A stretch of DNA of 64,000 nucleotides from Chloroflexota bacterium (GTDB taxonomy: Bacteria > Chloroflexota > Anaerolineae > Aggregatilineales > Phototrophicaceae). Below the pieces are notes generated by a model. That model searched no databases, had not been told where the DNA came from, and worked only from the letters and a program-made list of their open reading frames with translations. Both the position numbers and the translations under genes were made by a program. Within the stretch, counting starts at the first letter, position 1. Each line of letters begins with the position of its first letter. The DNA is taken from assembly GCA_028873975.1 (NCBI GenBank), contig JAPPMO010000032.1:51391-115390 (forward strand). The letters run 5' to 3'. Positions 1 to 64,000 of the stretch are shown here, one piece after another.

Positions 1-960
1 ATCGTCGACTTGCCGCCACATGGCCTCGTGGCGGGCATAACGCATGTCCGTTTCCCATATCGACAGGGGCGGAATGGCATCGGGCAGGACGCCATGACCT
101 TGATAGAAACGCAGGTATTCCTTGGTATGCGATACGCAGACGGGGATGACGCCAAAGAGCTCAAACAGCTGATAGCCAATGGCGTGATTATGGATTGCCT
201 TTGCGCTTCGGTCGCCATCCATTGTCTCGGTCACGACGACTTGACGCAGCGTCTCGGCGATTTGCGCAGTGACATCGCGACCCTGAAATTCCGCCCGCAG
301 CATCCAGGTGAAGTGATTGACCCCGGCGATGCGCATGTCGAAGGCGGCGTCCAATTCGGCATTCCATTCGCTCTCATCGTCAATGACGCCGGCGTGCTTG
401 GCATAACGAATCTTGACATGGGGCATGTGCAGGGAATCGCAAAGAGCCAGGCTCTTGATCCTCGGCGCATAGCGCGCGATCGCCATGCCGTTGACGGCGC
501 TGGGATTGATATAGTTGATGACCCAAGCCTCCGGGCAAAGCCGCTCGACATCGGCAACGCAATCCATGATCAAGGGCAACTCGCGCATCGTCCGAAAAAT
601 GCCGCCAGGACCAATCGTATCGCCGCTGCACATGCGAATGCCGTATTTTTCGCTGATCTGACAATCCAGTCCGCGGTAGCGAACGGTATCCTCGGCGAAG
701 CTGAGTACCACGAAGTCGGCGTCGGGCAAGACCTCCCGCCAGTTGCTGGCAACTTCAATGCGTAGATCGACGCCGGTGTCGGCAGCGACTTTTTCCGCCA
801 GCGTTCCCATTTTCTCCATGCGCTGCGGGTCCTTGTCAACGAGCGACAGCGTACCCCGGTTCAAGTGCGGAGAATGAACCATCTGCCAAATGGCTTGTCG
901 CCCGAAGAAGAGGCTGCCCGAGCCGATGACGACCACCTTCGGAAATTGGGTTTTGGACAT
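1..960 (-). CDS. Glycoside hydrolase family 4 enzyme, 3' end beyond the window
   Basis: The 320 visible residues run off the left edge. They show a GxGS nucleotide loop (residues 13-16), the GH4-type NYINPS stretch at 149-154, and CDSLHMP at 174-180 with GVNHF at 213-217; C174 and H216 sit where GH4 enzymes bind their catalytic metal. GH4 enzymes cleave alpha- or beta-glycosides by an NAD- and Mn-dependent redox mechanism in the cytoplasm. The sugar specificity (alpha-galactosidase, alpha-glucuronidase or other) cannot be read from this part. The start codon overlaps the stop of the upstream helicase gene as TAATG, so the two are probably co-transcribed and translationally coupled. The family call is firm, the substrate unknown. 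Confidence 0.85.
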   Translation of the reverse strand, partial: MSKTQFPKVVVIGSGSLFFGRQAIWQMVHSPHLNRGTLSLVDKDPQRMEKMGTLAEKVAADTGVDLRIEVASNWREVLPDADFVVLSFAEDTVRYRGLDCQISEKYGIRMCSGDTIGPGGIFRTMRELPLIMDCVADVERLCPEAWVINYINPSAVNGMAIARYAPRIKSLALCDSLHMPHVKIRYAKHAGVIDDESEWNAELDAAFDMRIAGVNHFTWMLRAEFQGRDVTAQIAETLRQVVVTETMDGDRSAKAIHNHAIGYQLFELFGVIPVCVSHTKEYLRFYQGHGVLPDAIPPLSIWETDMRYARHEAMWRQVDD

Positions 961-2159
961 TACCTTCTCCGGCGGCGTCGCTGTCTAGCCGTTTTGCCGG
1001 GAGGCTTGTTGGCTGGCGGCGGCGGGGCGCTGAACCGCGATTTATAGGGATGCTCCGGCACAATCGCAATGGGCTGACGGATGAGCTCTTCAATGTCCTT
1101 GAGGTAGGCGCGTTCGTCGACATCGCAGAAGGAATATGCGATGCCGGACGCGCCGGCGCGCGCGGTGCGCCCAATGCGATGCACATAACTTTCCGGGATA
1201 TTGGGCAGATCAAAGTTGATGACATGGCTTACGGCGTCAATATCGAGCCCGCGGGCAGCGATATCGGTCGCGACCAGGATTGATGTTCGCCCGGACTTGA
1301 AGTTGGCCAGGGCCCGCGTCCGCGCTGTTTGCGATTTGTTGCCGTGAATCGCCTCGGCCGGGATGCGCGCGCGGCTCAATTGTTTGGCCAGGTTATTGGC
1401 GCGATGTTTGGTGCGGGTGAAGACCAGGACGCGCTCCGAGGCGGAATCCGCCAGGATATGCTTGAGCAGCTTTCGTTTTTCGCTCCCTTCGACAAAGAAT
1501 ATCGACTGCGCGATCTTGTCGACGGTGGTCGCTTGCGGATCCACCTCGACCTTTACCGGTTTGCTAAGGATCGTCCTGCTCAAATCTTGAATCTCCTGAG
1601 GCATCGTAGCCGAGAATAGCAGGGTCTGACGCTCTTGCGGCAGGGAGCGGATGATCCGCTTGACATCATTTATGAAGCCCATATCCAACATGCGGTCGGC
1701 TTCGTCAAGAACAAAGATCTCTAAGCGACTCAAGTCGATGAACTTCTGATTCATGAGATCCAGCAATCGACCGGGAGTCGCCACCAGTATATCGACGCCG
1801 CGTTTGAGAGCATGGACTTGAGGCTGCTGCCCGACCCCGCCAAAGATCACCGCGTGCCTAAGCGGACTGCCCCAAGTGAATTTGCCAAACTCTTCGTCGA
1901 TTTGGGCGGCCAGCTCGCGCGTTGGCGCCAGCACCAAAGCGCGGATGCGCCGCTTTGCAGGCTTCTCGCACAAGTTTTGAATGATGGGCAATGCAAAGGC
2001 GGCCGTCTTGCCAGAGCCGGTTTGGGCGCAGCCGACGATATCCCGTCCCTTCAGGATCTGGGGAATGGCTCTGGCTTGTATTGGTGTTGGCTCTGTGTAC
2101 CCGGCGCGCTTGACGACGCCTAGCATCGAGCGATTCAGCAGAAGATCACGGAATGTCAT
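960..2159 (-). CDS. DEAD-box ATP-dependent RNA helicase (RhlE-like)
   Basis: Unwinds RNA duplexes using ATP; likely roles are ribosome assembly, mRNA decay or cold adaptation. All family motifs are visible: Q motif (GYTEPTPIQ), Walker A (AQTGSGKT), PTRELA, DEAD, SAT and HRIGRTARAG. A basic C-terminal tail (RQRRRRRR) replaces longer RNA-binding extensions. The chosen start gives MTFRDLLLN, beginning right at the conserved N-terminus and 399 residues long, typical for a minimal RhlE. An in-frame ATG at 2189 would add ten residues; neither start has a strong ribosome site. It is divergent from the M20 peptidase gene, so a promoter for each should lie in 2160-2317. The stop overlaps the start of the GH4 gene, an odd pairing of RNA metabolism with sugar hydrolysis. 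Confidence 0.92.
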   Translation of the reverse strand: MTFRDLLLNRSMLGVVKRAGYTEPTPIQARAIPQILKGRDIVGCAQTGSGKTAAFALPIIQNLCEKPAKRRIRALVLAPTRELAAQIDEEFGKFTWGSPLRHAVIFGGVGQQPQVHALKRGVDILVATPGRLLDLMNQKFIDLSRLEIFVLDEADRMLDMGFINDVKRIIRSLPQERQTLLFSATMPQEIQDLSRTILSKPVKVEVDPQATTVDKIAQSIFFVEGSEKRKLLKHILADSASERVLVFTRTKHRANNLAKQLSRARIPAEAIHGNKSQTARTRALANFKSGRTSILVATDIAARGLDIDAVSHVINFDLPNIPESYVHRIGRTARAGASGIAYSFCDVDERAYLKDIEELIRQPIAIVPEHPYKSRFSAPPPPANKPPGKTARQRRRRRR

Positions 2160-2317
2160 GGAGTTGTTTGTTTTCTCGATTGGTTTCATAAGGGGCAAGG
2201 TTATAGTGTCTAACAGTTTCGCAAACAATAACAGACCGAATACTTCACGCATACGAATCTGCAAGCGCGTCGTGTATTATCAATGCCGCAACTCGAGACG
2301 AAAAGGCCAGGCAAAAG

Positions 2318-3709
2318 ATGAACAATCCCTACCAATACGCAATAGACAATCAAGATCGTTTCCTGGAGGAATACCAGGAACTGCTGCGCATCCGCACCAT
2401 CAGCACACAACCCCAACACGCCGGCGACGTCGCCCGCGCGGCTGAATGGCTGAAGGCGATGATGCTGAAGATCGGCATGCAGCGCGCCGAGGTCATTCTA
2501 ATGCCGCAAGGACGTTGTCCGCTGGTTTTGGGCGAATGGGACGGCGCCGCAGACAATGCCCCGACCATATTGATCTATTGCCATTATGATGTGCAGCCGG
2601 CGGAAGTCGCCGATGGCTGGGACACCGAGCCCTTCGAGCCGACGATTAAGAACGGGAGGCTCTATTGCCGGGGCGCCGTCGACAGCAAACTGCACGTGAT
2701 GTCCAATCTCAAGGCGGTGGAATCCTGGCTGGCTCAAGACGAGAAACCCAAGGTCAACATCAAAGTCGTGCTGGAAGGAGAGGAAGAATCCGGCTCGGAG
2801 AACATTAACGCTTTTGTCGCCCAGCACCCTGAGCGGCTGGCGGCCGATATCGCCATGATCTCCGACGGCGCGATTTTGGCGCCGGATCAACCGAGCCTGA
2901 CCTATGGCCTGCGCGGCGTTACTGCGCTGGAATTGCACGTGAGCGCGCCTGTCAGCGACCTGCACAGCGGGCATTGGGGCGGCTCCGTGCACAATCCCAT
3001 CCAAGCCCTAAGCGAGATTCTGGCGCAATTGCACGATGAAAACGGCACGGTGACGGTACCCGGCTTTTACGACGATGTTGATGATGTCAGCGCCAGAGAT
3101 CGCGCCTTGCTGGAAAAAGCGGCGCCATTCTTGCAAGCCGAATGGGATGACGTCGTCAGCGCGCCGGCGGTCTGGGGCGAGTCGGAGTATATCTTGCCGG
3201 AAAGGCTGGGCGCGCGCCCCACGCTCGAGATCAACGGCATCCATGGCGGCTATACCGGCGCGGGCATGAAGACCGTGCTGCCGGCCCGAGCCTTCGCCAA
3301 GATCACCTGCAGGCTGGCGCCGCGGCAGGATCCTGCCCGCGTCCTGCGCTGTGTGGTGGAACACGTCAAAAGCATCGCGCCGGAGACGGTCAAGGTCGAT
3401 TTTCAGTTCGGCGGTATGGGCGCCGAAGCGGTGCTGCTGGATGTCGATGGCCTGGCGATGCGGTCCGCCGCCGAGGCATACCGGCATGCCTGGGGCGTGG
3501 AGCCGGTCTTCGAGCGCTCCGGCGGCAGTGTGCCGATCGCCTTTGAGTGCATGAAGGTGGCGAAAGAGCTGGTGATCATGAGCTATGGGCTGAAGAGCGG
3601 CCGCGCGCACGGTCCCAACGAGAATATCTACTTGCGCAATTTCTATAACGGGATTCAGGCGACGATCAAATTTATTGATGTGGTGGGAGAGGGGCGGGGT
3701 GGCGATTGA
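2318..3709 (+). CDS. M20-family metallopeptidase / dipeptidase
   Basis: Zinc-dependent hydrolase of dipeptides or related amides. The two-metal site of M20 enzymes is recognisable: H in YCHYDVQPAE, D in GAVDSKLHV, the EE pair in LEGEEESGSE, D in MISDGAI, and the final H in GRAHGPNENI. The dimerisation (lid) domain lies in the middle of the 463 residues, the usual length for CNDP-like dipeptidases. There is no signal peptide, so it is cytoplasmic. In GAVDSKLH the residues around the bridging Asp differ from the common GxxDxKG, which may mark a subfamily. Monocistronic by position: divergent from the helicase, followed by a 200-nt gap and a promoter-like site. Confidence 0.9.
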   Translation: MNNPYQYAIDNQDRFLEEYQELLRIRTISTQPQHAGDVARAAEWLKAMMLKIGMQRAEVILMPQGRCPLVLGEWDGAADNAPTILIYCHYDVQPAEVADGWDTEPFEPTIKNGRLYCRGAVDSKLHVMSNLKAVESWLAQDEKPKVNIKVVLEGEEESGSENINAFVAQHPERLAADIAMISDGAILAPDQPSLTYGLRGVTALELHVSAPVSDLHSGHWGGSVHNPIQALSEILAQLHDENGTVTVPGFYDDVDDVSARDRALLEKAAPFLQAEWDDVVSAPAVWGESEYILPERLGARPTLEINGIHGGYTGAGMKTVLPARAFAKITCRLAPRQDPARVLRCVVEHVKSIAPETVKVDFQFGGMGAEAVLLDVDGLAMRSAAEAYRHAWGVEPVFERSGGSVPIAFECMKVAKELVIMSYGLKSGRAHGPNENIYLRNFYNGIQATIKFIDVVGEGRGGD

Positions 3710-3808
3710 AAATGAGCAAGCCTGCCGCTATCAATATATCCATGACATAGCATGTTTCCAGAAGGTTGAAATCGGCCTCTCTTGCGAAAGCGCCCAATTT
3801 ACAGCCAT

Positions 3809-3837
3809 TTTACAGACAGTTTGCAGGCGCATAAAAC
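3809..3837 (+). promoter_or_regulatory. Candidate sigma-70-type promoter for the secreted repeat protein
   Basis: TTTACA at 3809-3814 and TAAAAC at 3832-3837 are separated by 17 nt. The site lies 75 nt upstream of the ATG at 3913, which is preceded by a strong AAGGAGG ribosome site. Positional inference only. Confidence 0.4.
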
Positions 3838-3912
3838 TTTTCGCGGCGCCTTCGTTTAGACTGCGGGTGAATCTCTTGTCCAACGGTCATTTTATAAGGA
3901 GGAATACCCAAA

Positions 3913-4671
3913 ATGACACTCAAACGATTCACCCTGGTCCTGGCGCTGCTCGCGCTTTTGACGGCGGGCGTCAGCGCCCACGACGATTCCGGCATGAAGA
4001 GTTTCAGCCGTGTATCAATCCGGCACAATGCCTTCGCTTTCTGGCTCGACAACCCGACATTGCTGGAAGCGACCGGCTTGGAGGCCGAGGCTTTGCGCGC
4101 GGCGCTGATGGAGGGCTCCACAATTGCCGAACTGATCCAAGCCAATGAAGGCGATGTCGGAGCCGTGATCGCGGACATGAAGGCGCAAGCGACGGCAGCC
4201 ATCAACGCGCGCGCCGCGTCATTCCTGGAAGGTCTTGAAGAGCGAGTCAGCGAGGACCTGAAGTCCAGCCATGCGCGGCGTGGTTTCTGGGGGCGGCGCT
4301 GGCATCGGCCCCCGCGCGTCTTTGCTTATGCCGGCGTGGGCGATACGGTCATGGAAGCGACCGGCTTGGACGCGGTTGATTTGCGTTCGGCGCTGGCGGC
4401 GGGCTCGACAGTCGCGGAATTGATCGAGGCCAACGGTGGCAATGTGGCGAGCGTCGGCGCTGGTATCACAGCGACAATCACGGATGCGGTCAATGCCGGG
4501 ATAGCCGAGCGCGTGGACAGCCTGGAGGAGGATATCAGCGAGGCATTCAACAGCAACTATGCGGAGAAATGGCGCCGCTGGCGCAGGTTCCCGATGCCGC
4601 GCGGGTTCTTCGGGGGCTGGGGATTCGATAGCGCGCCGGACATGCAGAGCGCTGCGGCCGCCGACGGCTAA
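3913..4671 (+). CDS. Secreted protein with two tandem helical repeats, function unknown
   Basis: The 252 residues begin with a clear signal peptide (cleavage near SAHD, residue 22-23). Two repeats follow, about 48-122 and 143-218, each starting with LLEATGLEAEALR or VMEATGLDAVDLR, then EGSTIAELIQAN or AGSTVAELIEAN, then an acidic helix (LEERVSEDL or LEEDISEAF). Between and after the repeats lie Arg/Trp-rich segments (RRGFWGRRWHRPPR; WRRWRRFPMPRGFFGGW), which could contact anionic polymers or membrane surface. The EATGL plus stepped helix pattern recalls short repeats seen in other secreted Chloroflexota proteins, but I do not recognise a named family. It has its own promoter candidate and a terminator, and appears monocistronic with strong translation signals. 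Confidence 0.8.
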   Translation: MTLKRFTLVLALLALLTAGVSAHDDSGMKSFSRVSIRHNAFAFWLDNPTLLEATGLEAEALRAALMEGSTIAELIQANEGDVGAVIADMKAQATAAINARAASFLEGLEERVSEDLKSSHARRGFWGRRWHRPPRVFAYAGVGDTVMEATGLDAVDLRSALAAGSTVAELIEANGGNVASVGAGITATITDAVNAGIAERVDSLEEDISEAFNSNYAEKWRRWRRFPMPRGFFGGWGFDSAPDMQSAAAADG

Positions 4672-4701
4672 ATCCAGTCGAGTACCAGTTCCAAAGGCAA
4701 C

Positions 4702-4730
4702 GGAAGCGCCGGGCTTGACCCGGCGCTTCC
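4702..4730 (+). terminator. Intergenic hairpin, probable bidirectional terminator
   Basis: A perfect 12-bp stem (GGAAGCGCCGGG with CCCGGCGCTTCC) and a 5-nt loop lie between the convergent secreted-protein and cupin genes. It is followed by CGTGTTT, a weak U tract on the plus side. Confidence 0.7.
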
Positions 4731-4746
4731 CGTGTTTAGGGGGCGC

Positions 4747-5136
4747 TCACACTGGCCAGCAGCCAGCCTCCAATACAATAGCTTCATCCTCGCCGGGCCA
4801 GGGCGGCGTCGTCGCGATCACAAATTCCAGCGGGACGTCGCCGGTATTGCGGAACTGAAAATGTGTGCCCAGCGGGATCGTCAGACTGACGCCGGGGCGC
4901 GCGTCCAGCACTTGCTCGCGGCTGCCCTGCACCCGCCAGACCTGTCCCTGACCCCCCAGGAAATACCAGATTTCCTCGACAGTGCGGTGCGTCACGGGGA
5001 TTGAGACGGCGCCAACGGGCAAGGTGCAATGCACGACGCTCGCGCCCTCCAATTGATGCAGAAGCCGTATCTCCGAGCCATCGGGCGCCAGCGCATCGTA
5101 ATCGTCAGAGACAACCCTGCTTTCGTAAAGCCGCAT
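4747..5136 (-). CDS. Small cupin-domain protein
   Basis: A single 129-residue cupin barrel. Visible features are THRTVEEIWYFLGGQGQVW (metal-binding first cupin motif, H and E) and PLGTHFQFRNTGDVPLEF (second motif with H). Such small cupins bind Fe, Mn or Ni and act as isomerases, dioxygenases or sugar-acid binding proteins; the reaction here is unknown. It is the last gene of a three-gene minus-strand operon after an HpcH/HpaI aldolase and a 2-hydroxyacid dehydrogenase, with 12 nt between it and the dehydrogenase. The context suggests a role in handling a keto or hydroxy acid. Confidence 0.82.
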   Translation of the reverse strand: MRLYESRVVSDDYDALAPDGSEIRLLHQLEGASVVHCTLPVGAVSIPVTHRTVEEIWYFLGGQGQVWRVQGSREQVLDARPGVSLTIPLGTHFQFRNTGDVPLEFVIATTPPWPGEDEAIVLEAGCWPV

Positions 5137-5148
5137 CCTTACCCACCC

Positions 5149-6162
5149 TCACATCGCTTCCCAGCGCGCCCGTACTGTATCCCAGACTTCGCCATTGATC
5201 AGATTGGGCGGGCGCTCGCCGCGCAGGACTTGCAAGATCTGTTCCATGGCATGCACAAACAGGCGCCGCCTTCCCAGTACCGACGCGCCGCCAATATGCG
5301 GAAGGATGACCACATTGTCGCGCTTGAGCAGGGGATTGTCCGGCAATGGCGGCTCAACTATAGTGACATCCAAGCCCGCGCCGAATAGCTGGTCACTGTC
5401 GAGCGCGGCAGCCAGCGCGTCCTCATCCACCAGTTTCCCGCGCGATACATTGACGAAGATCGCGCCCCGCTTCATCTGCGCGAAGCGCTCGGCGTTCATG
5501 AAGCCACGTGTGCGCTCATTCAGCGGCAGGTGAAGCGAAAGTACATCGGAACTGCCCAGCAGGGCTTCCAGCGATTCGGCGCGGGCGACATCCAGTTGCG
5601 CGAACCGTTCATCGCTGATATGGGGATCGTAGGCGGCGACCGTCATGCCCAGGGCTGCCCCGACGCGGGCGACGCGTCCGCCGATCCGCCCCAAGCCGAC
5701 CAAGCCAAGTTGCTTGCGGGCCAACTCGATGCCTACATAGACATCCCAGGCGCTCAGTTTCTCGCCTCGGTCAAGCGCGCGCGCCAGGTCATTTTCGATC
5801 CGTTTGACGCTGCGCGCCACATTCATCATCAGCGCGATTGCGGTCTCGGCAGTAGGGATGGTAGGCGCGTCCGGCGCGTTCACAACCGCAATCCCCCGTT
5901 TGGTCGCGGCAGCGACATCCACCGCGTCGTAGCCGATGCCCGTGCGCGAGATAACCAACAAATGCGGCGCGCGGTCCATGGCGGCGCTGTCGTAGACTCT
6001 GCCGCCCGCCATCACGCCATGAGCGAGCTCCAGCTGATGATAAGGATCCAGATCCACTTGGTCGCCCGGGCAGATGCCCGCCGCGACATCTTCGAACATG
6101 CTTAAGTGTTCCTGGGGCACATCGCGTTCAAACCAAATTCGGTACATCCGCTGCGCTTTCAT
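5149..6162 (-). CDS. D-isomer-specific 2-hydroxyacid dehydrogenase
   Basis: NAD(P)-dependent reduction of a 2-keto acid or oxidation of a D-2-hydroxy acid. The Rossmann loop is GLVGLGRIGGRVA, followed by an acidic residue in AAYDPH, compatible with NAD. The catalytic triad residues are present: R in NVSRGKLVDE, E in TIVEPPLP and H in LPHIGGAS. The length of about 337 residues fits the glyoxylate/phosphoglycerate dehydrogenase-like group. The ATG at 6162 is preferred over an upstream TTG at 6171; neither has a good ribosome site, and ATG 6147 is also possible. It sits 26 nt after the aldolase gene. Aldol cleavage by that enzyme would yield a keto acid or semialdehyde that this enzyme could reduce. 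Confidence 0.88.
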   Translation of the reverse strand: MKAQRMYRIWFERDVPQEHLSMFEDVAAGICPGDQVDLDPYHQLELAHGVMAGGRVYDSAAMDRAPHLLVISRTGIGYDAVDVAAATKRGIAVVNAPDAPTIPTAETAIALMMNVARSVKRIENDLARALDRGEKLSAWDVYVGIELARKQLGLVGLGRIGGRVARVGAALGMTVAAYDPHISDERFAQLDVARAESLEALLGSSDVLSLHLPLNERTRGFMNAERFAQMKRGAIFVNVSRGKLVDEDALAAALDSDQLFGAGLDVTIVEPPLPDNPLLKRDNVVILPHIGGASVLGRRRLFVHAMEQILQVLRGERPPNLINGEVWDTVRARWEAM

Positions 6163-6188
6163 GTCGTTCAATTAGCAGTTTCGCGAGG

Positions 6189-6998
6189 CTAGAAGTGCAC
6201 GTTTTCGTCGATGATCTGCCCGGCATCGTCCGTCGCCTCCCGGATGGCTTTGAACTCCGCGGTCAGCGCGCGATTGAAAGAGGAGATATCCGAACTGTGC
6301 ATGACCAGGTTGGCGCCGGCTTTGATCCATTCGATCTCGTGATGCGTGAAATTGTGATGGATGCCGACGCCGACATTGCGCGCGCGCGCCGTCGTGATGA
6401 TCGTGCGGATCGCATCGTCGAAAACCGGATGATCATATTGTTCCGGCAAACCCAGACTGCAGGAAAGATCGTGGGGACCGACCAGCGCGCAATCGACAGA
6501 GGGCACGCTGAGGATCTCGTCGAGCCGCTCCAGGGCCGGCACGCTTTCGATGTTGACGAAGAGGGCTTTGTTGGCGTTGCGCGCCGCCAGGTAGTCCCTC
6601 AATTGCGGCTCCAATTCGATCTCGCCGTCCAGCGCGGCGCGCAGCCGCTCGCCCTTGAGCGGACCCATTTTGACGGCGCCGCCCAGGACCTTGGCTTGTT
6701 CCGGGGATTCGACATAGGGCGCGATAATGCCATGCGCGCCGCCATCCAGCACCATCTGCGCCAGATAGGGGTCGGGCTCGGGGATGCGCACCACCGGCGC
6801 CAAATCAAGCGCGCTGAAGGCTTGACAGAGCCAGGAAACCGTCTCCCGGTCCTGGGGCGTATGCTCGGTATCGATGAAGACCATGTCCAGATCGAGGTTC
6901 GTAACCACGCGCGGCCAGATCGGCGAGGGCGAATAAATCGCCGTGCCATAGACCCGTTCACCGGCGCGGAGCGCTTGTATCAGTTGCTGTCCATTCAT
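6189..6998 (-). CDS. HpcH/HpaI-family class II aldolase
   Basis: Divalent-metal-dependent aldolase of the 4-hydroxy-2-oxoheptanedioate / 2-keto-3-deoxy-sugar-acid family, releasing pyruvate. Recognisable segments are DMVFIDTEHTPQ (catalytic H of the family), APVVRIPEPDP, LDGGAHGIIAPYVES, and NIESVPALERLDEI with the metal-binding Glu, then VGPHDLS with the metal-binding Asp. The ATG at 6998 gives MNGQQLIQALRAGE, the usual start of the family; a TTG ten codons earlier is less likely. First gene of the aldolase-dehydrogenase-cupin operon. Two sugar-acid dehydratases elsewhere in the window make a 2-keto-3-deoxy acid a plausible substrate, but this link is inference. Confidence 0.87.
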   Translation of the reverse strand: MNGQQLIQALRAGERVYGTAIYSPSPIWPRVVTNLDLDMVFIDTEHTPQDRETVSWLCQAFSALDLAPVVRIPEPDPYLAQMVLDGGAHGIIAPYVESPEQAKVLGGAVKMGPLKGERLRAALDGEIELEPQLRDYLAARNANKALFVNIESVPALERLDEILSVPSVDCALVGPHDLSCSLGLPEQYDHPVFDDAIRTIITTARARNVGVGIHHNFTHHEIEWIKAGANLVMHSSDISSFNRALTAEFKAIREATDDAGQIIDENVHF

Positions 6999-7082
6999 CC
7001 TGTTTTCTCTTGAATTTGTAGTCGGCAAAAGGCTAGGCAGATATTAGCCGCAGCGCGGTGATTATGCAACCAGCGCGCAACT

Positions 7083-7106
7083 GGATAGTGTATCCTTTTC
7101 GGTTGA
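7083..7106 (+). repeat. 24-nt sequence shared with 53779-53802
   Basis: GGATAGTGTATCC continues as TTTTCGGTTGA; 22 of 24 positions match the copy at 53779. The first 13 nt form GGATA-GTG-TATCC, a small palindrome. Both copies lie upstream of sugar-acid metabolism genes. Confidence 0.6.
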
Positions 7107-7132
7107 TATTCAAATGAGCCGAATATAGTTTC

Positions 7133-7227
7133 ACCACAAAAACACGAAGGACACAAAGAAAACGACTATTTCGCAAACAATTCTCGGCGCCCCCGGTGGT
7201 TAAAATAATCTGGTGCGATTGCTCTGC
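7133..7227. repeat. Partial MITE-like element (family GCAATCG), right end intact
   Basis: An inner ACCACAAAAACACGAAGG segment and an opposing CGGTGGTT segment are followed by the end ATCTGGTGCGATTGCTCTGC at 7208-7227. The outer left end is not recognisable. See the fuller copies at 32348-32482 and 46045-46303. Confidence 0.5.
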
Positions 7228-7303
7228 ATCATGCCCGCACAGTAGTTGATTACATGGTCGGTTTATGCGACACTGCCCCTACCCGACAGGAAGGACAGAC
7301 ACC

Positions 7304-8335
7304 ATGCGACTGGGACTGATGGTCGGCTATTCCGGCGCGCGCATTGATTTGCCGATGGACCTCATCCGCGAAGCGGACCGGCTGGGTTATCACGCCGTCT
7401 GGACCTCGGAAGCCTACGGGTCCGACTGCGTCAGTCCCCTGGCCTGGATCGGCGCGCTGACGGAGAACATCAAGCTGGGCACAGCCATCATGCAGATGCC
7501 GGCGCGCAGCCCGGCCATGACCGCCATGACCGCTATCACGCTCGATCAATTGTCCGGCGGGCGGGCGCTGCTGGGGCTGGGACTCTCGGGTCCCCAAGTC
7601 GTAGAAGGCTGGCATGGGCGCCCTTACGGCAAGTCCCTGGCGAAGACGCGCGAATACCTGGCGATCCTGCGGCAAATTCTGGCGCGCGAAGCGCCACTGG
7701 CGCATGAGGGCGAGCACTATCAGATTCCCTACCAAGGCGATGACGCCACCGGGTTGGGCAGGCCGCTCAAGAGCATCGTTCATGGCCGCGCCGATATGCC
7801 GATTTATCTGGCCTCGATTGGTCCCAAGAATGTCGCGCTGACCGCGGAAATCGCCGATGGCTGGCTGCCGATTTTCTTTTCGCCGGCCGCCTATGACGAT
7901 TGCTACCGCGACGCGCTGCAAGCGGGCTTTGCCAAAGCGGGAGCGGGCAAAAGCCGCGCCGATTTCGATATCGCGGCCTCGGTCACCGTAATCATCGAAG
8001 AGGACCTGGAAGCGGCCTACAACCAGATCAAGCCGGTACTGGCGCTGTATATCGGCGGCATGGGCGCCAAAGGCAAGAATTTCTATTACGATTTGGCTTG
8101 CCGCTACGGTTTCTCCGAGGCGGCGGACAGGATCCAGGAACTCTATCTGGTTGGGCGCAAGGGAGAGGCAGTGATGGCGGCGCCCGACGCACTGGCGGAC
8201 GCGGTGGCGCTGGTTGGATCAAAAGACCGTATCCGCGACCGGATTCAGCTCTGGCGGGATTGCCCGGTTGATACGCTTAACATCACGGCTTGCAGCGTCG
8301 ATACGATTCGCTTCATGGCGGAATTGCTGCTTTAG
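7304..8335 (+). CDS. Luciferase-like (LLM) flavin/F420-dependent oxidoreductase
   Basis: A 343-residue TIM-barrel oxidoreductase of the bacterial luciferase-like superfamily. The pattern [50 protein letters not shown] and [19 protein letters not shown] is typical of F420-dependent family members. ATG 7304 is chosen because GGAAGGAC precedes it and the protein then starts directly at the first beta strand. The substrate is not readable; relatives oxidise alcohols, sugar phosphates or methylene-tetrahydromethanopterin. It is followed by the dus gene after 17 nt, probably co-transcribed. No F420 biosynthesis gene is in the window, so FMN use cannot be excluded. Confidence 0.85.
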
Positions 8336-8352
8336 CCTCGTAGAGAGAAAAC

Positions 8353-9363
8353 ATGCTGGCGACGAGAAATGCGGGACTGAAATCGCTGCAAATTGGCGAC
8401 ATCACGATTGATACGCCATTGTTGCTGGCGCCGATGGCCGGGCACAGCAATTACGCGCTGCGCCATCTCTGCCGCGAACTGGGCGGCTGCGGTCTGGTCT
8501 GTACCGAACTCATCAGCAGCAATATCATCAAGAATTCACGGGCCCGCGCCCTGCAGCGCTTCGACTGGCGGGCCAGCGAGCGCCCGGTGGCGGCGCAGCT
8601 ATTCGGCGTCGATCCGGCGATCGTCGCCGAAGCCGCGCGCGTGGTGGTCGACCATGGCGCCGATATCGTCGATATCAATATGGGCTGCTGGGTGCCGAAG
8701 ATCGCCAAGAAGGGCGGGGGCGCCGCTCTCCTGCGCGACCTGAAAAAAGCGACAGCGGTGGTGGCGGCCGTTGTGGAAGCGGTGACCGTACCGGTGACGG
8801 TCAAAGTGCGCAGCGGCTTTGAAGACGGCCTGGTGACGGCGGTTCCCTTTGCCCGGGCGGCGGAAGCAGTAGGGGCGAAAGCGGTGGCGGTGCATGCGCG
8901 CTTCGCCGGGCAGGGTCACGGCGGCGCTGCCGACTGGGATGTCATCGCGGCGGTCAAGGAGGCCACGTCAGATATGCCGATCATCGGCAACGGCGACGTG
9001 CGCTCGGGGGTCGACGCCTCGCGGATGCTGGAAGAAACCGGCTGCGACGGCGTGATGGTCGGTCGCGCGGCTTTAGGACGTCCCTGGCTCTTTCATCATA
9101 TCGAAGTCTATCTGACGACCGGCATCCAACTGCCCGAACCAGCGCGCGCCGAACGGGCGCGCATCGCGCTGCGACATGCGCAACTGACGCTTGAGACGAC
9201 GACCCTGCCGGAGCACAGGGCGATACTGGAAATGCGCGGACAGATTTCCAAGTATCGTCTGGACGCGCCCGGGTCGCGTCAAGTGAGGAATCGCCTGGTC
9301 AGAATTGAATCATATGTTGAGTTGGAGTCGATCCTGAATGAAGTGGCGGCCAGCGAAGATTAG
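8353..9363 (+). CDS. dus: tRNA-dihydrouridine synthase
   Basis: FMN enzyme that reduces uridine to dihydrouridine in the D-loop of tRNA. Family segments are LLAPMAGHSNYALR, QLFG, DINMGCW with C112 as the catalytic acid, VKVRSG, the degenerate HARFAGQGHGGAADW, IGNGDV and VGRAALGRPWLF. The length of 336 residues is normal. Oddity: the residue after the catalytic Cys is Trp113, where Dus proteins almost always have Pro (GCP). The stretch HARFAGQGHGG also differs from the usual HGRTR-x-Q-x-Y-x-G. It lies 17 nt after the LLM gene, and the ATG of the next gene is 61 nt after its stop. Confidence 0.9.
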   Translation: MLATRNAGLKSLQIGDITIDTPLLLAPMAGHSNYALRHLCRELGGCGLVCTELISSNIIKNSRARALQRFDWRASERPVAAQLFGVDPAIVAEAARVVVDHGADIVDINMGCWVPKIAKKGGGAALLRDLKKATAVVAAVVEAVTVPVTVKVRSGFEDGLVTAVPFARAAEAVGAKAVAVHARFAGQGHGGAADWDVIAAVKEATSDMPIIGNGDVRSGVDASRMLEETGCDGVMVGRAALGRPWLFHHIEVYLTTGIQLPEPARAERARIALRHAQLTLETTTLPEHRAILEMRGQISKYRLDAPGSRQVRNRLVRIESYVELESILNEVAASED

Positions 9364-9424
9364 ACGGAACGGCGCGACTTCCGCTGTAAATGACTCCAAA
9401 AGGACAAAACCGAAGGAAGCATCC

Positions 9425-10378
9425 ATGACCTATCTCATCACTGGCGGAGCGGGCTTTATCGGCAGCCATGTGGCCGAAGCGCTTCTGCAACGCGGCGAGC
9501 GCGTGCTTGTCATCGACAACTTCAACGACTACTACGATCCCGCCATCAAGCGCGGGAATGCCGCGCGGCTCGGCAACTACGAGAATCTCAAGCTGATCGA
9601 GGGCGACATCCGCGACCTGGCGCTGCTGGAGCGGCTTTTCGCCGACGAGGCGATTAGTCATGTGGCGCATCTGGCGGCAATGCCCGGCGTGCGCGCCAGC
9701 GTCGCGCAGGTTCGCCTGTACATGGATGTCAACCTGACCGGCAGCATGAACCTCCTGGAAACCAGCAAAACCAACGGGGTCAAGCAATTTGTGCTGGCTT
9801 CGACCTCGTCGGTCTACGGCAAGACCGAAGTCCTGCCTTTCATCGAAAGCGATAGCGCGGACCGCCCGCTGGCCGCCTATCCCGCCAGCAAACGCGCTGC
9901 CGAGCTCCTGGCGCATACCTATCACAACCTGGTCAACATGAACGTTACAGTCTTGCGCTTTTTCAACGTTTACGGGCCGGCCGGGCGCCCGGACATGATG
10001 CCCTGGAAGCTGATGGACGCGACGCAGTCGGGCGACGTCATCAAGCTGTTTAACGACGGCGATATTCACCGCGACTGGACCTATATCTCGGACACGGTGG
10101 GGGGCGTGCTGGCGGCGCTGGACAAGCCCCTGGGTTACCAGGTCATCAATCTCGGCTGCGGCGCGCCCATCTCGCTGTCGGACTTTGTGGAAATCATCGA
10201 AGAGTACGCCGGGCGAACCATCAACAAGCTCTCCGTGCCCACGCCGCCCAGCGACCCGCCGATCACCTACTGCGACAACAGCAAAGCGCGCGAGCTGCTC
10301 GGCTTCGCGCCGACGGTGAGTACGCGAGACGGTCTCTGGCGCACCTGGGAGTGGTATCGGGAGTTTCAAGGGATATAG
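9425..10378 (+). CDS. NAD-dependent sugar-nucleotide epimerase (UDP-glucuronate 4-epimerase-like)
   Basis: Extended SDR of 317 residues. The NAD loop GGAGFIGS starts at residue 7, followed by DNFNDYYDPAIKR, a segment characteristic of UDP-glucuronate/UDP-glucose 4-epimerases. The catalytic set is STSSVYG (127-132) with Y152 and K156 in YPASK. The product would be UDP-galacturonate or UDP-galactose for surface polysaccharide. ATG 9425 is preferred because GGAAG precedes it at the right distance; an upstream in-frame ATG overlaps the dus gene. It is convergent with the sulfatase gene at 10430. Uronate chemistry fits the sulfatase and sugar-acid genes nearby. Confidence 0.88.
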   Translation: MTYLITGGAGFIGSHVAEALLQRGERVLVIDNFNDYYDPAIKRGNAARLGNYENLKLIEGDIRDLALLERLFADEAISHVAHLAAMPGVRASVAQVRLYMDVNLTGSMNLLETSKTNGVKQFVLASTSSVYGKTEVLPFIESDSADRPLAAYPASKRAAELLAHTYHNLVNMNVTVLRFFNVYGPAGRPDMMPWKLMDATQSGDVIKLFNDGDIHRDWTYISDTVGGVLAALDKPLGYQVINLGCGAPISLSDFVEIIEEYAGRTINKLSVPTPPSDPPITYCDNSKARELLGFAPTVSTRDGLWRTWEWYREFQGI

Positions 10379-10429
10379 CCGGTTACGCGCTCCGTGTTAG
10401 CGTGCCGCGCTTTAGTCCACAGTTTTTGC

Positions 10430-11833
10430 TTAACCGGAGGGCGCTGATGTCGGCCGCCAAGCCTCGGACAGATTGTGCCTCGGCAACTCTCTCACGCGCA
10501 ATCCGCTTTTGTCGGCGTCTTGATAGCGGTCGAAATAATTGTCAAGCTCACCGCTCAGGCTTTCAACGATGGGCTGATAGGCGGGATCATCGTAGCGATT
10601 CTGCGACTCGGTCGGGTCAACAGACAAGTCGAAGAGCTCGCAGGGCGCATTACTGTAATAGCGGCGCAGGAGTTTATACTGTCGCGTGCGCGCCATGCGC
10701 AAGTCGCCATACTCGCCGAACTGTATCCGCCGCCAGTCGGGCAAGGCGGCTGAATTATCCAGCAGCGGCAGGAAACTGCGCCCGGGATACTTGCGCCCGG
10801 CATCAAGCTTGTCCAAAAGGCCCGTGTATTCAGCGATGGTCTGAAAAATATCCAAATGATCGACGAACTCCGTGCGCCGTTGACCGGCGAACAGTGCTTG
10901 CGGGCAATTGATTATTAGCGGCACGCGGATCGATTCCTCCAGCATGTTCAAGGGCAGCGTGGCGTTGCCCTTGCCCCACAAGCCATGATGTCCGCAGCAG
11001 AGGCCGTGATCTGACGTGAATACGACAAGCGCCTGCTCGCGGATCTGCAGCGCTTCCAACTCATCCAGCAGTCGGCCCATCGCCTCGTCAATATGGGAGG
11101 CAGCCGCGAAATACTGCGCCAGGGCTTCGCGCGGGTGTAAGCGCGTTGGCAGGGTTGATTCAAGCGCTTGTACACCGTAGGGATAGGCCGGTTGATCAAG
11201 CATGTCGGCGAAATCGTTTTGCCGATATTGCGCGACCAGGCGCTCAGGTTGGCCGCGCCAGGGATTATGTGTGCCGAAGTAGCCGATGTGCAGGAAGAAA
11301 GGAGAACTCGTATCGCGCTGCCGCAGGAATTCGATCGCCTTGTCCGTGATGACCTGCGTCCGCTGGCCGGGAATCGTTTGTATTTCGCCATTCAAGCTGA
11401 AGCGATGGTCGCCGCCGTGTTCCGCGGGATAATCCCCGACGCCGCTGAACCAGTGGCTAAATCCCGCCTGCGTCCGGTCATCGTTGCCCAGATGCCATTT
11501 GCCGCAATGCGCTGTCTGGTATCCCGCCTCCGATAGCAGTTGGGCCAGCGTCCGCTCGTCTTGCAGCCAGGGACGGCGATGAATCTCGGGAATCGTCGAC
11601 GACAAGTAGTCGTGGATGCCGTGCTGCGAGGCCAGCCTGCCGGTTAGCAGGGAGGCGCGGGCCGGCGAGCAGACGGGCGTCGGCGTGAAGGCGTTTTCCA
11701 TAAGCACGCCGGTCGCCGCCAAGTAGTCCAAAGTCGGCGTGCGGATCTCGTCATTGCCGTAAGATCCCAGCGTCCATTGCGCCAGATCATCATTGACGAC
11801 CAGGATCACATGCTTCTTATCACTCGCGGACAT
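10430..11833 (-). CDS. Sulfatase (formylglycine type), glycan-active
   Basis: Hydrolyses a sulfate ester. CSPARASLLTGR places the Cys to be converted to formylglycine at residue 55; the metal-binding DD (NDDLAQW, 14-16) and the later DHG (FTSDHGLCCGHHG) complete the alkaline-phosphatase-superfamily site. 467 residues, no signal peptide, so it is probably cytoplasmic and acts on imported oligosaccharides. It is the second gene of a two-sulfatase operon: its start overlaps the end of the upstream sulfatase gene by 14 nt. The divergent ABC importer next door likely supplies the substrate. No anaerobic or aerobic formylglycine-generating enzyme is in the window. Confidence 0.92.
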   Translation of the reverse strand: MSASDKKHVILVVNDDLAQWTLGSYGNDEIRTPTLDYLAATGVLMENAFTPTPVCSPARASLLTGRLASQHGIHDYLSSTIPEIHRRPWLQDERTLAQLLSEAGYQTAHCGKWHLGNDDRTQAGFSHWFSGVGDYPAEHGGDHRFSLNGEIQTIPGQRTQVITDKAIEFLRQRDTSSPFFLHIGYFGTHNPWRGQPERLVAQYRQNDFADMLDQPAYPYGVQALESTLPTRLHPREALAQYFAAASHIDEAMGRLLDELEALQIREQALVVFTSDHGLCCGHHGLWGKGNATLPLNMLEESIRVPLIINCPQALFAGQRRTEFVDHLDIFQTIAEYTGLLDKLDAGRKYPGRSFLPLLDNSAALPDWRRIQFGEYGDLRMARTRQYKLLRRYYSNAPCELFDLSVDPTESQNRYDDPAYQPIVESLSGELDNYFDRYQDADKSGLRVRELPRHNLSEAWRPTSAPSG

Positions 11834-13388
11834 CGTTCACTCTTGCCCGGCGCGCCATTAGTTCCCCCACGCGCTGCTTGTCCAGTTCGCGAAACTCGTC
11901 GCTGACGGGCTGGGAGAAATCGCGGTCGTTGGTCGCCTCGAGCCAGCGCTGCAGCTCCGCTTCCATGTCAGCGACGATTTGCCGGCTGCCCGCGTCATTG
12001 ATGAGATTGTTCAGTTCATAGGGATCCGCTGCGAGATCGTAAAGCTCGCCAGCGTGATTTTGATAGCTTATCAACTTGTACTGATCTTTGATCACGGCTC
12101 TGCCCAACTCAATAGTTCCGAAGCCGTGTCCGTATGTCTCCACCAACAGGGATTGCCTGCCGTCAACAGATCTCCCGCTGGACAAAGGCAAGAGACTCTC
12201 TCCATCGACCCGATGCTCGAAGCGCAAACCGGCCGCGTCCAGAATAGTAGGCGCGATATCGGTGCCGCAAACCAGCGACTCGGAGCTCCCCCTGGCCGGG
12301 ATCTGACCCGGATAGCGCAAAGCCAGCGGCACGCGCAGCACTTCCTCGGTCAGATACGAGCCCTTGTCGAAGCGCCCGCCATGGCTGGCCAGGGCGTCGC
12401 CGTGATCCGCCGTCCAGATGACCAGGGTGTTGTCCGCCAAGCCTAATTCATCCAGCTTGTCGAGCACAAGTCCGCCGGCAGCGTCAACCATGGTGATATG
12501 GGCGAAGGCGCGGGCGATGATGCGCTGCCATTCGCCCCAACTGAGCGCGCTAGGCGTCGCGAATCGTCCAGCCTGATCGGTCAATTGCTCATGTGGATCC
12601 TGCCAGAAGAGCTCGGGCTTGCCCGCCAGCGAATCGTTGAAGTTGCCATATACAGGGATATCTTCCGGATCATACATGTCGGCGAACTCTTGGGACGGGA
12701 AGAAAGGCTGATGCGGTCCCCAGAAGTCCAGCCGCAGATGAAAGGGCTCATCACCGCCCTCGGCAGCCAGCGCCTCCAATTGCTCACAAGCCATATCAGC
12801 CAGGAAGAACGCCTCGTGGGTCTCCTTGGCTGTGCTTGTGATCCCCGTCGCATGTTCTCCACACCAATAGCGGTCGCTCCGGTAAGAGGCGCCCGCCTTC
12901 AGATTTGGGAACTCGCGCTTCATCACGAAGCTGTCAAAAACAAATTCGACCTGATGTCGCGCCGGCGGCAGGCGCTTCCGCTCGAGGTAGTCCCGGTACT
13001 CCGACGTGATATAAGGATTGCCATAATCTTCCAGCGAGAAGCCCTGGCAATCGAAGTCGAGGGCAGTGCCGGCGCCGGCATGCCATTTGCCAAAGTAGAA
13101 GCATTGATAACCGGCGTCCGCGAGATTGCTCAAATAAAGCTCGTGGTCGTAAGGGGCATTTGAATAGTTGTAGAAATTGCGATGATTGTGTGGATACAAG
13201 CCCGTTAATAGCGTGCGTCGCGCGGGACCGCAGAGCGGCGTCGCGCAATATGCGCGGTCAAAGCGTATGCCCCCCGCCGCCAAGCGATCGAAATTGGGGG
13301 TGAACGGCCGCGGTCCGCCGTCCCAGCCGTGCCGATAATAGGCTTGATGATCATTGACCAAGAGCACGATGTTAGGGCGCTGATTCAT
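11820..13388 (-). CDS. Sulfatase (formylglycine type)
   Basis: Sulfate-ester hydrolase of 522 residues. CGPARRTLLTG gives the modified Cys at residue 53; NDHQAYY near the N-terminus and TADHGDALASHG in the second half supply metal ligands. Choosing ATG 13388 (MNQRPNIVLLVND, preceded by GAGAGGACGG) begins the protein at its first strand; the longer open frame up to 13550 has no domain. No signal peptide. First gene of a two-sulfatase operon transcribed away from the ABC importer; the shared 226-nt upstream region contains inverted repeats. Together the two sulfatases suggest stepwise desulfation of one glycan. Confidence 0.92.
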   Translation of the reverse strand: MNQRPNIVLLVNDHQAYYRHGWDGGPRPFTPNFDRLAAGGIRFDRAYCATPLCGPARRTLLTGLYPHNHRNFYNYSNAPYDHELYLSNLADAGYQCFYFGKWHAGAGTALDFDCQGFSLEDYGNPYITSEYRDYLERKRLPPARHQVEFVFDSFVMKREFPNLKAGASYRSDRYWCGEHATGITSTAKETHEAFFLADMACEQLEALAAEGGDEPFHLRLDFWGPHQPFFPSQEFADMYDPEDIPVYGNFNDSLAGKPELFWQDPHEQLTDQAGRFATPSALSWGEWQRIIARAFAHITMVDAAGGLVLDKLDELGLADNTLVIWTADHGDALASHGGRFDKGSYLTEEVLRVPLALRYPGQIPARGSSESLVCGTDIAPTILDAAGLRFEHRVDGESLLPLSSGRSVDGRQSLLVETYGHGFGTIELGRAVIKDQYKLISYQNHAGELYDLAADPYELNNLINDAGSRQIVADMEAELQRWLEATNDRDFSQPVSDEFRELDKQRVGELMARRARVNDVRE

Positions 13389-13500
13389 TCTGCGACTGCC
13401 GTCCTCTCTATTACCCGGGGCTTGGCTCTCGGCGCTCAAGGCAGTGTCAATAACGAGGTCTTCGTCATGAAAATTTCCGGTACTGCCGCGGTCTGCCCCG

Positions 13501-13530
13501 CGTGATTTTTGCACATTATGCTCAATCACG
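13501..13530. promoter_or_regulatory. Inverted repeat between divergent sulfatase and importer operons
   Basis: CGTGATT (13501-13507) and AATCACG (13524-13530) are perfect 7-nt inverted arms with 16 nt between them. Directly downstream ACGCTA (13556-13561) and TAGCGT (13575-13580) form a second, smaller pair overlapping the -10 region. The placement is right for an operator; no regulator gene is adjacent. Confidence 0.4.
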
Positions 13531-13536
13531 CAAAGT

Positions 13537-13565
13537 TTGCGGCGCAACACGCGCTACGCTAGACT
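13537..13565 (+). promoter_or_regulatory. Candidate promoter of the ABC importer operon
   Basis: TTGCGG (13537-13542), a 17-nt spacer and TAGACT (13560-13565) lie 50 nt upstream of the ATG at 13615. GGAGGAGA supplies the ribosome site. Confidence 0.5.
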
Positions 13566-13614
13566 CTGATGATATAGCGTGACCAAAGCATAAGTAATTG
13601 GAGGAGAGTCAAAT

Positions 13615-14892
13615 ATGAAACAGCGATTCCTGTTGTTGATATGCGCGCTGCTGCTGGCAACGACATCATTCTACCTGCCAGTATTCGCGCAGGACGAGGT
13701 TACGATCGATTTTTGGATCCCGGGCGGGCGCGGCCGGGATGAGGGAACTGCCGCAGTCATCGCGGCATTCGAAGCGCAAAATCCGAATATCAAAGTCAAA
13801 TTGACGGCGATTCCCTTTGGCGAGTTCTTTGATTCGCTGCAAGTCGCCTTCGCTGGCAACAGTCCGCCAGACGCCGCTTTGATCGATGGCGTCGGCGTCC
13901 AGAATCTGGCCTACAACGGCGCGCTTTTGCCGATTGAGGATATGTTCAGCGACGAGGACATGGACGATTTCATGAGCGACCTGGTCGAGATGGTGTCGCT
14001 GGATGGTCACATGTTCGGCGCGCCCTGGGCCAATGCCGCCGACGCCATGTACTACAACGTGGATATGTTTGAGGCTGCCGGCGTCGAGGCGCCGAAGACG
14101 CTGGAAGAAGGCTGGACCTGGCTCGAATTTGTCGAGAATGTCAACAAGGTGCGGGCGCATCAAGCGGAACAGGGCAATGAGGTTTGGGGCATGATGGGAT
14201 TCAACAATCCCTTGCAAGGCGCATTCTTCACTTGGACCATCATCCGCAGCGCCAGCAGCCCGGGCGAGCCGCTCTGGGAAACAATCGCGCCGGATCTATC
14301 CACCTTTGGGGGCTATATTGATACGCCGGAAGCGCTGGAAGCCTACGCGTTTTATCAGGGGCTGTATACCGACGGTTTCATTCCCACGGACAACATCCCC
14401 GATGCCTTCCCCAATGGCTTGACGGCGACCTTCTTTGCGATACCGCCGACGGGCACCGTCTTGGCGCGCAACTTCCCCGATTTGAATTGGGATGTCATGC
14501 CGATGCCCTATATCAAGACGCCGATCACCCACACCGGCTCCTTCGCGCCCGGCGTCGCCGCCAAGAGCGACAACCCCGAAGAAGCCAAAGCCTTTGTCAA
14601 ATACTTCACCAGCCAGGAAGGCTACGCGACCTATCATAATGTCACCAAGGTCGTCCCGGGTCGCAAGTCCATGCAGGCGCAACTGCCCGATTTTCAGGAA
14701 GGCTTTCTCGCGCTACTCTTTGACGAGATGGTGGAATGGGGCGTCGCGCGGCCCGGCGGACCCGCGCATACGATCTTCAATCGCATTATCGCCAGCGACA
14801 TGATGGTCAATATCGCTTTGGGCGGCGATATTGAAGAAGAAGTCGCCAACGCGATCCTGGAAGCCGATGCGCAACTCATGCAATTCCGATAA
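13615..14892 (+). CDS. ABC transporter sugar-binding protein (family 1)
   Basis: Extracellular solute-binding protein of the maltose/oligosaccharide class, 425 residues. A signal peptide ends near VFAQDE (residue 25); no lipobox Cys is visible. VTIDFWIPGG, EGTAAVIAAFEAQNPNIKVK and the WANAADAMYYNVDMFEAAGV stretch are typical of family 1. It delivers an oligosaccharide to the two permeases that follow. Flanked by sulfatases on both sides, the likely ligand is a sulfated or desulfated oligosaccharide; that is inference. A perfect 13-bp hairpin lies between this gene and the first permease, consistent with higher expression of the binding protein. Confidence 0.9.
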   Translation: MKQRFLLLICALLLATTSFYLPVFAQDEVTIDFWIPGGRGRDEGTAAVIAAFEAQNPNIKVKLTAIPFGEFFDSLQVAFAGNSPPDAALIDGVGVQNLAYNGALLPIEDMFSDEDMDDFMSDLVEMVSLDGHMFGAPWANAADAMYYNVDMFEAAGVEAPKTLEEGWTWLEFVENVNKVRAHQAEQGNEVWGMMGFNNPLQGAFFTWTIIRSASSPGEPLWETIAPDLSTFGGYIDTPEALEAYAFYQGLYTDGFIPTDNIPDAFPNGLTATFFAIPPTGTVLARNFPDLNWDVMPMPYIKTPITHTGSFAPGVAAKSDNPEEAKAFVKYFTSQEGYATYHNVTKVVPGRKSMQAQLPDFQEGFLALLFDEMVEWGVARPGGPAHTIFNRIIASDMMVNIALGGDIEEEVANAILEADAQLMQFR

Positions 14893-14915
14893 AGCGCCGT
14901 AGCGATATCCATAAA

Positions 14916-14953
14916 TTCCTTTCCCGTTGCCGCTGGCGGAAACGGGAAAGGAA
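14916..14953 (+). terminator. Strong intergenic stem-loop after the binding-protein gene
   Basis: TTCCTTTCCCGTT (14916-14928) pairs perfectly with AACGGGAAAGGAA (14941-14953) around a 12-nt loop. It has no U tract. It ends 12 nt before the permease ATG, so it probably stabilises the upstream mRNA or causes partial termination, and it may cover the permease ribosome site. Confidence 0.65.
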
Positions 14954-14964
14954 GCATTCCGAAA

Positions 14965-15858
14965 ATGGCACAAGTATTCTCCAACAGCCGCAACGCGCAG
15001 CGCTATCGAGCGGCCTTTTTGCTGTCACTGCCGGCATTGATCGGTCTGTTTCTCTTCCATTATTGGCCTATCGCCGAAACTGTTCGTCTGAGCTTCACCG
15101 ATTACAAGGTCTTCACCGGCGAATTCACTTTCACCGGTCTCAAGAACTATGACCTGGCTCGCAGCGATCCCATCCTCTTGCTGTCTTTGCGCAATACAGC
15201 GCTTTTCTTTCTGATCAAAGTGCCGCTGCAGATGGCTTTGGGGCTGTGTCTGGCAATGCTTGTCGCCAAGCCAGGCCGAGACTCCACCCTGCTGCGCACC
15301 TTAATTCTCTTCCCGGCCGTCACTTCAATGGTGGTCGCGTCCATCGTCTGGGGCATGATGTTTCATTCCGACATTGGCATCGTCAACGGCGTGCTGGAAT
15401 CGCTTGGTTTGCCGGCTCAAGGTTTCTTGCGCGACAAGCATCAGGCATTGCCCGTCCTGGCCTCAATCACGATCTGGAAAGACGTCGGCTTGAGCATGAT
15501 CTTCTACTTGGCCGGGCTGCTGGCGATTCCGGCGGTCTATTACGAGGCGGCGCGGATTGATGGCGCCGGGCGCTGGGAGCTATTCCGATACGTCACGCTA
15601 CCGCTGCTCAACCGCACACATGTTTTTGTGCTGGTGACGAGCACGATCGCCGCCTTCAAGATCTTTGTGCCGGTTGAAGTGCTCACCGACGGCGGACCCT
15701 CCAACGCCACCCGCGTGATCGTCCATTATATCTTCCATCTCGCTTTCCGCTTCAACCGCTTCAGTTACGCCACCGCGCTCTCGGTCATCCTGGCGATCCT
15801 GCTCATCGCCATCAGCATCTTTCAATTGCGCATAACCCGGGACGATGACAATGACTGA
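14965..15858 (+). CDS. ABC sugar transporter permease (MalF-like)
   Basis: Inner-membrane permease of 297 residues with six hydrophobic segments. The EAA loop that docks the ATPase is EAARIDGAGRWELFRYVTLP, starting near residue 193. The N-terminal LSLPALIGLFLFHYWPIAETVRLSF is the usual first helix of this family. It pairs with the next gene, which it overlaps by 14 nt. No ATPase gene is in this operon, so a shared MsmK/UgpC-type ATPase must be encoded elsewhere. Confidence 0.92.
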   Translation: MAQVFSNSRNAQRYRAAFLLSLPALIGLFLFHYWPIAETVRLSFTDYKVFTGEFTFTGLKNYDLARSDPILLLSLRNTALFFLIKVPLQMALGLCLAMLVAKPGRDSTLLRTLILFPAVTSMVVASIVWGMMFHSDIGIVNGVLESLGLPAQGFLRDKHQALPVLASITIWKDVGLSMIFYLAGLLAIPAVYYEAARIDGAGRWELFRYVTLPLLNRTHVFVLVTSTIAAFKIFVPVEVLTDGGPSNATRVIVHYIFHLAFRFNRFSYATALSVILAILLIAISIFQLRITRDDDND

Positions 15859-16723
15859 GGCGGGGCGGATGACAGCAGCACGCGCCGGTCGCGCATTTAG
15901 CATTGAGTCGCTGTCGCGGCTTGCCTTGTACCTGATTATCGTGGTGGTCTTCGCCACGCCCTACCTTTGGATCGCCGGCTCGACCTTCAAAACCCGGCAG
16001 GATCTCTTCGACGATCTCTATCCCGTCTCGGTCAAGACCTTCCTGCCGAGCAATCCAACACTGGAGAACCTGACGGGCTTATTCACCCAGACGAATTTCG
16101 CGCAGGCTTTTCTCAATAGCGTCCTGGTGGCGGCGATGTCGGTGACCTTCGCGGTCACGATCAACAGCATGATCGCCTTTGTGCTGGCTTGGCTCCAGTT
16201 TCCAGGCCGGCGTCTGCTATTTCTGGTGATTTTGGCGACGCTGACCATCGCCTTTGAAGCCAAGCTGATTCCGCTCTTTCTGACGATGCAGCAGTTGCGC
16301 ATCGACAACACGCTGCCGTCAATCTTCCTGCCCTGGATAACCGACGCTTTCATCATTTTCTTGCTGCGGCAGCACTTCGCCGAGCTGCCGCAGGATCTAT
16401 ATGACGCCGCCGTCATAGACGGCTGCTCCTTTTTCCGAATGTACTGGCAGGTGATGCTGCCCAATATCACGCCGGCTCTGGTCAGCGCCGGGTTTATCAA
16501 GTTCATCTTTTCCTGGGATTCTTTCATCTGGCCGTCGATCGTCATCACCGACGAGTCGAAAACCGTCATCACAGTCGCCCTGGCGAAACTGTTCAGCGAC
16601 GAATATATACGCTGGGAACTGGTCTTCGCCGGTTCTTTCGTGGCGACGGTACCGGTGGTGGTCATCTTCGTTTTCTTGCAGCGCTACTATGTGCAAGGCT
16701 TCGTCCGCTCCGGCTTGAAATAG
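15845..16723 (+). CDS. ABC sugar transporter permease (MalG-like)
   Basis: Second permease, 292 residues. The start overlaps the preceding permease gene by 14 nt; ATG 15845 or 15851 could be used. The coupling loop is YDAAVIDGCSFFRMYWQVMLP and the helices are typical of the MalG/UgpE group. With the upstream permease it forms the membrane channel for the sugar bound by the 13615 protein. The next gene, a sulfatase-fold enzyme, begins 14 nt later and is probably in the same transcript. Confidence 0.92.
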   Translation: MTMTEAGRMTAARAGRAFSIESLSRLALYLIIVVVFATPYLWIAGSTFKTRQDLFDDLYPVSVKTFLPSNPTLENLTGLFTQTNFAQAFLNSVLVAAMSVTFAVTINSMIAFVLAWLQFPGRRLLFLVILATLTIAFEAKLIPLFLTMQQLRIDNTLPSIFLPWITDAFIIFLLRQHFAELPQDLYDAAVIDGCSFFRMYWQVMLPNITPALVSAGFIKFIFSWDSFIWPSIVITDESKTVITVALAKLFSDEYIRWELVFAGSFVATVPVVVIFVFLQRYYVQGFVRSGLK

Positions 16724-16737
16724 CGAGGCATGACTTG

Positions 16738-18105
16738 ATGAACGTGGTTCTTATTGTTTCGGACACGCTGCGGCGAGACTACTTGCCCTGCTACGGCAAT
16801 GCAGAGGTCATCACACCCAACCTGGACCGATTTGCCGAGCAAGCGCTGATATTCGAGGACTGTTACGCCGCCTCGTTCCCCACAGTTCCCGCGCGCGCGG
16901 ACTTGATGACCGGGCGCTATACCTTTGTCTATTTGCCTTGGGGCCCGCTGCCGCAATCCGAGGCGACGCTTGCCGGCATAATCAGCGAAGGGGGCCGCCG
17001 CACCGCAGCGATAGCCGATACGCCCTTTCTTGCGCGGCGAGGCTATGGGCAGGATCGCGGCTTCGGGGAGTTCATTTACGTCCGCGGTCAGTTGGATGGA
17101 ACGGAACGCGCCTATCGTCACCGACAGCGTCAGGTCTCGGAGATCGAGGGCTACTGCGCGCCCAAGACCTTTGTAGAAGCGGCCGACTGGCTGGAACGCC
17201 ATCACGAGGATCCCTTCTTTCTCTACATTGATACCTGGGACCCGCACGAGCCTTGGGATCCGCCTTCCTATTACGTAAAACCCTATCTGGCGGATTACAG
17301 CGGCGAGGTCATCCCGCCAAGTTACTGGGAATATCAAGATGACGGGGTGACCGCGCGCGACCTGGAGATCGCGCGCGCCTGCTATATGGGCGAAATTTCG
17401 ATGGTCGATCACTGGTTCGGCTACTTGATGGAACGGGTGCGGGTGCTGAACCTGCTGGACGACACCGCCATCATATTTGTTTCCGACCACGGTTTTTATT
17501 TTGGCGAGCACGGCCTTTTCGGCAAGCGGCGCTTCCGTTGGCCCGACGGCAGCGGCTTTGAAGAAGGTTTCGCCAAAGGGTTGACCGTGCATCAGCGGCA
17601 GGTGCATCGGTCGCCGCTGCACAACGAGCTGATACAGGTGCCGCTGCTCGCCTATCTGCCGGGAGTGGCTGGGCGGCGCGTATCCGGTCTGCTGTCGCTG
17701 CCGGATATCATGCCGACAATTCTGGACTTGCTGGAACTGGAAATTCCGGCGCGGACGCAGGCAAAATCGGCGCTGCCCCTGCTACGCGGCCAAGCGATTC
17801 ACGATCAGGTCGCAACAAGCGCGCCCTTTGAAGAAGTGGGCGAATTGTCAAAGACGGTGGATGGGCAGAATCGTGTTGTAATGGAGATTTCACCAAGTTC
17901 GATTACCGATGGCGAGTGGGACCTGCTGTTTGGAATCGAGGGGCAAAAGGTGGAATTGTATCGTTCCAAAGAGGACGCGGGCCATCAGAAGGACCTGAGC
18001 GCCGCCTACCCCGAGATTGTTGAGGCAATGCACAGCCGCTATGTCGAGTGGCTGCTCGCCATTGATACGCCAGAACGATTTTTGGCGCCGCGGCGACGCC
18101 TGTAG
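16738..18105 (+). CDS. Sulfatase-family hydrolase with Thr at the nucleophile position
   Basis: Alkaline-phosphatase-superfamily enzyme of 455 residues. The fold markers are clear: IVSDTLRRDYL (first metal Asp), then TVPARADLMTGR, then FVSDHGFYFGEHGLFGK. In true sulfatases the first residue of the C/S-x-P-x-R motif becomes formylglycine; here it is Thr49 (codon aca at 16882-16884), which cannot be converted. Thr nucleophiles occur in related phosphodiesterases, phosphonoacetate hydrolases and phosphoethanolamine transferases, so the reaction may be phospho- rather than sulfo-ester cleavage. ATG 16738 is chosen over a TTG just before it. It lies 14 nt after the permease gene, so it belongs to the importer operon. 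No signal peptide. Confidence 0.85.
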   Translation: MNVVLIVSDTLRRDYLPCYGNAEVITPNLDRFAEQALIFEDCYAASFPTVPARADLMTGRYTFVYLPWGPLPQSEATLAGIISEGGRRTAAIADTPFLARRGYGQDRGFGEFIYVRGQLDGTERAYRHRQRQVSEIEGYCAPKTFVEAADWLERHHEDPFFLYIDTWDPHEPWDPPSYYVKPYLADYSGEVIPPSYWEYQDDGVTARDLEIARACYMGEISMVDHWFGYLMERVRVLNLLDDTAIIFVSDHGFYFGEHGLFGKRRFRWPDGSGFEEGFAKGLTVHQRQVHRSPLHNELIQVPLLAYLPGVAGRRVSGLLSLPDIMPTILDLLELEIPARTQAKSALPLLRGQAIHDQVATSAPFEEVGELSKTVDGQNRVVMEISPSSITDGEWDLLFGIEGQKVELYRSKEDAGHQKDLSAAYPEIVEAMHSRYVEWLLAIDTPERFLAPRRRL

Positions 18106-18200
18106 AGCGGTTTGCCGCGGCCGCCACGCGATTTCTCAGAATTCACGCGTCCGTTGATCCCAGCGTTTCTTCCCCAGGAAAGTAGTGTACAGCGTAAAAA

Positions 18201-18235
18201 GCCGCCGTCCCAGGTTTGTTGCCCTGGAACGGCGC
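18201..18235 (-). terminator. Rho-independent terminator of the LysM protein gene
   Basis: On the minus strand a 12-bp stem (CGCCGTTCCAGG with CCTGGGACGGCG, one G-U pair) is followed by GGCTTTTT. It lies about 70 nt after the stop of the 18304-21096 gene. Confidence 0.8.
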
Positions 18236-18303
18236 TCTAACGCAGATTTCCTTCAGACTCAATGCAGCGAACTATTTGCTCGCGAAACCCGTCCAGGCAT
18301 TGC

Positions 18304-21096
18304 TTAGCTGGAGTCGCTGGCGACCAGCGCAACGATGCCCGGCCGGTCGATCTGGCCGCAGGTCATGCCCTCGCTTACATAAGTCTCGAGCGGATGCACA
18401 GTTCGTTCTTCTGTAGCTGTATCGATAAAGGTAAGGTTGCCCGGGATTGCGAAGCAGACTTCCGTTATCGGGTCAAAGTAGGAATCCTCCGACGGACAAT
18501 AGGGTATCAACAGCAACTGGCCGACGCTCAGTATATCCGAGTCGAGATTGTTGTGGCGTCTGAGGACTTCCACCGTTGTATTGTAGTCGATCGCCAAGCG
18601 AAACAGGTTTTCTCCGTCAGCCACGGCGTGCGTACAGTCTCCGCTGGATCGCCAAGCCCTCATGGCGAATCTGATGCCCTCCAGCGCCGGATGTTTGTCG
18701 ATGTTAACCGTGTCAATCTCCGCGCATCGCACATCATGGTTAGGCGACCTTACGATGATGCGATCGTTCACAATGCAGATGAACGGCTCGGGCTCGGGCT
18801 CGGGCGTGACGATCGGCGGCGGGTCATCGAGCTCGGGTTCATCTTCAGGTTCGTCTTCTTCCTCAGGCGGCTCGGGCGGCGGATCTGGGGCCCGCGGGTA
18901 TTCGAATGCGCCGATGTCACAGTTGCCGTATTGCGGGCGATTGGTCTCGGGTTGATCGTCCAGCAAACAATAGATCGGGTCAGCGGTGTTAATTGCCGGG
19001 CTTCCCCATCGCAGCCGGTGATGCGGTGGATCGCCGGTGGGTCTTTCCTCAATCATGACGTCGGTTGTAGTCTGCGCCTCGGCGACGATGACTTGCTGAG
19101 CCTGCGCCTGGTCGCCGTTAGCGTCCGCTGCTTGACTCTGGGCTGTTTGAGGCGTGCAAGACCCGTCTTGGATGATATTGCCGGTGAACTCGATGATGAT
19201 GTTGGGATTGGGTCCACTGTCGCAATCGCCGCCGTTCGCGCTATGGGTGATCAAGGTATTGCGGATCTTGAAGTTGCCCGTCCAGCCGATTATGGCAATG
19301 CCGCCACCTTGCTCTTCCGCCGAATTGTATGCCCATGTCGTATGTGTGAGCGTCACAAAAGAGCTAAATGAACTCAAGCCGCCGCCTTCTCTGGCGCTGT
19401 TTTGGCTGAACGTGCTGTTCGTGATGTCAAGATTGGTTTGGCTGGCTTCTATCGCGCCGCCTTCGTCGGCCGTGTTTTCGAGAAAGGTGCTTTTGTTGAT
19501 GGTCACGATTCCGCCCGCGGTTTTCAATGCGCCGCCGTCTTCGGCAGCCATGTTATTCTTGAAAGTGGAGCCTGAGATGTTCAGCGTGTGCAAGCCGTCA
19601 GAACTGATGAAGTAGATGGCGCCGCCGTGGCTCTTCACGGTCATGTTGCCACTGAACTCGGTATCGGCAATATCAACATCGCTGTCGATGGCGTAGATGG
19701 CGCCGCCGATGTCACTGGCTTTGCTGTCCTTTATCGCGCTGTCGCTCAGGCTCAACGAACCGCTGTTGACATATATCCCGCCGCCCACGGTCGAAGCCAA
19801 ACCTTTGCTTATGGTCAAATCGTTGACGCCCACGCGCCCGCCAACGACCATGAGAACGTGGTGATTGCCATCGCCGGAGAGGGTGCGGCCCGCGCCCTCG
19901 ATTCGAATTCGGCTCGTTAGGGACGGCAATGGCACCGCCAGGGTGACATTCTTCTTGAGCAGGATGATGTCGTCCCCCGTGTCGGGCGGCGTAGCGGTGT
20001 CATCCGGGTCGGCGCCCTCCTCGCAATCGTCATTGCCGTCGCCGTCGCCGTTCTCTTCTACCTGGGCGTTGCCATTCGCGGAGCGGATCGCGTTCGCCAG
20101 GCTGCAATTGTCATCTACCATAATGACACAAGGGAGCGGGAAGCTCGTCGTAACCGGCGCAAGCGTCGTCGTGCCAGCCTGCGGAATGACTTCCATGCTG
20201 CTGGTCGCGCCGCAAAGCTCAGCGCTGATAACCCAGGTCGCTTCCGCCGCATTCGGGTCTGCAGTTGTTACAGGGTTTTGGGCATCGAATTGGGGTGTCC
20301 ATTGAGCCGATGTAATGGTTTGATCGCCGCCACTCAGCGCGCAGCTCAGTTTGTGCTGGCTGTTTTCGATCAGGCTTTCACAGCTTACGGTCAAGGTTTC
20401 GGCTGGCGGCGGGGAGCATGCAAGTGTAATTGTGGTTTGGGCCGCCGGAAGCATTCTGTCGCCGACATAAGCCTCCACCTCGACATCCGTGCTCTGGCCG
20501 CAGTATTCATCAGCGATAACCCAGTTCACTATCGGACCGCCTGTTTCTTGAAGATATTGAACCTCGAAACTGGGAGTCCATCGAGCTGAGGTTATCGTTA
20601 GATCGCTGTAACTCGCCGTGCATTGCAGGATGTCGTGTTGGCTGCCGGCGATGATCTCGCAGCCAAGCTCGGTAACCGGAATGTCGATCCTGACAAAGTC
20701 TGAGGGGTCGCTGCGTTCAGTGCCGCGAATGCTTTTGACCCGATAGGCGTATCGTTCGCCAGGCGCGGTAGCGCTGGTATCGGTGTAGCTGGTGACGCTG
20801 CTGCCGGTGTTATCTACCAGGGTCGTTAGCTGGGTTTCGCCTTCCAAGGGGCGCCGACGCAAAATTTCATAGCCGTCTACCGTTCCGGTCGGCGCCGTCC
20901 AGCTTAAGACGACGCCCTCGGCGACGACTTCCGCCGATAAGTTAGTCGGCGCCGCTAGCGGCGGGTCCTGCGCCATGACTGGACTCTGCGGCGCGGCGAA
21001 AAGGGAGAAGGCGTATAGCAACGCAAAAACAAGGAGCGAAAGGATAACCTTCCGGGGACAGATCTTTGTCCTCACCCCGTAAATACAGAGAATCAT
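18304..21096 (-). CDS. Secreted FN3 / beta-helix / LysM multidomain protein
   Basis: A 930-residue exported protein with a signal peptide or anchor at 17-42 (ending VMAQD). Domains in order: fibronectin type III (about 46-140), two related Cys-containing repeats (141-228 and 233-325, both with ITSA-W-TP and W-V-I-A/S-x-E-x-C-G), a right-handed beta-helix of the CSLANAIRSAN type (330-640) with recurrent GGAIY/GGGI turns, a Pro/Glu-rich linker (735-772) and a LysM domain (825-866, ending LSVGQLLLIPYC). LysM binds peptidoglycan-like glycans, so it is probably wall-attached with a helix exposed outward. AGGGAGG precedes the ATG. It follows a 51-codon gene by 2 nt and ends at a clear terminator. 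Confidence 0.85.
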   Translation of the reverse strand: MILCIYGVRTKICPRKVILSLLVFALLYAFSLFAAPQSPVMAQDPPLAAPTNLSAEVVAEGVVLSWTAPTGTVDGYEILRRRPLEGETQLTTLVDNTGSSVTSYTDTSATAPGERYAYRVKSIRGTERSDPSDFVRIDIPVTELGCEIIAGSQHDILQCTASYSDLTITSARWTPSFEVQYLQETGGPIVNWVIADEYCGQSTDVEVEAYVGDRMLPAAQTTITLACSPPPAETLTVSCESLIENSQHKLSCALSGGDQTITSAQWTPQFDAQNPVTTADPNAAEATWVISAELCGATSSMEVIPQAGTTTLAPVTTSFPLPCVIMVDDNCSLANAIRSANGNAQVEENGDGDGNDDCEEGADPDDTATPPDTGDDIILLKKNVTLAVPLPSLTSRIRIEGAGRTLSGDGNHHVLMVVGGRVGVNDLTISKGLASTVGGGIYVNSGSLSLSDSAIKDSKASDIGGAIYAIDSDVDIADTEFSGNMTVKSHGGAIYFISSDGLHTLNISGSTFKNNMAAEDGGALKTAGGIVTINKSTFLENTADEGGAIEASQTNLDITNSTFSQNSAREGGGLSSFSSFVTLTHTTWAYNSAEEQGGGIAIIGWTGNFKIRNTLITHSANGGDCDSGPNPNIIIEFTGNIIQDGSCTPQTAQSQAADANGDQAQAQQVIVAEAQTTTDVMIEERPTGDPPHHRLRWGSPAINTADPIYCLLDDQPETNRPQYGNCDIGAFEYPRAPDPPPEPPEEEDEPEDEPELDDPPPIVTPEPEPEPFICIVNDRIIVRSPNHDVRCAEIDTVNIDKHPALEGIRFAMRAWRSSGDCTHAVADGENLFRLAIDYNTTVEVLRRHNNLDSDILSVGQLLLIPYCPSEDSYFDPITEVCFAIPGNLTFIDTATEERTVHPLETYVSEGMTCGQIDRPGIVALVASDSS

Positions 21097-21098
21097 GT

Positions 21099-21254
21099 TT
21101 ATCCTCCCTTGGGACTTCGCTTGGGCTTTGCGATCTGATAATCCTGGCGCGCGGTCTCCAGCGGCCAGGTATCAGATTCAAGCAAGCGATATTTGAAAAT
21201 GAGTCGACGAGACTTGTTTGCATTACAAAAAAGCGGCCTCGTGGTTTGGGTCAT
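21099..21254 (-). CDS. Small 51-residue protein coupled to the LysM gene
   Basis: An ORF starting at ATG 21254 after a strong GAGGAG ribosome site, 6 nt away. It encodes a basic peptide beginning MTQTTRPLFCNANKSRR and ending PKRSPKGG. The stop is 2 nt before the ATG of the LysM gene, and the LysM ribosome site lies in its last codons. No signal peptide or membrane segment and no family recognised. It could be a leader that couples translation, or a real small protein. The good ribosome site and exact spacing are the only support. Confidence 0.5.
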   Translation of the reverse strand: MTQTTRPLFCNANKSRRLIFKYRLLESDTWPLETARQDYQIAKPKRSPKGG

Positions 21255-21373
21255 GGAATCTCCTCTTGAACTGACGCCATGCGTGTTTTTAGGTAACAGG
21301 TATATGTCATTGTATAACTCAATCGAAAAACGCGTTGAGCTATTTCCGCTTAATTTCGCAATCCCTCTTGGCT

Positions 21374-21558
21374 GCCGGGGCAATCGCGTCAAAATCAATT
21401 TATGTCGAAGGTCACAAAATAATGGAAAATCTAGCCGCGCGGCGCGCAACCGGCGAAAAAGCCAGCCGCCGCGCCCCTTGAAATAAGACGCGCGCTTTTA
21501 TTTTCTTGCTTTTCTCGGTGTCCGCGGTGGTTAAAAATCTGGTGCGAGTGTTCTGGCG
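21374..21558. repeat. MITE-like element (family GCAATCG), diverged ends
   Basis: The left end GCCGGGGCAATCGCGTCAAAA and the right end ATCTGGTGCGAGTGTTCTGGC are inverted with about 13 of 20 matches. The inner right arm (TTCTCGGTGTCCGCGGTGG, 21511-21530) matches the inner repeats of other copies. It lies in non-coding DNA upstream of the EamA transporter. Confidence 0.5.
21433..21459 (+). repeat. 27-nt GC-rich sequence identical to 61076-61102
   Basis: Begins AGCCGCGCGGCGCGCAACC and ends GGCGAAAA; identical over 27 nt to the copy after the permease gene at 61074. It contains the small palindrome CCGCGCGG. Confidence 0.75.
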
Positions 21559-21637
21559 CCTTGCATTGATATTACACTTTGCGCCCGGTCTGTTGTATAC
21601 TCCCTCGCATTTGTCTATCCGTTCCAGGAACGACTGC

Positions 21638-22564
21638 TTGAATATCAAAGCCCTTCCCTATGTGACCCTGCTCGGTTTCATGTTTGGCTCCTCGATGGTC
21701 GCTTCTCGTTTCGGCGTGGGCCAGTTCGAGCCGACCACCTACATTGGCATACGCATGATCATCTCCAGCCTGATGGCGCTGGCGGTATATCGACTTGCCA
21801 CTGGGCGGCGTTTGCCGCGCGACCGCGAGTTGTGGAAGCGGGCTGGGCTGCTCGGCGTTTTCGGAACAGCAGTCCCGATGATCTGTGTCATCATTTCTCT
21901 ACAATACCTGTCGAGCGGCGTATCCGCCTTGTTGTTGAGTACAGGTCCCGCGATTACCATCATTCTGGCGCATTTTACCTTGCCCGACGAACACTTAAGC
22001 CGGCGCAAGGTCTTCGGTGTCGGTCTGGCTCTCGGCGGCGCGATGCTGCTGGCTCTCAGCGGCGAGGATGGCCTGCCCGACGCGCAATCGACGGCTTCCA
22101 CCGGTTTCCTCCTGGTATCGGTCGGCATGATCTTCAGTTCGGTGATGATTATTTTTGCGCGGGTGCGTCTAACCGGTTATGACGCCTATGACGTAGGCAG
22201 CATACGCATCTTCAGCACGGCGCTGGCCGTGATGCCGCTTTCGCTGCTTACGGTCGGCTTCGACCTGAGCGCGGTCACCGGGTCCGGATATCTCGCCTTG
22301 CTCTATTCCGCGATTGTGGGCACATTCCTGGGCTTGCTGCTGTCCTTTTACAACATCAAGCGTTTCGGCGCGACGCCGTCGGTCATGTCCACCTATATCA
22401 TTCCTATCTTTGCGGGAATCGGCGGTGTTCTGGCGCTTGGGGAGGAAATCACGCTGACCATGATGATCGGCATGGGTGTGATTGTCAGCGGCATCGCCTT
22501 GCTGCAGGAATACAACAGTCCAGCCACCTGGATGCGGCGTTACCCGCATCGAGGATCCTATTAG
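21638..22564 (+). CDS. EamA/DMT-family transporter
   Basis: Ten-helix drug/metabolite transporter, 308 residues from a TTG start. TTG 21638 is chosen because AGGA lies 10 nt upstream and the protein then begins NIKALPYVTLLGFMFGSSMVASRFGV, the normal first helix. Two EamA halves are visible (up to about 140, and 150-300), with the typical second-half glycine-rich helix GTFLGLLLSFYNIKRFG and ALGEEITLTMMIGMGVIVSGI. The substrate is unknown; relatives export amino acids or metabolites. It is convergent with the isomerase gene and their stop codons overlap. Confidence 0.85.
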   Translation: MNIKALPYVTLLGFMFGSSMVASRFGVGQFEPTTYIGIRMIISSLMALAVYRLATGRRLPRDRELWKRAGLLGVFGTAVPMICVIISLQYLSSGVSALLLSTGPAITIILAHFTLPDEHLSRRKVFGVGLALGGAMLLALSGEDGLPDAQSTASTGFLLVSVGMIFSSVMIIFARVRLTGYDAYDVGSIRIFSTALAVMPLSLLTVGFDLSAVTGSGYLALLYSAIVGTFLGLLLSFYNIKRFGATPSVMSTYIIPIFAGIGGVLALGEEITLTMMIGMGVIVSGIALLQEYNSPATWMRRYPHRGSY

Positions 22565-23325
22565 ACATTGACATTGCAAACATCAAAAGCGTCCCGCAGC
22601 GAAGCTTTCCAATCGCCGGTCGGGAGGAATTCCTGGCCGATATAGCCAGTATAGCCGGTCTCCGCGATGGCGCGACAAATGGCGCGGTAATTCAGTTCCT
22701 GCGAATCATCCAGTTCGTTGCGGCCGGGCACGCCCGCCGTGTGATAGTGGGCGAACCATTGATGATTGTCGCGGATCGTCCCTATGACGTCGCCTTCCAT
22801 GACTTGCATGTGATAAATATCGTAGAGAATGCGCGCCCGCGGCGAATTGACAGCCGAGACAACCTGGACCGCCCAGTCGCTGCGGTCGCACTGGTAGTCG
22901 GGGTGATCGAGCTTGCTGTTAAGCAACTCCAGAACGAGCGTTACACCGGCTGATTCGGCATCGCGAGCCAGCGCCTCCAAATGTTTAATGGCGTTTTCGG
23001 CGCCTTGCTCGTCCGGCAAGCCCTCACGATCCCCGCTGAAGATGATCATATTAGGGATATCCCAGCGCTGCGCGAGCTTGAAATTTTCTTCCGCCTGCCC
23101 TTGAATATCGTCCCAGTATTTAGGGTGGCTGATGCCCTGGGTCAGCGGGACGTGCAATTGATGAGCGGCGATCTTCAAGCCGTGATCCCGAACCAGCGCA
23201 AACTGCTCGACCGGCGCCAACTCCATTGCCGCATACCCGATTGCCTTGCAAGTCCGCAGCAAATCGACCGGCTCGATGTCGTCGCGTTCGAAGCACCACC
23301 AAGATACCGACTGCGGGATCGTCAT
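22561..23325 (-). CDS. Hydroxypyruvate-isomerase-like TIM-barrel enzyme
   Basis: Xylose-isomerase-like TIM barrel of 254 residues, closest by pattern to hydroxypyruvate isomerase (Hyi). The metal-site residues are E in LVLELLNSK, D in YDIYHMQ, H in HYHTAGVPGR and E in YIGQEFLPTGD. YDIYHMQVMEGD and HTAGVPGRNELD are hallmark Hyi segments. It would interconvert hydroxypyruvate and tartronate semialdehyde, or act on a related ketose. It starts 3 nt after the stop of recJ, so it is in that operon although the functions are unrelated. Confidence 0.85.
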   Translation of the reverse strand: MTIPQSVSWWCFERDDIEPVDLLRTCKAIGYAAMELAPVEQFALVRDHGLKIAAHQLHVPLTQGISHPKYWDDIQGQAEENFKLAQRWDIPNMIIFSGDREGLPDEQGAENAIKHLEALARDAESAGVTLVLELLNSKLDHPDYQCDRSDWAVQVVSAVNSPRARILYDIYHMQVMEGDVIGTIRDNHQWFAHYHTAGVPGRNELDDSQELNYRAICRAIAETGYTGYIGQEFLPTGDWKASLRDAFDVCNVNV

Positions 23326-23328
23326 TTG

Positions 23329-25608
23329 TCATCCTTTAACTTGCACCTTCCGCCAATAGTCGCGGTAGGCGCGGGTCTCGCGCAGGATCATGTCCAGGCG
23401 GTTTTGCAGCTTTCGCAGGTCGTCGCTTGGAGGGTCGTCGCGTCCCGTCAGGTGATATTCGCCCGTCCGCCCGATGCGATATTGGAGTTTACCGAGCGCG
23501 CGCAGCACTTGCAAGCCAGCTTGCACGCTGCGTTCGCGCTGTCCCATGGCTGCCGCCAGCGCTTCCAATTGCGCCGTTCCTTGCTTGTGATTCAAGGCAT
23601 ACTTGACCAAGGCAGCCAACCGCCCCAGGAAGCTCGCCCTGCTTTCGCTATCGGGGCGGTTCGCAAAAAGGATCAGGCGCTCCGGATTCACTGTCGCCAG
23701 CGCGGCCGACCATATTGCCGCAGACGGGGGCGCCGTCCAGACGACCAAGGTTTCATTCGGCCTCAGGCGCAGGCGATCGACCGCGCCCGCGATCTTTTCG
23801 ACTTCCGACCAGATCAGCGCGTCGGGAAAACGCGCCAGCTCAACTTGGAGCTGCTCGGCGGGCGCCAGAGACCGGCGATGATCAATTTGCTCAATGGCAA
23901 CTGCTTCTTCATGCAACTGTAACGGAGAAGTCGAGGACTGCCGATAGTCAAGCCATTCGACCAGCGGTTCGCGCAGCCCTTTGTAGTGATTCATGCGCAG
24001 TGTATAGGCCAAATCGAAGCGCCCGGCCGGCAGATCATGGCCGGCGCCGCGCCACCAGATAACCCGCTGCTGTATCCCCTTGCTGTCTTCAACTTGCAGC
24101 TCCAAATGTTCGCCGCGGCGTCCCAAACCAGCCTGTTTCACCAGCTTCAGATCGCGCGTGACCAGGGTCAGCGGCGGATTGCCATTGCCGAAAGGCGCCA
24201 GGCGCTCTATATCCCGCGTCAATTCCGGCGAGATCTCGCCCAGTTCGAGATAGCCGTCTATGTTCAGGCTCGGTCTTGGCGGTCGCGCGCCGGCCCTGGC
24301 GCGGACGACCCCCGACAGGGCGCGGCGAAAGGCGAAGATTTTCTCCGCTGGCAGGCTGCAGCCCGCCGCCATGCTGTGCCCGCCATAACGGGACAAAAGC
24401 GGCGCCAGCTCTCCAAAAGCAGCTGTGATATCGACGCCAGCCAGGGACCGCGCGGAGCCGCGCGCGCTCTCGTCGGGGCTGGCGAGCAGGACCACCGGAC
24501 GGGCGAATTCCTCAACCAGCCGGCTGGCGACAATGCCGATCACGCCGCTGTGCCAATCGCTGTGGCTGAGCACGAGCGCGGCATAATCGAGCAGTGAGGG
24601 CTCGTTGTCGATTTGCGCGATCGCCGAGTGATAGACCTGGTTCGACAGGAATTTGCGCTTGGCGTTGAGACCTTCCAGGTTATTCGCCAGTTGACGCGCC
24701 CGCTGCCAGTCGGCGGTGGTGAGCAATTCGACGGCTGGATTGGCGTCGCCCAGCCGGCCCAGGGCATTCAAGCGAGGCGCCAACTCGAAGCCGATATGCC
24801 CCTCGTTGAGATCAGCCGGGGCGATGCCGGCGCGTTCCAGCAGGGCGCGCAAGCCCAGCCGCTGATTCCGCCGCAAGATATCGAGGCCCCGCTGCAGCAG
24901 ATAGCGGGTATCATCCACTTGCGCCATCACATCGGCCACGATGCCCAAAGCCACCAGATCCAGCAGGAAATCACTGTCTTCGCCCTGGTACAGCGCCTCG
25001 ATCAACTTGTAGGCGACGCCGACCCCGGGCAATTCACTCAGCGGGCGCCCGGGCGGCAAGCGGCGCGGATTGACCACCGCGCAGGCTGCGGGCAGCTCCG
25101 CCGGCAGGGCATGATGATCGGTGATGATTGTATCCACCCCGCGGTCCCGCGCGTAGTCCACCGCTTCATGGGCTGCCGCGCCGGTATCGCAGGTCAGCAT
25201 GAGTTTGATGCCCCCGTCCAGTTTCTCAGCCAGCGTCGGCAAATGGATGCCGTGGCCTTCGCTAAAGCGATTCGGCACATGATAGCGGACCTGCGCGCCC
25301 TTCCTCTTCAATGCGGAGAAGAGCAGCGCTGTCGACGTTTGGCCGTCGACATCAAAGTCCCCCCAAATCAGAATCCCTTCGCGAGCATGAATAGCGCTTT
25401 TCAGGCGCTCGACCGCCCGGTCCATATCGGGCAGTTCATCCGCCGAGGCCGGTTCATACTGGTCCGCTGACAGAAAGCGCTGCGCCGCGCCCGGCGTCGT
25501 GATGCCCTTGCGCGTCAGATGCTCGGCGATCAAACGATGCCCGCCGACAGCGGCGCGCAAGTCTGCGGGCGCGTCCAGCGCGCGCGGCTCCAGCCATTGG
25601 CGCTTTGT
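23329..25608 (-). CDS. recJ: RecJ-type single-stranded-DNA exonuclease
   Basis: 5'-3' ssDNA exonuclease acting in recombination and repair. DHH-family motifs are present: GDFDVDGQTSTALL (motif I), CDTGAAAHEAV (II), ITDHHA (III), and the GVGVAYKL and GIVADV stretches. The DHHA1 region has HSDWHSGVIGIVASRL and YGGHSMAAGCSL. The protein is 759 residues from ATG 25608 (an in-frame TTG lies 7 codons upstream). It is longer than RecJ of E. coli because of a C-terminal region (about 570-759) ending in a winged-helix-like segment (QLEALAAAMGQRERSVQAGLQVLRALGKL) that may bind DNA. Followed by the Hyi-like gene. Confidence 0.9.
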   Translation of the reverse strand, partial: TKRQWLEPRALDAPADLRAAVGGHRLIAEHLTRKGITTPGAAQRFLSADQYEPASADELPDMDRAVERLKSAIHAREGILIWGDFDVDGQTSTALLFSALKRKGAQVRYHVPNRFSEGHGIHLPTLAEKLDGGIKLMLTCDTGAAAHEAVDYARDRGVDTIITDHHALPAELPAACAVVNPRRLPPGRPLSELPGVGVAYKLIEALYQGEDSDFLLDLVALGIVADVMAQVDDTRYLLQRGLDILRRNQRLGLRALLERAGIAPADLNEGHIGFELAPRLNALGRLGDANPAVELLTTADWQRARQLANNLEGLNAKRKFLSNQVYHSAIAQIDNEPSLLDYAALVLSHSDWHSGVIGIVASRLVEEFARPVVLLASPDESARGSARSLAGVDITAAFGELAPLLSRYGGHSMAAGCSLPAEKIFAFRRALSGVVRARAGARPPRPSLNIDGYLELGEISPELTRDIERLAPFGNGNPPLTLVTRDLKLVKQAGLGRRGEHLELQVEDSKGIQQRVIWWRGAGHDLPAGRFDLAYTLRMNHYKGLREPLVEWLDYRQSSTSPLQLHEEAVAIEQIDHRRSLAPAEQLQVELARFPDALIWSEVEKIAGAVDRLRLRPNETLVVWTAPPSAAIWSAALATVNPERLILFANRPDSESRASFLGRLAALVKYALNHKQGTAQLEALAAAMGQRERSVQAGLQVLRALGKLQYRIGRTGEYHLTGRDDPPSDDLRKLQNRLDMILRETRAYRDYWRKVQVKG

Positions 25609-25647
25609 CATCAATCTCAGTAAATCCAATTAAGTCGTGCAACAAAA

Positions 25648-25682
25648 TCTAAACACAGAGGACACAGAGAGCACAGAGAAAA
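25648..25682 (+). repeat. CACAGAG-type dispersed repeat, one arm
   Basis: Consists of ACACAGAGGACACAGAG and AGCACAGAGAAAA in series. The same arm occurs at 46104-46136. No opposing arm lies nearby, so this is a half element or a solo repeat. Confidence 0.55.
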
Positions 25683-25702
25683 CCAACAGAGGAATATATT
25701 TT

Positions 25703-25730
25703 GCGGGCGTTTCGGCGAAACGCCCCTACA
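25703..25730. repeat. REP-like hairpin, GGGCGTTTC family
   Basis: GGGCGTTTC (25705-25713) and GAAACGCCC (25717-25725) form a perfect 9-bp stem with a 3-nt loop, followed by CTAC. The same unit occurs at 35147-35167 and 50223-50243. Confidence 0.75.
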
Positions 25731-25821
25731 GTTCGTCCCTGTTTTGATTCTCATTACTTTCTTGGAATTACTTCTGCGCCCCCGCGCATTATCCGACTGC
25801 ATAGTTGGAATAGCTCCGAAA

Positions 25822-27021
25822 TCAATCCGCCAGCGTCCGCTCCTCAACCAGGGTCAGCCCCTCTTCCGCCAGGTCCATGTTCATGCCCGGTTCCATAGGC
25901 AACTCAATGTGACCGTCGACAGGCATCAGCTTATGCTTGTAGAAGACATTGCTGTGCCGGCCAGCCTGGAACAGCCATTCTTGCAGGGGGCAGGTCGTCA
26001 GCGTCTGCGAAGCGATCAGATGAGTCGAGGGCCAGCCGCCATGATGGGGGATGACGGGTATGTCATGCGCCGAGGCCAGCGCGCAAATCTTGCTCATCTC
26101 GGTCAAGCCGCCGGCCCAGGTCACATCCGGCTGCAGCACATGCACAGCTTCTGCGTCGAGCAAGGCTTTGATGCCCCAGCGCGTATATTCGTGTTCGCCG
26201 CCGGAGATGAAGACGCCGCGGGCCGAGCGCCGTAATTCGGCGTACTGGGAGATCTTGTCCGCCAAGACCGGCTCTTCAAACCAGTAGGGTCGGTATTCCG
26301 CCGCCAGCTCAATCATGCGCAGGGTGTAGGGCACATCCCAACTGCTCCAGGCATCGAACATCAGGTCGACATCCGGTCCAGCCGCTTCGCGCGCGGCGCG
26401 GATGATGGCCAGGTTTCTGCGGAGGCCGGCTTCGCCGTCTTTGGGCATGCCGGGCAGGAACCACTTAAAAGCGGTGAATCCCTGCGCCAGGAAATGCCGC
26501 GTGCGTTCGATGACTTTCAGCGGCGCCACCGAATAGCCGAGCATGGAGGCGTAGGCGCGGATCTTCCCGCGCGAGGGACCGCCCAGCAGCACATAGGCCG
26601 GCGCGCCCAGCAGCTTGCCCTTGAGGTCCCACAGCGCGAGATCGACCTTGCTCAGCGCCAGCATCGGCGTTCCCTTGCGCCCGTGGATGGAGAGGCGGTA
26701 CATCTTGTCCCAGATGCGCTCGACCGCGTGCGGGTTCTCGCCGATCAGCATCTCGGCGAAATAGCGCTTGATGATGGCGATGTCTTCATCGCCGACCGGG
26801 CCGCAGAGGCCGGTCGCGCCCTCGTCGCTGTCAATGAGCAAGAAATGGGCGTGCACCGGGTATGGGGGTCCGCCGCTCATATCCTCTATGGGAAAACGCG
26901 GCTGCGCCGCCTCCAATTCGGGATAGATGAAGCTGGGGCGCGCCAAGCCCGTCTCGCCCAGGGGTTCGTGATAATCCCATTCGGCGCGGACGTGGATGGC
27001 GCGAACGCGGTCGATTTTCAT
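25822..27021 (-). CDS. Enolase-superfamily sugar-acid dehydratase (L-rhamnonate dehydratase-like)
   Basis: Mg-dependent dehydratase of 399 residues in the mandelate racemase group. The C-terminal barrel resembles L-rhamnonate dehydratase: LMFDAWSSWDV (metal Asp), YWFEEPVLAD (metal Glu), SGGEHEYTRWG (metal Glu), VLQPDVTWAGGLTEMSKI and VIPHHGGW (His base). It would convert an aldonate to a 2-keto-3-deoxy acid. ATG 27021 starts exactly at the capping domain (MKIDRVRAIHVRAEWDY). It appears monocistronic, 21 nt after the nuclease gene on the same strand. The HpcH-type aldolase at 6.2 kb could cleave its product. The exact substrate is uncertain. Confidence 0.85.
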   Translation of the reverse strand: MKIDRVRAIHVRAEWDYHEPLGETGLARPSFIYPELEAAQPRFPIEDMSGGPPYPVHAHFLLIDSDEGATGLCGPVGDEDIAIIKRYFAEMLIGENPHAVERIWDKMYRLSIHGRKGTPMLALSKVDLALWDLKGKLLGAPAYVLLGGPSRGKIRAYASMLGYSVAPLKVIERTRHFLAQGFTAFKWFLPGMPKDGEAGLRRNLAIIRAAREAAGPDVDLMFDAWSSWDVPYTLRMIELAAEYRPYWFEEPVLADKISQYAELRRSARGVFISGGEHEYTRWGIKALLDAEAVHVLQPDVTWAGGLTEMSKICALASAHDIPVIPHHGGWPSTHLIASQTLTTCPLQEWLFQAGRHSNVFYKHKLMPVDGHIELPMEPGMNMDLAEEGLTLVEERTLAD

Positions 27022-27042
27022 GGTCTGTGGCTCCTGTAAGTT

Positions 27043-27861
27043 CTAAAACTCAATCTCGGCAATCTGATCAAAATCCAGCCTGTAGTCTTCTTCTGCAAAC
27101 TCGTCTTCTTCATCGAGCAAGTCAAGCGAGCCCGCCTCGCCCCGTTCACAAAGCGACCGGTAGGTGCAGAAGCGGCAGCGGGTTTCGTCTTCCGTCAGCG
27201 GGAATTGCTCGGCGCGGTCAATCTCAGCGATCAAATTGAGCAAGTAATCTTCGTCTTCCCGCAATTGAGCGGCCGAATAATCAATGCCGAGGCGCTGGCC
27301 TCCCGCCGCCACGAAGCTATAAATCATGTGGATCTTCTCCGGCGGGATCGGCCCGCCGTAAAGATGCCCGCCGGCTTTCGCCAGCACATAGCGATAGAGG
27401 ATAGTCTGCAAGCGACCCTGCAAATGGCTTTGCGCGGGTACCCGGCGCCAGGTCTTCCAGTCGACGATGACCGCTTCGCCGCCCGCATCCAGCGCCAGCA
27501 GATCGTATTTGGCGATCAGGCGGCGGCCCCCCAGGCGCGTCTGCAAGGCGATTTCGGCTTGGCGCCCCTGCGGCAGCCCCGTCAAGCCCGTCTTGCGGAA
27601 GGCGCCCCACCAAGCCGCCAGTTCCGGGTCATCGTGCAGCGACCACGCCAGCGTCTCCGCCGGCAGTCCCATAAGATGCTGCTGCACCAGTTTATGGAAG
27701 CGGGCGCCTTGCCGCGTGCGCCGCTCGAACTGGAGCGCCGGCGCCGCTTCCACGGCCGGGTAGCGCAAGCGCTTGATATAGCGCAGCTCAAATCGCCGCG
27801 GGCAATCGGCCGCGTCTTGCAAGCTGCCTTGCGTGAAGGCGAAGTCATCGGGCAGGTTCAT
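27043..27861 (-). CDS. PD-(D/E)XK nuclease with Cas4/AddB-like Fe-S cysteines
   Basis: A 272-residue nuclease. Catalytic residues are D120 (KYDLLAL), D134 and K136 (VDWKTW). Four Cys (C20, C229, C232, C238) are arranged as one N-terminal plus a C-terminal CxxC-x5-C group, the pattern that binds a 4Fe-4S cluster in Cas4 and AddB. An acidic tail follows (EEDEFAEEDY). ATG 27861 is certain: its ATG overlaps the TGA of the upstream helicase as ATGA, and upstream sequence in this frame belongs to the helicase gene in another frame. It is the third gene of a helicase-helicase-nuclease operon and likely trims DNA ends as part of one complex. Confidence 0.88.
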   Translation of the reverse strand: MNLPDDFAFTQGSLQDAADCPRRFELRYIKRLRYPAVEAAPALQFERRTRQGARFHKLVQQHLMGLPAETLAWSLHDDPELAAWWGAFRKTGLTGLPQGRQAEIALQTRLGGRRLIAKYDLLALDAGGEAVIVDWKTWRRVPAQSHLQGRLQTILYRYVLAKAGGHLYGGPIPPEKIHMIYSFVAAGGQRLGIDYSAAQLREDEDYLLNLIAEIDRAEQFPLTEDETRCRFCTYRSLCERGEAGSLDLLDEEDEFAEEDYRLDFDQIAEIEF

Positions 27862-30116
27862 GGCTCTCGCGCTTGCGCGTTTCCTCTTCTCATTTCTTCT
27901 TCCCAATACGTCCGCAGCGCCAGCAAAGGCGTGGCTTCGGTCGCGTCGCCCCGGCCGGTATTCCAGGTGATGGTCAGCGCTTTGCGGGCGCGGGTGATGC
28001 CGACGTAGAGCAGCCGCAAGCGCTCGGCAGCGTATTCGACGCGGGCCTCGAGGCTGGCGAATCCCTCTTGATAATCCCCGCCGCTTCCCAAAGCCGCCAG
28101 CTGCGCCAGAGCCTCGGCGGAAAGGTTGAGATTGTCGCGGATGAACCATCTTTCGCCGATGAAAGAATCGTTCGGCTCGGCTGAAGGGAAGTCATAGTTG
28201 TTGACCGAAATGAGATAGACCCGGTCCCATTCCAGCCCCTTGGCTTTGTGCAAGGTGGTGACCGTTACCTTGCCCTGGTGCGCGTCGGGGTCAAATTGAC
28301 CTTCGTCATCGCCCAAGCCGGCGAAGCGGCGGCGATTCGCGGCAATATCGCGCAGCTCCGCGGCGAAATCCGGCAAGCGCATCCGGGGATGCGTCTCGCC
28401 CAGCCGCGCCAGGTAAAGCGCCACCATGTGCGCGGTGGCGATATCGCCAACATCTCTGAAGACATCGCCAGAGACGGTCAGGATCAATTGATCGACGGGC
28501 AGTTCCGCCGCGCGCAGCCAAGCGCCGACGCGCTCACGAAAGGCAGTCAACTGGGCATAGAGTTCAGCGTGTTCATCCGCTGACAAGCTGTCCTCGAGCC
28601 AGTCGCTCAAACGCGGCGCGACATATTCTTCGACCGCACTGATCCTGCCCAAGCCCGTCATCACGCGCTGGATAGCTGCCGCGGCCTGGGCATCGTCCTG
28701 TTCGTCGCGCCGCGCCACTTGATAGACCTTCGCCAGTTTTTTGGCGTCTTTGGGATCGGCCAGGTATTCCAGGATGAGCGCCAGGCTGCCCACTACTGCG
28801 CGCGTTGACGAGGTGGTGTTGAGGTTTTCCACGTATGGCACGCGCTTTTCGCGCAAGAATTTGACGATCTCCGAGCCGCGCGTATTGCGCGCCACCAGAA
28901 TCGCAGCCGTCTGATCGGGATGCTCTTCCAGCCAGCGCTTGCAAGATTCGGTGACCATCATCGCTTCTTTTGTCGGGCTAAAGGCTTCCGGGTACAAGAC
29001 GACCGCGGCCGGGTCATCGGGCGGGTTCGGCTGTGGATCGCCGGCCGGAGTCGGCTGAATAAAAGGCTTGCTCAGCGGGATGCGTTCGCGAATCGCGCCG
29101 TGGGGGTGTTTTAGCGACCAGGCAATCAGTTGGTTGGCCAGCTTTTGAATACTGACTGTGCTGCGCCCGGAGTTCGGCAACTCGCGCCCGACGACGCCCG
29201 GCGAGGCGATGAAAGCGCGCAGGTATTTGGGATCGGCGGTGGTGAAGGTCTCGAAGATGGCTTGATTGGGGTCGCCGACCCGCACCCAATTGCCCTTTTC
29301 CCCCGCCAGCAAGCGCAAAATGCGCTCCTGCAAGAGGCTGCTGTCTTGCGCTTCGTCTTCGAGAATGGTGCGGTATTTTCGCCGAAGCGACTCCAGATAG
29401 GCTGGGTCGCTTTTTAATACGCGCAGCGCCAGGCAAGTCAAGTCCTGGAAATCGACCGCGCCACGGTAGCGCAAGGCGCGTTCGTAATCCTCATAGATTT
29501 CGGCGCAGATGCGCGCCAAGCCCTGCTCGTTTCGTCGGTCTACTTGGTCTACTTGCTCGGCCATGCGCCGCTTCAATTCTTCCGGCGAGAGCAGATCGTC
29601 TTTCGCCCGCCGGATAAAGTCCCGCGCGGTATCTGTGAGGGTCTGCCCCCAGCGATAGACGCGATAGCCCGCGTTGTCCCGGTATTTTGGCGCAAGCCAG
29701 TCATCGGGCGCCTCGGGCGATCGCCCCATCCAGGATTCAACGGCGGATGCCAGGATCTCGTTGCTCTCGCGTTCATCCACGATGAGAAAAGCCTCGTCCA
29801 GCCCGGCGATCGTCGGCTTTTGGCGGACGATGTCATTTGCCAGCCCGTGCAACGTGCGCACGCGGTAGCCGAAACCGGGCAACAGCCCCTCGGACTTGAC
29901 ATATTCATTGATCTGCCGCGCGAAATTGGCAACGGCCGAATTGACCAGCGTGACGATCAGGATTTCTTGTCCCTCTTCCAGATCGGTCTCCGCCAGCAGC
30001 GCTGCGGCCAAGCAGGACAGCGTGGCTGTCTTGCCGCTGCCGGGCACCGCCGCCACGCCCAGGCAGCCCTGGCGATAAGCCAGCACCGCTCGCTGTTTGG
30101 GGCGGGGCTTAAACAT
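27858..30116 (-). CDS. UvrD/Rep-type SF1 helicase, AddA-like without nuclease domain
   Basis: ATP-dependent 3'-5' DNA helicase, 752 residues. Motifs: PRPKQRAVL (Q motif), VPGSGKT (Walker A, 25-30), LEDEAQDSSL (Walker B), VGDPNQAIF (motif III), TTLHKAKGLEWDRV (V) and LLYVGITRARKAL (VI). It lacks the C-terminal nuclease domain of AddA; the nuclease is the next gene, which overlaps it by ATGA. It starts 8 nt inside the end of the preceding helicase-like gene. Three overlapping genes imply stoichiometric synthesis and a complex that processes double-strand breaks. Confidence 0.9.
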   Translation of the reverse strand: MFKPRPKQRAVLAYRQGCLGVAAVPGSGKTATLSCLAAALLAETDLEEGQEILIVTLVNSAVANFARQINEYVKSEGLLPGFGYRVRTLHGLANDIVRQKPTIAGLDEAFLIVDERESNEILASAVESWMGRSPEAPDDWLAPKYRDNAGYRVYRWGQTLTDTARDFIRRAKDDLLSPEELKRRMAEQVDQVDRRNEQGLARICAEIYEDYERALRYRGAVDFQDLTCLALRVLKSDPAYLESLRRKYRTILEDEAQDSSLLQERILRLLAGEKGNWVRVGDPNQAIFETFTTADPKYLRAFIASPGVVGRELPNSGRSTVSIQKLANQLIAWSLKHPHGAIRERIPLSKPFIQPTPAGDPQPNPPDDPAAVVLYPEAFSPTKEAMMVTESCKRWLEEHPDQTAAILVARNTRGSEIVKFLREKRVPYVENLNTTSSTRAVVGSLALILEYLADPKDAKKLAKVYQVARRDEQDDAQAAAAIQRVMTGLGRISAVEEYVAPRLSDWLEDSLSADEHAELYAQLTAFRERVGAWLRAAELPVDQLILTVSGDVFRDVGDIATAHMVALYLARLGETHPRMRLPDFAAELRDIAANRRRFAGLGDDEGQFDPDAHQGKVTVTTLHKAKGLEWDRVYLISVNNYDFPSAEPNDSFIGERWFIRDNLNLSAEALAQLAALGSGGDYQEGFASLEARVEYAAERLRLLYVGITRARKALTITWNTGRGDATEATPLLALRTYWEEEMRRGNAQAREP

Positions 30117-32256
30117 GCGCTTTCCCGTTTATATTCTTCGCGGCGCTCCGCCGCAGCAAGCCATGAATCGCTTCAAGGAGCAGGCCGCGCTGTTCGTGGC
30201 CGCTCTCGCTGAGCTCGCTGTAACCCAGGTAGATCTCTTTTCGGCAGCGCCGCGTCAGCGCCAGGACAAGCCGGCCCAGCGTTTGTCGGTTCATCGCCGC
30301 CTCGTCATCATCCGTCCAGGTTCTGTCCGCGCGCCAGCCCAAGCTCAAGACATGGGGATGCGTCAATGGCTGATACAAGCGGCGCGCCCAGCCTTCGCTG
30401 CCGATGTTCAACCAGAACTGATAATCGACGGCGCGGTTGCCAAGCAGAAAGGTATAGGCGGGGGCGATCAATACGCAGTCGTCATTATCCGCGATCCAGT
30501 CGCGCAAGTAAAAATCGGCGATCACGCCGCGGTCCACCATGTCCAAATAATCCCTGCCCAGGTCCGTTTGATCTTCGTAGCGGCGCACGAACTCCAGCGA
30601 CCAGCGAAAGTTGCGCGCCGAATCCACCAGGTTCATGCTGATGTTGCCGGCGTCGCTGTTGTCGTGAAAGCCGAACCCGGGGCGCGACAAGACTTCCCCG
30701 AACAACTGACGAAAGAAAATATCAAGAGCCTCGGTGGGCGCGCCTTCAATGTAATTGTTCAGCCAGGTCTGCAGGCGGTCGTAACGAGCGCCCAGTTCGT
30801 AGGTGATGCGGTCTTGCATCGCTTCCGATTTAACATCGGAAAAAGGCAAGAGCCGTCCGCCTCGGTATAGCATTTCCGTCAAGAGCTTGGCGCGGATCAG
30901 GTCCAGACCGTCGATGGCCGTCATCACTGCAAATGCGACGTCGAACTCGGCGGGCGTCATAGACCAGCGCGGGTGGGCCAGGCGAGCGAAGGTCAAGAGC
31001 GCGCGGGCAGCCGGTTCATCGCGCAGCGCCCGCGACGGTCGGTGAGAGCGCGCTCTGATATCACGAGCCATCAAGCCTTCGACCAAGGCAAAGCGCAGTA
31101 CATCGGACATGAATGGCGCCATCACCACGATCTCCCGCGGCGATACGCCCTGACGATTGACGAGTTCATCAATGCGATCGGCAGCCCAGTCCACCATCTG
31201 TGGATGATAGCGATGCGCCTCCGTTATCAACGAGGGCTGCGGGTCGTCTTCGGCGCTCTCGTCAAGCCCGGTAACAAATGGCGCGCCCAATTGACCCGCC
31301 AGCGCTCGTCCCAGGGCGCGGCCTGCAACGGACATGACTTTGCTGTCGGCGAACTGCGCCTGACTATCGCACAAGTCTTGCAGCCCGCGAGCGTTTTCGG
31401 GGTCAGCGCCCAGGAAACGGCGAAAGCCGGCATCGCTGTCGTAGATGACCAGCGCCGACTGACACATGCGCAGCAGGTCGGCCAGAATACGGTGCGAGGC
31501 GGGGTTGTCCTCTTCCACGTTGTCCACGATCAGATGTCGGTAACGCCTCCTGACATGCGCGCGGGCTTGCGGCAAGTTCCAAACCTGATCCAGAAACACC
31601 TCCAGCTGCAAGGAGAAATCGAGCAAGTTATTGGCCAGGCAGTATTGGCGGAATTCCAAAGCGCAGGTCTGCGCGTCATCGTAGATATGTCCCTGTTCAA
31701 CGCCGCCGGGCAGCGCGGATTTTAGCCGCGGCGCGATCTGCTCGATCCGGAAGCCCACCACCGCCGCCTTGTTCATGTTGTCGACAATTTGACTATACAG
31801 CCTGGCGCGCTCAATGCGCACGCTATTGAAATAGTCCCGCTGGTTGACCAGCGGCTCAATGACCTTGGTCATAAAATACTGCACCGATTCCAGGCTGAGG
31901 AAGTTGGGCAGATCCTGGGGATGGCCGAAGCCAGCCCGCTCGGCGATCAAGAACCAGAAGGCTTCCACCATTTGCAGGGAGAGACCCCCGATGGTCTGAA
32001 CCGCGACCTGCCCGCCGCTGTAGCCCGAATGCTGTCGCAAAGCCTGAAGATAGGGCTGCGCCAGCGAGCGCTGCGGCACATAAATCAGGATTGATTCCGC
32101 CGGTATGCCCTGCTCCAGCAGGCGCAGCAAGCGCCCGATGCCGGCGCTGGTTTTACCACTGCCGGCGATGCCTTCCAGCCAGATTTTCCTGTCCGGCGCC
32201 GCCGCCGCGATGGCCGCCTGTTCCGCTGTCAATGGGATCTGCAATTTCGCGCTCAA
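30109..32256 (-). CDS. SF1 helicase-like ATPase with altered motif II
   Basis: A 715-residue protein with an SF1 layout: Walker A EGIAGSGKT (28-36), ILIYVPQRSL (motif Ia), HLIVDNVEEDNP (motif II, 241-252), and LVLALTRRCRKEIYLGYSEL (motif VI) near the C-terminus. Motif II reads DNVEE instead of DEAQD/DEFQD: the first Asp is kept but the catalytic Glu position is Asn, so ATP hydrolysis may be weak. This recalls AddB and RecC-like subunits that keep a helicase fold as a scaffold. First gene of the three-gene operon; the upstream 443 nt carry a MITE-like element and probably the promoter. Confidence 0.75.
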   Translation of the reverse strand: MSAKLQIPLTAEQAAIAAAAPDRKIWLEGIAGSGKTSAGIGRLLRLLEQGIPAESILIYVPQRSLAQPYLQALRQHSGYSGGQVAVQTIGGLSLQMVEAFWFLIAERAGFGHPQDLPNFLSLESVQYFMTKVIEPLVNQRDYFNSVRIERARLYSQIVDNMNKAAVVGFRIEQIAPRLKSALPGGVEQGHIYDDAQTCALEFRQYCLANNLLDFSLQLEVFLDQVWNLPQARAHVRRRYRHLIVDNVEEDNPASHRILADLLRMCQSALVIYDSDAGFRRFLGADPENARGLQDLCDSQAQFADSKVMSVAGRALGRALAGQLGAPFVTGLDESAEDDPQPSLITEAHRYHPQMVDWAADRIDELVNRQGVSPREIVVMAPFMSDVLRFALVEGLMARDIRARSHRPSRALRDEPAARALLTFARLAHPRWSMTPAEFDVAFAVMTAIDGLDLIRAKLLTEMLYRGGRLLPFSDVKSEAMQDRITYELGARYDRLQTWLNNYIEGAPTEALDIFFRQLFGEVLSRPGFGFHDNSDAGNISMNLVDSARNFRWSLEFVRRYEDQTDLGRDYLDMVDRGVIADFYLRDWIADNDDCVLIAPAYTFLLGNRAVDYQFWLNIGSEGWARRLYQPLTHPHVLSLGWRADRTWTDDDEAAMNRQTLGRLVLALTRRCRKEIYLGYSELSESGHEQRGLLLEAIHGLLRRSAAKNINGKAHV

Positions 32257-32347
32257 CCTTCGTTTCCCGGTTTCCGTTCGTCGTCAGGAAGATTATAAAG
32301 CGCCGCCAGTTCAAAGGCGATAATCTCTCTCGCAATATGCGCCAGCA

Positions 32348-32482
32348 GGGCAGAGCAATCGCATAAATAAGCACGCACTGCAATGACATTAAATCAAAAA
32401 ACTTGACCACCGAGGACACCGAGGGAAACGTTTGAGCGGTGTTCTCGGTGCAAAAGAAAATTCTGGTTCGATTGCTCTGGCC
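32348..32482. repeat. MITE-like element with nested inverted repeats
   Basis: Outer ends GGGCAGAGCAATCG (32348-32361) and CGATTGCTCTGGCC (32469-32482) are inverted with 13 of 14 matches. Inner arms CACCGAGGACACCG (32408-32421) and CGGTGTTCTCGGTG (32437-32450) match 13 of 14. 135 bp and no ORF. Other copies are at 7133, 21374, 46045 and 63978. Confidence 0.7.
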
Positions 32483-32650
32483 AAGACCTGCGAGGCTACA
32501 CAGAACCTTGCTCCGATGATAAGATACAGGCTGCAGCAGGACAGTTTCCATAATATTATATTCACATTTATAAACCATTTGTTGAAAGAGTCTAACCCGA
32601 AACCGTCCAATTCAAATCCGCCCAGATATTGCATCCCGATTCAACCTGCG

Positions 32651-32674
32651 CTATAGTGATATAGTATCTATACT
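32651..32674. promoter_or_regulatory. Two overlapping inverted repeats upstream of the winged-helix gene
   Basis: CTATA-GTGA-TATAG (32651-32664) overlaps AGTAT-CT-ATACT (32663-32674). Both contain -10-like hexamers (TATAGT, TATACT). They end 25 nt before the ATG at 32700, the expected place for an autoregulatory operator. Confidence 0.5.
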
Positions 32675-32699
32675 GTTGAAATTGAGAGAAGAGCGCCCC

Positions 32700-32969
32700 A
32701 TGGCGCAAGATCATCGTCCACGCTCCGAAACTCGTCAGATGATGATAGAGGTGGTCGCCAAGAGCGAAAAGCCTCTCACGCGGTCGGAAATCGCCAATCG
32801 GGTGCAACGGAAGAAGACGCCGCATTTGGTCAATATGATGGACTCCTTGGTCGAAGAAGGCATCTTCGCGCGCAGCATCATTACCTTTAACAATGGCGTA
32901 ACGGGATACGTTTATTCAATCGCTGGTTCGCGCTCGGCTGTCGCTGGCCGCGCCTTCGCACGGGCATAG
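32700..32969 (+). CDS. Small winged-helix DNA-binding protein
   Basis: An 89-residue protein. EVVAKSEKPLTRSEIANRVQ and KTPHLVNMMDSLVEEGIFAR form a helix-turn-helix plus wing typical of MarR/ArsR-size regulators, and ITFNNGVTGYVYSI forms the wing strands. The start is set by GAGAGAAG upstream of ATG 32700; an in-frame TTG lies at 32676. It is first in a co-directional set with parA (73 nt later) and parB. The inverted repeats just upstream suggest autoregulation. A role as copy-control or partition regulator is inference from position. Confidence 0.7.
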   Translation: MAQDHRPRSETRQMMIEVVAKSEKPLTRSEIANRVQRKKTPHLVNMMDSLVEEGIFARSIITFNNGVTGYVYSIAGSRSAVAGRAFARA

Positions 32970-33042
32970 ACACGCATACACTCATAGTCATTCTGTGCGC
33001 TTCGCCAAGTCGCGAGCGCGATTATCAACAGGTATCAGGCTT

Positions 33043-33840
33043 ATGAAGATTATCACCCTACTCAATGAAAAGGGCGGGGTTGGCAAGACGACAGTCGCGA
33101 CGCATATCGCCGCGGGTTTGGCGATCCGCGGCAAGCGCGTGATCTTGGTGGATGCGGACCCGCAGGGCCACGCCACCATCGCCTTTGGTCTGGTCAAGGA
33201 ACCCGGCTTTTATGACTTAATAGTTCGTAACGCCCCTTTCCAGCAGGTGCTGCGTCCGGTGCCGCCCGAACGATTTAACCTGCCAGACGAAGCGCATAAT
33301 ACGCGCGGGCAGCTGTTGATGGTCCCGTCCAATATTGAAACGCGCAGCATCGCCGGCAATATCTCCGACGCCTTTACCGTCTTGAAGCGCTTTACTCAAT
33401 TGCGCAACGCCATCGATTTTGTCATATTCGATACCTCGCCCACCCCGTCGCTTTTGCATTCCTCCATCTACATGGCGACGGATGGCATCATCTATCCCAC
33501 GAAATGCGAAGCCTGGAGCTTTGACGGCTTGCGCGAGAGCTTAACGCATAAGGATCAGTTCACCCCGATCCGTCAACAATACAATCTGAATGACATCAAG
33601 GTCCTGGGCGTCGTGCCGACCATGTATCGCGGACGAACGCTGGAGCACCAGGACAACTTGCGCCGCCTGCAGGATACCTTTGGCGAACTGGTCTGGAAGC
33701 CGCTGCCCGTTCGCACAATCTGGGCTGAAGTAGCCAGCGCGCGCCGCACGGTGTTCTCGCTAGCACCGACTACAACCACAGCCGATGACGCCTGGTCGCT
33801 GGTCGACCAGTTGGAAGGACGCATCTATGAGCAGTCGTGA
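33043..33840 (+). CDS. parA: ParA-family partition ATPase
   Basis: Deviant Walker ATPase of 265 residues. The Walker A motif is KGGVGKTT (residues 10-17) with the signature Lys, followed by LVDADPQGHAT (switch I) and FVIFDTSPTPSLL (Walker B / switch II region). It moves ParB-DNA complexes along the nucleoid. ATG 33043 removes an upstream extension without homology and places the Walker motif normally. It overlaps parB by 14 nt. No N-terminal HTH is present, so it is a type Ib or chromosomal-type ParA; autoregulation would then fall to ParB or to the winged-helix protein. Confidence 0.9.
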   Translation: MKIITLLNEKGGVGKTTVATHIAAGLAIRGKRVILVDADPQGHATIAFGLVKEPGFYDLIVRNAPFQQVLRPVPPERFNLPDEAHNTRGQLLMVPSNIETRSIAGNISDAFTVLKRFTQLRNAIDFVIFDTSPTPSLLHSSIYMATDGIIYPTKCEAWSFDGLRESLTHKDQFTPIRQQYNLNDIKVLGVVPTMYRGRTLEHQDNLRRLQDTFGELVWKPLPVRTIWAEVASARRTVFSLAPTTTTADDAWSLVDQLEGRIYEQS

Positions 33841-35056
33841 ACGGCGCAGAAAAATCCAAGACGAAGAGAATCTTTTATACGCGAATCCCAACACGCTAGA
33901 CCCCAAAACAGCGGACGCTATTGGGTTCGGTTTGGGCGAACTGGCAATGGAGATCGCCGCGGCTGACAGCGAGTATCAAGCCATAGAAGCCATTAGCATC
34001 GAGGATATCCAGCCCAACGCCATGCAGCCGCGCCATAGCGTTCCCCATGACTTGACCGACATTTACCCGCTGAGGCCCGACAACATAGTCGACATCTTCG
34101 AGCGCTGGATCATTGAAGTGCAATTGGAGAAATCGCAGAACGACTTTGATGTCACAAACTACCTGCTGGGGGAGACGACAGAGCGGGGAGATCGAGCGGA
34201 AAAAGACGAGAGCGACGGCGGCGCCAGCCTGGCTTTGGCCGCTTCCACAAAAGAAGACGCCTTGATGAAACTCGTTGATCTGGCCGCCAGCATCCGGCGC
34301 GACGGCTTGTCTAATCCAGTCAGCCTCGTCCATCATGGCGACCGCTACGAGATCGAAACCGGGGAGAGGCGCTGGCTGGCTTATCACATGCTCTATTGGA
34401 AATTCGGCGACGGCGACCTCCGCTCGGATGGATCGCGGGTGAACTGGTCGCGCATTCCAGCGCGCCTCGTTAATCGGGTGGATGTTTGGCGGCAAGCGAG
34501 CGAGAACAATGCGCGCGATAATCTCAACGCCATCAGCCGCGCCCGCCAGCTCGCCGTGCTTTTAATGGACCTCCACGGCTGGGGGAACTTCACCGCCTAT
34601 AAGGAATGTGAGAACGAACAAGCCTTTTACGCCCAGGTCGCGGATGGCGCTCGCTGGCGCATCCCCCGCGGTCAAGGCGAGCGCTTGCTAAACGCCATGG
34701 GGATGACAGAGGCCAGTCAGTTGCGGCAGTATCGCGCGCTGCTGCGTTTGCCGGAAGAGCTTTGGCGCAAGGGGGACGACGAGAACCTCAGCGAAGGCGA
34801 ATTGCGCAAGATGAAATCCGCCCTGGCAACCGTTACACGTGTAACGAAATCATCCGCCGGCCAGCGCAAGAAAGACGTCGTCAGCCGCCTGGCTGTCGAC
34901 GCTGGACAATGGCGCAAGCGCCTGCGCAAAGAAATCTCCTCCCCAAGCGCCGACGCCCGCCCCAAACTCCGCCGCCTCATCGAAGGCGAGATCCGTCAGT
35001 TGCTGCGCTTGATGACAGAACTGGACGAATCCGAAGCCACAGTTCACTCCGCTTAA
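33827..35056 (+). CDS. parB: ParB-family partition protein with a long insertion
   Basis: 409 residues. ParB core motifs are present: IEDIQPNAMQPR (59-70), LAASIRRDGLSNPVSL (153-168), GERRWLAYHML (179-189, CTP-binding box) and ENNARDNLNAISRARQLA (226-243). Between the first two lies an insertion of about 70 residues (76-148) that is acidic and low-complexity in part (GDRAEKDESDGGAS). A basic linker and a helical C-terminus follow. GGAAGGA precedes ATG 33827, which overlaps parA by 14 nt. A 16-bp palindrome resembling parS lies inside the gene (34831-34846). It is expected to bind this site and spread; the binding itself is inferred. Confidence 0.85.
   Translation: MSSRERRRKIQDEENLLYANPNTLDPKTADAIGFGLGELAMEIAAADSEYQAIEAISIEDIQPNAMQPRHSVPHDLTDIYPLRPDNIVDIFERWIIEVQLEKSQNDFDVTNYLLGETTERGDRAEKDESDGGASLALAASTKEDALMKLVDLAASIRRDGLSNPVSLVHHGDRYEIETGERRWLAYHMLYWKFGDGDLRSDGSRVNWSRIPARLVNRVDVWRQASENNARDNLNAISRARQLAVLLMDLHGWGNFTAYKECENEQAFYAQVADGARWRIPRGQGERLLNAMGMTEASQLRQYRALLRLPEELWRKGDDENLSEGELRKMKSALATVTRVTKSSAGQRKKDVVSRLAVDAGQWRKRLRKEISSPSADARPKLRRLIEGEIRQLLRLMTELDESEATVHSA
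34831..34846. promoter_or_regulatory. Candidate parS site, copy 1 (inside parB)
   Basis: The perfect 16-bp palindrome CGTTACACGTGTAACG. The general bacterial parS TGTTTCACGTGAAACA differs at four positions, two per half-site. An identical 16-mer is at 36487-36502. In parB it encodes TVTRV. Confidence 0.65.
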
Positions 35057-35100
35057 ACGCGACAGAAGATCCTTAATCCAAAATAGCAACAATTCGCCCG

Positions 35101-35240
35101 GGGCGACTCCGTGAGTCGCCCGATATCCGTTTAGTTTCTACTCGGCGGGCGTTTCGCTGAAACGCCCCTACCGGGTAATTTAATTCAGAAACGGTAGGGG
35201 CGACCGACTCGCAGTGTCTGCGCGCGACGGCGGGTCGCCC
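35101..35240. repeat. Cluster of REP-like hairpins downstream of parB
   Basis: Three hairpins in series: GGGCGACTC-CGT-GAGTCGCCC (35101-35121), GGGCGTTTC-GCT-GAAACGCCC (35147-35167), and a longer-loop pair GGGGCGACC / GGGTCGCCC (about 35196-35240). The block 35113-35172 is nearly the same as 50190-50250. They could act as terminators for parB. Confidence 0.65.
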
Positions 35241-35284
35241 GAATTCACTAAAATAAATCAGAAATTGCCGAGAAATCATAACCC

Positions 35285-36286
35285 ACGCCTTATGTGAAAT
35301 GAATTGAGTGTTGAAAGGTTTGAACATCAATTTGCTCTGCTGTTCGTAGAATACGCTTAAACAGATGAGCGGTGACTTTTGCGCTCAGTCGGGCTGCCAA
35401 GCCATCGACTGTCTTCGCTAGCAGGCGTTCCAAGTTGCGTCCCGTGTTCTGTAGTTCATGAAAGAGACCTTCAATCCGCCGGCGCATCCGATTGAGCAAA
35501 GCATCATAGCCCGGTGGGTTCTGAAGTGTCTGATTCTTTCGCTTTGGGGTGAGAATCCGATTGCCGGTCTGCTCCAGCATCTGAGCTTGCCACTCGATTC
35601 CAATAAAGCCCTTGTCGCCAATCAGCACGGCGTTTTTGAGATAATCCAGCACCGGTTCCGCCGCTGCGCGCTCGTCAATATTGGCTGCTACCAGATCGTA
35701 GGCAACGGGGATTCCTTCCAAGGTGGCTACCATCACCAGCTTATAGCCGAAATAGTGCAGTTTGCGGCTGGCGCAATATCCGTAGTCGGCGCTGCCGAGA
35801 AAATCGCTGCGCCGCTTAGAGCGCTTATAGCCCAAGACTGGGACTGGCTTGGTATCGATCAACAATTTTCCTGCTTGCTCAATGCCCAAATCGATCATCC
35901 AATCGCGGCGCATCCATTCCAGTAGGCGATACAATCGGCGCGCGCGCCGATTGAATTGGCTTTGGCTCAAGAGATCGGGGAACAAGTCGCTATGATTGGC
36001 GCGGATATACCCCAGATACTGGCTCTCGGATGCAAATGGAAGGTATTCAGCTCCCAGCATCAAAGTCAGCATCTCGCTATCGCTGAACTTGGGTTTGCGT
36101 CCGGCTGTCGTTGTCAAGAATCGCTGCCCCTTCGTAAGATACCAATCGTCAATTTTAACAAAGAGGGTGGTAAACAAAGTCTCAATATCTATACTGGTCA
36201 TTGGGCTGTCCCTCCACATGGTTTTTTGTGCAACTTCCATTATGGAGATCAGCCCATTTCTGGCAAATCTATTTCACATAAGACGT
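35285..36286 (-). mobile_element. IS982-type insertion sequence, apparently intact
   Basis: 1002 bp. The terminal inverted repeats ACGCCTTATGTGAAAT (35285-35300) and ATTTCACATAAGACGT (36271-36286) match 15 of 16. AACCC flanks both sides (35280-35284 and 36287-36291), a likely target duplication. One transposase gene fills it. The intact ORF and clear ends suggest recent insertion between parB and the second parS-like site. Confidence 0.85.
35290..36201 (-). CDS. IS982-family DDE transposase
   Basis: 303 residues from ATG 36201, which has GGAGGG 8 nt upstream; an in-frame ATG 13 codons earlier is less likely. The DDE residues are D in LIDTKPVPV, D in VLIGDKGFIGIEW and E in RRRIEGLFHELQNTGRNLERL. 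The N-terminal KFSDSEMLTLMLGAEYL and the SQSQFNRRARRLYRLL region are typical of IS982. No frameshift or internal stop. The gene ends 5 nt inside the left inverted repeat. Confidence 0.9.
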   Translation of the reverse strand: MTSIDIETLFTTLFVKIDDWYLTKGQRFLTTTAGRKPKFSDSEMLTLMLGAEYLPFASESQYLGYIRANHSDLFPDLLSQSQFNRRARRLYRLLEWMRRDWMIDLGIEQAGKLLIDTKPVPVLGYKRSKRRSDFLGSADYGYCASRKLHYFGYKLVMVATLEGIPVAYDLVAANIDERAAAEPVLDYLKNAVLIGDKGFIGIEWQAQMLEQTGNRILTPKRKNQTLQNPPGYDALLNRMRRRIEGLFHELQNTGRNLERLLAKTVDGLAARLSAKVTAHLFKRILRTAEQIDVQTFQHSIHFT

Positions 36287-36564
36287 AACCCATCAAAAAC
36301 CTGTCCTGTCCCGCGACTCACGGGGGAAGTACCTCGAATCATCCGGGTAGGGCGACGCGACATTTTATATGGAATGTCCTGCAACATTCGCATCATTAAC
36401 TTGATTCTTCAGACTGCCAGGTGGGTGCCGCTGCATATCAAGCAAATGAAGATACATTGGTTTCCAGTCCCAACGCAAAAAAATACCGTTACACGTGTAA
36501 CGGTACGCTCAGGCTGCTATGCCTCGTCCAAAGGCACAATGAAACTCGCAAGCCCGCTAACCCT
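36287..36564. other. Non-coding gap with the second parS-like palindrome
   Basis: The gap lies between the right IS end and the stop of the prim-pol gene. Apart from the palindrome at 36484-36505 I see no ORF with a start signal. Before the IS inserted, this would have been contiguous with the REP cluster after parB. Confidence 0.55.
36484..36505. promoter_or_regulatory. Candidate parS site, copy 2
   Basis: A perfect 22-bp palindrome whose central 16 bp CGTTACACGTGTAACG are identical to copy 1 in parB; the arms are extended by TAC and GTA. It lies 1.65 kb from copy 1 and 60 nt downstream of the prim-pol stop codon. Confidence 0.7.
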
Positions 36565-38589
36565 TTATACTTCCGCAGCGCGCATGAGCAATTCCATTGC
36601 CCGTGGCGCCTCTCCCAAACGCAGCGCTCGCTTGGCAAAGGCATACAAGAGCTCGCCAGGTCCCTCAAATGAGGCCAAATATACATTACCTTCACCGAAC
36701 TGCTTCAGCATGCGATAGGCGATCCCGCGCTTGACGGGCCGCTCAACCCGCCGGCCATCACGATCATAAGCCAGCAAGTAGCCCCGGATCGTCTCCGCGA
36801 TCTTGTCCGGCGCGATCTGCCTCGCAACCGATTCAAAGAACAAGGGCAGCCGCTCGGCGCGCGCCCCAGGCGCCCGCCGCTTAACAAAGTCAACAAGCGC
36901 ATCAATCGCCCTATCCAATCGACCATCCGCACTTCCCGCCTCGCGAAACGCTCGCGCGCTCACGAAACTCGCGACGCTCATTTTCTCATATTCGACCCGG
37001 CTCTCCTCGCCAGACATGACATACCGGGACGGACGCCGCATACAAATCTTTACATCGCCGCTCCCAGCCTTGAGCAGCCACGATCCAATATGCCGCCAAG
37101 CCGGGAATCGCCGACCATCGCCCAATTCCAGCCAGTATCCGTTGGTGGAGTTCTTCACATCCGCCCGCCGGCGCTTGGGCAAACTATTCAATACCCCCCG
37201 CGTGAGCAGGCAGGCGCCGATTTTCTCCACAACAGACACGTCCAGCTCGCGGTTGTAGCGCGCAATCGTGCGAGCACTCACTGCGATCCGCTTGGCCAAC
37301 CAGCTTTTGGGGACTTCCGGCGACAATCGCTTCAGATATTCCCGGTGCAGCGCAAGGCGATAGGAATGCGCGGACTTTATGTCCTCTCCGCTGATCTTGT
37401 CAGACGGAGACCAGGTCAATCCCAGTTGCCGCACAAGACCGGCAATAGCGGGCGCCTGATACAGGATCTGAGGGGGTCTGCCGCGACGTCGTGATTTAAG
37501 TCCCCTGTTGTCCAGGTATTCTACATATCTTCTCCGTATGATATATCGCCCGTCGTACACCGAGGCCTCTCCACCCAGCGCGTCGAGCACGCTCTTCCGA
37601 TTCAGCCCAAAACGCGCCGCGGCGCTTATCGCCTCCCCCAACGTAAACCATTGTCCCTCGCGCCACTTCGCCAAGCGAAACACCTCGAGCAAGCGAATCA
37701 AGACCGTCGACCGCTGCTTCTGCAAGAGAAACTCTCGCAGCGAGTTCGGTATCCCCGAACCATAAGCGGAACTGCCATAGCCTTTCTTGAACGCGCTCGC
37801 TATCGTGCGCACAGCTTCACTCAGCCGACTCTCCGGACTCTCCGCCCGCATCCCAGCCCTGTCCGCCTCCCATACATGCGCTTGCCCGAGCAAAGCGACG
37901 ACATCCCTCTCGCCAAGGCCTTCATCCCGAGCGACCGAAGCGCAGCGATAGAGAGCGTTATTACGCCCCAACTGCTTAGCCAGGCGCTTATACAAAGAGA
38001 CGAGATCCGTTTTCTCTTGACCCTCGCCCCTCGGCGCCGCTACTCGCGCCCCCGCGGGTCCGCTCTGCAAATAATTCAATACCTCATAGAGCTCTTCCCG
38101 CGGCAGCTCCAGCGGAGAGAATTCCTTTACTTCTCGATACTGGAAAGCGCCGATTTGCGACGGCGGCGCGACGACGTAGGAACGTTCGCCTTTGATATCT
38201 CCACCGACAAACTGATGGCTCGGCACCTTCCGCTCGGTACGAAAGTAGAGATGAAAGCCTCTATTCGTCTTAACAGTATAAGTCGCGACATGCTGCGGGA
38301 AACGGCGGCAGAACTTTCGATACCGCAGGTGATCGTCAAAGTCGATCACCAAAAGTCGCGATACGCTCCCGCATACGATGCCCAAGGCGCTGGCGTCATC
38401 AGGAAACATTGATTCAATTTCCGCTGGCGAGGGGATGCGCTTTTGGAACTTCCGCCACTTGATCGCTGGCTTCTTCGGTTGTTCTGGCAGACTGTTCCCA
38501 TGTACCGGGATAACAGAATATCCAGCCATTGCCAACTGTTTCGCTCTTTTTATCAGTCTTTTGACGAAGGAAAACATCGTTTTTCCCAT
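36565..38589 (-). CDS. Prim-pol (bifunctional primase/polymerase) domain replication protein
   Basis: 674 residues. The N-terminal domain is an archaeo-eukaryotic-type prim-pol: AGYSVIPV and KKPAIKW at its start, VIDFDD (metal DxD, 83-85), NRGFHLYFR (H113) and GGDIKGERSYVVAPPS (D131), all intact. Such proteins prime or copy plasmid, phage and integrative-element DNA. No Walker A helicase domain follows, unlike many relatives; the rest is basic, with an HTH-like segment at about 427-450 (PKSWLAKRIAVSARTIARYNREL) that could bind an origin. ATG 38589 or 38577 may be the start; neither has a strong ribosome site. It points toward the par genes, with a structured 594-bp region upstream. Confidence 0.8.
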   Translation of the reverse strand: MGKTMFSFVKRLIKRAKQLAMAGYSVIPVHGNSLPEQPKKPAIKWRKFQKRIPSPAEIESMFPDDASALGIVCGSVSRLLVIDFDDHLRYRKFCRRFPQHVATYTVKTNRGFHLYFRTERKVPSHQFVGGDIKGERSYVVAPPSQIGAFQYREVKEFSPLELPREELYEVLNYLQSGPAGARVAAPRGEGQEKTDLVSLYKRLAKQLGRNNALYRCASVARDEGLGERDVVALLGQAHVWEADRAGMRAESPESRLSEAVRTIASAFKKGYGSSAYGSGIPNSLREFLLQKQRSTVLIRLLEVFRLAKWREGQWFTLGEAISAAARFGLNRKSVLDALGGEASVYDGRYIIRRRYVEYLDNRGLKSRRRGRPPQILYQAPAIAGLVRQLGLTWSPSDKISGEDIKSAHSYRLALHREYLKRLSPEVPKSWLAKRIAVSARTIARYNRELDVSVVEKIGACLLTRGVLNSLPKRRRADVKNSTNGYWLELGDGRRFPAWRHIGSWLLKAGSGDVKICMRRPSRYVMSGEESRVEYEKMSVASFVSARAFREAGSADGRLDRAIDALVDFVKRRAPGARAERLPLFFESVARQIAPDKIAETIRGYLLAYDRDGRRVERPVKRGIAYRMLKQFGEGNVYLASFEGPGELLYAFAKRALRLGEAPRAMELLMRAAEV

Positions 38590-39183
38590 GAAATAGACCC
38601 CAATTTTGTCAGCGAAAACCTTGAGGAACCGCCAAAAAATCTGTCATGGTAAATAGCTAACAGGGAGCTTTAATAACATAAAGCGCCTGCGGAAAAGCCA
38701 GTGGTCGTCAACTGCGCATACCCTGTGCGGCCGGTCGATCCAGCGAATCCGGCCTGCCAAACTGTCGGTGCTTATTGGGTAAAAGGCGGCCGCCTCTTCT
38801 CACTTTAGTACCGCTAATCCTGCACGATTTTTCAGGAAAAAATTCCAGAACAAGTTCAGGCAAATTGAATACGTTTCATCCCGATTTAAGGACGAAACGC
38901 AGCCGATTATATGCTGGACTATCGGCAGGATTTTATGATTTTTGATGTCCCTGCTGGCGCAGAGATTTCAATTTATCGAGCTTCGCGCTCGTTTTTTGTT
39001 TCGCTCAGTACCCGCAACCAGTTTACAGCAGGCACAGCCCCGTCGCAACTGATTCTTTGAAAATCCCTACGAATATGCTTAAATCGACAGTGAGGCCAAT
39101 TTAAGCCCATGCAATAGAACAAACTAGCTAGAATCGGTTCTGTTCTTGCTCGCCCCTTTAGCCACCCCGGAGAAGCAGAGGCA
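38590..39183. other. 594-bp structured non-coding region upstream of prim-pol
   Basis: No supported ORF. Dyads: GGCCGG/CCGGCC (38729-38754, 14-nt loop), CGTTTCATCC/GGACGAAACG (38872-38899, 9 of 10), GCCGAT/ATCGGC (38902-38926), and a terminator-like CGAGC/GCTCG with TTTTTT (38977-38997). The middle is A+T-richer than the flanking genes. It lies between two divergent genes. It may be a replication origin for the prim-pol protein, or an unrecognised structured RNA ending at the terminator. Confidence 0.5.
38977..38997 (+). terminator. Short terminator-like hairpin with T6
   Basis: CGAGC-TTCGC-GCTCG followed directly by TTTTTT on the plus strand. No annotated plus-strand gene ends here, so a short transcript from 38.6-38.97 kb would be its natural client. 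Confidence 0.5.
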
Positions 39184-42120
39184 ATGAAGATCACTTTTCT
39201 CGGAGGAGCCGACGAAGTTGGCGCCAGCTGCGCCTTGGTCGAGCTTGCCGGCAAGCAATTGCTGGTTGATGCCGGCATCCGCATTTCGCCACGCTCCAGC
39301 CGCGGTATCCAGAACAGCCAGTTGCCGGATCTACAGCCGATCACTGCCATTGGCGGACCGGACTTCGTTCTGGTCACGCATGCCCATACCGATCACACCG
39401 GCGCCTTGCCTTTGGTCATGGAGCAATATCCGCAGGCTCCTGTTCTGGCTACGGCGGCCACACAGGCGCTCACGCGCGTCCTCCAGTTGGATGCGCAACG
39501 GATCATGAAGACTCGCCAGGATGAAGAGGGCGAGCTGCCGCTCTTCGATGTCATTGCCGTTCAACGCTTGCTAGACGCCTTCCAGACGGTCGAATTCAAC
39601 AAGCCGGTCAAACTGTCGGAGAACCTGCAGGTTACATATTACACGGCGGGTCACATTGCTGGCGCGGCTGTCATCGTGTTGGAAAGCAGCGAAGGCGTCT
39701 TGGTGTTTTCCGGGGACATTTCCAAATCCGAACAGCGCACGGTTAAAAGCGTTGCGGTGCCTCCGGTCAAGGCCGACGCATTGATTCTGGAAAGCACATA
39801 CGGCGGTCGCTTGCATGCCAACCGCGTGGGCGAAGAAAAGCGATTGATACAGACATTACGGACAGTTACGGAGCGCGGCGGCAAAGTACTGATTCCCGCT
39901 TTTGCCCTGGGGCGAGCCCAGGAGGTGATTCAAATTCTGCTCGCTCATGCCGATGAACTGGAAGTCCCGGTCTATGTCGACGGCATGGTGCGCACGGTCT
40001 GCGATGCCTATCAGAGCTTCGGCGATATCCTGCCACGATCGGCTGCTCGTATAGCGAGCAAGAACCATCTTTTCTTTCGCGGGAATATACGTCCCATAGG
40101 CAACAGTCAGGAAAGGCAGGCGGTCGCGCTCAGCGAGGGACCTTTGGTTGTGGTCGCCAGCAGCGGCATGCTGACCGGGGGCGCGTCTGTGTTCTACGCC
40201 CGCCATTTTGCGCCAGGGGAAGCGAATGCGATTCTGATGACCGGCTATCAAGACGAAGAGGCGCCTGGGCGCTTCTTGCAGCGTTTGATGCGAGAGCGGC
40301 AGCGGGGTGAATCGCCATCGCTGAGATTAGGCGACGCGACCGTAAAAGTACGCTGCGAGATCGATACCTATTCGCTCTCGGCGCACGCGGACGAGTCGGA
40401 GTTGCTGAGCTTTGCCGAGGCGCTGAAAGCCGATGACATCATGTTGGTGCACGGGGATGCGGCTGCTCGACATAGTTTGGCTACGGCGCTTCGACAACGG
40501 GGAAGGTCAGTCGCCACACCTCGCATCGGCCAGACCAAGACTTTGATTTACAGACCACGACCCTGGTCTGTTGGCCCTGTGAGAAGCGGCGCTGAAGTCG
40601 ACTCGGTGAATTTGCGCCGCCTCTGGGAATCGCTCAAGACTCGGGCTGGCGATCATTTCAGTTTGCGCGAGTTGTCGCAGGTCTGGTGGGGCGCGTCCGA
40701 GCGCGAAGATGAACTCGAGGCAGCCCTGCAGAGCGACAAGAACTTCTATTTCGTAGCGGACTGGCGCGACAAGAAGTCATACCAGGTCAAAACGACCGAG
40801 CAGGTGCAACGGTCGCTAGCCAGCCGCGCGATCATGCTGGCGAATCCCGACCTGGTCGGGAAACTGATTGTGATGCGCAACAGCAATGGGCAAATCAGAC
40901 TCGCGGTAGTCATCAGCGCCGAAATAGACAGCTTCACGGCTATTGTCCATCAGCAGCGCGGGACTCGTCATCCCGGGGACGCCTTGCTCTGGGTGATCGG
41001 CGAATGGACCAAAGGACGGAGCGACAAGAGCGCGCGCTCTCGTCTGTCGGGCTTGATGAAGCGCGCTCGCGGACTCAAGGACCGTCTGCTGCCCTTTAGC
41101 CGCCGCGAGGAGCTTGCGCGGGCCGGGAAGCCCGTTTTGCCGGAGGCGTTGCTGCCAGATCCATTGCCCGAAGATGTGGACAGGGCGCTCGCGCTGATCG
41201 CAATTGTGCTAGCCTTGGGGGAGGACGCCGCTACTTTGGAAACGGACGGCTTGCTGCCCCATCGCGCCCTGAGCCAGGGACCGATGGACCAAAACGAAGC
41301 GCGAGAGCTGGCGATTCGGCTGCTGCCGGCGGAATCGCGCCTGCGCAAGGTGGGGATGGAAATCCATCGCAAGCGTCTGACGCTCACCTTTGATTTTCCC
41401 GAGACGGCGCAAAGACGTTTTGCCGAACAGATAGAGCGACTCGGCGCGGAATCCGGCTGGCAGATTCAAGTGAAGCCGACCACGAATCAACTGGCGCTGG
41501 GCACCGTGGCCGAAGAAATTTTCCCCGAAGGGACCACTGTCAAGAAAGGTCCAGCCTATTTTACCGACAAGCGACAAGTGCATTATGATTTGCTGAATAT
41601 CAGCGAGCGGCAATCGTCTGAATTAAGAGAGCGGTTCCGGGAAATTACCGGCTTCGACCTGGTTATCAGCAACATTGGCGACGCGCAGGACCCGGCCGGC
41701 GAAGCGGCTCTCGCGCCGGCAAATGTCGAACGGATGGAGATCAATGCCGCCTACGGGCTAATTCGCGCGCGCCTTAAAGGATGCGGCTTGGGAAAAACCA
41801 GCCTAAAACAGGGTCAAATTGTTCTTGGATTCGTCTCTCCGCAGGTGGGCCAGCGTCACCAGGAGCGGATCAATCAATTGGCGGAAGAAACCGGCTACAA
41901 CTTGGTCATCAGCCCGCACCCCAATCAGTACGAGATCTTGCGAGTCGCCAATCGGCTAATTGCCGAGAACAACTGGATGATCGCCAAAGGACCGGGCATC
42001 CATGACGATCGGGGCGAGCTGCGGCTGGAATTCGCAAAACCAGTTCCCGCGGCGGAGATAGAGTCATTTAGCGAAAAGCTGGAGGCGCAAACGGGCTTCA
42101 AGCTGGCTGTTCAATCCTAG
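39184..42120 (+). CDS. Beta-CASP metallo-beta-lactamase nuclease with long repetitive C-terminus
   Basis: 978 residues. The N-terminal 460 form an RNA-processing nuclease of the CPSF/RNase J group: VTHAHTDHTG (HxHxDH), AGHIAGAA, FSGDISK, then the beta-CASP motifs LILESTYGGR, ASSGMLTGG, YSLSAHADESEL and LVHGD. The second half is unusual: related segments about 80-90 residues long recur near the end, each pairing an E-x-x-G-(W/Y)-x-(I/L)-x-(V/I)-x-P helix-strand unit (SGWQIQVKPTTNQ; TGYNLVISPHPNQ) with a closing TGFDLVIS or TGFKLAVQ. They may bind RNA. GGAGAAGCAGAGGCA precedes the ATG. The gene is monocistronic and its substrate unknown; RNA decay or processing is the best guess. Confidence 0.82.
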   Translation: MKITFLGGADEVGASCALVELAGKQLLVDAGIRISPRSSRGIQNSQLPDLQPITAIGGPDFVLVTHAHTDHTGALPLVMEQYPQAPVLATAATQALTRVLQLDAQRIMKTRQDEEGELPLFDVIAVQRLLDAFQTVEFNKPVKLSENLQVTYYTAGHIAGAAVIVLESSEGVLVFSGDISKSEQRTVKSVAVPPVKADALILESTYGGRLHANRVGEEKRLIQTLRTVTERGGKVLIPAFALGRAQEVIQILLAHADELEVPVYVDGMVRTVCDAYQSFGDILPRSAARIASKNHLFFRGNIRPIGNSQERQAVALSEGPLVVVASSGMLTGGASVFYARHFAPGEANAILMTGYQDEEAPGRFLQRLMRERQRGESPSLRLGDATVKVRCEIDTYSLSAHADESELLSFAEALKADDIMLVHGDAAARHSLATALRQRGRSVATPRIGQTKTLIYRPRPWSVGPVRSGAEVDSVNLRRLWESLKTRAGDHFSLRELSQVWWGASEREDELEAALQSDKNFYFVADWRDKKSYQVKTTEQVQRSLASRAIMLANPDLVGKLIVMRNSNGQIRLAVVISAEIDSFTAIVHQQRGTRHPGDALLWVIGEWTKGRSDKSARSRLSGLMKRARGLKDRLLPFSRREELARAGKPVLPEALLPDPLPEDVDRALALIAIVLALGEDAATLETDGLLPHRALSQGPMDQNEARELAIRLLPAESRLRKVGMEIHRKRLTLTFDFPETAQRRFAEQIERLGAESGWQIQVKPTTNQLALGTVAEEIFPEGTTVKKGPAYFTDKRQVHYDLLNISERQSSELRERFREITGFDLVISNIGDAQDPAGEAALAPANVERMEINAAYGLIRARLKGCGLGKTSLKQGQIVLGFVSPQVGQRHQERINQLAEETGYNLVISPHPNQYEILRVANRLIAENNWMIAKGPGIHDDRGELRLEFAKPVPAAEIESFSEKLEAQTGFKLAVQS

Positions 42121-42211
42121 CGCATCAACGAACTGCTCACGCGGCGCTCGGCGCGACAATCCTCTTTCCTTCGGCGATTTTTTGAGAGACCTTGCGTCCG
42201 TCTAGTTCCGC

Positions 42212-43033
42212 CTAGTCCATGGAGGCGCCACCGGTTACCGAGAGCGATAAGCCGGTCAAAAACGCGGACTGATCGGAGGCCAGGAAAGCAGCCATATTGG
42301 CAATATCCTCGACAGTCGCCATGCGTCCCAGTACCGCCTTGTTTGTGGCGCTCTCGATCATGGCTTCTCGGTGGGCGGCGGGGCTGACGCCAGCGGGCGC
42401 CAGAGCCGCCGCCATATCGTCGATCCGTTCAGTTGCAATCAAGCTCGGACAGATGGCGTTGACATTGATGCGGTGCGGTCCTAATTCATGCGCCAAAGCC
42501 TGGGTAAAACCGACAACGGCGAATTTGGAAGCGCAATAGGCGGCGTATTGAGGCACACCGTGTTTGCCCGCTTGCGAAGAAATGTTGATTATCTTGCCGC
42601 CTTGACCCTGGGCGATCAGCGCGCGGGCCACCGCTCGGCTGCAAAGAAAGCTGCCCTTGACATTGACATTCTGAACCAAATCCCAGGCTGATTCTTCCAA
42701 CTCGACCACCGGCACGCGATCTTTGCCGGCCGGGGCGCCGGCATTGTTGACGAGAATGTCGATCCGCCCGAAGTGATCAATCGTATCGGCCACCATGCGC
42801 TCGACTTGCCGCGCCATTGTGACATCCGCGTAGACAGCCAGCGCGTTTTGACCAAGAGCCTTGATTTCCGCCGCCACATCATCCAGGCCGCCGCGCCGGC
42901 TTTCCGCCCGGTCCAAGTCATTAACCGCCAGGTTTGCGCCTTCCCGCGCCAGCCGCAGCGCAATCGCGCGCCCCAGCCCGTCTTTTCCCGCGGCGCCGGT
43001 TACCAGCGCGACTTTGCCATTCAGGTCGTACAT
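42212..43033 (-). CDS. SDR-family oxidoreductase
   Basis: Classical short-chain dehydrogenase of 273 residues. TGAAGKDGLGRAIA (cofactor loop), DVTMA, NNAGAPAG, NISSQAG (catalytic Ser), YAAYCASK (catalytic Tyr and Lys) and a C-terminal SLSVTGGASMD. The loop with GKDGLG is longer than the usual GxxxGxG. Such enzymes oxidise alcohols or reduce ketones; the name FabG would be over-precise. It is 23 nt downstream of the acetoacetate-decarboxylase-family gene and last in that operon, so it may act on the same small molecule. Confidence 0.88.
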   Translation of the reverse strand: MYDLNGKVALVTGAAGKDGLGRAIALRLAREGANLAVNDLDRAESRRGGLDDVAAEIKALGQNALAVYADVTMARQVERMVADTIDHFGRIDILVNNAGAPAGKDRVPVVELEESAWDLVQNVNVKGSFLCSRAVARALIAQGQGGKIINISSQAGKHGVPQYAAYCASKFAVVGFTQALAHELGPHRINVNAICPSLIATERIDDMAAALAPAGVSPAAHREAMIESATNKAVLGRMATVEDIANMAAFLASDQSAFLTGLSLSVTGGASMD

Positions 43034-43056
43034 TTGTCTCTCCTGAAAAGAATCGC

Positions 43057-43893
43057 CTAGCGCAAGATCCGTTGATCGCTCAAATCTTTGCCGCCGACCG
43101 TTTTGCTCAGGCTTGCGCCGAGATGCTCAAGTATTTCCAGGCTGGCGAAGGCATTGACGATGTTGTACTGCGTGGGCATGTCTTCCCAGCGCGCCGGATG
43201 GAATTGAAGCTCTCCGGAACCGACATGCCGCTCCAGAATCCGCCGATTCGGCGTCGCAGCCGGCGTCATCACTGCATAGGCGACATCTGCCGCGCCCCAC
43301 TCGCCGGTGCGCGGCATGTACTTGTAATGCAGAATGCCGTCCCCGCTTTGGCTGTCCAGCAGGTCTTGAATTTCCGCGCTGGATTGCTGCCGGAGTTCCT
43401 TAACCCGCAGATCAAGAAACTTGAAGCCTAACCAGCTTGCCGTCACATGGTACTCGCCCCGCAGGGCGGTCGGCTCGGGCAATTCGCAATAGATCTTGGA
43501 AAAGCCTAGTTCCTCGCGCCCGGTGATGATCGGATCCGTCAGGTTTTCCCATAGCACTGTCAGCAGGCTGCCGCGTACATGATCGACTTCGCCGTCAAAG
43601 CGCGCCGGAAAAGATACGCCCAGCGTGTTGTAGCCGCGCCCCGCCAGCCATTCGATCTGCGTCATGTAGGTCGCGTTGACGGTGACGACCGGCGGGCCGT
43701 CCAAGGCGAAGCCCGGCGGCAAAAATGCTTCCAGTTGCGCTGCCCCCGTGAGGAAGGAGACCGCGATCGAGGTCGCATGCGGATTGTCAAGGCATTCGAA
43801 CTTTCTGCCATCGGGACTTTGCCGGGGTCCCGTGCGAGGTCCGAAGTGCGTCGGCATGCGGTACATTTTCTCTTTGTCAAATTGATAGGTCAC
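43057..43893 (-). CDS. Acetoacetate-decarboxylase-family protein
   Basis: 278 residues. GREELGFSKIYCELP carries the Lys that forms the Schiff base in acetoacetate decarboxylase, and VVTVNATYMTQIEWLAGRGYNTLGVSFP is the preceding conserved core. The family includes decarboxylases, aldolase-dehydratases and cyclases, so the reaction is open. The start is GTG overlapping the TGA of the upstream fusion gene as GTGA, which points to translational coupling; ATG 43866 is an alternative. It lies between a membrane sulfotransferase fusion and an SDR, a combination I do not know from a described pathway. Confidence 0.82.
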   Translation of the reverse strand: MTYQFDKEKMYRMPTHFGPRTGPRQSPDGRKFECLDNPHATSIAVSFLTGAAQLEAFLPPGFALDGPPVVTVNATYMTQIEWLAGRGYNTLGVSFPARFDGEVDHVRGSLLTVLWENLTDPIITGREELGFSKIYCELPEPTALRGEYHVTASWLGFKFLDLRVKELRQQSSAEIQDLLDSQSGDGILHYKYMPRTGEWGAADVAYAVMTPAATPNRRILERHVGSGELQFHPARWEDMPTQYNIVNAFASLEILEHLGASLSKTVGGKDLSDQRILR

Positions 43894-45971
43894 AGCGAAT
43901 CTCCATCGGGCTTGATTTCTGAGCTTTGGGCTGGACGCGGGGGCAGCGGCGGCGAGAGGCGAATCAGCACATAGCCCGCCAGCCCATAGAGTACCGCAGC
44001 GACAATTTGGAAACCATGCAAGACGATCCCGATTGCGGCGGCTTCATCGCCGGCATAGCCCGCAAATCGCGTCAGCCCCGTCCACCAGGCCGTCTCCACG
44101 ATACCGAATCCGCTGAGTGTGAAGGGAAAAGCCGAACCAAACATGCCCAGGCTGATGACTGTTATCACGATGGGCAGATCGGCGTCCAAGCCCACCGCCC
44201 GCAGCAAGATATAGTTGGTAAGAAAGGAGCTGGTATAAGTAAAGCAACTGATGAACAGCGCCGAGAAGAATAGACGGGGTTGTCGGATGCGGTCAAATTC
44301 TGCGGCGAGATCGGTCAATTTTGCTTGCGCCAGGGCAAAGAACGAGTCAGGTTTGTCCTTTCCAACAACGGGCGCGACAACGGGCATCCGCTGCATGAAG
44401 CCCAGCGCCAGGCGCAACAAGCTCCCGGCGTAATAGAGACCGATCACCGACGTCAGGAAGACGGACAATGCCCCAGCCATCAGTTGGTCTCGCTGGGCGG
44501 CGAACTGCTCGCCACTCATGAATATGCCAAATACGAAGACCAATACGATGATGAGCAATTCCAGGATCCGCGCGCCAAACAAGCTGCCCACACCTTCTTG
44601 CATGGTGTAGTTGAGCCGTGTCTTCAATAAGATCACGTAGGAGATTTCGCCCAGCTTGAAGGGAACCACGCGCACCAGACCATTGTGATAGAGCGTGATC
44701 GGAATCAGCAAGCGCATCGGCGATTCGCGCTTGTCCAGCAAGACGCGGAAGCGCAGCGCCCGCAGCAGATTGAGCGTCAGATAGACCAAGAGCGCCCCCG
44801 CCCAACTCCAGGTCGGTATGCGGCTGATTAGCGCGGCCAGATCCGCGCCACCCAATTCGTTGACCACAAAATACAAAAGGGCAACTGTGATCACGATACT
44901 CAGCAGGCGCCAAGCCACTTGAGAGCGCTTGCCGGTTTTCGCCGCTGGTCGAATTCGCAACTCCTCTTCGTTTGCGGGCGCGTCAGATGAGGCAAGATCC
45001 TTATACCAGTGGGAAAGATCGCGCCCGAGCATGCCGCTTAATTTGTCGATATCGCTTTGGAATTCGCGGGAAAGCCGCGCCCGCAAGCCGGGGGTCAGGG
45101 GCGAGCGTCTTTCGTATTTGGTGTAGACCGCGATGACGCCTTTAACCGCCCGCGTTCGATACGACATGGGTACCAGCGAGTGCGTAGTCGCCAGGTAAGT
45201 CAGGCGATCTTTTAAGAGCATCAGCGAGAAACCGCTGCTGACGATCAGCTTTTGCAGCCACTCCAAGCGCACCTCTTTGTTGGGATTGACAATATCGAAA
45301 GCCGTCTGAAAGCCGGCGTCGATATCCAGAAACTCGAGCACGTCGCGATAGACTGCTGCCGTGTCCGACTTAAAATCGTCGAATATGATCACCTTGACGT
45401 TTTCGCGGCCAAAGAGATCGAAATAGCGCCCCACTTGGTCGCTAAAACAAGCCATATCGCGGTAGTACAGGCCGCTGACGCAATGCGCGGCGCGGCGGAT
45501 GCGCTCGCCCCGGCGGCGTTCGGGTTCCGCGTCAAGCGCCGCCTCGAAGGTTTCGATCTGCTCGTTGCCGCTGTAGCGAAATTGAGACCACATGGAATAC
45601 ATCATGTCCACCGGGTTGCGCAGCATGATGATGATCTTGGCTTGCGGGTCGTAGGCGTGGATTTCTTCGGCGGCGCGCCGGCTGGACAGATACCAGGGCG
45701 AGGATTCCCCAATGCGCTTTTCGCCGCGCGCGTCCCGGAAGAGCTTCAGATAACGTTCCGGCTGATCGCGAAATTGCTGGAAGCGCGACCCTTCCAGGTC
45801 CGATCCAAAAAAGTGCGGCTCTTTGTAGAAGGGCATGAAGACATCGGGGTGCCGCTGCAGATACTCGTGCAAGGAGGTCGTGCCGCATTTGGGCGCGCCC
45901 ACGATGAAGAAATTCGGTTTGGCTTGGCCTGCGGCTGCCCCGCTATCAGGGATGGATTGCCGTCGCTGCAT
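43890..45971 (-). CDS. Sulfotransferase fused to an LPG-synthase-type (UPF0104) membrane domain
   Basis: 693 residues in two parts. Residues 20-330 are a PAPS-dependent sulfotransferase: 5'-phosphosulfate loop GAPKCGTTSL (25-34), 3'-phosphate region MLRNPVDMMYSMWSQFRYSG (116-135), and the C-terminal acceptor region. After a polar linker (330-350), residues 353-672 form about eight hydrophobic segments with hallmarks of the lysylphosphatidylglycerol-synthase TM/AglD family (PFKLGEISYVILLK; LSGFGIVETAWW). The fusion would put sulfation of a lipid or glycolipid on the cytoplasmic face next to a flippase-like domain. The gene is unbroken, so it is not an assembly join of two genes by eye. First gene of a three-gene operon. 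Confidence 0.85.
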   Translation of the reverse strand: MQRRQSIPDSGAAAGQAKPNFFIVGAPKCGTTSLHEYLQRHPDVFMPFYKEPHFFGSDLEGSRFQQFRDQPERYLKLFRDARGEKRIGESSPWYLSSRRAAEEIHAYDPQAKIIIMLRNPVDMMYSMWSQFRYSGNEQIETFEAALDAEPERRRGERIRRAAHCVSGLYYRDMACFSDQVGRYFDLFGRENVKVIIFDDFKSDTAAVYRDVLEFLDIDAGFQTAFDIVNPNKEVRLEWLQKLIVSSGFSLMLLKDRLTYLATTHSLVPMSYRTRAVKGVIAVYTKYERRSPLTPGLRARLSREFQSDIDKLSGMLGRDLSHWYKDLASSDAPANEEELRIRPAAKTGKRSQVAWRLLSIVITVALLYFVVNELGGADLAALISRIPTWSWAGALLVYLTLNLLRALRFRVLLDKRESPMRLLIPITLYHNGLVRVVPFKLGEISYVILLKTRLNYTMQEGVGSLFGARILELLIIVLVFVFGIFMSGEQFAAQRDQLMAGALSVFLTSVIGLYYAGSLLRLALGFMQRMPVVAPVVGKDKPDSFFALAQAKLTDLAAEFDRIRQPRLFFSALFISCFTYTSSFLTNYILLRAVGLDADLPIVITVISLGMFGSAFPFTLSGFGIVETAWWTGLTRFAGYAGDEAAAIGIVLHGFQIVAAVLYGLAGYVLIRLSPPLPPRPAQSSEIKPDGDSL

Positions 45972-46386
45972 CTTGGACCGGGCGATCTTTTGCTTCGATA
46001 CGACAGGATTATAGTACAGTTTCTCGATGTCGATAGCCCGTCCGGCAGGGCAATCGTTTCAAAATGATAGCGGCTGAAATGACGGGAATCTAAACTGAAT
46101 ATTAACCACAGAGAACACAGAGGGCACAGAGAAAAACATAAAAAGTCTTATTTCAACTGTGTTTTCGAGTGAAAAATCACGTTTCGCTTATCACTCTTTC
46201 TTATGCTTCGTCGCGGATTTTAGAAGAGAAGTCGTCTGAGCACCAACGAACTCTGTGCGCTCTGCGCTCTCTGTGTTGAAAAAATTTGATGCGATTGTCC
46301 TGCGTCCGGGCGCGACTATCACCTGGCAGCGGGGAAATCTGCTATGCTAGAAGAAATATGCCGCAATTTTGTTTTTGGAGGCTGGA
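45972..46386. other. Divergent intergenic region filled by a MITE-like element
   Basis: The 415-nt gap between the sulfotransferase fusion (minus) and ppk2 (plus) is mostly the repeat at 46045-46303. No ORF with start signals is seen. The ppk2 promoter would be in 46304-46386. Confidence 0.6.
46045..46303. repeat. MITE-like element, 259 bp, most complete copy
   Basis: The outer ends GCAGGGCAATCGTTTCAAA (46045-46063) and TTTGATGCGATTGTCCTGC (46285-46303) are inverted with 16 of 19 matches. Inner arms built of CACAGAG units (about 46104-46131) and CTCTGTG/CTCTGCG units (46251-46277) are also inverted. No coding capacity. Confidence 0.75.
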
Positions 46387-47211
46387 ATGTCCAAGAAGAA
46401 GCGGGATGTGTCCAAAAAACCAAAACGCCTGAACAAGAAATTCTACGAGAAAGAATTGGTCCGCCTGCAATTCGAGTTGGTGAAGTGGCAATATTGGATC
46501 AAGCAGCAGGACATGCGCGTGATGATCACCTTCGACGGGCGCGATGCCGCCGGCAAGGGCGGGACCATCAAGCGCATCATGGCGCCGCTGCAGCCGCGCG
46601 ATATTCGACTTGTCGCCTTGGGCAAACCCTCCGATCGCGAGCAAACGCAGTGGTACTTCCAGCGCTATGTGAGCCACTTGCCGGCCGCCGGCGAGATTGT
46701 GCTATTCGACCGCAGTTGGTACAACCGCGCCACGGTCGAGCGGGTGATGGGCTTTTGCAGCGATCGGGAGTACTGGAACTTCTTGCGCGACGCGCCGATG
46801 TTCGAAAGGATGCTGATCAATGACGGGATCATCCTGCTCAAATACTGGCTGTCGGTGGATGACGAAGAGCAGGAACGCCGCTTTCAAGAGCGGGCCGCCA
46901 ACCCCATGCGCCGCTGGAAGCTGAGCCCGATCGACCTGGAATCGCGCAATCGCTGGGTGGCTTATTCCAAGGCCAAGGATCTGATGATCGAACATACCGA
47001 TATCCCGGAATCGCGCTGGCGGCAGATCAACTCCAACGACAAACGGCGTCTGCGCCTGAATATCATCAGGAATATCCTTGAGGCGATACCCTACGAAAAT
47101 GTGATCCCGGGACCGATGAAGCTCCCGGATTTGCCGCCCCGACATTTCGATTACGAGCGTCCGCCGCGCGATTATCAATATATCATCGAAGATCGCTACG
47201 CCAATATGTGA
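46387..47211 (+). CDS. ppk2: Polyphosphate kinase 2
   Basis: Transfers phosphate between polyphosphate and nucleotides. Walker A FDGRDAAGKGGTIKRI, lid and Walker B region FDRSWYNRA, and NPMRRWKLSPIDLESRNRW are diagnostic of PPK2. 274 residues without duplication fits the single-domain class that phosphorylates NDPs (class I). ATG 46387 follows TTTGGAGG; an ATG six codons earlier lacks that spacing. The Lys/Arg-rich start (MSKKKRDVSKKPKRLNKK) may bind polyphosphate. It is convergent with the AlkD-like gene, 14 nt apart. Confidence 0.93.
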   Translation: MSKKKRDVSKKPKRLNKKFYEKELVRLQFELVKWQYWIKQQDMRVMITFDGRDAAGKGGTIKRIMAPLQPRDIRLVALGKPSDREQTQWYFQRYVSHLPAAGEIVLFDRSWYNRATVERVMGFCSDREYWNFLRDAPMFERMLINDGIILLKYWLSVDDEEQERRFQERAANPMRRWKLSPIDLESRNRWVAYSKAKDLMIEHTDIPESRWRQINSNDKRRLRLNIIRNILEAIPYENVIPGPMKLPDLPPRHFDYERPPRDYQYIIEDRYANM

Positions 47212-47225
47212 TAGCGGGGCGAGCC

Positions 47226-47930
47226 TTACTTCTTGCCGGTGTTCAGCTTTTTGCGCGTTTCGCGCGCGGCGATTGCGGGCAGGCTGTCAGCCTGGGCAGC
47301 GAGGTAGTCGCTGATGGCGTCGCGATGCTGCTTGATGCCCTTGCGCAGCAGCCAGGAAATCGCCTTGGCGACGCGCTTGTCCTTTTTCGCTTTGAGGCCG
47401 TCAATCAGCGCTAGCGACAGGTTCAGAATGCGTTCGTCGGCCGACTGGCTGATCGGCGCGGTCAACAGCACCAGGGCGGCGCGCTGTTTGTTGATGTTGT
47501 CGTCCCCCGCCAGCGATTCCAGCAGGTCGCGCCAGCCCGCCCAGTTCGCCAGTAGATCTGTGGCTGTAAAGACGGTTTGGCAGGTGCTGTCGACCTCGGC
47601 CCAGCCGTCGAGGGCGCCCAGCCAGGCCTCCAGTTGCTTGAGTGGCAGCTGCCGCCGGTAGCGCGGGAACTTGAGCAGCAGGGTTTGCGGGGCGCAGCGC
47701 TCTTCGTAAGATTCGCCCTTGTAAAGCGAATCGATGAGCGCGAGCCAGTCTTCATAGGGCAGGCTGCGGTTGTCGGCGATAAAACCGAGCATGATGCGCC
47801 GGCGCTGCTCGTTCTTGAGCCCGTACCAGCGCCGCTGTGTGCCGAGATGTTCCGGGCGCTGCGTGGTTTGCCCGCGACCGGGCTGGGTGTTCTGAAATTG
47901 CTCGAGCAGGAATCTGTGCTGGAGGTTCAT
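47226..47930 (-). CDS. AlkD-like DNA alkylation repair protein
   Basis: A 234-residue HEAT-repeat protein. WYGLKNEQRRRIMLGFIADN, the YEDWLALIDSLYKGESYEER stretch, WAEVDSTCQTVF and SKAISWLLRKG-like helices (RVAKAISWLLRKGIKQH) follow the AlkD pattern, where HEAT repeats cradle DNA and expose alkylated bases. The catalytic Trp/Asp pair could be W110 and D113 (GWAEVD), assigned by pattern only. It probably excises N3/N7-alkyl purines. It lies 82 nt upstream of rpmB on the same strand. Confidence 0.78.
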   Translation of the reverse strand: MNLQHRFLLEQFQNTQPGRGQTTQRPEHLGTQRRWYGLKNEQRRRIMLGFIADNRSLPYEDWLALIDSLYKGESYEERCAPQTLLLKFPRYRRQLPLKQLEAWLGALDGWAEVDSTCQTVFTATDLLANWAGWRDLLESLAGDDNINKQRAALVLLTAPISQSADERILNLSLALIDGLKAKKDKRVAKAISWLLRKGIKQHRDAISDYLAAQADSLPAIAARETRKKLNTGKK

Positions 47931-48012
47931 GATGAGGCGACTTGGGATGAACAGGCGGGCGATGCAAGGATCGCCCCGGCATTTCGCATGTGATGGCTGC
48001 TGTCAGAATGGG

Positions 48013-48252
48013 CTAAAGCAGCCGCTTCAGCGGGATGTTGCGGCGCTTGAGAAATTCCATGAAGCCGATCTTGTCGATGGTCTTGAGTTCCTTGGCTGTG
48101 ATTTTGACGCGGACCCAGCGATCGAGCTCGGGCACGTAGATGCGCTTGTTTTGCAGGTTGGGTTTGAACTGGCGCTTGACGGTGTTGAAGGCTTTGCTGC
48201 GTGATTGGCCGAAGAGTGGTTTGACGCCGGTTATTTTGCGTTTGCCGGGCAT
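48013..48252 (-). CDS. rpmB: 50S ribosomal protein L28
   Basis: 79 residues: MPGKRKITGVKPLFGQSRSK, then NTVKRQFKPNLQNKRI and WVRVKITAKELKTIDKIG, the usual L28 pattern. There is no CxxC zinc motif, so it is the Cys-minus paralogue type. It stands alone rather than with rpmG. A chromosomal housekeeping marker for this side of the window. Confidence 0.95.
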   Translation of the reverse strand: MPGKRKITGVKPLFGQSRSKAFNTVKRQFKPNLQNKRIYVPELDRWVRVKITAKELKTIDKIGFMEFLKRRNIPLKRLL

Positions 48253-48394
48253 GATAGCGCTCCCTGATAGACGCGCGACTTCGCGCGAGTCATGTCGATT
48301 GCAGGCGACTTATTTTAGCGCATGACCGGGGATTGTCGAGGGCGCGTTGTATTTCCGCGCGTGGTCTCGGCTGGGGACTGCCAAAGTTCATTGC

Positions 48395-50053
48395 CTAAGC
48401 CCCCTCAACCATCAGGATACCCAGCGGCACGCGAGCGTCAATGTAGGGAGTTCCCTCCCTATCATTGACCGACAGCCGCACTTGATCACTCGCGCGATAG
48501 AGCCCGGTATACACGGTGTGCCGCCCGGGTCTAAGCTCGGCCGGCAGGGGGATCTCCCATGTTTCTGTATCCGCTAGGCCACTATACCATAGCCGAGTAG
48601 GCAGGCGCGCACCAAGGGGCTGCTGGTCATAAGCCCACCAGGCGCCGCTCTCTTCATGCCCAAAATGCAGGAACTGCACGATGTCCTCGAGGCCGTTTTT
48701 GTCGGCGCGCCAGGTAAACGAGAGGGGCAGCGTCTCGCCGGCGCGGGCGCGTTCAGGCAAGTCGACGGCGTCGAGAGTGAAGCCGTTCTCAAATTTGGCG
48801 GCTGGAAGGGACGCGGACACGGGGGCTTCTGCCGGCAATACGAATTCAGCGAGGATAACCTGCGTATCACCAAGCAGCGGGCGATCGCTGGAAATGATCT
48901 TCTGGGGCGCGTAAGCATCGCCCTCCTCGCGCCAGAGGCTCAGCACTGTCCAGAACGCGCGGTTGCTTGGCAAGCGCTGCGAGAATTCTACCGACAAGCG
49001 CTGCTTGTACATCCAGATGTTATAACTCCTGCCAGCGATCCGCCAGCGCTCTTGGCGGCTGGCGGAGGCATCTGTGCCAGCCAGGGATTCACCGCTGGCT
49101 TGATCAACAAGATGAAGAGAGTAACCCAAATCGTCGTAATCGTGCCAGTCGACCGTTGACGCGAATAAATCCAGGACGAAACTGCCTTCGTCGCGGTCAA
49201 CCCGGTGGGCTTGCAGTTCCACACCCGGCTCGTACTTAATGGATATGGGTTGATGAAGCAATCGAAAATCGAGAAAAGTGACGAAGGTCGCCGGGGACAG
49301 CGCCACAATCCATAGCAGAGGCAGCAGGAACGCGCAGACGCGAACAAATAGACCTGGCCGCGGGCTCAGGCTGGAAAACAAGCCCAGCACCGCGACAACA
49401 GTGAGCCAGATCCCCAGGAATTCCAGCGATTCTTCTACAATAAAGAGTTGGCATCTGCCGCCCTCTGGCAAGAAACCCAGTCTGTCGCAAAGCGCGGGCG
49501 CGCGCAGATATTCAAGCACTAGCGCCCCTGCCGCGCTTATTGCCAAACCGGCCAGCAAGCAAAACAGCCATATCCTTGACTGCGCCGGCGAGCGCCTCGC
49601 GACAAGCAGCGTTGCCGCGACGATCACCGCGCCGAGCGCAGTGTAGTAGATTTCCCAATATGCGATCCGCTCGTGTACAAGGAAGAACTCATCCCAGGCA
49701 AAGAAAATGAAAACCAGACCGAGACCTGCCATATAGAGACGACGCCAAGCCTGCCACGCTCCGATAAGCCATGCGGATAGAAAGGCGACGATGCTGACAA
49801 GCGCCAGTTGCGCTGTCGCAATGATGGCTGCAAGGTTCCCTTCCTGGTTGAGATCCCAGAACCAGCGCTCGAATCGGGAACCAGGCTGGATGACCAGCGA
49901 CGCCACAATGACAAAGACTTGCGCTGCCAAGAGCAGGTTGACCAAGACCCGGCCTGAAAACAACAATCGGGGGACCAGCCGCCAGTATGCAAACAGGCAG
50001 ATCGGGATGTAGAGCAAAGCAATGAGGGTGCGGATTAATGCCTCTATCGACAC
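48395..50053 (-). CDS. Multi-pass membrane protein with a beta-rich C-terminal domain, unknown function
   Basis: 552 residues. The first 270 contain about eight hydrophobic helices. Conserved-looking polar features within the membrane part are WDEFFLVHERIAYWE and a loop with two Cys (PALCDRLGFLPEGGRCQLFIVEE). Residues 280-552 are soluble and beta-rich; the stretch FENGFTLDAVDLPERARAGETLPLSFTWRADK plus PGRHTVYTGLYRASDQVRL resembles jelly-roll domains found in some Chloroflexota membrane glycosyltransferases. I do not recognise a named family. Separate promoter, monocistronic. The C-terminal domain would be extracytoplasmic if the helix count is even. Confidence 0.75.
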   Translation of the reverse strand: MSIEALIRTLIALLYIPICLFAYWRLVPRLLFSGRVLVNLLLAAQVFVIVASLVIQPGSRFERWFWDLNQEGNLAAIIATAQLALVSIVAFLSAWLIGAWQAWRRLYMAGLGLVFIFFAWDEFFLVHERIAYWEIYYTALGAVIVAATLLVARRSPAQSRIWLFCLLAGLAISAAGALVLEYLRAPALCDRLGFLPEGGRCQLFIVEESLEFLGIWLTVVAVLGLFSSLSPRPGLFVRVCAFLLPLLWIVALSPATFVTFLDFRLLHQPISIKYEPGVELQAHRVDRDEGSFVLDLFASTVDWHDYDDLGYSLHLVDQASGESLAGTDASASRQERWRIAGRSYNIWMYKQRLSVEFSQRLPSNRAFWTVLSLWREEGDAYAPQKIISSDRPLLGDTQVILAEFVLPAEAPVSASLPAAKFENGFTLDAVDLPERARAGETLPLSFTWRADKNGLEDIVQFLHFGHEESGAWWAYDQQPLGARLPTRLWYSGLADTETWEIPLPAELRPGRHTVYTGLYRASDQVRLSVNDREGTPYIDARVPLGILMVEGA

Positions 50054-50380
50054 CTTAAGCCCCCGGCTTTGTCGGCGCCAATCGCCTGGCGAGTGGCGTC
50101 CTCGCGTGTGCGGTACAGCCTTGTATACACTCTGAACCGCGCGGGCGCAAGGTAGGGGGAGCGATTATATGGACGGGGTTTCGGCATCGAGTCGCCCGAT
50201 GTTCGTTCAGTTTCTACTCGGCGGGCGTTTCAGCGAAACGCCCCTACCGGCTGGCAGGTGGTTGTTGTATTTGTTTCAACCGACTTCGACACACTGCCGC
50301 GGCTATTGCATGTTCGCAACGGGTTCGCGCTGATGGTAAAGTAGATTAAGGATCTGGCAAACGCGATTTACCCGCTCGAT
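50054..50380. other. Intergenic region with a REP-like block
   Basis: The gap lies between the membrane protein gene (minus) and the SulP gene (plus). It holds the repeat block 50190-50250. No ORF is supported. The SulP promoter should be in 50260-50380, but no convincing hexamer pair stands out. Confidence 0.55.
50190..50250. repeat. REP-like block, near copy of 35113-35172
   Basis: Begins GAGTCGCCCGAT, contains TTTCTACTCGGC and the hairpin GGGCGTTTC-AGC-GAAACGCCC (50223-50243), and ends CCTACCGG. Confidence 0.75.
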
Positions 50381-52636
50381 ATGGAAAACATTGCTTCTTT
50401 CGACAATCCTGATCAGAGCCTGCGCGACGTCATAAAGCTTGCGCTCCAGCCCTCGGCGATTCTACGAAGCCTGTTCGTGAGCGCCACCATCTGGCTGCTC
50501 ATGGCCAGCGCGATCCCAGCCTACGCCAGGCTGGTCTTCCGAGGCGAGCTGGCCGGTTATTTTGCCGCCGGGCTTGGTATTGCGCTCGTCAGCGAAATTG
50601 TCGCCGTTCTTGTCACCGCTTTCTTCAGCTCGGATCATGCGACCTTGGTGATACCGCAGAGCCCGACGGTGGTGATCCAAGGCCTGATCGCCGCCAGCGT
50701 GATCGACGCAGCGCCGGCCGATATGCCGCCCCAACTGCTGTTTGCGACGGTGTATTTGATCATTGTGCTGTCCGCGGCAATTACCGGGGGCTTTCTGCTG
50801 CTGCTGGGCATGGTGCGGGCCGGGGGCTTGATCCGCTACATTCCCTATCCCATCGTCGGCGGCTTTATGGCCGGTTTGGGATGGCTCATTCTAATTAACG
50901 GTTTCTCCGTTCTGGTTGACATTAAGCTCGACTTGCAGTCCTTGCCGGTCCTGCTGGAGGGCGCGAACTTGTCCCGCTGGCTGCCGGGCATGGTATTTGC
51001 CCTGTGCATCCTTGGGCTGCGGGCTCGCATCAACAGCTCTGTGATATTGCCGGGCGTCATCGTTGCGTCATTCCTCCTGTTTTATGTCTGGGCAGAGCTC
51101 GTCGTCGGCGATGAAAACAGCTTGGCTGAAGCCGGTTGGTTCCTGCCGGAAGTGTCCGGCACGATAAACTGGCAGTTGCCTGATTTAGGCGCTATTGCGG
51201 GGATTAGCCCGGCGATGATCGCGGCGAGCGCCGGCGGCATCGTGACCTTGGTCGTTGTCTGTACAATAAGCCTGTTTTTTAGAGTCAGCGCGCAGGAACT
51301 GATCGTCAATCGCGAACTGAATTCCAACCGCGAATGCAAGGTCAATGGCATCGCCAATATCGCCGCGAGCCTGTCGGGTGGCGGCTTTGTAGCCTATCAC
51401 GCTCTTATCTCGACCTCGCTCGTGCAGGCAACGGGCGTCTATGGGCGGCTGGTGGGCATCATCCTCGTCTTGATGTTCGCCTTGACCCTCGCTTTTGGCG
51501 GCGAGTTATTCTCGCTGGTTCCGCGCTTCATTCCCGCTGGATTGATCGTCTACTTCGGTTTGCAATTTATGAAGGAGTGGCTGCTGGACAGTTGGTCCAA
51601 GCTGCCGCGCCAGGAGTATGCCGTGATTGTGGTCATTGCCTTGGTCACGGCTTTGTTCGGCTTGTTGACGGGCATCGCCGCCGGCATGGTAGTGGCGATC
51701 ATGTTCTTTGTGTTGGAATACAGCCGGATGGACGTGATCAAACAGGAGTTTTCCGGGGACTTCCATCGTAGCAATCTCGACAGATCCTTCGCGCAAAATC
51801 AACTGCTGCAAAACGAGGGTGACAAGATCCTGATCTTGCGGCTGCGGGGCTTCATATTCTTTGGCAGCGCCTACCGCTTCTACGAACATGTCAAACAGCG
51901 CATCACGGATAGACAAGCCGAGCCGATACAGTATCTCATTCTGGATTTCAAGTCGGTAAGCGGCTTCGATTACTCAACTATTCAGGACTTCGACAAACTG
52001 AAAAAGCTGGCCGATCAGCATGGCATTCACCTGCTGCTATCGGATGTCTTGCCCCATCTGCAGCCGGTGCTGGAGGATGCCGGCATCGCGGAGCGGAAAT
52101 CCGGGCTGCCAGCTCTCTTTGACGACTTGGATCATGCCCTGGAATGGTGCGAGAACGCCTTGCTGGCGGATGCGGATTTGCTGGACAGCGCCCGTGTCAC
52201 GGTGGAAGAGCAACTCGCTGAACATGCCATGATCAAAAGTCGCGATCTCGGCGTCCTGCATGGCTATCTGGAGCGCATAGAGACGGCGGTTGGCGACGCG
52301 GTCTTTGAACAAGGCGACGAATCCGACGCCCTGTACTTCATAGAGACCGGCCGGGTGGATGTGCTGCTGCGCTTGCCGGACGAAAACCTTTTGCGCTTGC
52401 GCAGCATGACCGCCGGCACGGTCATCGGAGAAGTCGGCTTCTATTTGAACAGAGCGCGTACCGCTTCTGTCGTCGTGACGGAAGCCGGCGTGCTGCAGCG
52501 GCTCAGCCACAAAGCGCTGCGCCGGATGGAAGAGTCGCATCCGCAGACCGCGTCAGCCATACACATTCTCATCTCGTGCGTACTGTCGGATCGCCTGTCG
52601 TCCAGCAATCGCGTCATTCAGCAATTGCTGGATTGA
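50381..52636 (+). CDS. SulP-family anion transporter with STAS and cyclic-nucleotide-binding domains
   Basis: 751 residues in three parts. Residues about 25-440 form the SulP/SLC26 membrane domain (HATLVIPQSPTVVIQGL and IRYIPYPIVGGFMAGLGWLI are family segments). A STAS domain follows (about 485-580: IQYLILDFKSVSGFDYSTI). A cNMP-binding fold ends the protein (about 635-740: FEQGDESDALYFIETGRVDVL, GTVIGEVGFYLNRARTASVV). It imports sulfate, bicarbonate or another anion, with uptake probably controlled by the two cytoplasmic domains. In the cNMP pocket GEVGFYLNRARTAS is close to the phosphate-binding cassette GE(L/I)xx-x5-RxA. It is convergent with hemB, 14 nt apart. Sulfate supply would suit the sulfotransferase at 43.9 kb. 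Confidence 0.88.
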   Translation: MENIASFDNPDQSLRDVIKLALQPSAILRSLFVSATIWLLMASAIPAYARLVFRGELAGYFAAGLGIALVSEIVAVLVTAFFSSDHATLVIPQSPTVVIQGLIAASVIDAAPADMPPQLLFATVYLIIVLSAAITGGFLLLLGMVRAGGLIRYIPYPIVGGFMAGLGWLILINGFSVLVDIKLDLQSLPVLLEGANLSRWLPGMVFALCILGLRARINSSVILPGVIVASFLLFYVWAELVVGDENSLAEAGWFLPEVSGTINWQLPDLGAIAGISPAMIAASAGGIVTLVVVCTISLFFRVSAQELIVNRELNSNRECKVNGIANIAASLSGGGFVAYHALISTSLVQATGVYGRLVGIILVLMFALTLAFGGELFSLVPRFIPAGLIVYFGLQFMKEWLLDSWSKLPRQEYAVIVVIALVTALFGLLTGIAAGMVVAIMFFVLEYSRMDVIKQEFSGDFHRSNLDRSFAQNQLLQNEGDKILILRLRGFIFFGSAYRFYEHVKQRITDRQAEPIQYLILDFKSVSGFDYSTIQDFDKLKKLADQHGIHLLLSDVLPHLQPVLEDAGIAERKSGLPALFDDLDHALEWCENALLADADLLDSARVTVEEQLAEHAMIKSRDLGVLHGYLERIETAVGDAVFEQGDESDALYFIETGRVDVLLRLPDENLLRLRSMTAGTVIGEVGFYLNRARTASVVVTEAGVLQRLSHKALRRMEESHPQTASAIHILISCVLSDRLSSSNRVIQQLLD

Positions 52637-52650
52637 GCCCCAGAAGCCGC

Positions 52651-53679
52651 CTACGCGCCCAGCCACTTGAGAGCCTCTTTGGCAAAATAGCTGATGATCA
52701 TGTCGGCGCCGGCCCGTTTGATGCAAGTCAGGCTTTCCAGCGCGACGCGCTCCAGGTCCAGCCAGCCGCGCTGAGCGGCCGCGTGGATCATGGCGTATTC
52801 GCCGCTGACTTGATAAGCCGCCGCCGGCACAGTGTGATTCCGCCGCAGGTGGCTGAGCGCATCGAGGTTGGGCAGCGCCGGCTTGATCATGATGATATCG
52901 GCGCCCTCTTCAATATCCAGCGCAATCTCCTTGAATGCCTGGCGCTGGTTGCCTGGGTCCAATTGATATTGACGGCGGTCGCCGAATTGCGGCGCGCTCT
53001 CGGCCGCGTCGCGGAAGGGTCCGTAAAAGGCGCTGGCGTATTTGATGTAACTCATAATGGAGACATGCTGGGCGCTGCCGTTGTCCAATGCCGATCGAAT
53101 GGCGGCGACTGCGCCGTCTATCATGCCGGATGGCGCGATGATATCGGCTCCGGCTCCGGCATGCGCCAGCGAAGCTTGCTGCAGCAGATCCAGGGTATGA
53201 TCGTTGTGCAAGTAACCGCGGGGCAAGGCTGGATCGTAGTGCGGATTATCCGGCGTATTGATGATGCCGCAGTGCCCGTGATGCGTGTATTGGCAGAAGC
53301 ACATATCCGAGATGACCAAGAGATCGGGATCGGTATCTTTAATCGCGCGGATTGCGCGCGGCACGATGCCGTCTTCCGCGAAGTTTTCCCTGCCGCGCCA
53401 GTCTTTGTGTTCCGGGATGCCGAAGAGAATGACGGCCGGGATGCCAAGCGCGGCTATTTCCCGCACTTCGGCCGCCAGATTGTCCACGGACAACTGGTAG
53501 ATGCCGGGCAGCGATTCCACCGGCAGCTTCACGCCCTGGCCGTGGCGCGCAAAGAGCGGATAGATAAAATCATCGGGGCTCAACCCCGTCTCGCGGACCA
53601 GGCGTCTCATGTTTTGCGACAAGCGCAGACGGCGCGGTCGTACTTTCAGATTGGCGTGCCAGGTTGCTTCGTAGGCCAT
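52651..53679 (-). CDS. hemB: Delta-aminolevulinic acid dehydratase (porphobilinogen synthase)
   Basis: Condenses two 5-aminolevulinate molecules into porphobilinogen in haem synthesis. The zinc site is DMCFCQYTHHGHCG with three Cys. The Schiff-base lysines are in MSYIKYASAFYGPFRDA and IIMIKPALPNLD. The YQVSGEYAMI stretch is diagnostic. 342 residues is the normal length. The start MAYEATWHANLKVRPRRLR leads into the conserved N-terminal arm. Monocistronic and divergent from the sugar-acid operon; the shared 190-nt region holds a long hairpin. Confidence 0.96.
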   Translation of the reverse strand: MAYEATWHANLKVRPRRLRLSQNMRRLVRETGLSPDDFIYPLFARHGQGVKLPVESLPGIYQLSVDNLAAEVREIAALGIPAVILFGIPEHKDWRGRENFAEDGIVPRAIRAIKDTDPDLLVISDMCFCQYTHHGHCGIINTPDNPHYDPALPRGYLHNDHTLDLLQQASLAHAGAGADIIAPSGMIDGAVAAIRSALDNGSAQHVSIMSYIKYASAFYGPFRDAAESAPQFGDRRQYQLDPGNQRQAFKEIALDIEEGADIIMIKPALPNLDALSHLRRNHTVPAAAYQVSGEYAMIHAAAQRGWLDLERVALESLTCIKRAGADMIISYFAKEALKWLGA

Positions 53680-53778
53680 GGTTGCTTTTCTCCTGTTCGG
53701 CGCCAGCCTTTTCAGGCGAAACTAAAGCGTGAAGTCAGTATGTCTCTACTAAAATCTTACTCTCATTTGCAAGACATT

Positions 53779-53818
53779 GGGTAGTGTATCCTTTTTGGTT
53801 GAAAGGGGTACACTACCC
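53779..53818. promoter_or_regulatory. Long inverted repeat upstream of the sugar-acid operon
   Basis: GGGTAGTGTA (53779-53788) and TACACTACCC (53809-53818) are perfect 10-nt inverted arms, extended inward by imperfect CCTTT/AAAGG pairing. The left half is 22/24 identical to 7083-7106. It lies 50 nt before the first gene of the operon; an operator or a 5'-UTR hairpin are both possible. Confidence 0.5.
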
Positions 53819-53869
53819 GTAATATGTCTACAGTCCATATAACTTCATTTATGAAAGGAGCGATCAACG

Positions 53870-55003
53870 ATGAAGGTTACCGGGGTCGAAACTATGCTTA
53901 TCCGCAATATCGCCCCCTACCGCGGCGGCCGATATTGGCTTTTCATTCAGTTGGCCACTGACGAAGGCATAATTGGCTTGGGCGAACGGCCAACGGGCAA
54001 TGCCCTCAATCTGCGCGCGCAAATCAGCTTGATCCAGGACCTGTGCGAGCAATTTATTATCGGCAACAGTCCTTTCCACATCGAACGGCTGTGGCAAGCG
54101 GTATACGCCTCCCGGCACGACTATCGCCACCCCGGGCTGGACATGACGCCAGCTCTCAGCGCCATCGAAATGGCGCTGTGGGATATTGTGGGCAAAGCCA
54201 CAAATCAACCCATATACAACCTGCTGGGCGGACAAGTGCATGACCAGTTGCGCGCCTATGCGTACATGCCAACAGAAGGCATCTGGGAAAACCCTGAGAA
54301 AGCCGGTGAAATTGCCATAAAGCTGGTAGAAGAGGGGAACACCGCTTGCAAATTCGATCCCTTCACGCCGATTTTTCCACATCCGCGCGACTTCTCTTTG
54401 AAAACGATTCGCCATGTGGCCAAGATTTTCAAGGCCATCCGCGTTGCCGTGGGCGACGAGTTGGAAATTGGCATCGGGACTCACGGACAGTTCAGCACCG
54501 CCGGCGCCATTCGTGTGGCGAAGGAGCTGGAGGCGTTTAGCCCGTTTTGGTTTGAGGAACCCGTCCCTCCGGAAAACATTGACGAGATGGCGCGCGTGGC
54601 CGCGCATACCAGCATTCCGATTGCCAGCGGCGAACGCCTGGCGACCAAATTCGAGTTCGCCGATTTGCTCAAGAAACAAGCGGCGCAGATCCTTCAACTC
54701 GATGTGGGGCAGTGCGGGGGCATCTTGGAGTCGAAGAAAATTGCCGGCATGGCCGAGTCCTACTACGCCATGATTGCCCCTCACATGTACTGCGGGCCGG
54801 TTGCTGCCGCCGCTGCCGTGCAAGTTGACGCCTGTTCTCCAAATTTCCTCATTCAAGAGTACAATGGCAACAGCCTGCACAATGACATATTCAAAGAACC
54901 CATTCGCTTCCAGAATGGGTACATCAAGCCGCCGACGGGTCCGGGCTTGGGTATCGAATTGGACGAAGCCGTCCTGAAGAAGCATTTGGCATACAGCGAA
55001 TGA
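53870..55003 (+). CDS. Enolase-superfamily sugar-acid dehydratase (galactonate dehydratase-like)
   Basis: 377-residue member of the mandelate-racemase-type enolases. The barrel shows TACKFDPF, EIGIGTHGQFS (catalytic His in the DgoD manner), FWFEEPVPPEN (metal Glu), IASGERLATKFEF (metal Glu), LQLDVGQCGGILE and IAPHMYCGPVA (second His). Both His bases fit D-galactonate/D-gluconate-type dehydratases. The product would be a 2-keto-3-deoxy acid. It starts the long catabolic operon, 33 nt before uxuA. The exact aldonate is not readable. Confidence 0.86.
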   Translation: MKVTGVETMLIRNIAPYRGGRYWLFIQLATDEGIIGLGERPTGNALNLRAQISLIQDLCEQFIIGNSPFHIERLWQAVYASRHDYRHPGLDMTPALSAIEMALWDIVGKATNQPIYNLLGGQVHDQLRAYAYMPTEGIWENPEKAGEIAIKLVEEGNTACKFDPFTPIFPHPRDFSLKTIRHVAKIFKAIRVAVGDELEIGIGTHGQFSTAGAIRVAKELEAFSPFWFEEPVPPENIDEMARVAAHTSIPIASGERLATKFEFADLLKKQAAQILQLDVGQCGGILESKKIAGMAESYYAMIAPHMYCGPVAAAAAVQVDACSPNFLIQEYNGNSLHNDIFKEPIRFQNGYIKPPTGPGLGIELDEAVLKKHLAYSE

Positions 55004-55035
55004 AGGAATGAAATGAGGGGGAAGGGCAAAGGGAT

Positions 55036-56103
55036 ATGAAACTGGGACTCGGTCTGTACCGTCATATGTTGAATCGCGACGACTATCGTTTTGCCGGGCA
55101 AGCCGGCGCGACGCATATCGTCGCGCACCTCACGGATTATTTCCGTCCGGGCAAGCTGTCCACAGCCAGCGGCGATGAAGATTGGGGGCGGGCGGCAACC
55201 AGTTCTCACTGGACTTACGATGAGCTGCGCGCCCTGCGCCAGGAAATCAACGACGAGGGATTGGAACTGGCCGCGCTGGAAAACTTCGACCCCGGCCATT
55301 GGTACGATGTCCTGCTGGATGGACCCAGAAAGCGGGAACAACTGGAGAATATCAAGAAGACGATCCGCAATATGGGGCGCGCTGGCATTCCCTGCATGGG
55401 CTATTACTTCAGCATCGCCGGCGTTTGGGGGCGGACGGAAATCCAATCCGCCAGGGGCGGCGCCACCGCGGTCGGCTTCCTCGAGAGCCAGGCTCCAGCA
55501 GAGACGCCGATCCCCAATGGCAATGTCTGGAATATGGTCGTTGATGCGGAGGCGCCGCCCGGTTACCTGCCGGAAGTGACGCATGAAGAGATCTGGGGGC
55601 GGCTTGAAGATTTCTTGACGAGTATCGTGCCGGTTGCCGAAGAATCTGGCGTGCGCCTGGCTGCCCACCCTGACGATCCGCCGCTTCCGGTATTGCGCGG
55701 CATGGCGCGCCTGGTCACGCAGCCGCAGCACTATCAGCGCCTGCTGGATTTGCTGCCCAGCCATCACAATTCGCTGGAAATGTGCCTGGGCACGATTTCT
55801 GAGATGGCTGAGGGCGAGTATGATATTTACGAAGCGGTGGATCGCTACAGCAAGCATGGGAATATCTCCTACATTCATTTCCGTAATGTGCGCGGCAAAG
55901 CGCCCAACTACGAAGAGGTATTTGTGGACGAGGGCGATATTGATATGTTCCGCGTCCTGCAGATCTTGCACGAGAACGGTTTTGAAGGCCTGCTGGTCCC
56001 CGATCATACGCCGCAGATGACATGCGGCGATCCCTGGCGGGCCGGTATGGCGCACGCGCTGGGCTGGATGAGCGGCTCGTTGAACGCTATACAGCGCGCT
56101 TGA
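55036..56103 (+). CDS. uxuA: Mannonate dehydratase (UxuA-like)
   Basis: TIM-barrel metalloenzyme of 355 residues that turns D-mannonate into 2-keto-3-deoxygluconate in hexuronate breakdown. Recognisable segments are GYYFSIAGVWGR, RLAAHPDDPP, NSLEMCLGTISEM (with the metal Cys), YIHFRNVRG (His) and VPDHTPQM (Asp and His). GAAGGGCAAAGGG precedes the ATG. Its presence with a different-fold aldonate dehydratase in the same operon suggests two epimeric acids are handled. Confidence 0.88.
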   Translation: MKLGLGLYRHMLNRDDYRFAGQAGATHIVAHLTDYFRPGKLSTASGDEDWGRAATSSHWTYDELRALRQEINDEGLELAALENFDPGHWYDVLLDGPRKREQLENIKKTIRNMGRAGIPCMGYYFSIAGVWGRTEIQSARGGATAVGFLESQAPAETPIPNGNVWNMVVDAEAPPGYLPEVTHEEIWGRLEDFLTSIVPVAEESGVRLAAHPDDPPLPVLRGMARLVTQPQHYQRLLDLLPSHHNSLEMCLGTISEMAEGEYDIYEAVDRYSKHGNISYIHFRNVRGKAPNYEEVFVDEGDIDMFRVLQILHENGFEGLLVPDHTPQMTCGDPWRAGMAHALGWMSGSLNAIQRA

Positions 56104-56207
56104 ATATAGATGATTTATAGATACAGAGACCGCGCGGCGAAAATGCCGGGATGACCGGATCGGCAAAGGCATGACGAAGCAAAGCAATCGCGGCGGGCAT
56201 TTGCCCG

Positions 56208-56236
56208 TTGACAGGGTCTTGCGGTAGGATTCTACC
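56208..56236 (+). promoter_or_regulatory. Candidate internal promoter with overlapping dyad
   Basis: TTGACA (56208-56213) is 17 nt from TCTACC (56231-56236). The dyad GGTAG-GATT-CTACC (56223-56236) overlaps the poor -10 box. It lies in the 220-nt gap before the binding-protein gene. Confidence 0.35.
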
Positions 56237-56323
56237 TGCGAAAGGAGGCGGCATATTGCTGAAATCCTGTTGTGGCATAAGCGGCAAGTATCGATAGAAT
56301 GACTCGAGAGGAGCTAATCCATA

Positions 56324-57424
56324 ATGAAGACAAGAAATAGATTGATATTGCTGGTACTGGCGGCGCTTTTCGCCTTGCTGATCGGGTCCCTTGGCGTGAT
56401 GGCTCAAGACGAAGACGCGATGGCGGAAGCGGACGCGATGATCCGCGCGTTCAATGCTGAAGAACTGCCGGAAGGCTGGACGCTGCCGGATTCGATCGGC
56501 CATGTCACCAACTATCTGGTGCATGAGTGGTACCAGAACGAGACCAAGGCGGAAGCGGCAACCGCAGCGGCATACGGCATCGAGTTCTCGATCAACGACG
56601 CCAATCTCGATTTGCAGGCTTCGCTGGCCGCGGTCGACGACTATGTAGCGCAGGATGTGGGCGCGCTCGTCTTTACGCCAGTGGACGAGGCGGCGTCGTC
56701 GCCCGCCATCCGCCGCGTCGCGCGCGACCGTACAGTTGTCTGCGAGGGCACAGCCGTGGTGGGTTGCGCCACCCTGGTCGCGATCTCGGACTACACCGCC
56801 GGCTACCAAGTTGGCGTATGGGCTGGTGAATATGCCCTGGCGAACTTCGATGGCCAGGCCCGCGCTCTCGATATCGGCTTGCCGGCCTTGACCTCGACAG
56901 TGGCGCGTTCCGACGGCTTCGCCGATGGCCTGCATTCGGTACTGCCCGAAGGCGAGATCGTCCAAAGCGTGGATGGCGCTGGCTCCAAGGATGTAGCCGT
57001 GCAGGTATCCGCGGACGCCTTGACGGCCAACCCCGATGTCAACATCATCTTTGGCATCAACGATGATTCGGCGCTCGGCGGCTTGCAGTCCTATATCGCG
57101 GCTGGTCTGGATACGGACAACTTGCTGGTCGTTGGCTTCGGCTGCGAAGGCATCGCCTGTAAAAACGCGCTGCAAGAGGGCGGTCCCTACAAGGTATCCG
57201 CGGCCATGTTCCCCGAATATCAGGGTCTGCTTTTGATCAACGCTGCTGTCTCGGTCTTCAACGGCGTAGAGCCGCCGCCGCAGATTTATGCGCCGTCGAT
57301 GCCGATGACGCTGGATAACCTGTTCGATTACTATACGCAGGAAGAAGACGGCAGCTACACCGCCATGCTCGATGTCATCAGCGAAATCGAGATCGACATC
57401 GTTGAACCGCCGATGGAAGAATAG
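56324..57424 (+). CDS. Ribose-type ABC transporter sugar-binding protein
   Basis: 366-residue periplasmic-binding-protein-like type I protein. A signal peptide ends near VMAQDED (residue 27); no lipobox is seen. The sugar-binding fold is visible in the VTNYLVHEWYQNETKAEAATAAAYG, LVFTPVDEAASSPAIRRVA, IIFGINDDSALGGLQSY and VVGFGCEG segments. It captures a monosaccharide for the two permeases and one ATPase downstream. GAGAGGAG precedes the ATG. A strong interrupted hairpin follows its stop codon, as after the other ABC binding protein in this window. Confidence 0.88.
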   Translation: MKTRNRLILLVLAALFALLIGSLGVMAQDEDAMAEADAMIRAFNAEELPEGWTLPDSIGHVTNYLVHEWYQNETKAEAATAAAYGIEFSINDANLDLQASLAAVDDYVAQDVGALVFTPVDEAASSPAIRRVARDRTVVCEGTAVVGCATLVAISDYTAGYQVGVWAGEYALANFDGQARALDIGLPALTSTVARSDGFADGLHSVLPEGEIVQSVDGAGSKDVAVQVSADALTANPDVNIIFGINDDSALGGLQSYIAAGLDTDNLLVVGFGCEGIACKNALQEGGPYKVSAAMFPEYQGLLLINAAVSVFNGVEPPPQIYAPSMPMTLDNLFDYYTQEEDGSYTAMLDVISEIEIDIVEPPMEE

Positions 57425-57438
57425 CTTCGTTTCGATAT

Positions 57439-57485
57439 CGGCTCGGGCAGAGTTGAGCGCGTTTGCCCCAACTCCGTCCGAGCCG
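57439..57485 (+). terminator. Stem-loop between binding-protein and permease genes
   Basis: CGGCTCGG/CCGAGCCG forms an 8-bp base. An inner GAGTTG/CAACTC stem is separated from it by 3-nt bulges on each side, around a 13-nt loop. No U tract, so mRNA stabilisation or partial termination is likely. Confidence 0.6.
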
Positions 57486-57531
57486 CGCCTGCCAGCGCAG
57501 AGTCGCTTCGGCATGGCGCGAGGGTTCCTGG

Positions 57532-58536
57532 ATGCTTGACAGTAGCGCGGATACATCGGGTACGGGGATCGGCAAGTTCCTGACCAGGGCGGCGCATTGG
57601 CTGCTGCATACGCAAGAAGGCGTTTTATTCTTCATCGTGGCGGCGATCTGGGTGTTCCTGACGATTCAGTCGCCCGTGTTCTTCACGGGCCGGAATATCG
57701 GCGTATTGCTGAGCCAGGTTTCCATGACGGCGATCACCGCTGTCGGCATGACCATCCTGCTCATCTCCGGCGAGATCGACGCCTCGGTCGGCTCAATGCA
57801 AGCCTTTGTCGGCGTGGTCGTCATGAGCGTGCTCAACAGCACCTCGAATCTGGCTTTGGGCATCGTCGTTGGGCTGGCGATCGGCGTGGCAGTGGGCTTG
57901 ATCAATTCGCTGATCTCCTTGCGGCTGGGCATCAATTCGCTGATCGCCACCCTGGCCATGCTGTCCATCGTGCGCGGGGCGGCTTTTGGTTTCACCGAAG
58001 CGTCCATTCAGAATACGCATAAAATCCCCACTTTCACCGAGATTGGCAATGGGTTTTTCCTGGGCGTGCCTTGGCCGATCATCTTCTTTTTCGCCGTCTT
58101 TCTTATCTTTTATTTTGTGCTGTCGCGCACGACATTTGGCCGCTTCGTCCACGCTGTCGGCGCCAACCCGGAAGCCGCGACCCTGGCCGGCATTCCCGTG
58201 CGGCTGGTGAAGATGGCCGGCTTCGTTTTGACCAGCGTCTTGGCTGCCTTCAGCGCCATCATTTTGCTGTCGCGCTTGAATTCGGGACAGAACGGCATCG
58301 GCGCGGGTTTTGAACTGGAGGCGATCGGCGCAGTGCTGCTGGGCGGTACCAGCTTGAGCGGCGGCGAAGGGTCCATGGTGGGCACCTTCCTGGCTGTGCT
58401 GCTGTTGGGGACCTTGAAGAACGGCATCGTGCTGCTGGATATCAACTCGAGCTGGCAAGTGGCGGTCACCGGATTGATCATCATCATCGCGGTCTTGCTG
58501 GACGCCCGCCGGCGCCGGCGGCTGGGGCAGGATTAA
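57532..58536 (+). CDS. Ribose-type ABC transporter permease 1
   Basis: 334 residues with about nine hydrophobic segments. ISGEIDASVGSMQAFVGVVVM and GGTSLSGGEGSMVGTFLAVLLLGTLKNG are hallmarks of RbsC-type permeases. ATG 57532 is preferred to the longer frame because the extra residues are Arg-rich coding noise and overlap the hairpin; GAGGG is 9 nt upstream. It is followed 3 nt later by the ATPase gene. Confidence 0.9.
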   Translation: MLDSSADTSGTGIGKFLTRAAHWLLHTQEGVLFFIVAAIWVFLTIQSPVFFTGRNIGVLLSQVSMTAITAVGMTILLISGEIDASVGSMQAFVGVVVMSVLNSTSNLALGIVVGLAIGVAVGLINSLISLRLGINSLIATLAMLSIVRGAAFGFTEASIQNTHKIPTFTEIGNGFFLGVPWPIIFFFAVFLIFYFVLSRTTFGRFVHAVGANPEAATLAGIPVRLVKMAGFVLTSVLAAFSAIILLSRLNSGQNGIGAGFELEAIGAVLLGGTSLSGGEGSMVGTFLAVLLLGTLKNGIVLLDINSSWQVAVTGLIIIIAVLLDARRRRRLGQD

Positions 58537-58539
58537 GCC

Positions 58540-60048
58540 ATGCCCTCCGTACAGAAACCGCTCCTGCAACTCACGGGGATCGCAAAAGCCTTCCCGGGCA
58601 CCAAAGCGCTGAAGGGCGTGGATTTCAGCCTGCGCGCGGGTGAAGTCCATGCGCTGATCGGCGAAAACGGCGCGGGCAAATCGACGCTGATCAAGATCAT
58701 CGCCGGCCTATACCAGCAAGACGCGGGAACGATCGAAGTCGAGGGCAAAAAGGTCGCGTTCCATTCCCCCGCCGATTCCCTGGAGCATCGCATCAAGGTG
58801 GTCTATCAAGAACTCGATCTGGTGCCCGACCTCAGCATTGCGGAAAATGTCTTCCTGGGCAATTTGCCGAAGAAAGCCCTGCGCGCCGTGGATTGGCAAG
58901 CGCTTTACTCAAGGACGAGCGAACTCTTGCTCGATTTGGGCTTGGATATCGACCCGGAGGTTCCCATCAGCGCGCTCACCGTGGCGCAGCAGCAACTGGT
59001 CGAGATCGCCCGGGCTTTGTCGCGCCAGGCGCAGATCATCATCATGGACGAGCCGACTTCGGCGCTGAGCCAAACCGAGATTGAAAGCTTGTTCGCGGTG
59101 ATCCGTCGCTTGCAGGGGCGCGGCGTGGGCGTCATGTACGTATCGCACAAGCTGGATGAAATCTACGCTATTGCCGATCGCGTGACGGTCTTTCGCGATG
59201 GCGAGCATATCGCGACGGAAGCGGTCGCGGATACCAGGCATAAGGACCTGGTAACCTGGATGGTCGGGCGGGAAGTCAAAGACCTCTATCCCCGCAGTCC
59301 CGCGGTTCGCGGCGATGTCTTGCTTGAGGTCGATAGCCTGAGCGGCGGGAACATCGAGAATTTCAGCCTGAACGTTCACGCTGGCGAGATCGTCGCGGTA
59401 TTCGGTTTGATGGGTTCCGGCGTGCATAATTTGGGTCGCCTGATATTCGGGGATATGCCTCGCGCCGGCAGTGTCCGTTTGAGCGGCGAGGAAATCCAGG
59501 CTCAGTCCCCGATGGACGCCATTCGCAAGGGACTGGGATTTCTCACCGAGAATCGCAAGTCCGACGGCTTGCTATTGCCGCTCTCGGTCAAGGACAATAT
59601 CACGCTGGTCTCGGTCAATAACTACGCCAACCTGATGGTGATCAACGGGCAAGAAGAGCGCAGAGCTACCACCGACATCATCAAGAAACTCTCCATCAAG
59701 ACGCCGGGCATCGCGCAGAGGATACGCTACCTGAGCGGCGGCAATCAACAAAAGTCGCTGGTCGGGCGCTGGCTGCTGGAAGATCTGAAGGTGCTGATGT
59801 TTTCCGAGCCGACGCGCGGCATTGATGTCGGGTCGAAAGCCGAGATCTACCGGCTGATGGATGATATGGCCCACCAAGGCATGGGCATCCTGGTATTGTC
59901 CACAGAGCTGCCGGAGGTGATGGGCATCGCCGATCGCATCATCATCATACGACAAGGCAAGAGCGCCGGACGCTGGATCTCGCGCCAAGAAGCCAATGAA
60001 CAAGATCTGATGACCGCAGCAACGGTCCAAATGGAAAAAGTGATTTGA
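58540..60048 (+). CDS. Ribose-type ABC transporter ATPase (two nucleotide-binding domains)
   Basis: 502 residues with tandem ABC domains. The first has IGENGAGKST (Walker A), TVAQQQLVEIARAL (signature) and IIIMDEPTSAL (Walker B). The second has GLMGSGVHNLGR, a degenerate Walker A lacking GKT, LSGGNQQKSLVGRWL (intact signature) and LMFSEPTRGIDVG. Asymmetric sites are normal for RbsA/MglA, where only one site hydrolyses ATP. It energises import by the flanking permeases. Confidence 0.93.
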   Translation: MPSVQKPLLQLTGIAKAFPGTKALKGVDFSLRAGEVHALIGENGAGKSTLIKIIAGLYQQDAGTIEVEGKKVAFHSPADSLEHRIKVVYQELDLVPDLSIAENVFLGNLPKKALRAVDWQALYSRTSELLLDLGLDIDPEVPISALTVAQQQLVEIARALSRQAQIIIMDEPTSALSQTEIESLFAVIRRLQGRGVGVMYVSHKLDEIYAIADRVTVFRDGEHIATEAVADTRHKDLVTWMVGREVKDLYPRSPAVRGDVLLEVDSLSGGNIENFSLNVHAGEIVAVFGLMGSGVHNLGRLIFGDMPRAGSVRLSGEEIQAQSPMDAIRKGLGFLTENRKSDGLLLPLSVKDNITLVSVNNYANLMVINGQEERRATTDIIKKLSIKTPGIAQRIRYLSGGNQQKSLVGRWLLEDLKVLMFSEPTRGIDVGSKAEIYRLMDDMAHQGMGILVLSTELPEVMGIADRIIIIRQGKSAGRWISRQEANEQDLMTAATVQMEKVI

Positions 60049-60066
60049 GAGACGGTGGGTAGCATC

Positions 60067-61074
60067 ATGGCAGTTCTAGGCAAAGGAAACAGCGGCAATT
60101 CCGTCCTCGCGCGGGGGCTCGCTCGCTGGCTGCTGACACGCGAAGCGGGGCTGTTGATTCTGTTGCTCGCGGTGGTGGTCTTGTTCTGGATTCTGGAACC
60201 GAGCACGCGACAGCAGCGCGTTTACTGGGATTTGCTGCGAGAAATCTCGCCGAACCTGATCGCCGCGATCGGCGTCACCATGTTGATGCTGGCCGGCGAA
60301 TTCGACTTGTCGATCGGCTCCATGCTCGCTGTAACGAGTGTCACGACGGTGGTCGTGTTTAACGGGACTGACAGTATGTGGCTGGGCGTCATCGCCGGCC
60401 TGGCGACAGGGCCTATTGTCGGCAGCATTCACGGCTATTTGGTGACGCGACAAAAGATGAACTCGCTGGTAACGACGCTGGGCTCGCTCTTCGCGCTGCG
60501 CGGCATGGTCTACGTTTATACCAACAAGACCCCAATTGTCGATGAAAACGGCTTTTATGATTTTCAGGATGCCTATTACAACAATCTGGGACCGGCGCCG
60601 CTGCCCTTCGTTTTGGCGATCATATTGGTCGCGCTGTCGCTGATCGTGCTGACGCAGACCGAATTCGGACGCAACATTTATGCCATCGGCGGCAACGAAA
60701 CGGCGGCGCGCGTCTCCGGCATCAAGGTCAACCTCATCAAGTTCATTTTGTTTGTCATCTGCGCCAGCAGCGCCGCCATCAGCGGCATGATCCTCACCAT
60801 GCAGACCGGCACCGGCTACTTTGACTCCGGTTCTTCCGGCTTTGAATTGATCGTGATCGCGGGCGTGGTGCTGGGCGGCATCGCTTTGAGCGGGGGTAAA
60901 GGCAGCCTGGTCGGGACCGTGCTGGGCATCCTCATCCTGGGCATGACGGCAAAGGGCTTGCGCTTGATGGGCGTGAACACCAATATGCAGCTGATGGTGA
61001 CAGGCAGCATTATGATCCTGGCGGTCTTTATGCACAGCTTTCACGACCGCATCTCGATTTTCAGAAAGCGTTGA
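60067..61074 (+). CDS. Ribose-type ABC transporter permease 2
   Basis: 335 residues, RbsC-like. AGEFDLSIGSMLAVTSVT and GGIALSGGKGSLVGTVLGILILGMTAKG match family signatures. ATG 60067 is chosen over GTG 60055. The RQKMNSLVTTLGSLFALRGMVY segment is the conserved cytoplasmic coupling region. With permease 1 it probably forms a heterodimeric channel. A 27-nt sequence identical to one at 21433 follows its stop codon. Confidence 0.9.
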   Translation: MAVLGKGNSGNSVLARGLARWLLTREAGLLILLLAVVVLFWILEPSTRQQRVYWDLLREISPNLIAAIGVTMLMLAGEFDLSIGSMLAVTSVTTVVVFNGTDSMWLGVIAGLATGPIVGSIHGYLVTRQKMNSLVTTLGSLFALRGMVYVYTNKTPIVDENGFYDFQDAYYNNLGPAPLPFVLAIILVALSLIVLTQTEFGRNIYAIGGNETAARVSGIKVNLIKFILFVICASSAAISGMILTMQTGTGYFDSGSSGFELIVIAGVVLGGIALSGGKGSLVGTVLGILILGMTAKGLRLMGVNTNMQLMVTGSIMILAVFMHSFHDRISIFRKR

Positions 61075-61075
61075 G

Positions 61076-61102
61076 AGCCGCGCGGCGCGCAACCGGCGAA
61101 AA
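61076..61102 (+). repeat. 27-nt GC-rich sequence identical to 21433-21459
   Basis: Directly after the permease stop codon. Begins AGCCGCGCGGCGCGCAACC. The shared length is too great for chance in 64 kb. Confidence 0.75.
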
Positions 61103-61178
61103 GGCTTGTCGCGCTCAGGCAAAATAGCAAGCCCGCTTGTCGCATGCGCGCCGCGGTTTGCATGAAGAGGAAGGTAAT

Positions 61179-62225
61179 ATGACCTGCAAAGCCACTGAAA
61201 TTGTTCTCGGCAAGACCTTGACCGCCCTGGAAATTGAAAATGACCTCTTGTCCGTCACTGTGGTGCTAGACAAGGGCGCTGACATCTACCGTCTCGCCTA
61301 TAAACCGAAGGACGTGGATGTGCTTTGGAAGTCGCCCTGGGGCATAAAGGAGCAAGGTCGCGGCTTCGATTCCGCCTTTGATTCCACCACGGCTTGGCTG
61401 GAAGCCTACGCGGGCGGTTGGCAGGTGATCTTCCCCAACGGCGGCGACGCCACTGTCTACAAGGGCGCGGCTCTGGGCTTCCATGGCGAAGCGTCGATGA
61501 AAGCCTGGGATTACGAGGTCCTCAGCGAGGGCGGGGGCGCGCTGGAGGTGAAAATGGCCTCTCGGCTGTCGCGCAGCCCCTACACCATCGAACGCTGGAT
61601 GCGCGTCGAATCGGGCAGCCCGGTCCTGCATATCCGCGAGCGCATCAGCAATCACGCCGGCGAAGAGATGGACTGCATGTGGAGCCATCATCCGGCTTAT
61701 GGCGCGCCTTTCCTGAGCGAGCATTGCGTCATTGATGTCGGCGCGCCCGGCTTCGTCGCCGATGATCGCTACGCCGGCTTCAACAATCCCTTGACCCTCA
61801 GCCAGCGTTATCAATGGCCCATAGCGGGAGACGTAGATATGTCGGTAGTGCCCGGACCCGACGAAGCGCGAGATATCCTGGCTTATTTTCAAGACTTTGA
61901 ATCGGGCTGGTATGCCATTACCAATCGGGATCTGGGCTTTGGCGTGGGCCTGGTCTGGGACGCGAGCGTCTTCCCCTATGCCTGGTTCTGGCAAGAGTTG
62001 AATTCCTCGCCGGGATTCCCCTTTTACAAGTGTTCTTATGTGATGGCGATAGAACCGGCCTCGTCGATTCCCGGGCAAGGCTTGACTGCCGTGATGGAGA
62101 AAACCGGCTCGCACTTGACCTTGGGACCTGGCGAATCAAAAGAGGTCGAAATGAAAGCGGTTTTCTACCAATCGGACAAAGGCGTAGAGAAGATTGACGC
62201 CGATGGCGCTGTTCATCTGAAGTGA
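61179..62225 (+). CDS. Galactose-mutarotase-like / aldose 1-epimerase-family protein
   Basis: 348 residues. The fold is suggested by VVLDKGADIYRLAYKPKDVDVLWKSPWG, AYAGGWQVIFPNGGD, MWSHHPAYGAPFL (the His pair expected at the active site) and GESKEVEMKAVF at the end, all usual in the mutarotase/DUF4432-type group. It would interconvert sugar anomers before oxidation. ATG 61179 follows GAGGAAGG. The next gene's ATG is 17 nt after its stop. Confidence 0.8.
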   Translation: MTCKATEIVLGKTLTALEIENDLLSVTVVLDKGADIYRLAYKPKDVDVLWKSPWGIKEQGRGFDSAFDSTTAWLEAYAGGWQVIFPNGGDATVYKGAALGFHGEASMKAWDYEVLSEGGGALEVKMASRLSRSPYTIERWMRVESGSPVLHIRERISNHAGEEMDCMWSHHPAYGAPFLSEHCVIDVGAPGFVADDRYAGFNNPLTLSQRYQWPIAGDVDMSVVPGPDEARDILAYFQDFESGWYAITNRDLGFGVGLVWDASVFPYAWFWQELNSSPGFPFYKCSYVMAIEPASSIPGQGLTAVMEKTGSHLTLGPGESKEVEMKAVFYQSDKGVEKIDADGAVHLK

Positions 62226-62242
62226 TAACGGAGGTGCGAAAC

Positions 62243-63097
62243 ATGGCTGAACCCCTGTTTAGCTTAGGGCAGTTCACCACGCTGGTTGACGGCTTGGATC
62301 ATCCCGAGGGCGTGGCTTGGGGCGCGGACGGCAATTGGTACGCGGGCGGAGAAGCCGGGCAGATCTATCGCATCGCCGGCGACGGCAGCTTCGCGCAAGT
62401 GGCTTCGACAGGCGGTTTTGTATTGGGCTTGGCGCTGGATGCCAGGCACAATATCTACGCCTGCGATCTGTTCCAGAACAAAGTATTCAAAATAAGCGCC
62501 GCCGGCGACGTCAGCGTCTATTCCGAGGGCGGCGCCGAGCGCAATTATGTCGCGCCGAACTATCCGGTATTCGCCGACAACGGCGATCTTTATGTCTCGA
62601 GCTCGGGCGGTTACGACGAGAAGAACGGCTGCGTCTTTATGGTCCGACCGGATGGCGAGACGATCGTGGCCAGCGAAGCGATTGATCATTTTCCCAACGG
62701 CATGGCTTTGTCGCTGGATGGACGCGAGCTGTACATCATCCTGTCCAACATGCCCGGTATCGTCAAAGCCGCGATACGCCCGGACGGGACGCTGGGCGAG
62801 CCGCAACTGGTTGTGGAGCTGCCGGGAACCGTGCCCGACGGCTTGGCTTTTGACGCCGAAGGCAACTTGTACATCGCCTGCTATGCGCCCAACAAGGTCT
62901 TTCGCTTGAGCGCCGCAGGCGCCTTGGAACTGGCTGCTGAAGATTGGCAGAGCGTGGTATTGTCCGCGCCGACCAATATCGCCTTTGGGGGCCCAGATCT
63001 GAATTACGCCATCTTCGGCAGTTTGGGGCGCTGGCATTTGTCGATGATTGAGATGCCGGTCCCCGGCGCCCGACTGCGCTACCCCGACTTGGGCTGA
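62243..63097 (+). CDS. SMP-30/gluconolactonase-family protein
   Basis: A six-bladed propeller of 284 residues. HPEGVAWGADGNWYAGGEAGQIYRI, LGLALDARHNIYACD, FPNGMALSLDGRELYII and VPDGLAFDAEGNLYIACY are the propeller repeats, with the metal residues E (HPEG), N (FPNG) and D (VPDG). It hydrolyses an aldonolactone to the aldonate. GGAGGTG sets ATG 62243. It sits between the mutarotase and the SDR, the order expected for an oxidative sugar pathway. Confidence 0.88.
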   Translation: MAEPLFSLGQFTTLVDGLDHPEGVAWGADGNWYAGGEAGQIYRIAGDGSFAQVASTGGFVLGLALDARHNIYACDLFQNKVFKISAAGDVSVYSEGGAERNYVAPNYPVFADNGDLYVSSSGGYDEKNGCVFMVRPDGETIVASEAIDHFPNGMALSLDGRELYIILSNMPGIVKAAIRPDGTLGEPQLVVELPGTVPDGLAFDAEGNLYIACYAPNKVFRLSAAGALELAAEDWQSVVLSAPTNIAFGGPDLNYAIFGSLGRWHLSMIEMPVPGARLRYPDLG

Positions 63098-63125
63098 TCT
63101 GTAAGCGAATGTGACGAGGTGAAAC

Positions 63126-63905
63126 ATGGCTAAGCGATTTGAAGGCAAAGTAGCGATCGTAACCGGCGCGGGCAAGGGAATCGGACGCGCCTGCGCAGTG
63201 GCTTTCGCTGCCGAGGGCGCGGCTGTGACGATCGCCGATATTGACCGCGCGGCCGGCGAAGAAACGAGACAACTGATCGCCGACCAGGGCGGTCGCGCGC
63301 TTTTCGTCGAAGGCGATATCGCGGAGGAGTCGTATGTCAAGCGGGTCGTGGCCGACACGGTCGCCGAGTTTGGCGGCGTTGATGTGCTGCACAATAACGC
63401 GGGCGTCGTGCGTTATGGCACGGTGGTGGATCAGCCGGTTGAAGACTGGGATTACCAGATCAATATCAACCTGCGCGCCACCTTCCTCACCACCAAGTAT
63501 TGCATACCCGAGATGCGCAAACGCGGCGGAGGCGCCATCGTCAATACTTCGTCCGTCCAGGCGGTGGCTTCGCAGCAGACGGTCGCGGCTTATTCTGCTT
63601 CCAAGGGCGCGGTCACCAGCTTCACCACCACCGTCGCTCTCGATCACGCCCGGGAAAACATCCGCTGCAATTGCATCGCGCCGGGCTCCATCCATACGCC
63701 GATGCTGGATATGGCTGCCGACCTCTTCGGTCCCGACAACCCCTCGCAAATGATCGAAGATTGGGGCGACTTGCATCCCATCGGGCGGGTCGGTCGGCCG
63801 GAAGAGGTGGCGAAGCTGGTCCTGTTCCTGGCCAGCGACGACGCGTCCTTCATGACCGGGGGCTACTATCGCGTCGACGGGGGCTTGCTTTCGAGCTTGT
63901 TGTAA
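63126..63905 (+). CDS. SDR-family sugar/alcohol dehydrogenase
   Basis: Classical SDR of 259 residues: TGAGKGIGRA (cofactor loop), ADIDRA (Asp for NAD preference), NNAGVV, NTSSVQA (Ser), YSASK (Tyr and Lys), and PGSIHTPML. In this operon it is the best candidate to oxidise the aldose to its lactone. The next 95 nt to the window edge contain only a repeat end; whether the operon continues is unknown. Confidence 0.87.
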   Translation: MAKRFEGKVAIVTGAGKGIGRACAVAFAAEGAAVTIADIDRAAGEETRQLIADQGGRALFVEGDIAEESYVKRVVADTVAEFGGVDVLHNNAGVVRYGTVVDQPVEDWDYQININLRATFLTTKYCIPEMRKRGGGAIVNTSSVQAVASQQTVAAYSASKGAVTSFTTTVALDHARENIRCNCIAPGSIHTPMLDMAADLFGPDNPSQMIEDWGDLHPIGRVGRPEEVAKLVLFLASDDASFMTGGYYRVDGGLLSSLL

Positions 63906-63977
63906 GAGGGCTCGAATCTCGCTCATCCAATCTGCGCCCCCAACCCGGGTGCATTTCAATATTTTGGCAGATGTTCA

Positions 63978-63998
63978 CAGGGCAATCGCTTCAAAATG
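63978..63998. repeat. Left end of another MITE-like element, cut by the window
   Basis: CAGGGCAATCGCTTCAAAATG, a close match to the end at 46047-46065. The rest lies beyond position 64000. Confidence 0.55.
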
Positions 63999-64000
63999 TT

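Follow-up and report, generated by a model that had tools for sequence, protein, structure and literature searches.

In chromosomal ParABS systems, a ParB of the Spo0J/Noc type acts with parS, a palindrome whose canonical form has T and A as its outer bases. Primase-polymerase (prim-pol) and ParAB gene types are usual on plasmids, and the ORF904 protein of plasmid pRN1 possesses a helicase part in addition to its prim-pol domain. In E. coli dnaA mutants, DnaA becomes dispensable through the laboratory phenomenon of integrative suppression, in which a second initiator takes part. Natural absence of dnaA is described for the free-living cyanobacteria Cyanobacterium and Geminocystis; that 2020 report (PMC7198777) states that outside the cyanobacteria no dnaA-less free-living species had been reported, the other cases then known being symbionts, parasites and organelles.

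We describe here a block (32651..39183) of the window, by which we mean the whole 64,000-nucleotide stretch of Chloroflexota DNA that was analysed, and we are fairly confident that it represents a resident chromosomal partition locus of an Anaerolineae genus of uncultured bacteria, stably linked to a primase-polymerase. The parts listed in the original prediction were borne out: parA (33043..33840, + strand; 265 aa, Walker motif KGGVGKTT, MKIITLLNEKGGVGKTT; PF13614, 8.8e-30), parB (33827..35056, + strand; 409 aa, GERR motif; PF02195, 5e-8), two identical parS-like 16-mers, an insertion sequence, an opposing prim-pol gene (36565..38589, - strand; 674 aa; PF09250, 1e-18, an N-terminal domain like that of pRN1 ORF904) and, 5′ of the latter, a 594-bp gap (38590..39183). 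Genes for two UvrD-like helicases (30109..32256 and 27858..30116) and a beta-CASP nuclease (39184..42120) flank the block.

The primary ParB is present in 32 of the 34 genus genomes, all of them draft MAGs in which replicon structure is not visible, and of 22 loci selected for having ParB, 20 have the same neighbouring genes on either side, the other two running into contig ends. In a sample of 25 genus genomes, ParB and prim-pol were each found in 24, on a shared contig in every one (parB of G014 is split over two contigs). The primary ParB is missing from G013 and G045 (completeness 87% and 94%), a gap that incompleteness could explain, real loss being possible; G013 also lacks the UvrD-like flank. 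Part of the arrangement also recurs in other, distant Anaerolineae: of 36 ParB loci fetched from beyond the genus, 18 have a prim-pol gene, and in L180, L199 and L200 ParA, ParB and prim-pol stand together with relatives of the beta-CASP protein and of the small winged-helix-like (wHTH-like) protein discussed below. Comparison shows a conserved gene content, synteny and pair of parS-like sites, and a ParA-ParB-prim-pol link that extends past the genus.

Very probably the locus is a chromosomal ParABS. As in systems with Spo0J/Noc-type ParB, a ParA of this size and a GERR-bearing ParB are accompanied by a palindrome with GTTnCACGTGnAAC, the last found in 18 of 25 genus genomes. The GERR residues (G178-E179-R180-R181) are invariant in all 13 ParBs of an alignment (A1) made without the L049 ParB; the PF02195 match covers part of the model, and a domain scan of ParB gave no curated Pfam match to an HTH domain. 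ParA is 82-98% identical within the genus, while the two UvrD-like flank genes are 62-93% identical. The possibility that this is the lineage's only ParABS holds for the window's genome, where the locus ParB is the single ParB_N match (below the Pfam cut-off in a six-frame search, above it in a whole-protein search), but not for the genus, since a second ParAB, with ParB 45-49% identical, lies at another genomic place in 13 of the 34 genomes. This second pair occurs in all six dnaA-bearing genomes versus 7 of the 28 without dnaA; with only three independent pairs and a sign test median p of 0.5, a link between the two is not relied on. Perfect 14-mer palindromes near the second ParAB, matched on their inner 12 bases, included none that was common to three or more of nine loci.

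The two parS-like sites share the 16-mer CGTTACACGTGTAACG, site 1 lying within parB (34831..34846) and site 2 between parB and prim-pol (36487..36502). Unlike chromosomal ParABS, there are two sites here, both at the parAB locus and one inside parB itself; unlike canonical parS the outer bases are C and G, and the CGTTAC/GTAACG arms are kept more than the centre. At up to three mismatches, CGTTACACGTGTAACG has two matches in the window, with 0.14 expected and none of 100 shuffles reaching two. The proposed mapping of further copies found none besides this pair in the whole 4.46-Mb assembly at up to two mismatches, a search whose reversed-pattern control was uninformative, also giving two of two; the core GTTNCACGTGNAAC gave zero in the window's genome when reversed. 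A relaxed motif detected this locus only in 975 kb of four contigs, and a 400-kb sample of a relative's sequence gave no match. Two sites were present at the locus in the window and in all 23 congeners examined, the counterpart of site 2 lying 3′ of parB in 23 of 23 with one to three mismatches and never exact; that of G001 has three, a level at which chance matches arise (two in 13 control loci). Codons 335-339, which hold site 1, form the most synonymously constrained five-codon window of parB, with a mean majority-codon fraction of 0.955, compared with 0.806 for the next best non-overlapping window and 0.61 for the median single codon column (156 columns). Chance as the source of these palindromes is ruled out by the shuffles, the core control, the conservation in congeners and the codon constraint, and comparison shows site 1 to be under selection at the DNA level. 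By analogy with the ParABS family, ParB would use its CTP-binding GERR domain to load on both sites and would then spread, and ParA would move the ParB complex using ATP.

Linkage to prim-pol is a further difference from chromosomal ParABS. The nearest solved fold to this protein is the prim-pol domain of pRN1 ORF904 (Foldseek 2.6e-6, TM 0.58 on target), and the predicted likeness extends to the presumed catalytic residues: in 35 sequences (alignment A3) D83, D85 and H113 are invariant and D131 nearly so, and from known motifs we take these four to be catalytic. Unlike ORF904, however, no helicase is recognised here (no helicase Pfam domain in any of 11 prim-pols scanned), the C-terminal half gave no confident match, and the context is chromosomal and not that of a plasmid. 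Prim-pol is among the fastest-evolving proteins at the locus, being 48-51% identical outside the close clade versus 82-93% for ParA. It might make primers at forks or initiation sites, and it might support replication without need for DnaA, suggestions that we offer more cautiously than those for ParA and ParB; that it is needed for DnaA-free replication is possible, though we lean towards doubting it.

DnaA is absent from 28 of the 34 genus genomes, the window's included, with PF00308 strong in the other six, and the hunch in the original prediction that the locus is concerned with replication gains weight because the genus is mostly without DnaA. PF08299 was found in three of 25 genus genomes as compared to 16 of 16 other members of the order, and DnaA in each of the 17 genomes sampled from other genera of the family. 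The loss is almost certainly genuine; the MAGs are 83-97% complete, but an artefact of assembly or binning has a negligible likelihood given that in 27 of the 28 genomes (19 + 8) the ancestral interval is readable and continues with its neighbours intact and dnaA missing, and that, outside the genus, dnaA is missing from only 7 of 223 genomes of high quality. The remaining genome, G022, has no sequence 5′ of the 962-aa gene and stands outside both the 27 and the 33-row tree, on which the dnaA state has changed at least three times. No E. coli-type DnaA box TTATCCACA was found at up to one mismatch in the 22 intervals searched. The repeat TTATCCCAA, first read by eye in G023 and counted afterwards, is treated as a putative DnaA box and no more because, at up to one mismatch, it is absent 5′ of dnaA in six of six order relatives. 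With that proviso, comparison shows that dnaA and the box-like repeats have been lost in most of the genus. A protein of 521 aa, in which two DnaA-type AAA domains are weakly matched, occurs in all 34 genomes and was considered as a replacement DnaA; we read it as a putative helicase loader because its gene in G000 (L235) lies near DnaB-like helicase and DnaD-like ORFs, both named by eye.

Like the dnaA-less cyanobacteria, the genus combines absence of dnaA, more than one loss and relatives that keep the gene (PMC7198777). It differs in belonging to another phylum, in being probably sponge-associated and in its intact dnaA interval with a clean absence; many of its MAGs seem sponge-derived and may be from symbionts rather than free-living bacteria. 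None of the literature matches listed (titles and abstract starts, with subscription journals mostly outside) described a loss of dnaA in the Chloroflexota. The genus is notable for its genome size (3.2-4.9 Mb, with one bin of 8.5 Mb) and for combining, with a readable interval, six genomes that have dnaA and 28 that do not. By comparing these sister species one can test what replaces DnaA, and in which order the losses of dnaA, of oriC and of partition loci occur.

One account of replication here, which we place a little short of an even chance, is that DnaA-free replication proceeds from several or unfixed sites, the locus serving partition only and prim-pol aiding damaged or stalled forks. 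A precedent is one cyanobacterial clade in which skew is irregular whether dnaA is kept or not (PMC7198777). Here the sign of the skew in 20-kb windows flips repeatedly in G012, in G008 and in the dnaA-bearing G023, whereas the skew of the one-contig relative G363 is coherent over megabases and switches away from dnaA; the former are only three contigs, each 240-320 kb long, and sampling of G363 was sparse, at every 280 kb, such that the scales differ, and rearrangements could also scramble skew.

Alternatively, the ParABS/prim-pol locus might be a substitute origin, the initiation and partition unit of the chromosome, with DnaA-oriC thereby dispensable and dnaA repeatedly lost. We regard this as unlikely, and equally doubt its more specific form, in which the locus and an adjacent structured RNA constitute the chromosomal origin and prim-pol replaces the DnaA-directed start. 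That candidate non-coding RNA (38660..38810, approximate limits, + strand) would be transcribed away from prim-pol; its hairpins are common to many congeners, with modest covariation and no shuffle control (alignment A2, 25 loci, leaving out G003, G007, G022 and G041; alignment A4, 15 of these picked by hand with altered ends), and an Rfam search of window positions 32000-39400 at E up to 1 gave one chance-level match and none for the candidate. Retention of the locus in genomes that mostly lack dnaA, the several changes of dnaA state, the ORF904-like fold and a low or dip of raw cumulative skew at the locus in four of four contigs all favour a substitute origin. The local low may, however, come partly from prim-pol's own strand, and fourfold-site skew was mixed, with a switch within 20 kb in G012 and G023, a weak one in G008 and a reversed one in G000, gone at 80 kb in G000, G023 and G008; GC skew is accordingly rejected as proof of an origin. 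The lack of a recognised helicase domain and the rapid evolution of prim-pol also speak against a substitute origin, as does the presence of the module in other Anaerolineae genera, the class sample being mostly DnaA-positive. If the locus were indeed the origin, it would be a natural counterpart of integrative suppression in large-genome Chloroflexota, with a second initiator making DnaA dispensable outside the laboratory; we entertain this parallel as hypothesis only.

Although replicon structure is unseen in drafts, a vertically inherited chromid with the block as its origin region is very unlikely: there was no evidence of a second replicon, and G363, sampled from the same family, is assembled as a single contig of 5.6 Mb, albeit not shown to carry the locus. 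A recently integrated or domesticated plasmid replicon is scarcely credible. Its plasmid-typical gene types, its one IS copy and ParB relatives on ten IMG/VR contigs (30-55%) are in its favour, but the inserted-replicon reading of the original prediction largely fails because relatives carry the same block at the same place, and synteny with the wider occurrence rules out recent insertion. What stands of the proposed module is a partition-plus-primase unit in an apparent chromosome, and not its acquisition. No empty site with joined flanks was seen, the site being unreadable in G013 and G045; ParB had no match in plasmid or phage collections, and prim-pol had partial matches to three plasmid and 15 phage records, at 30-35% among the matches listed. 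A domain scan of eight proteins at the locus revealed no integrase or relaxase among them. The IS982-family element (35285..36286, - strand; transposase ORF 35290..36240, - strand, NF033520, 3.8e-55), bounded on either side by the 5-bp direct repeat AACCC, is seen in this genome alone: tblastn found none in the congener loci of the flank comparison, and in all 28 other genomes the parB/prim-pol gap is smaller than this element, the gap length being inaccurate in rows where the ParB match extends beyond a stop.

Returning to the resident partition locus, the small wHTH-like gene 5′ of parA (32700..32969, + strand) is present as an ORF, and congener matches mostly start near the 32700 ATG; its winged-helix identity, plausible and not proven, relies on a weak sub-threshold Pfam match. 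Its relatives in L180, L199 and L200 are 40-51% identical and lie on the strand opposite to parA. The protein might regulate the operon via GTATCTATACTGT (32664..32676, + strand), an operator-like motif in the wHTH-parAB promoter region that matches the pattern TATACAGTATA. This pattern, picked by eye, is matched with up to two mismatches 5′ of parA in every one of 29 genomes; the window's own genome is without it in the gap 5′ of prim-pol, where it recurs in 24 of the 29, one of them weakly.

Every component that the original prediction listed is in place: a wHTH-like gene (32700-32969), parA (33043-33840), parB (33827-35056), which begins before parA ends, an IS982 element (35285-36286) with AACCC on both flanks, prim-pol on the strand opposite to parAB (36565-38589), and a 594-bp gap between prim-pol and the beta-CASP nuclease gene. 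No copy of the IS982 was found in the congener loci compared. The proposal that the block is an acquired, plasmid-like module fared less well, and the ParABS/prim-pol locus belongs to the genus core. ParB was found at 60% identity or more in 32 of all 34 genus genomes, the exceptions being G045 and G013 (the latter 87% complete and also missing prim-pol and the UvrD-like flank), and in the 25 genus genomes covered first, ParB and prim-pol were each present in 24, on a shared contig in each. Among 22 loci selected for the presence of ParB, the same neighbours occur on both sides in 20: SDR and AcAc genes lie on the prim-pol side in all 22, as does a Sulf gene wherever the fetched stretch extends to it, and a UvrD-like gene lies on the opposite side in 20, the contig ending first in the other two. 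The G014 locus is spread over two contigs, one with the UvrD-like genes and the other with prim-pol and Sulf. The beta-CASP gene adjoins prim-pol in the window, in G008, G016, G020 and G021, and in loci L155 and L153 (which we equate with G049 and G042); the other genus genomes searched gave weak matches only. Identity among congeners is 82-98% for ParA and 62-93% for the UvrD-like flanks, and that of prim-pol falls to 48-51% outside the close clade.

G048 carries the primary ParB on two contigs (C16 and C11), each copy 76% identical to that of the window, which may reflect a strain mixture or a duplication. A second ParAB at a separate locus (e.g., L058-L064, L247, L250; ParB identity 45-49%) occurs in 13 of the 34 genomes, including all six with dnaA, and in eight of nine loci examined sits next to an ORF identified by eye as RsfS-like. 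The MAG prefixes of the ParB loci (COS, RHO, CAR, APA) would, judging by the names, fit the sponges Coscinoderma, Rhopaloeides, Carteriospongia and Aplysina named in excerpts of PMC8163846.

Beyond the genus, a ParB scan of named genomes gave 98 matches, of which 79 loci were kept; all but one have titles naming Chloroflexi, Chloroflexota or an Anaerolineae group. After removal of 11 second copies from the genus, 36 loci (L158-L204) remained, and prim-pol lies in the fetched stretch of 18, mostly directly behind parB; many of those without it are short stretches or have none there. Three loci (L180, L199, L200) have in addition relatives of beta-CASP (48-58%) and of wHTH (40-51%, on the strand opposite to parA), and these neighbours argue for an old chromosomal linkage. 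The module may possibly have been mobile in the deeper past, since the remaining outgroup loci are without these neighbours and related ParBs occur on ten IMG/VR contigs; the plasmid and phage collections gave zero ParB matches.

The two parS-like 16-mers are, as predicted, identical to each other, and are the sole sites within two mismatches in the 4.46-Mb, 119-contig assembly. GTTNCACGTGNAAC occurs in 18 of 25 genus genomes, twice in the window's own and once in each of 17 others; its reversed control is absent from 22 and occurs once in three. Allowing up to three mismatches, GTTACACGTGTAAC has two sites at the locus in each of 23 congeners, one in parB (exact in 17, one mismatch in the others) and one behind it (never exact; one or two mismatches in 22, three in G001). 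Thirteen control loci (L056, L058-L069) gave two matches in total, both at three mismatches, which places matches of that quality close to chance. The CGTTAC/GTAACG arms are more conserved than the centre; one site alone in G012 strictly matches CGTTAC-N4-GTAACG, and none was found outside the locus in 975 kb (four contigs). Within parB the site codes VTRVT (GTT 23/23, ACA 22/23, CGT 18/22, GTA 23/23, ACG 23/23), the most constrained codon window of the gene, which we take as selection on the DNA.

For prim-pol, D83, D85 and H113 are present in all of 35 aligned relatives and D131 in at least 90%; presumably these are the catalytic residues. An AlphaFold model (mean pLDDT 81.0, pTM 0.51) retrieved the pRN1 ORF904 prim-pol domain as the sole structural match at E < 0.001, with the primase RepB' as runner-up (E 0.014), and the sequence profile likewise points to ORF904. 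A domain scan recognised no helicase domain; two outgroup members have a weak, sub-threshold PriCT-1 match.

Most of the genus has lost dnaA. PF08299 was detected in 3 of 25 genus genomes as compared to all 16 from other genera of the order, and 6 of 34 genus genomes give a strong PF00308 hit. In a class sample DnaA was present in 356 of 396 genomes, among those listed in all 17 family members of other genera and in 2 of 11 of this genus. Twenty genomes without a match fall outside the listed rows, which are ordered by kinship, and none of the unmatched genomes listed comes from another genus of the family. From the same tally, 216 of 223 high-quality genomes outside the genus have it. In five dnaA-bearing genomes (G002, G005, G023, G047, G048) dnaA is flanked by genes of 124 and 962 aa, and in the sixth, G042, it adjoins the 124-aa one. 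The 962-aa gene is in all 34 genomes, and 27 of the 28 without dnaA (G022 being left out of these readable intervals) keep both genes in order on one contig, with 234-651 bp from one alignment end to the next and nothing in the gap that matches dnaA at E 0.001. At least four TTATCCCAA repeats (at most one mismatch) lie within 1 kb upstream of dnaA in all six; 26 of the 27 gaps have none and the other a single one-mismatch copy. None of the six DnaA proteins is interrupted by a stop, and their identities (66-95%) track those of the 962-aa gene (70-95% to G023), as expected of vertical descent. A quick tree built from five proteins encoded nearby (33 rows, without bootstrap, the G042 row long and half-filled) has starred branches that require dnaA to have changed state three times or more, which with G042 taken as outgroup fits repeated loss; regain within the genus is also possible. 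In the window's own genome, outside the window (C73:77000-89500, L215), dnaA is cleanly absent between the 124-aa and 962-aa genes, as in 26 others of the genus. A protein with a weaker, two-domain match of this type is present in all 34 genomes and is taken for a helicase loader; on C67 of the window's genome (L235) this tandem two-AAA DnaA/DnaC-like protein lies near a DnaB-like helicase ORF. The term "dnaA" is not in the main text of a paper on sponge Chloroflexi (PMC6306507).

Where might replication start? In 20-kb windows the skew flips sign frequently in the genus, dnaA-bearing G023 included, a pattern like the irregular skew of cyanobacteria with and without dnaA described in excerpts of PMC7198777. 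We place unfixed or multiple initiation ahead of the bold reading that the ParABS/prim-pol locus replaces DnaA-oriC. The latter draws on a low or dip of raw cumulative skew at the locus in four contigs, but fourfold sites gave a mixed signal: within 20 kb G012 and G023 show a sign change, G008 a weak one and G000 (the window's genome) a reversed one, and at 80 kb the change has vanished in G000, G023 and G008. In G363, a one-contig relative from the same family, skew sampled in 280-kb steps, a coarser scale than the 20-kb windows, is coherent. Its skew switches sign near 0.6-0.84 Mb and again near 3.8 Mb, not at dnaA (~1 kb; L255-L274), and this species may have its origin somewhere other than at dnaA. 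One stretch (L256, G363:C1:280001-300000) encodes a relative of ParB (7398-8708, E 1.9e-44); prim-pol is absent from those 20 kb.

The beta-CASP nuclease (39184-42120; 978 aa) has a long C-terminal extension, and its top NCBIfam models, archaeal aCPSF1 and type VII CRISPR nuclease, are both below cut-off. Within the 594-bp gap, 38660-38810 and its equivalents form a candidate structured RNA, divergent from prim-pol, with a promoter-like sequence and a terminator-like hairpin, both read by eye. The window gave no Rfam match for it. Two-sided changes affect 6 of 8 predicted pairs in an alignment of 25 loci (A2) and 4 of 20 in 15 of these chosen by hand with changed ends (A4), counts made without a shuffle control; the alignment is poor in G007, G041 and G022. 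A second small element (38885-39010), with a CCCTACTGGCGCAGGG-type hairpin and an AGCGAG..CTCGTTTTTT terminator-like sequence, is common to part of the genus.
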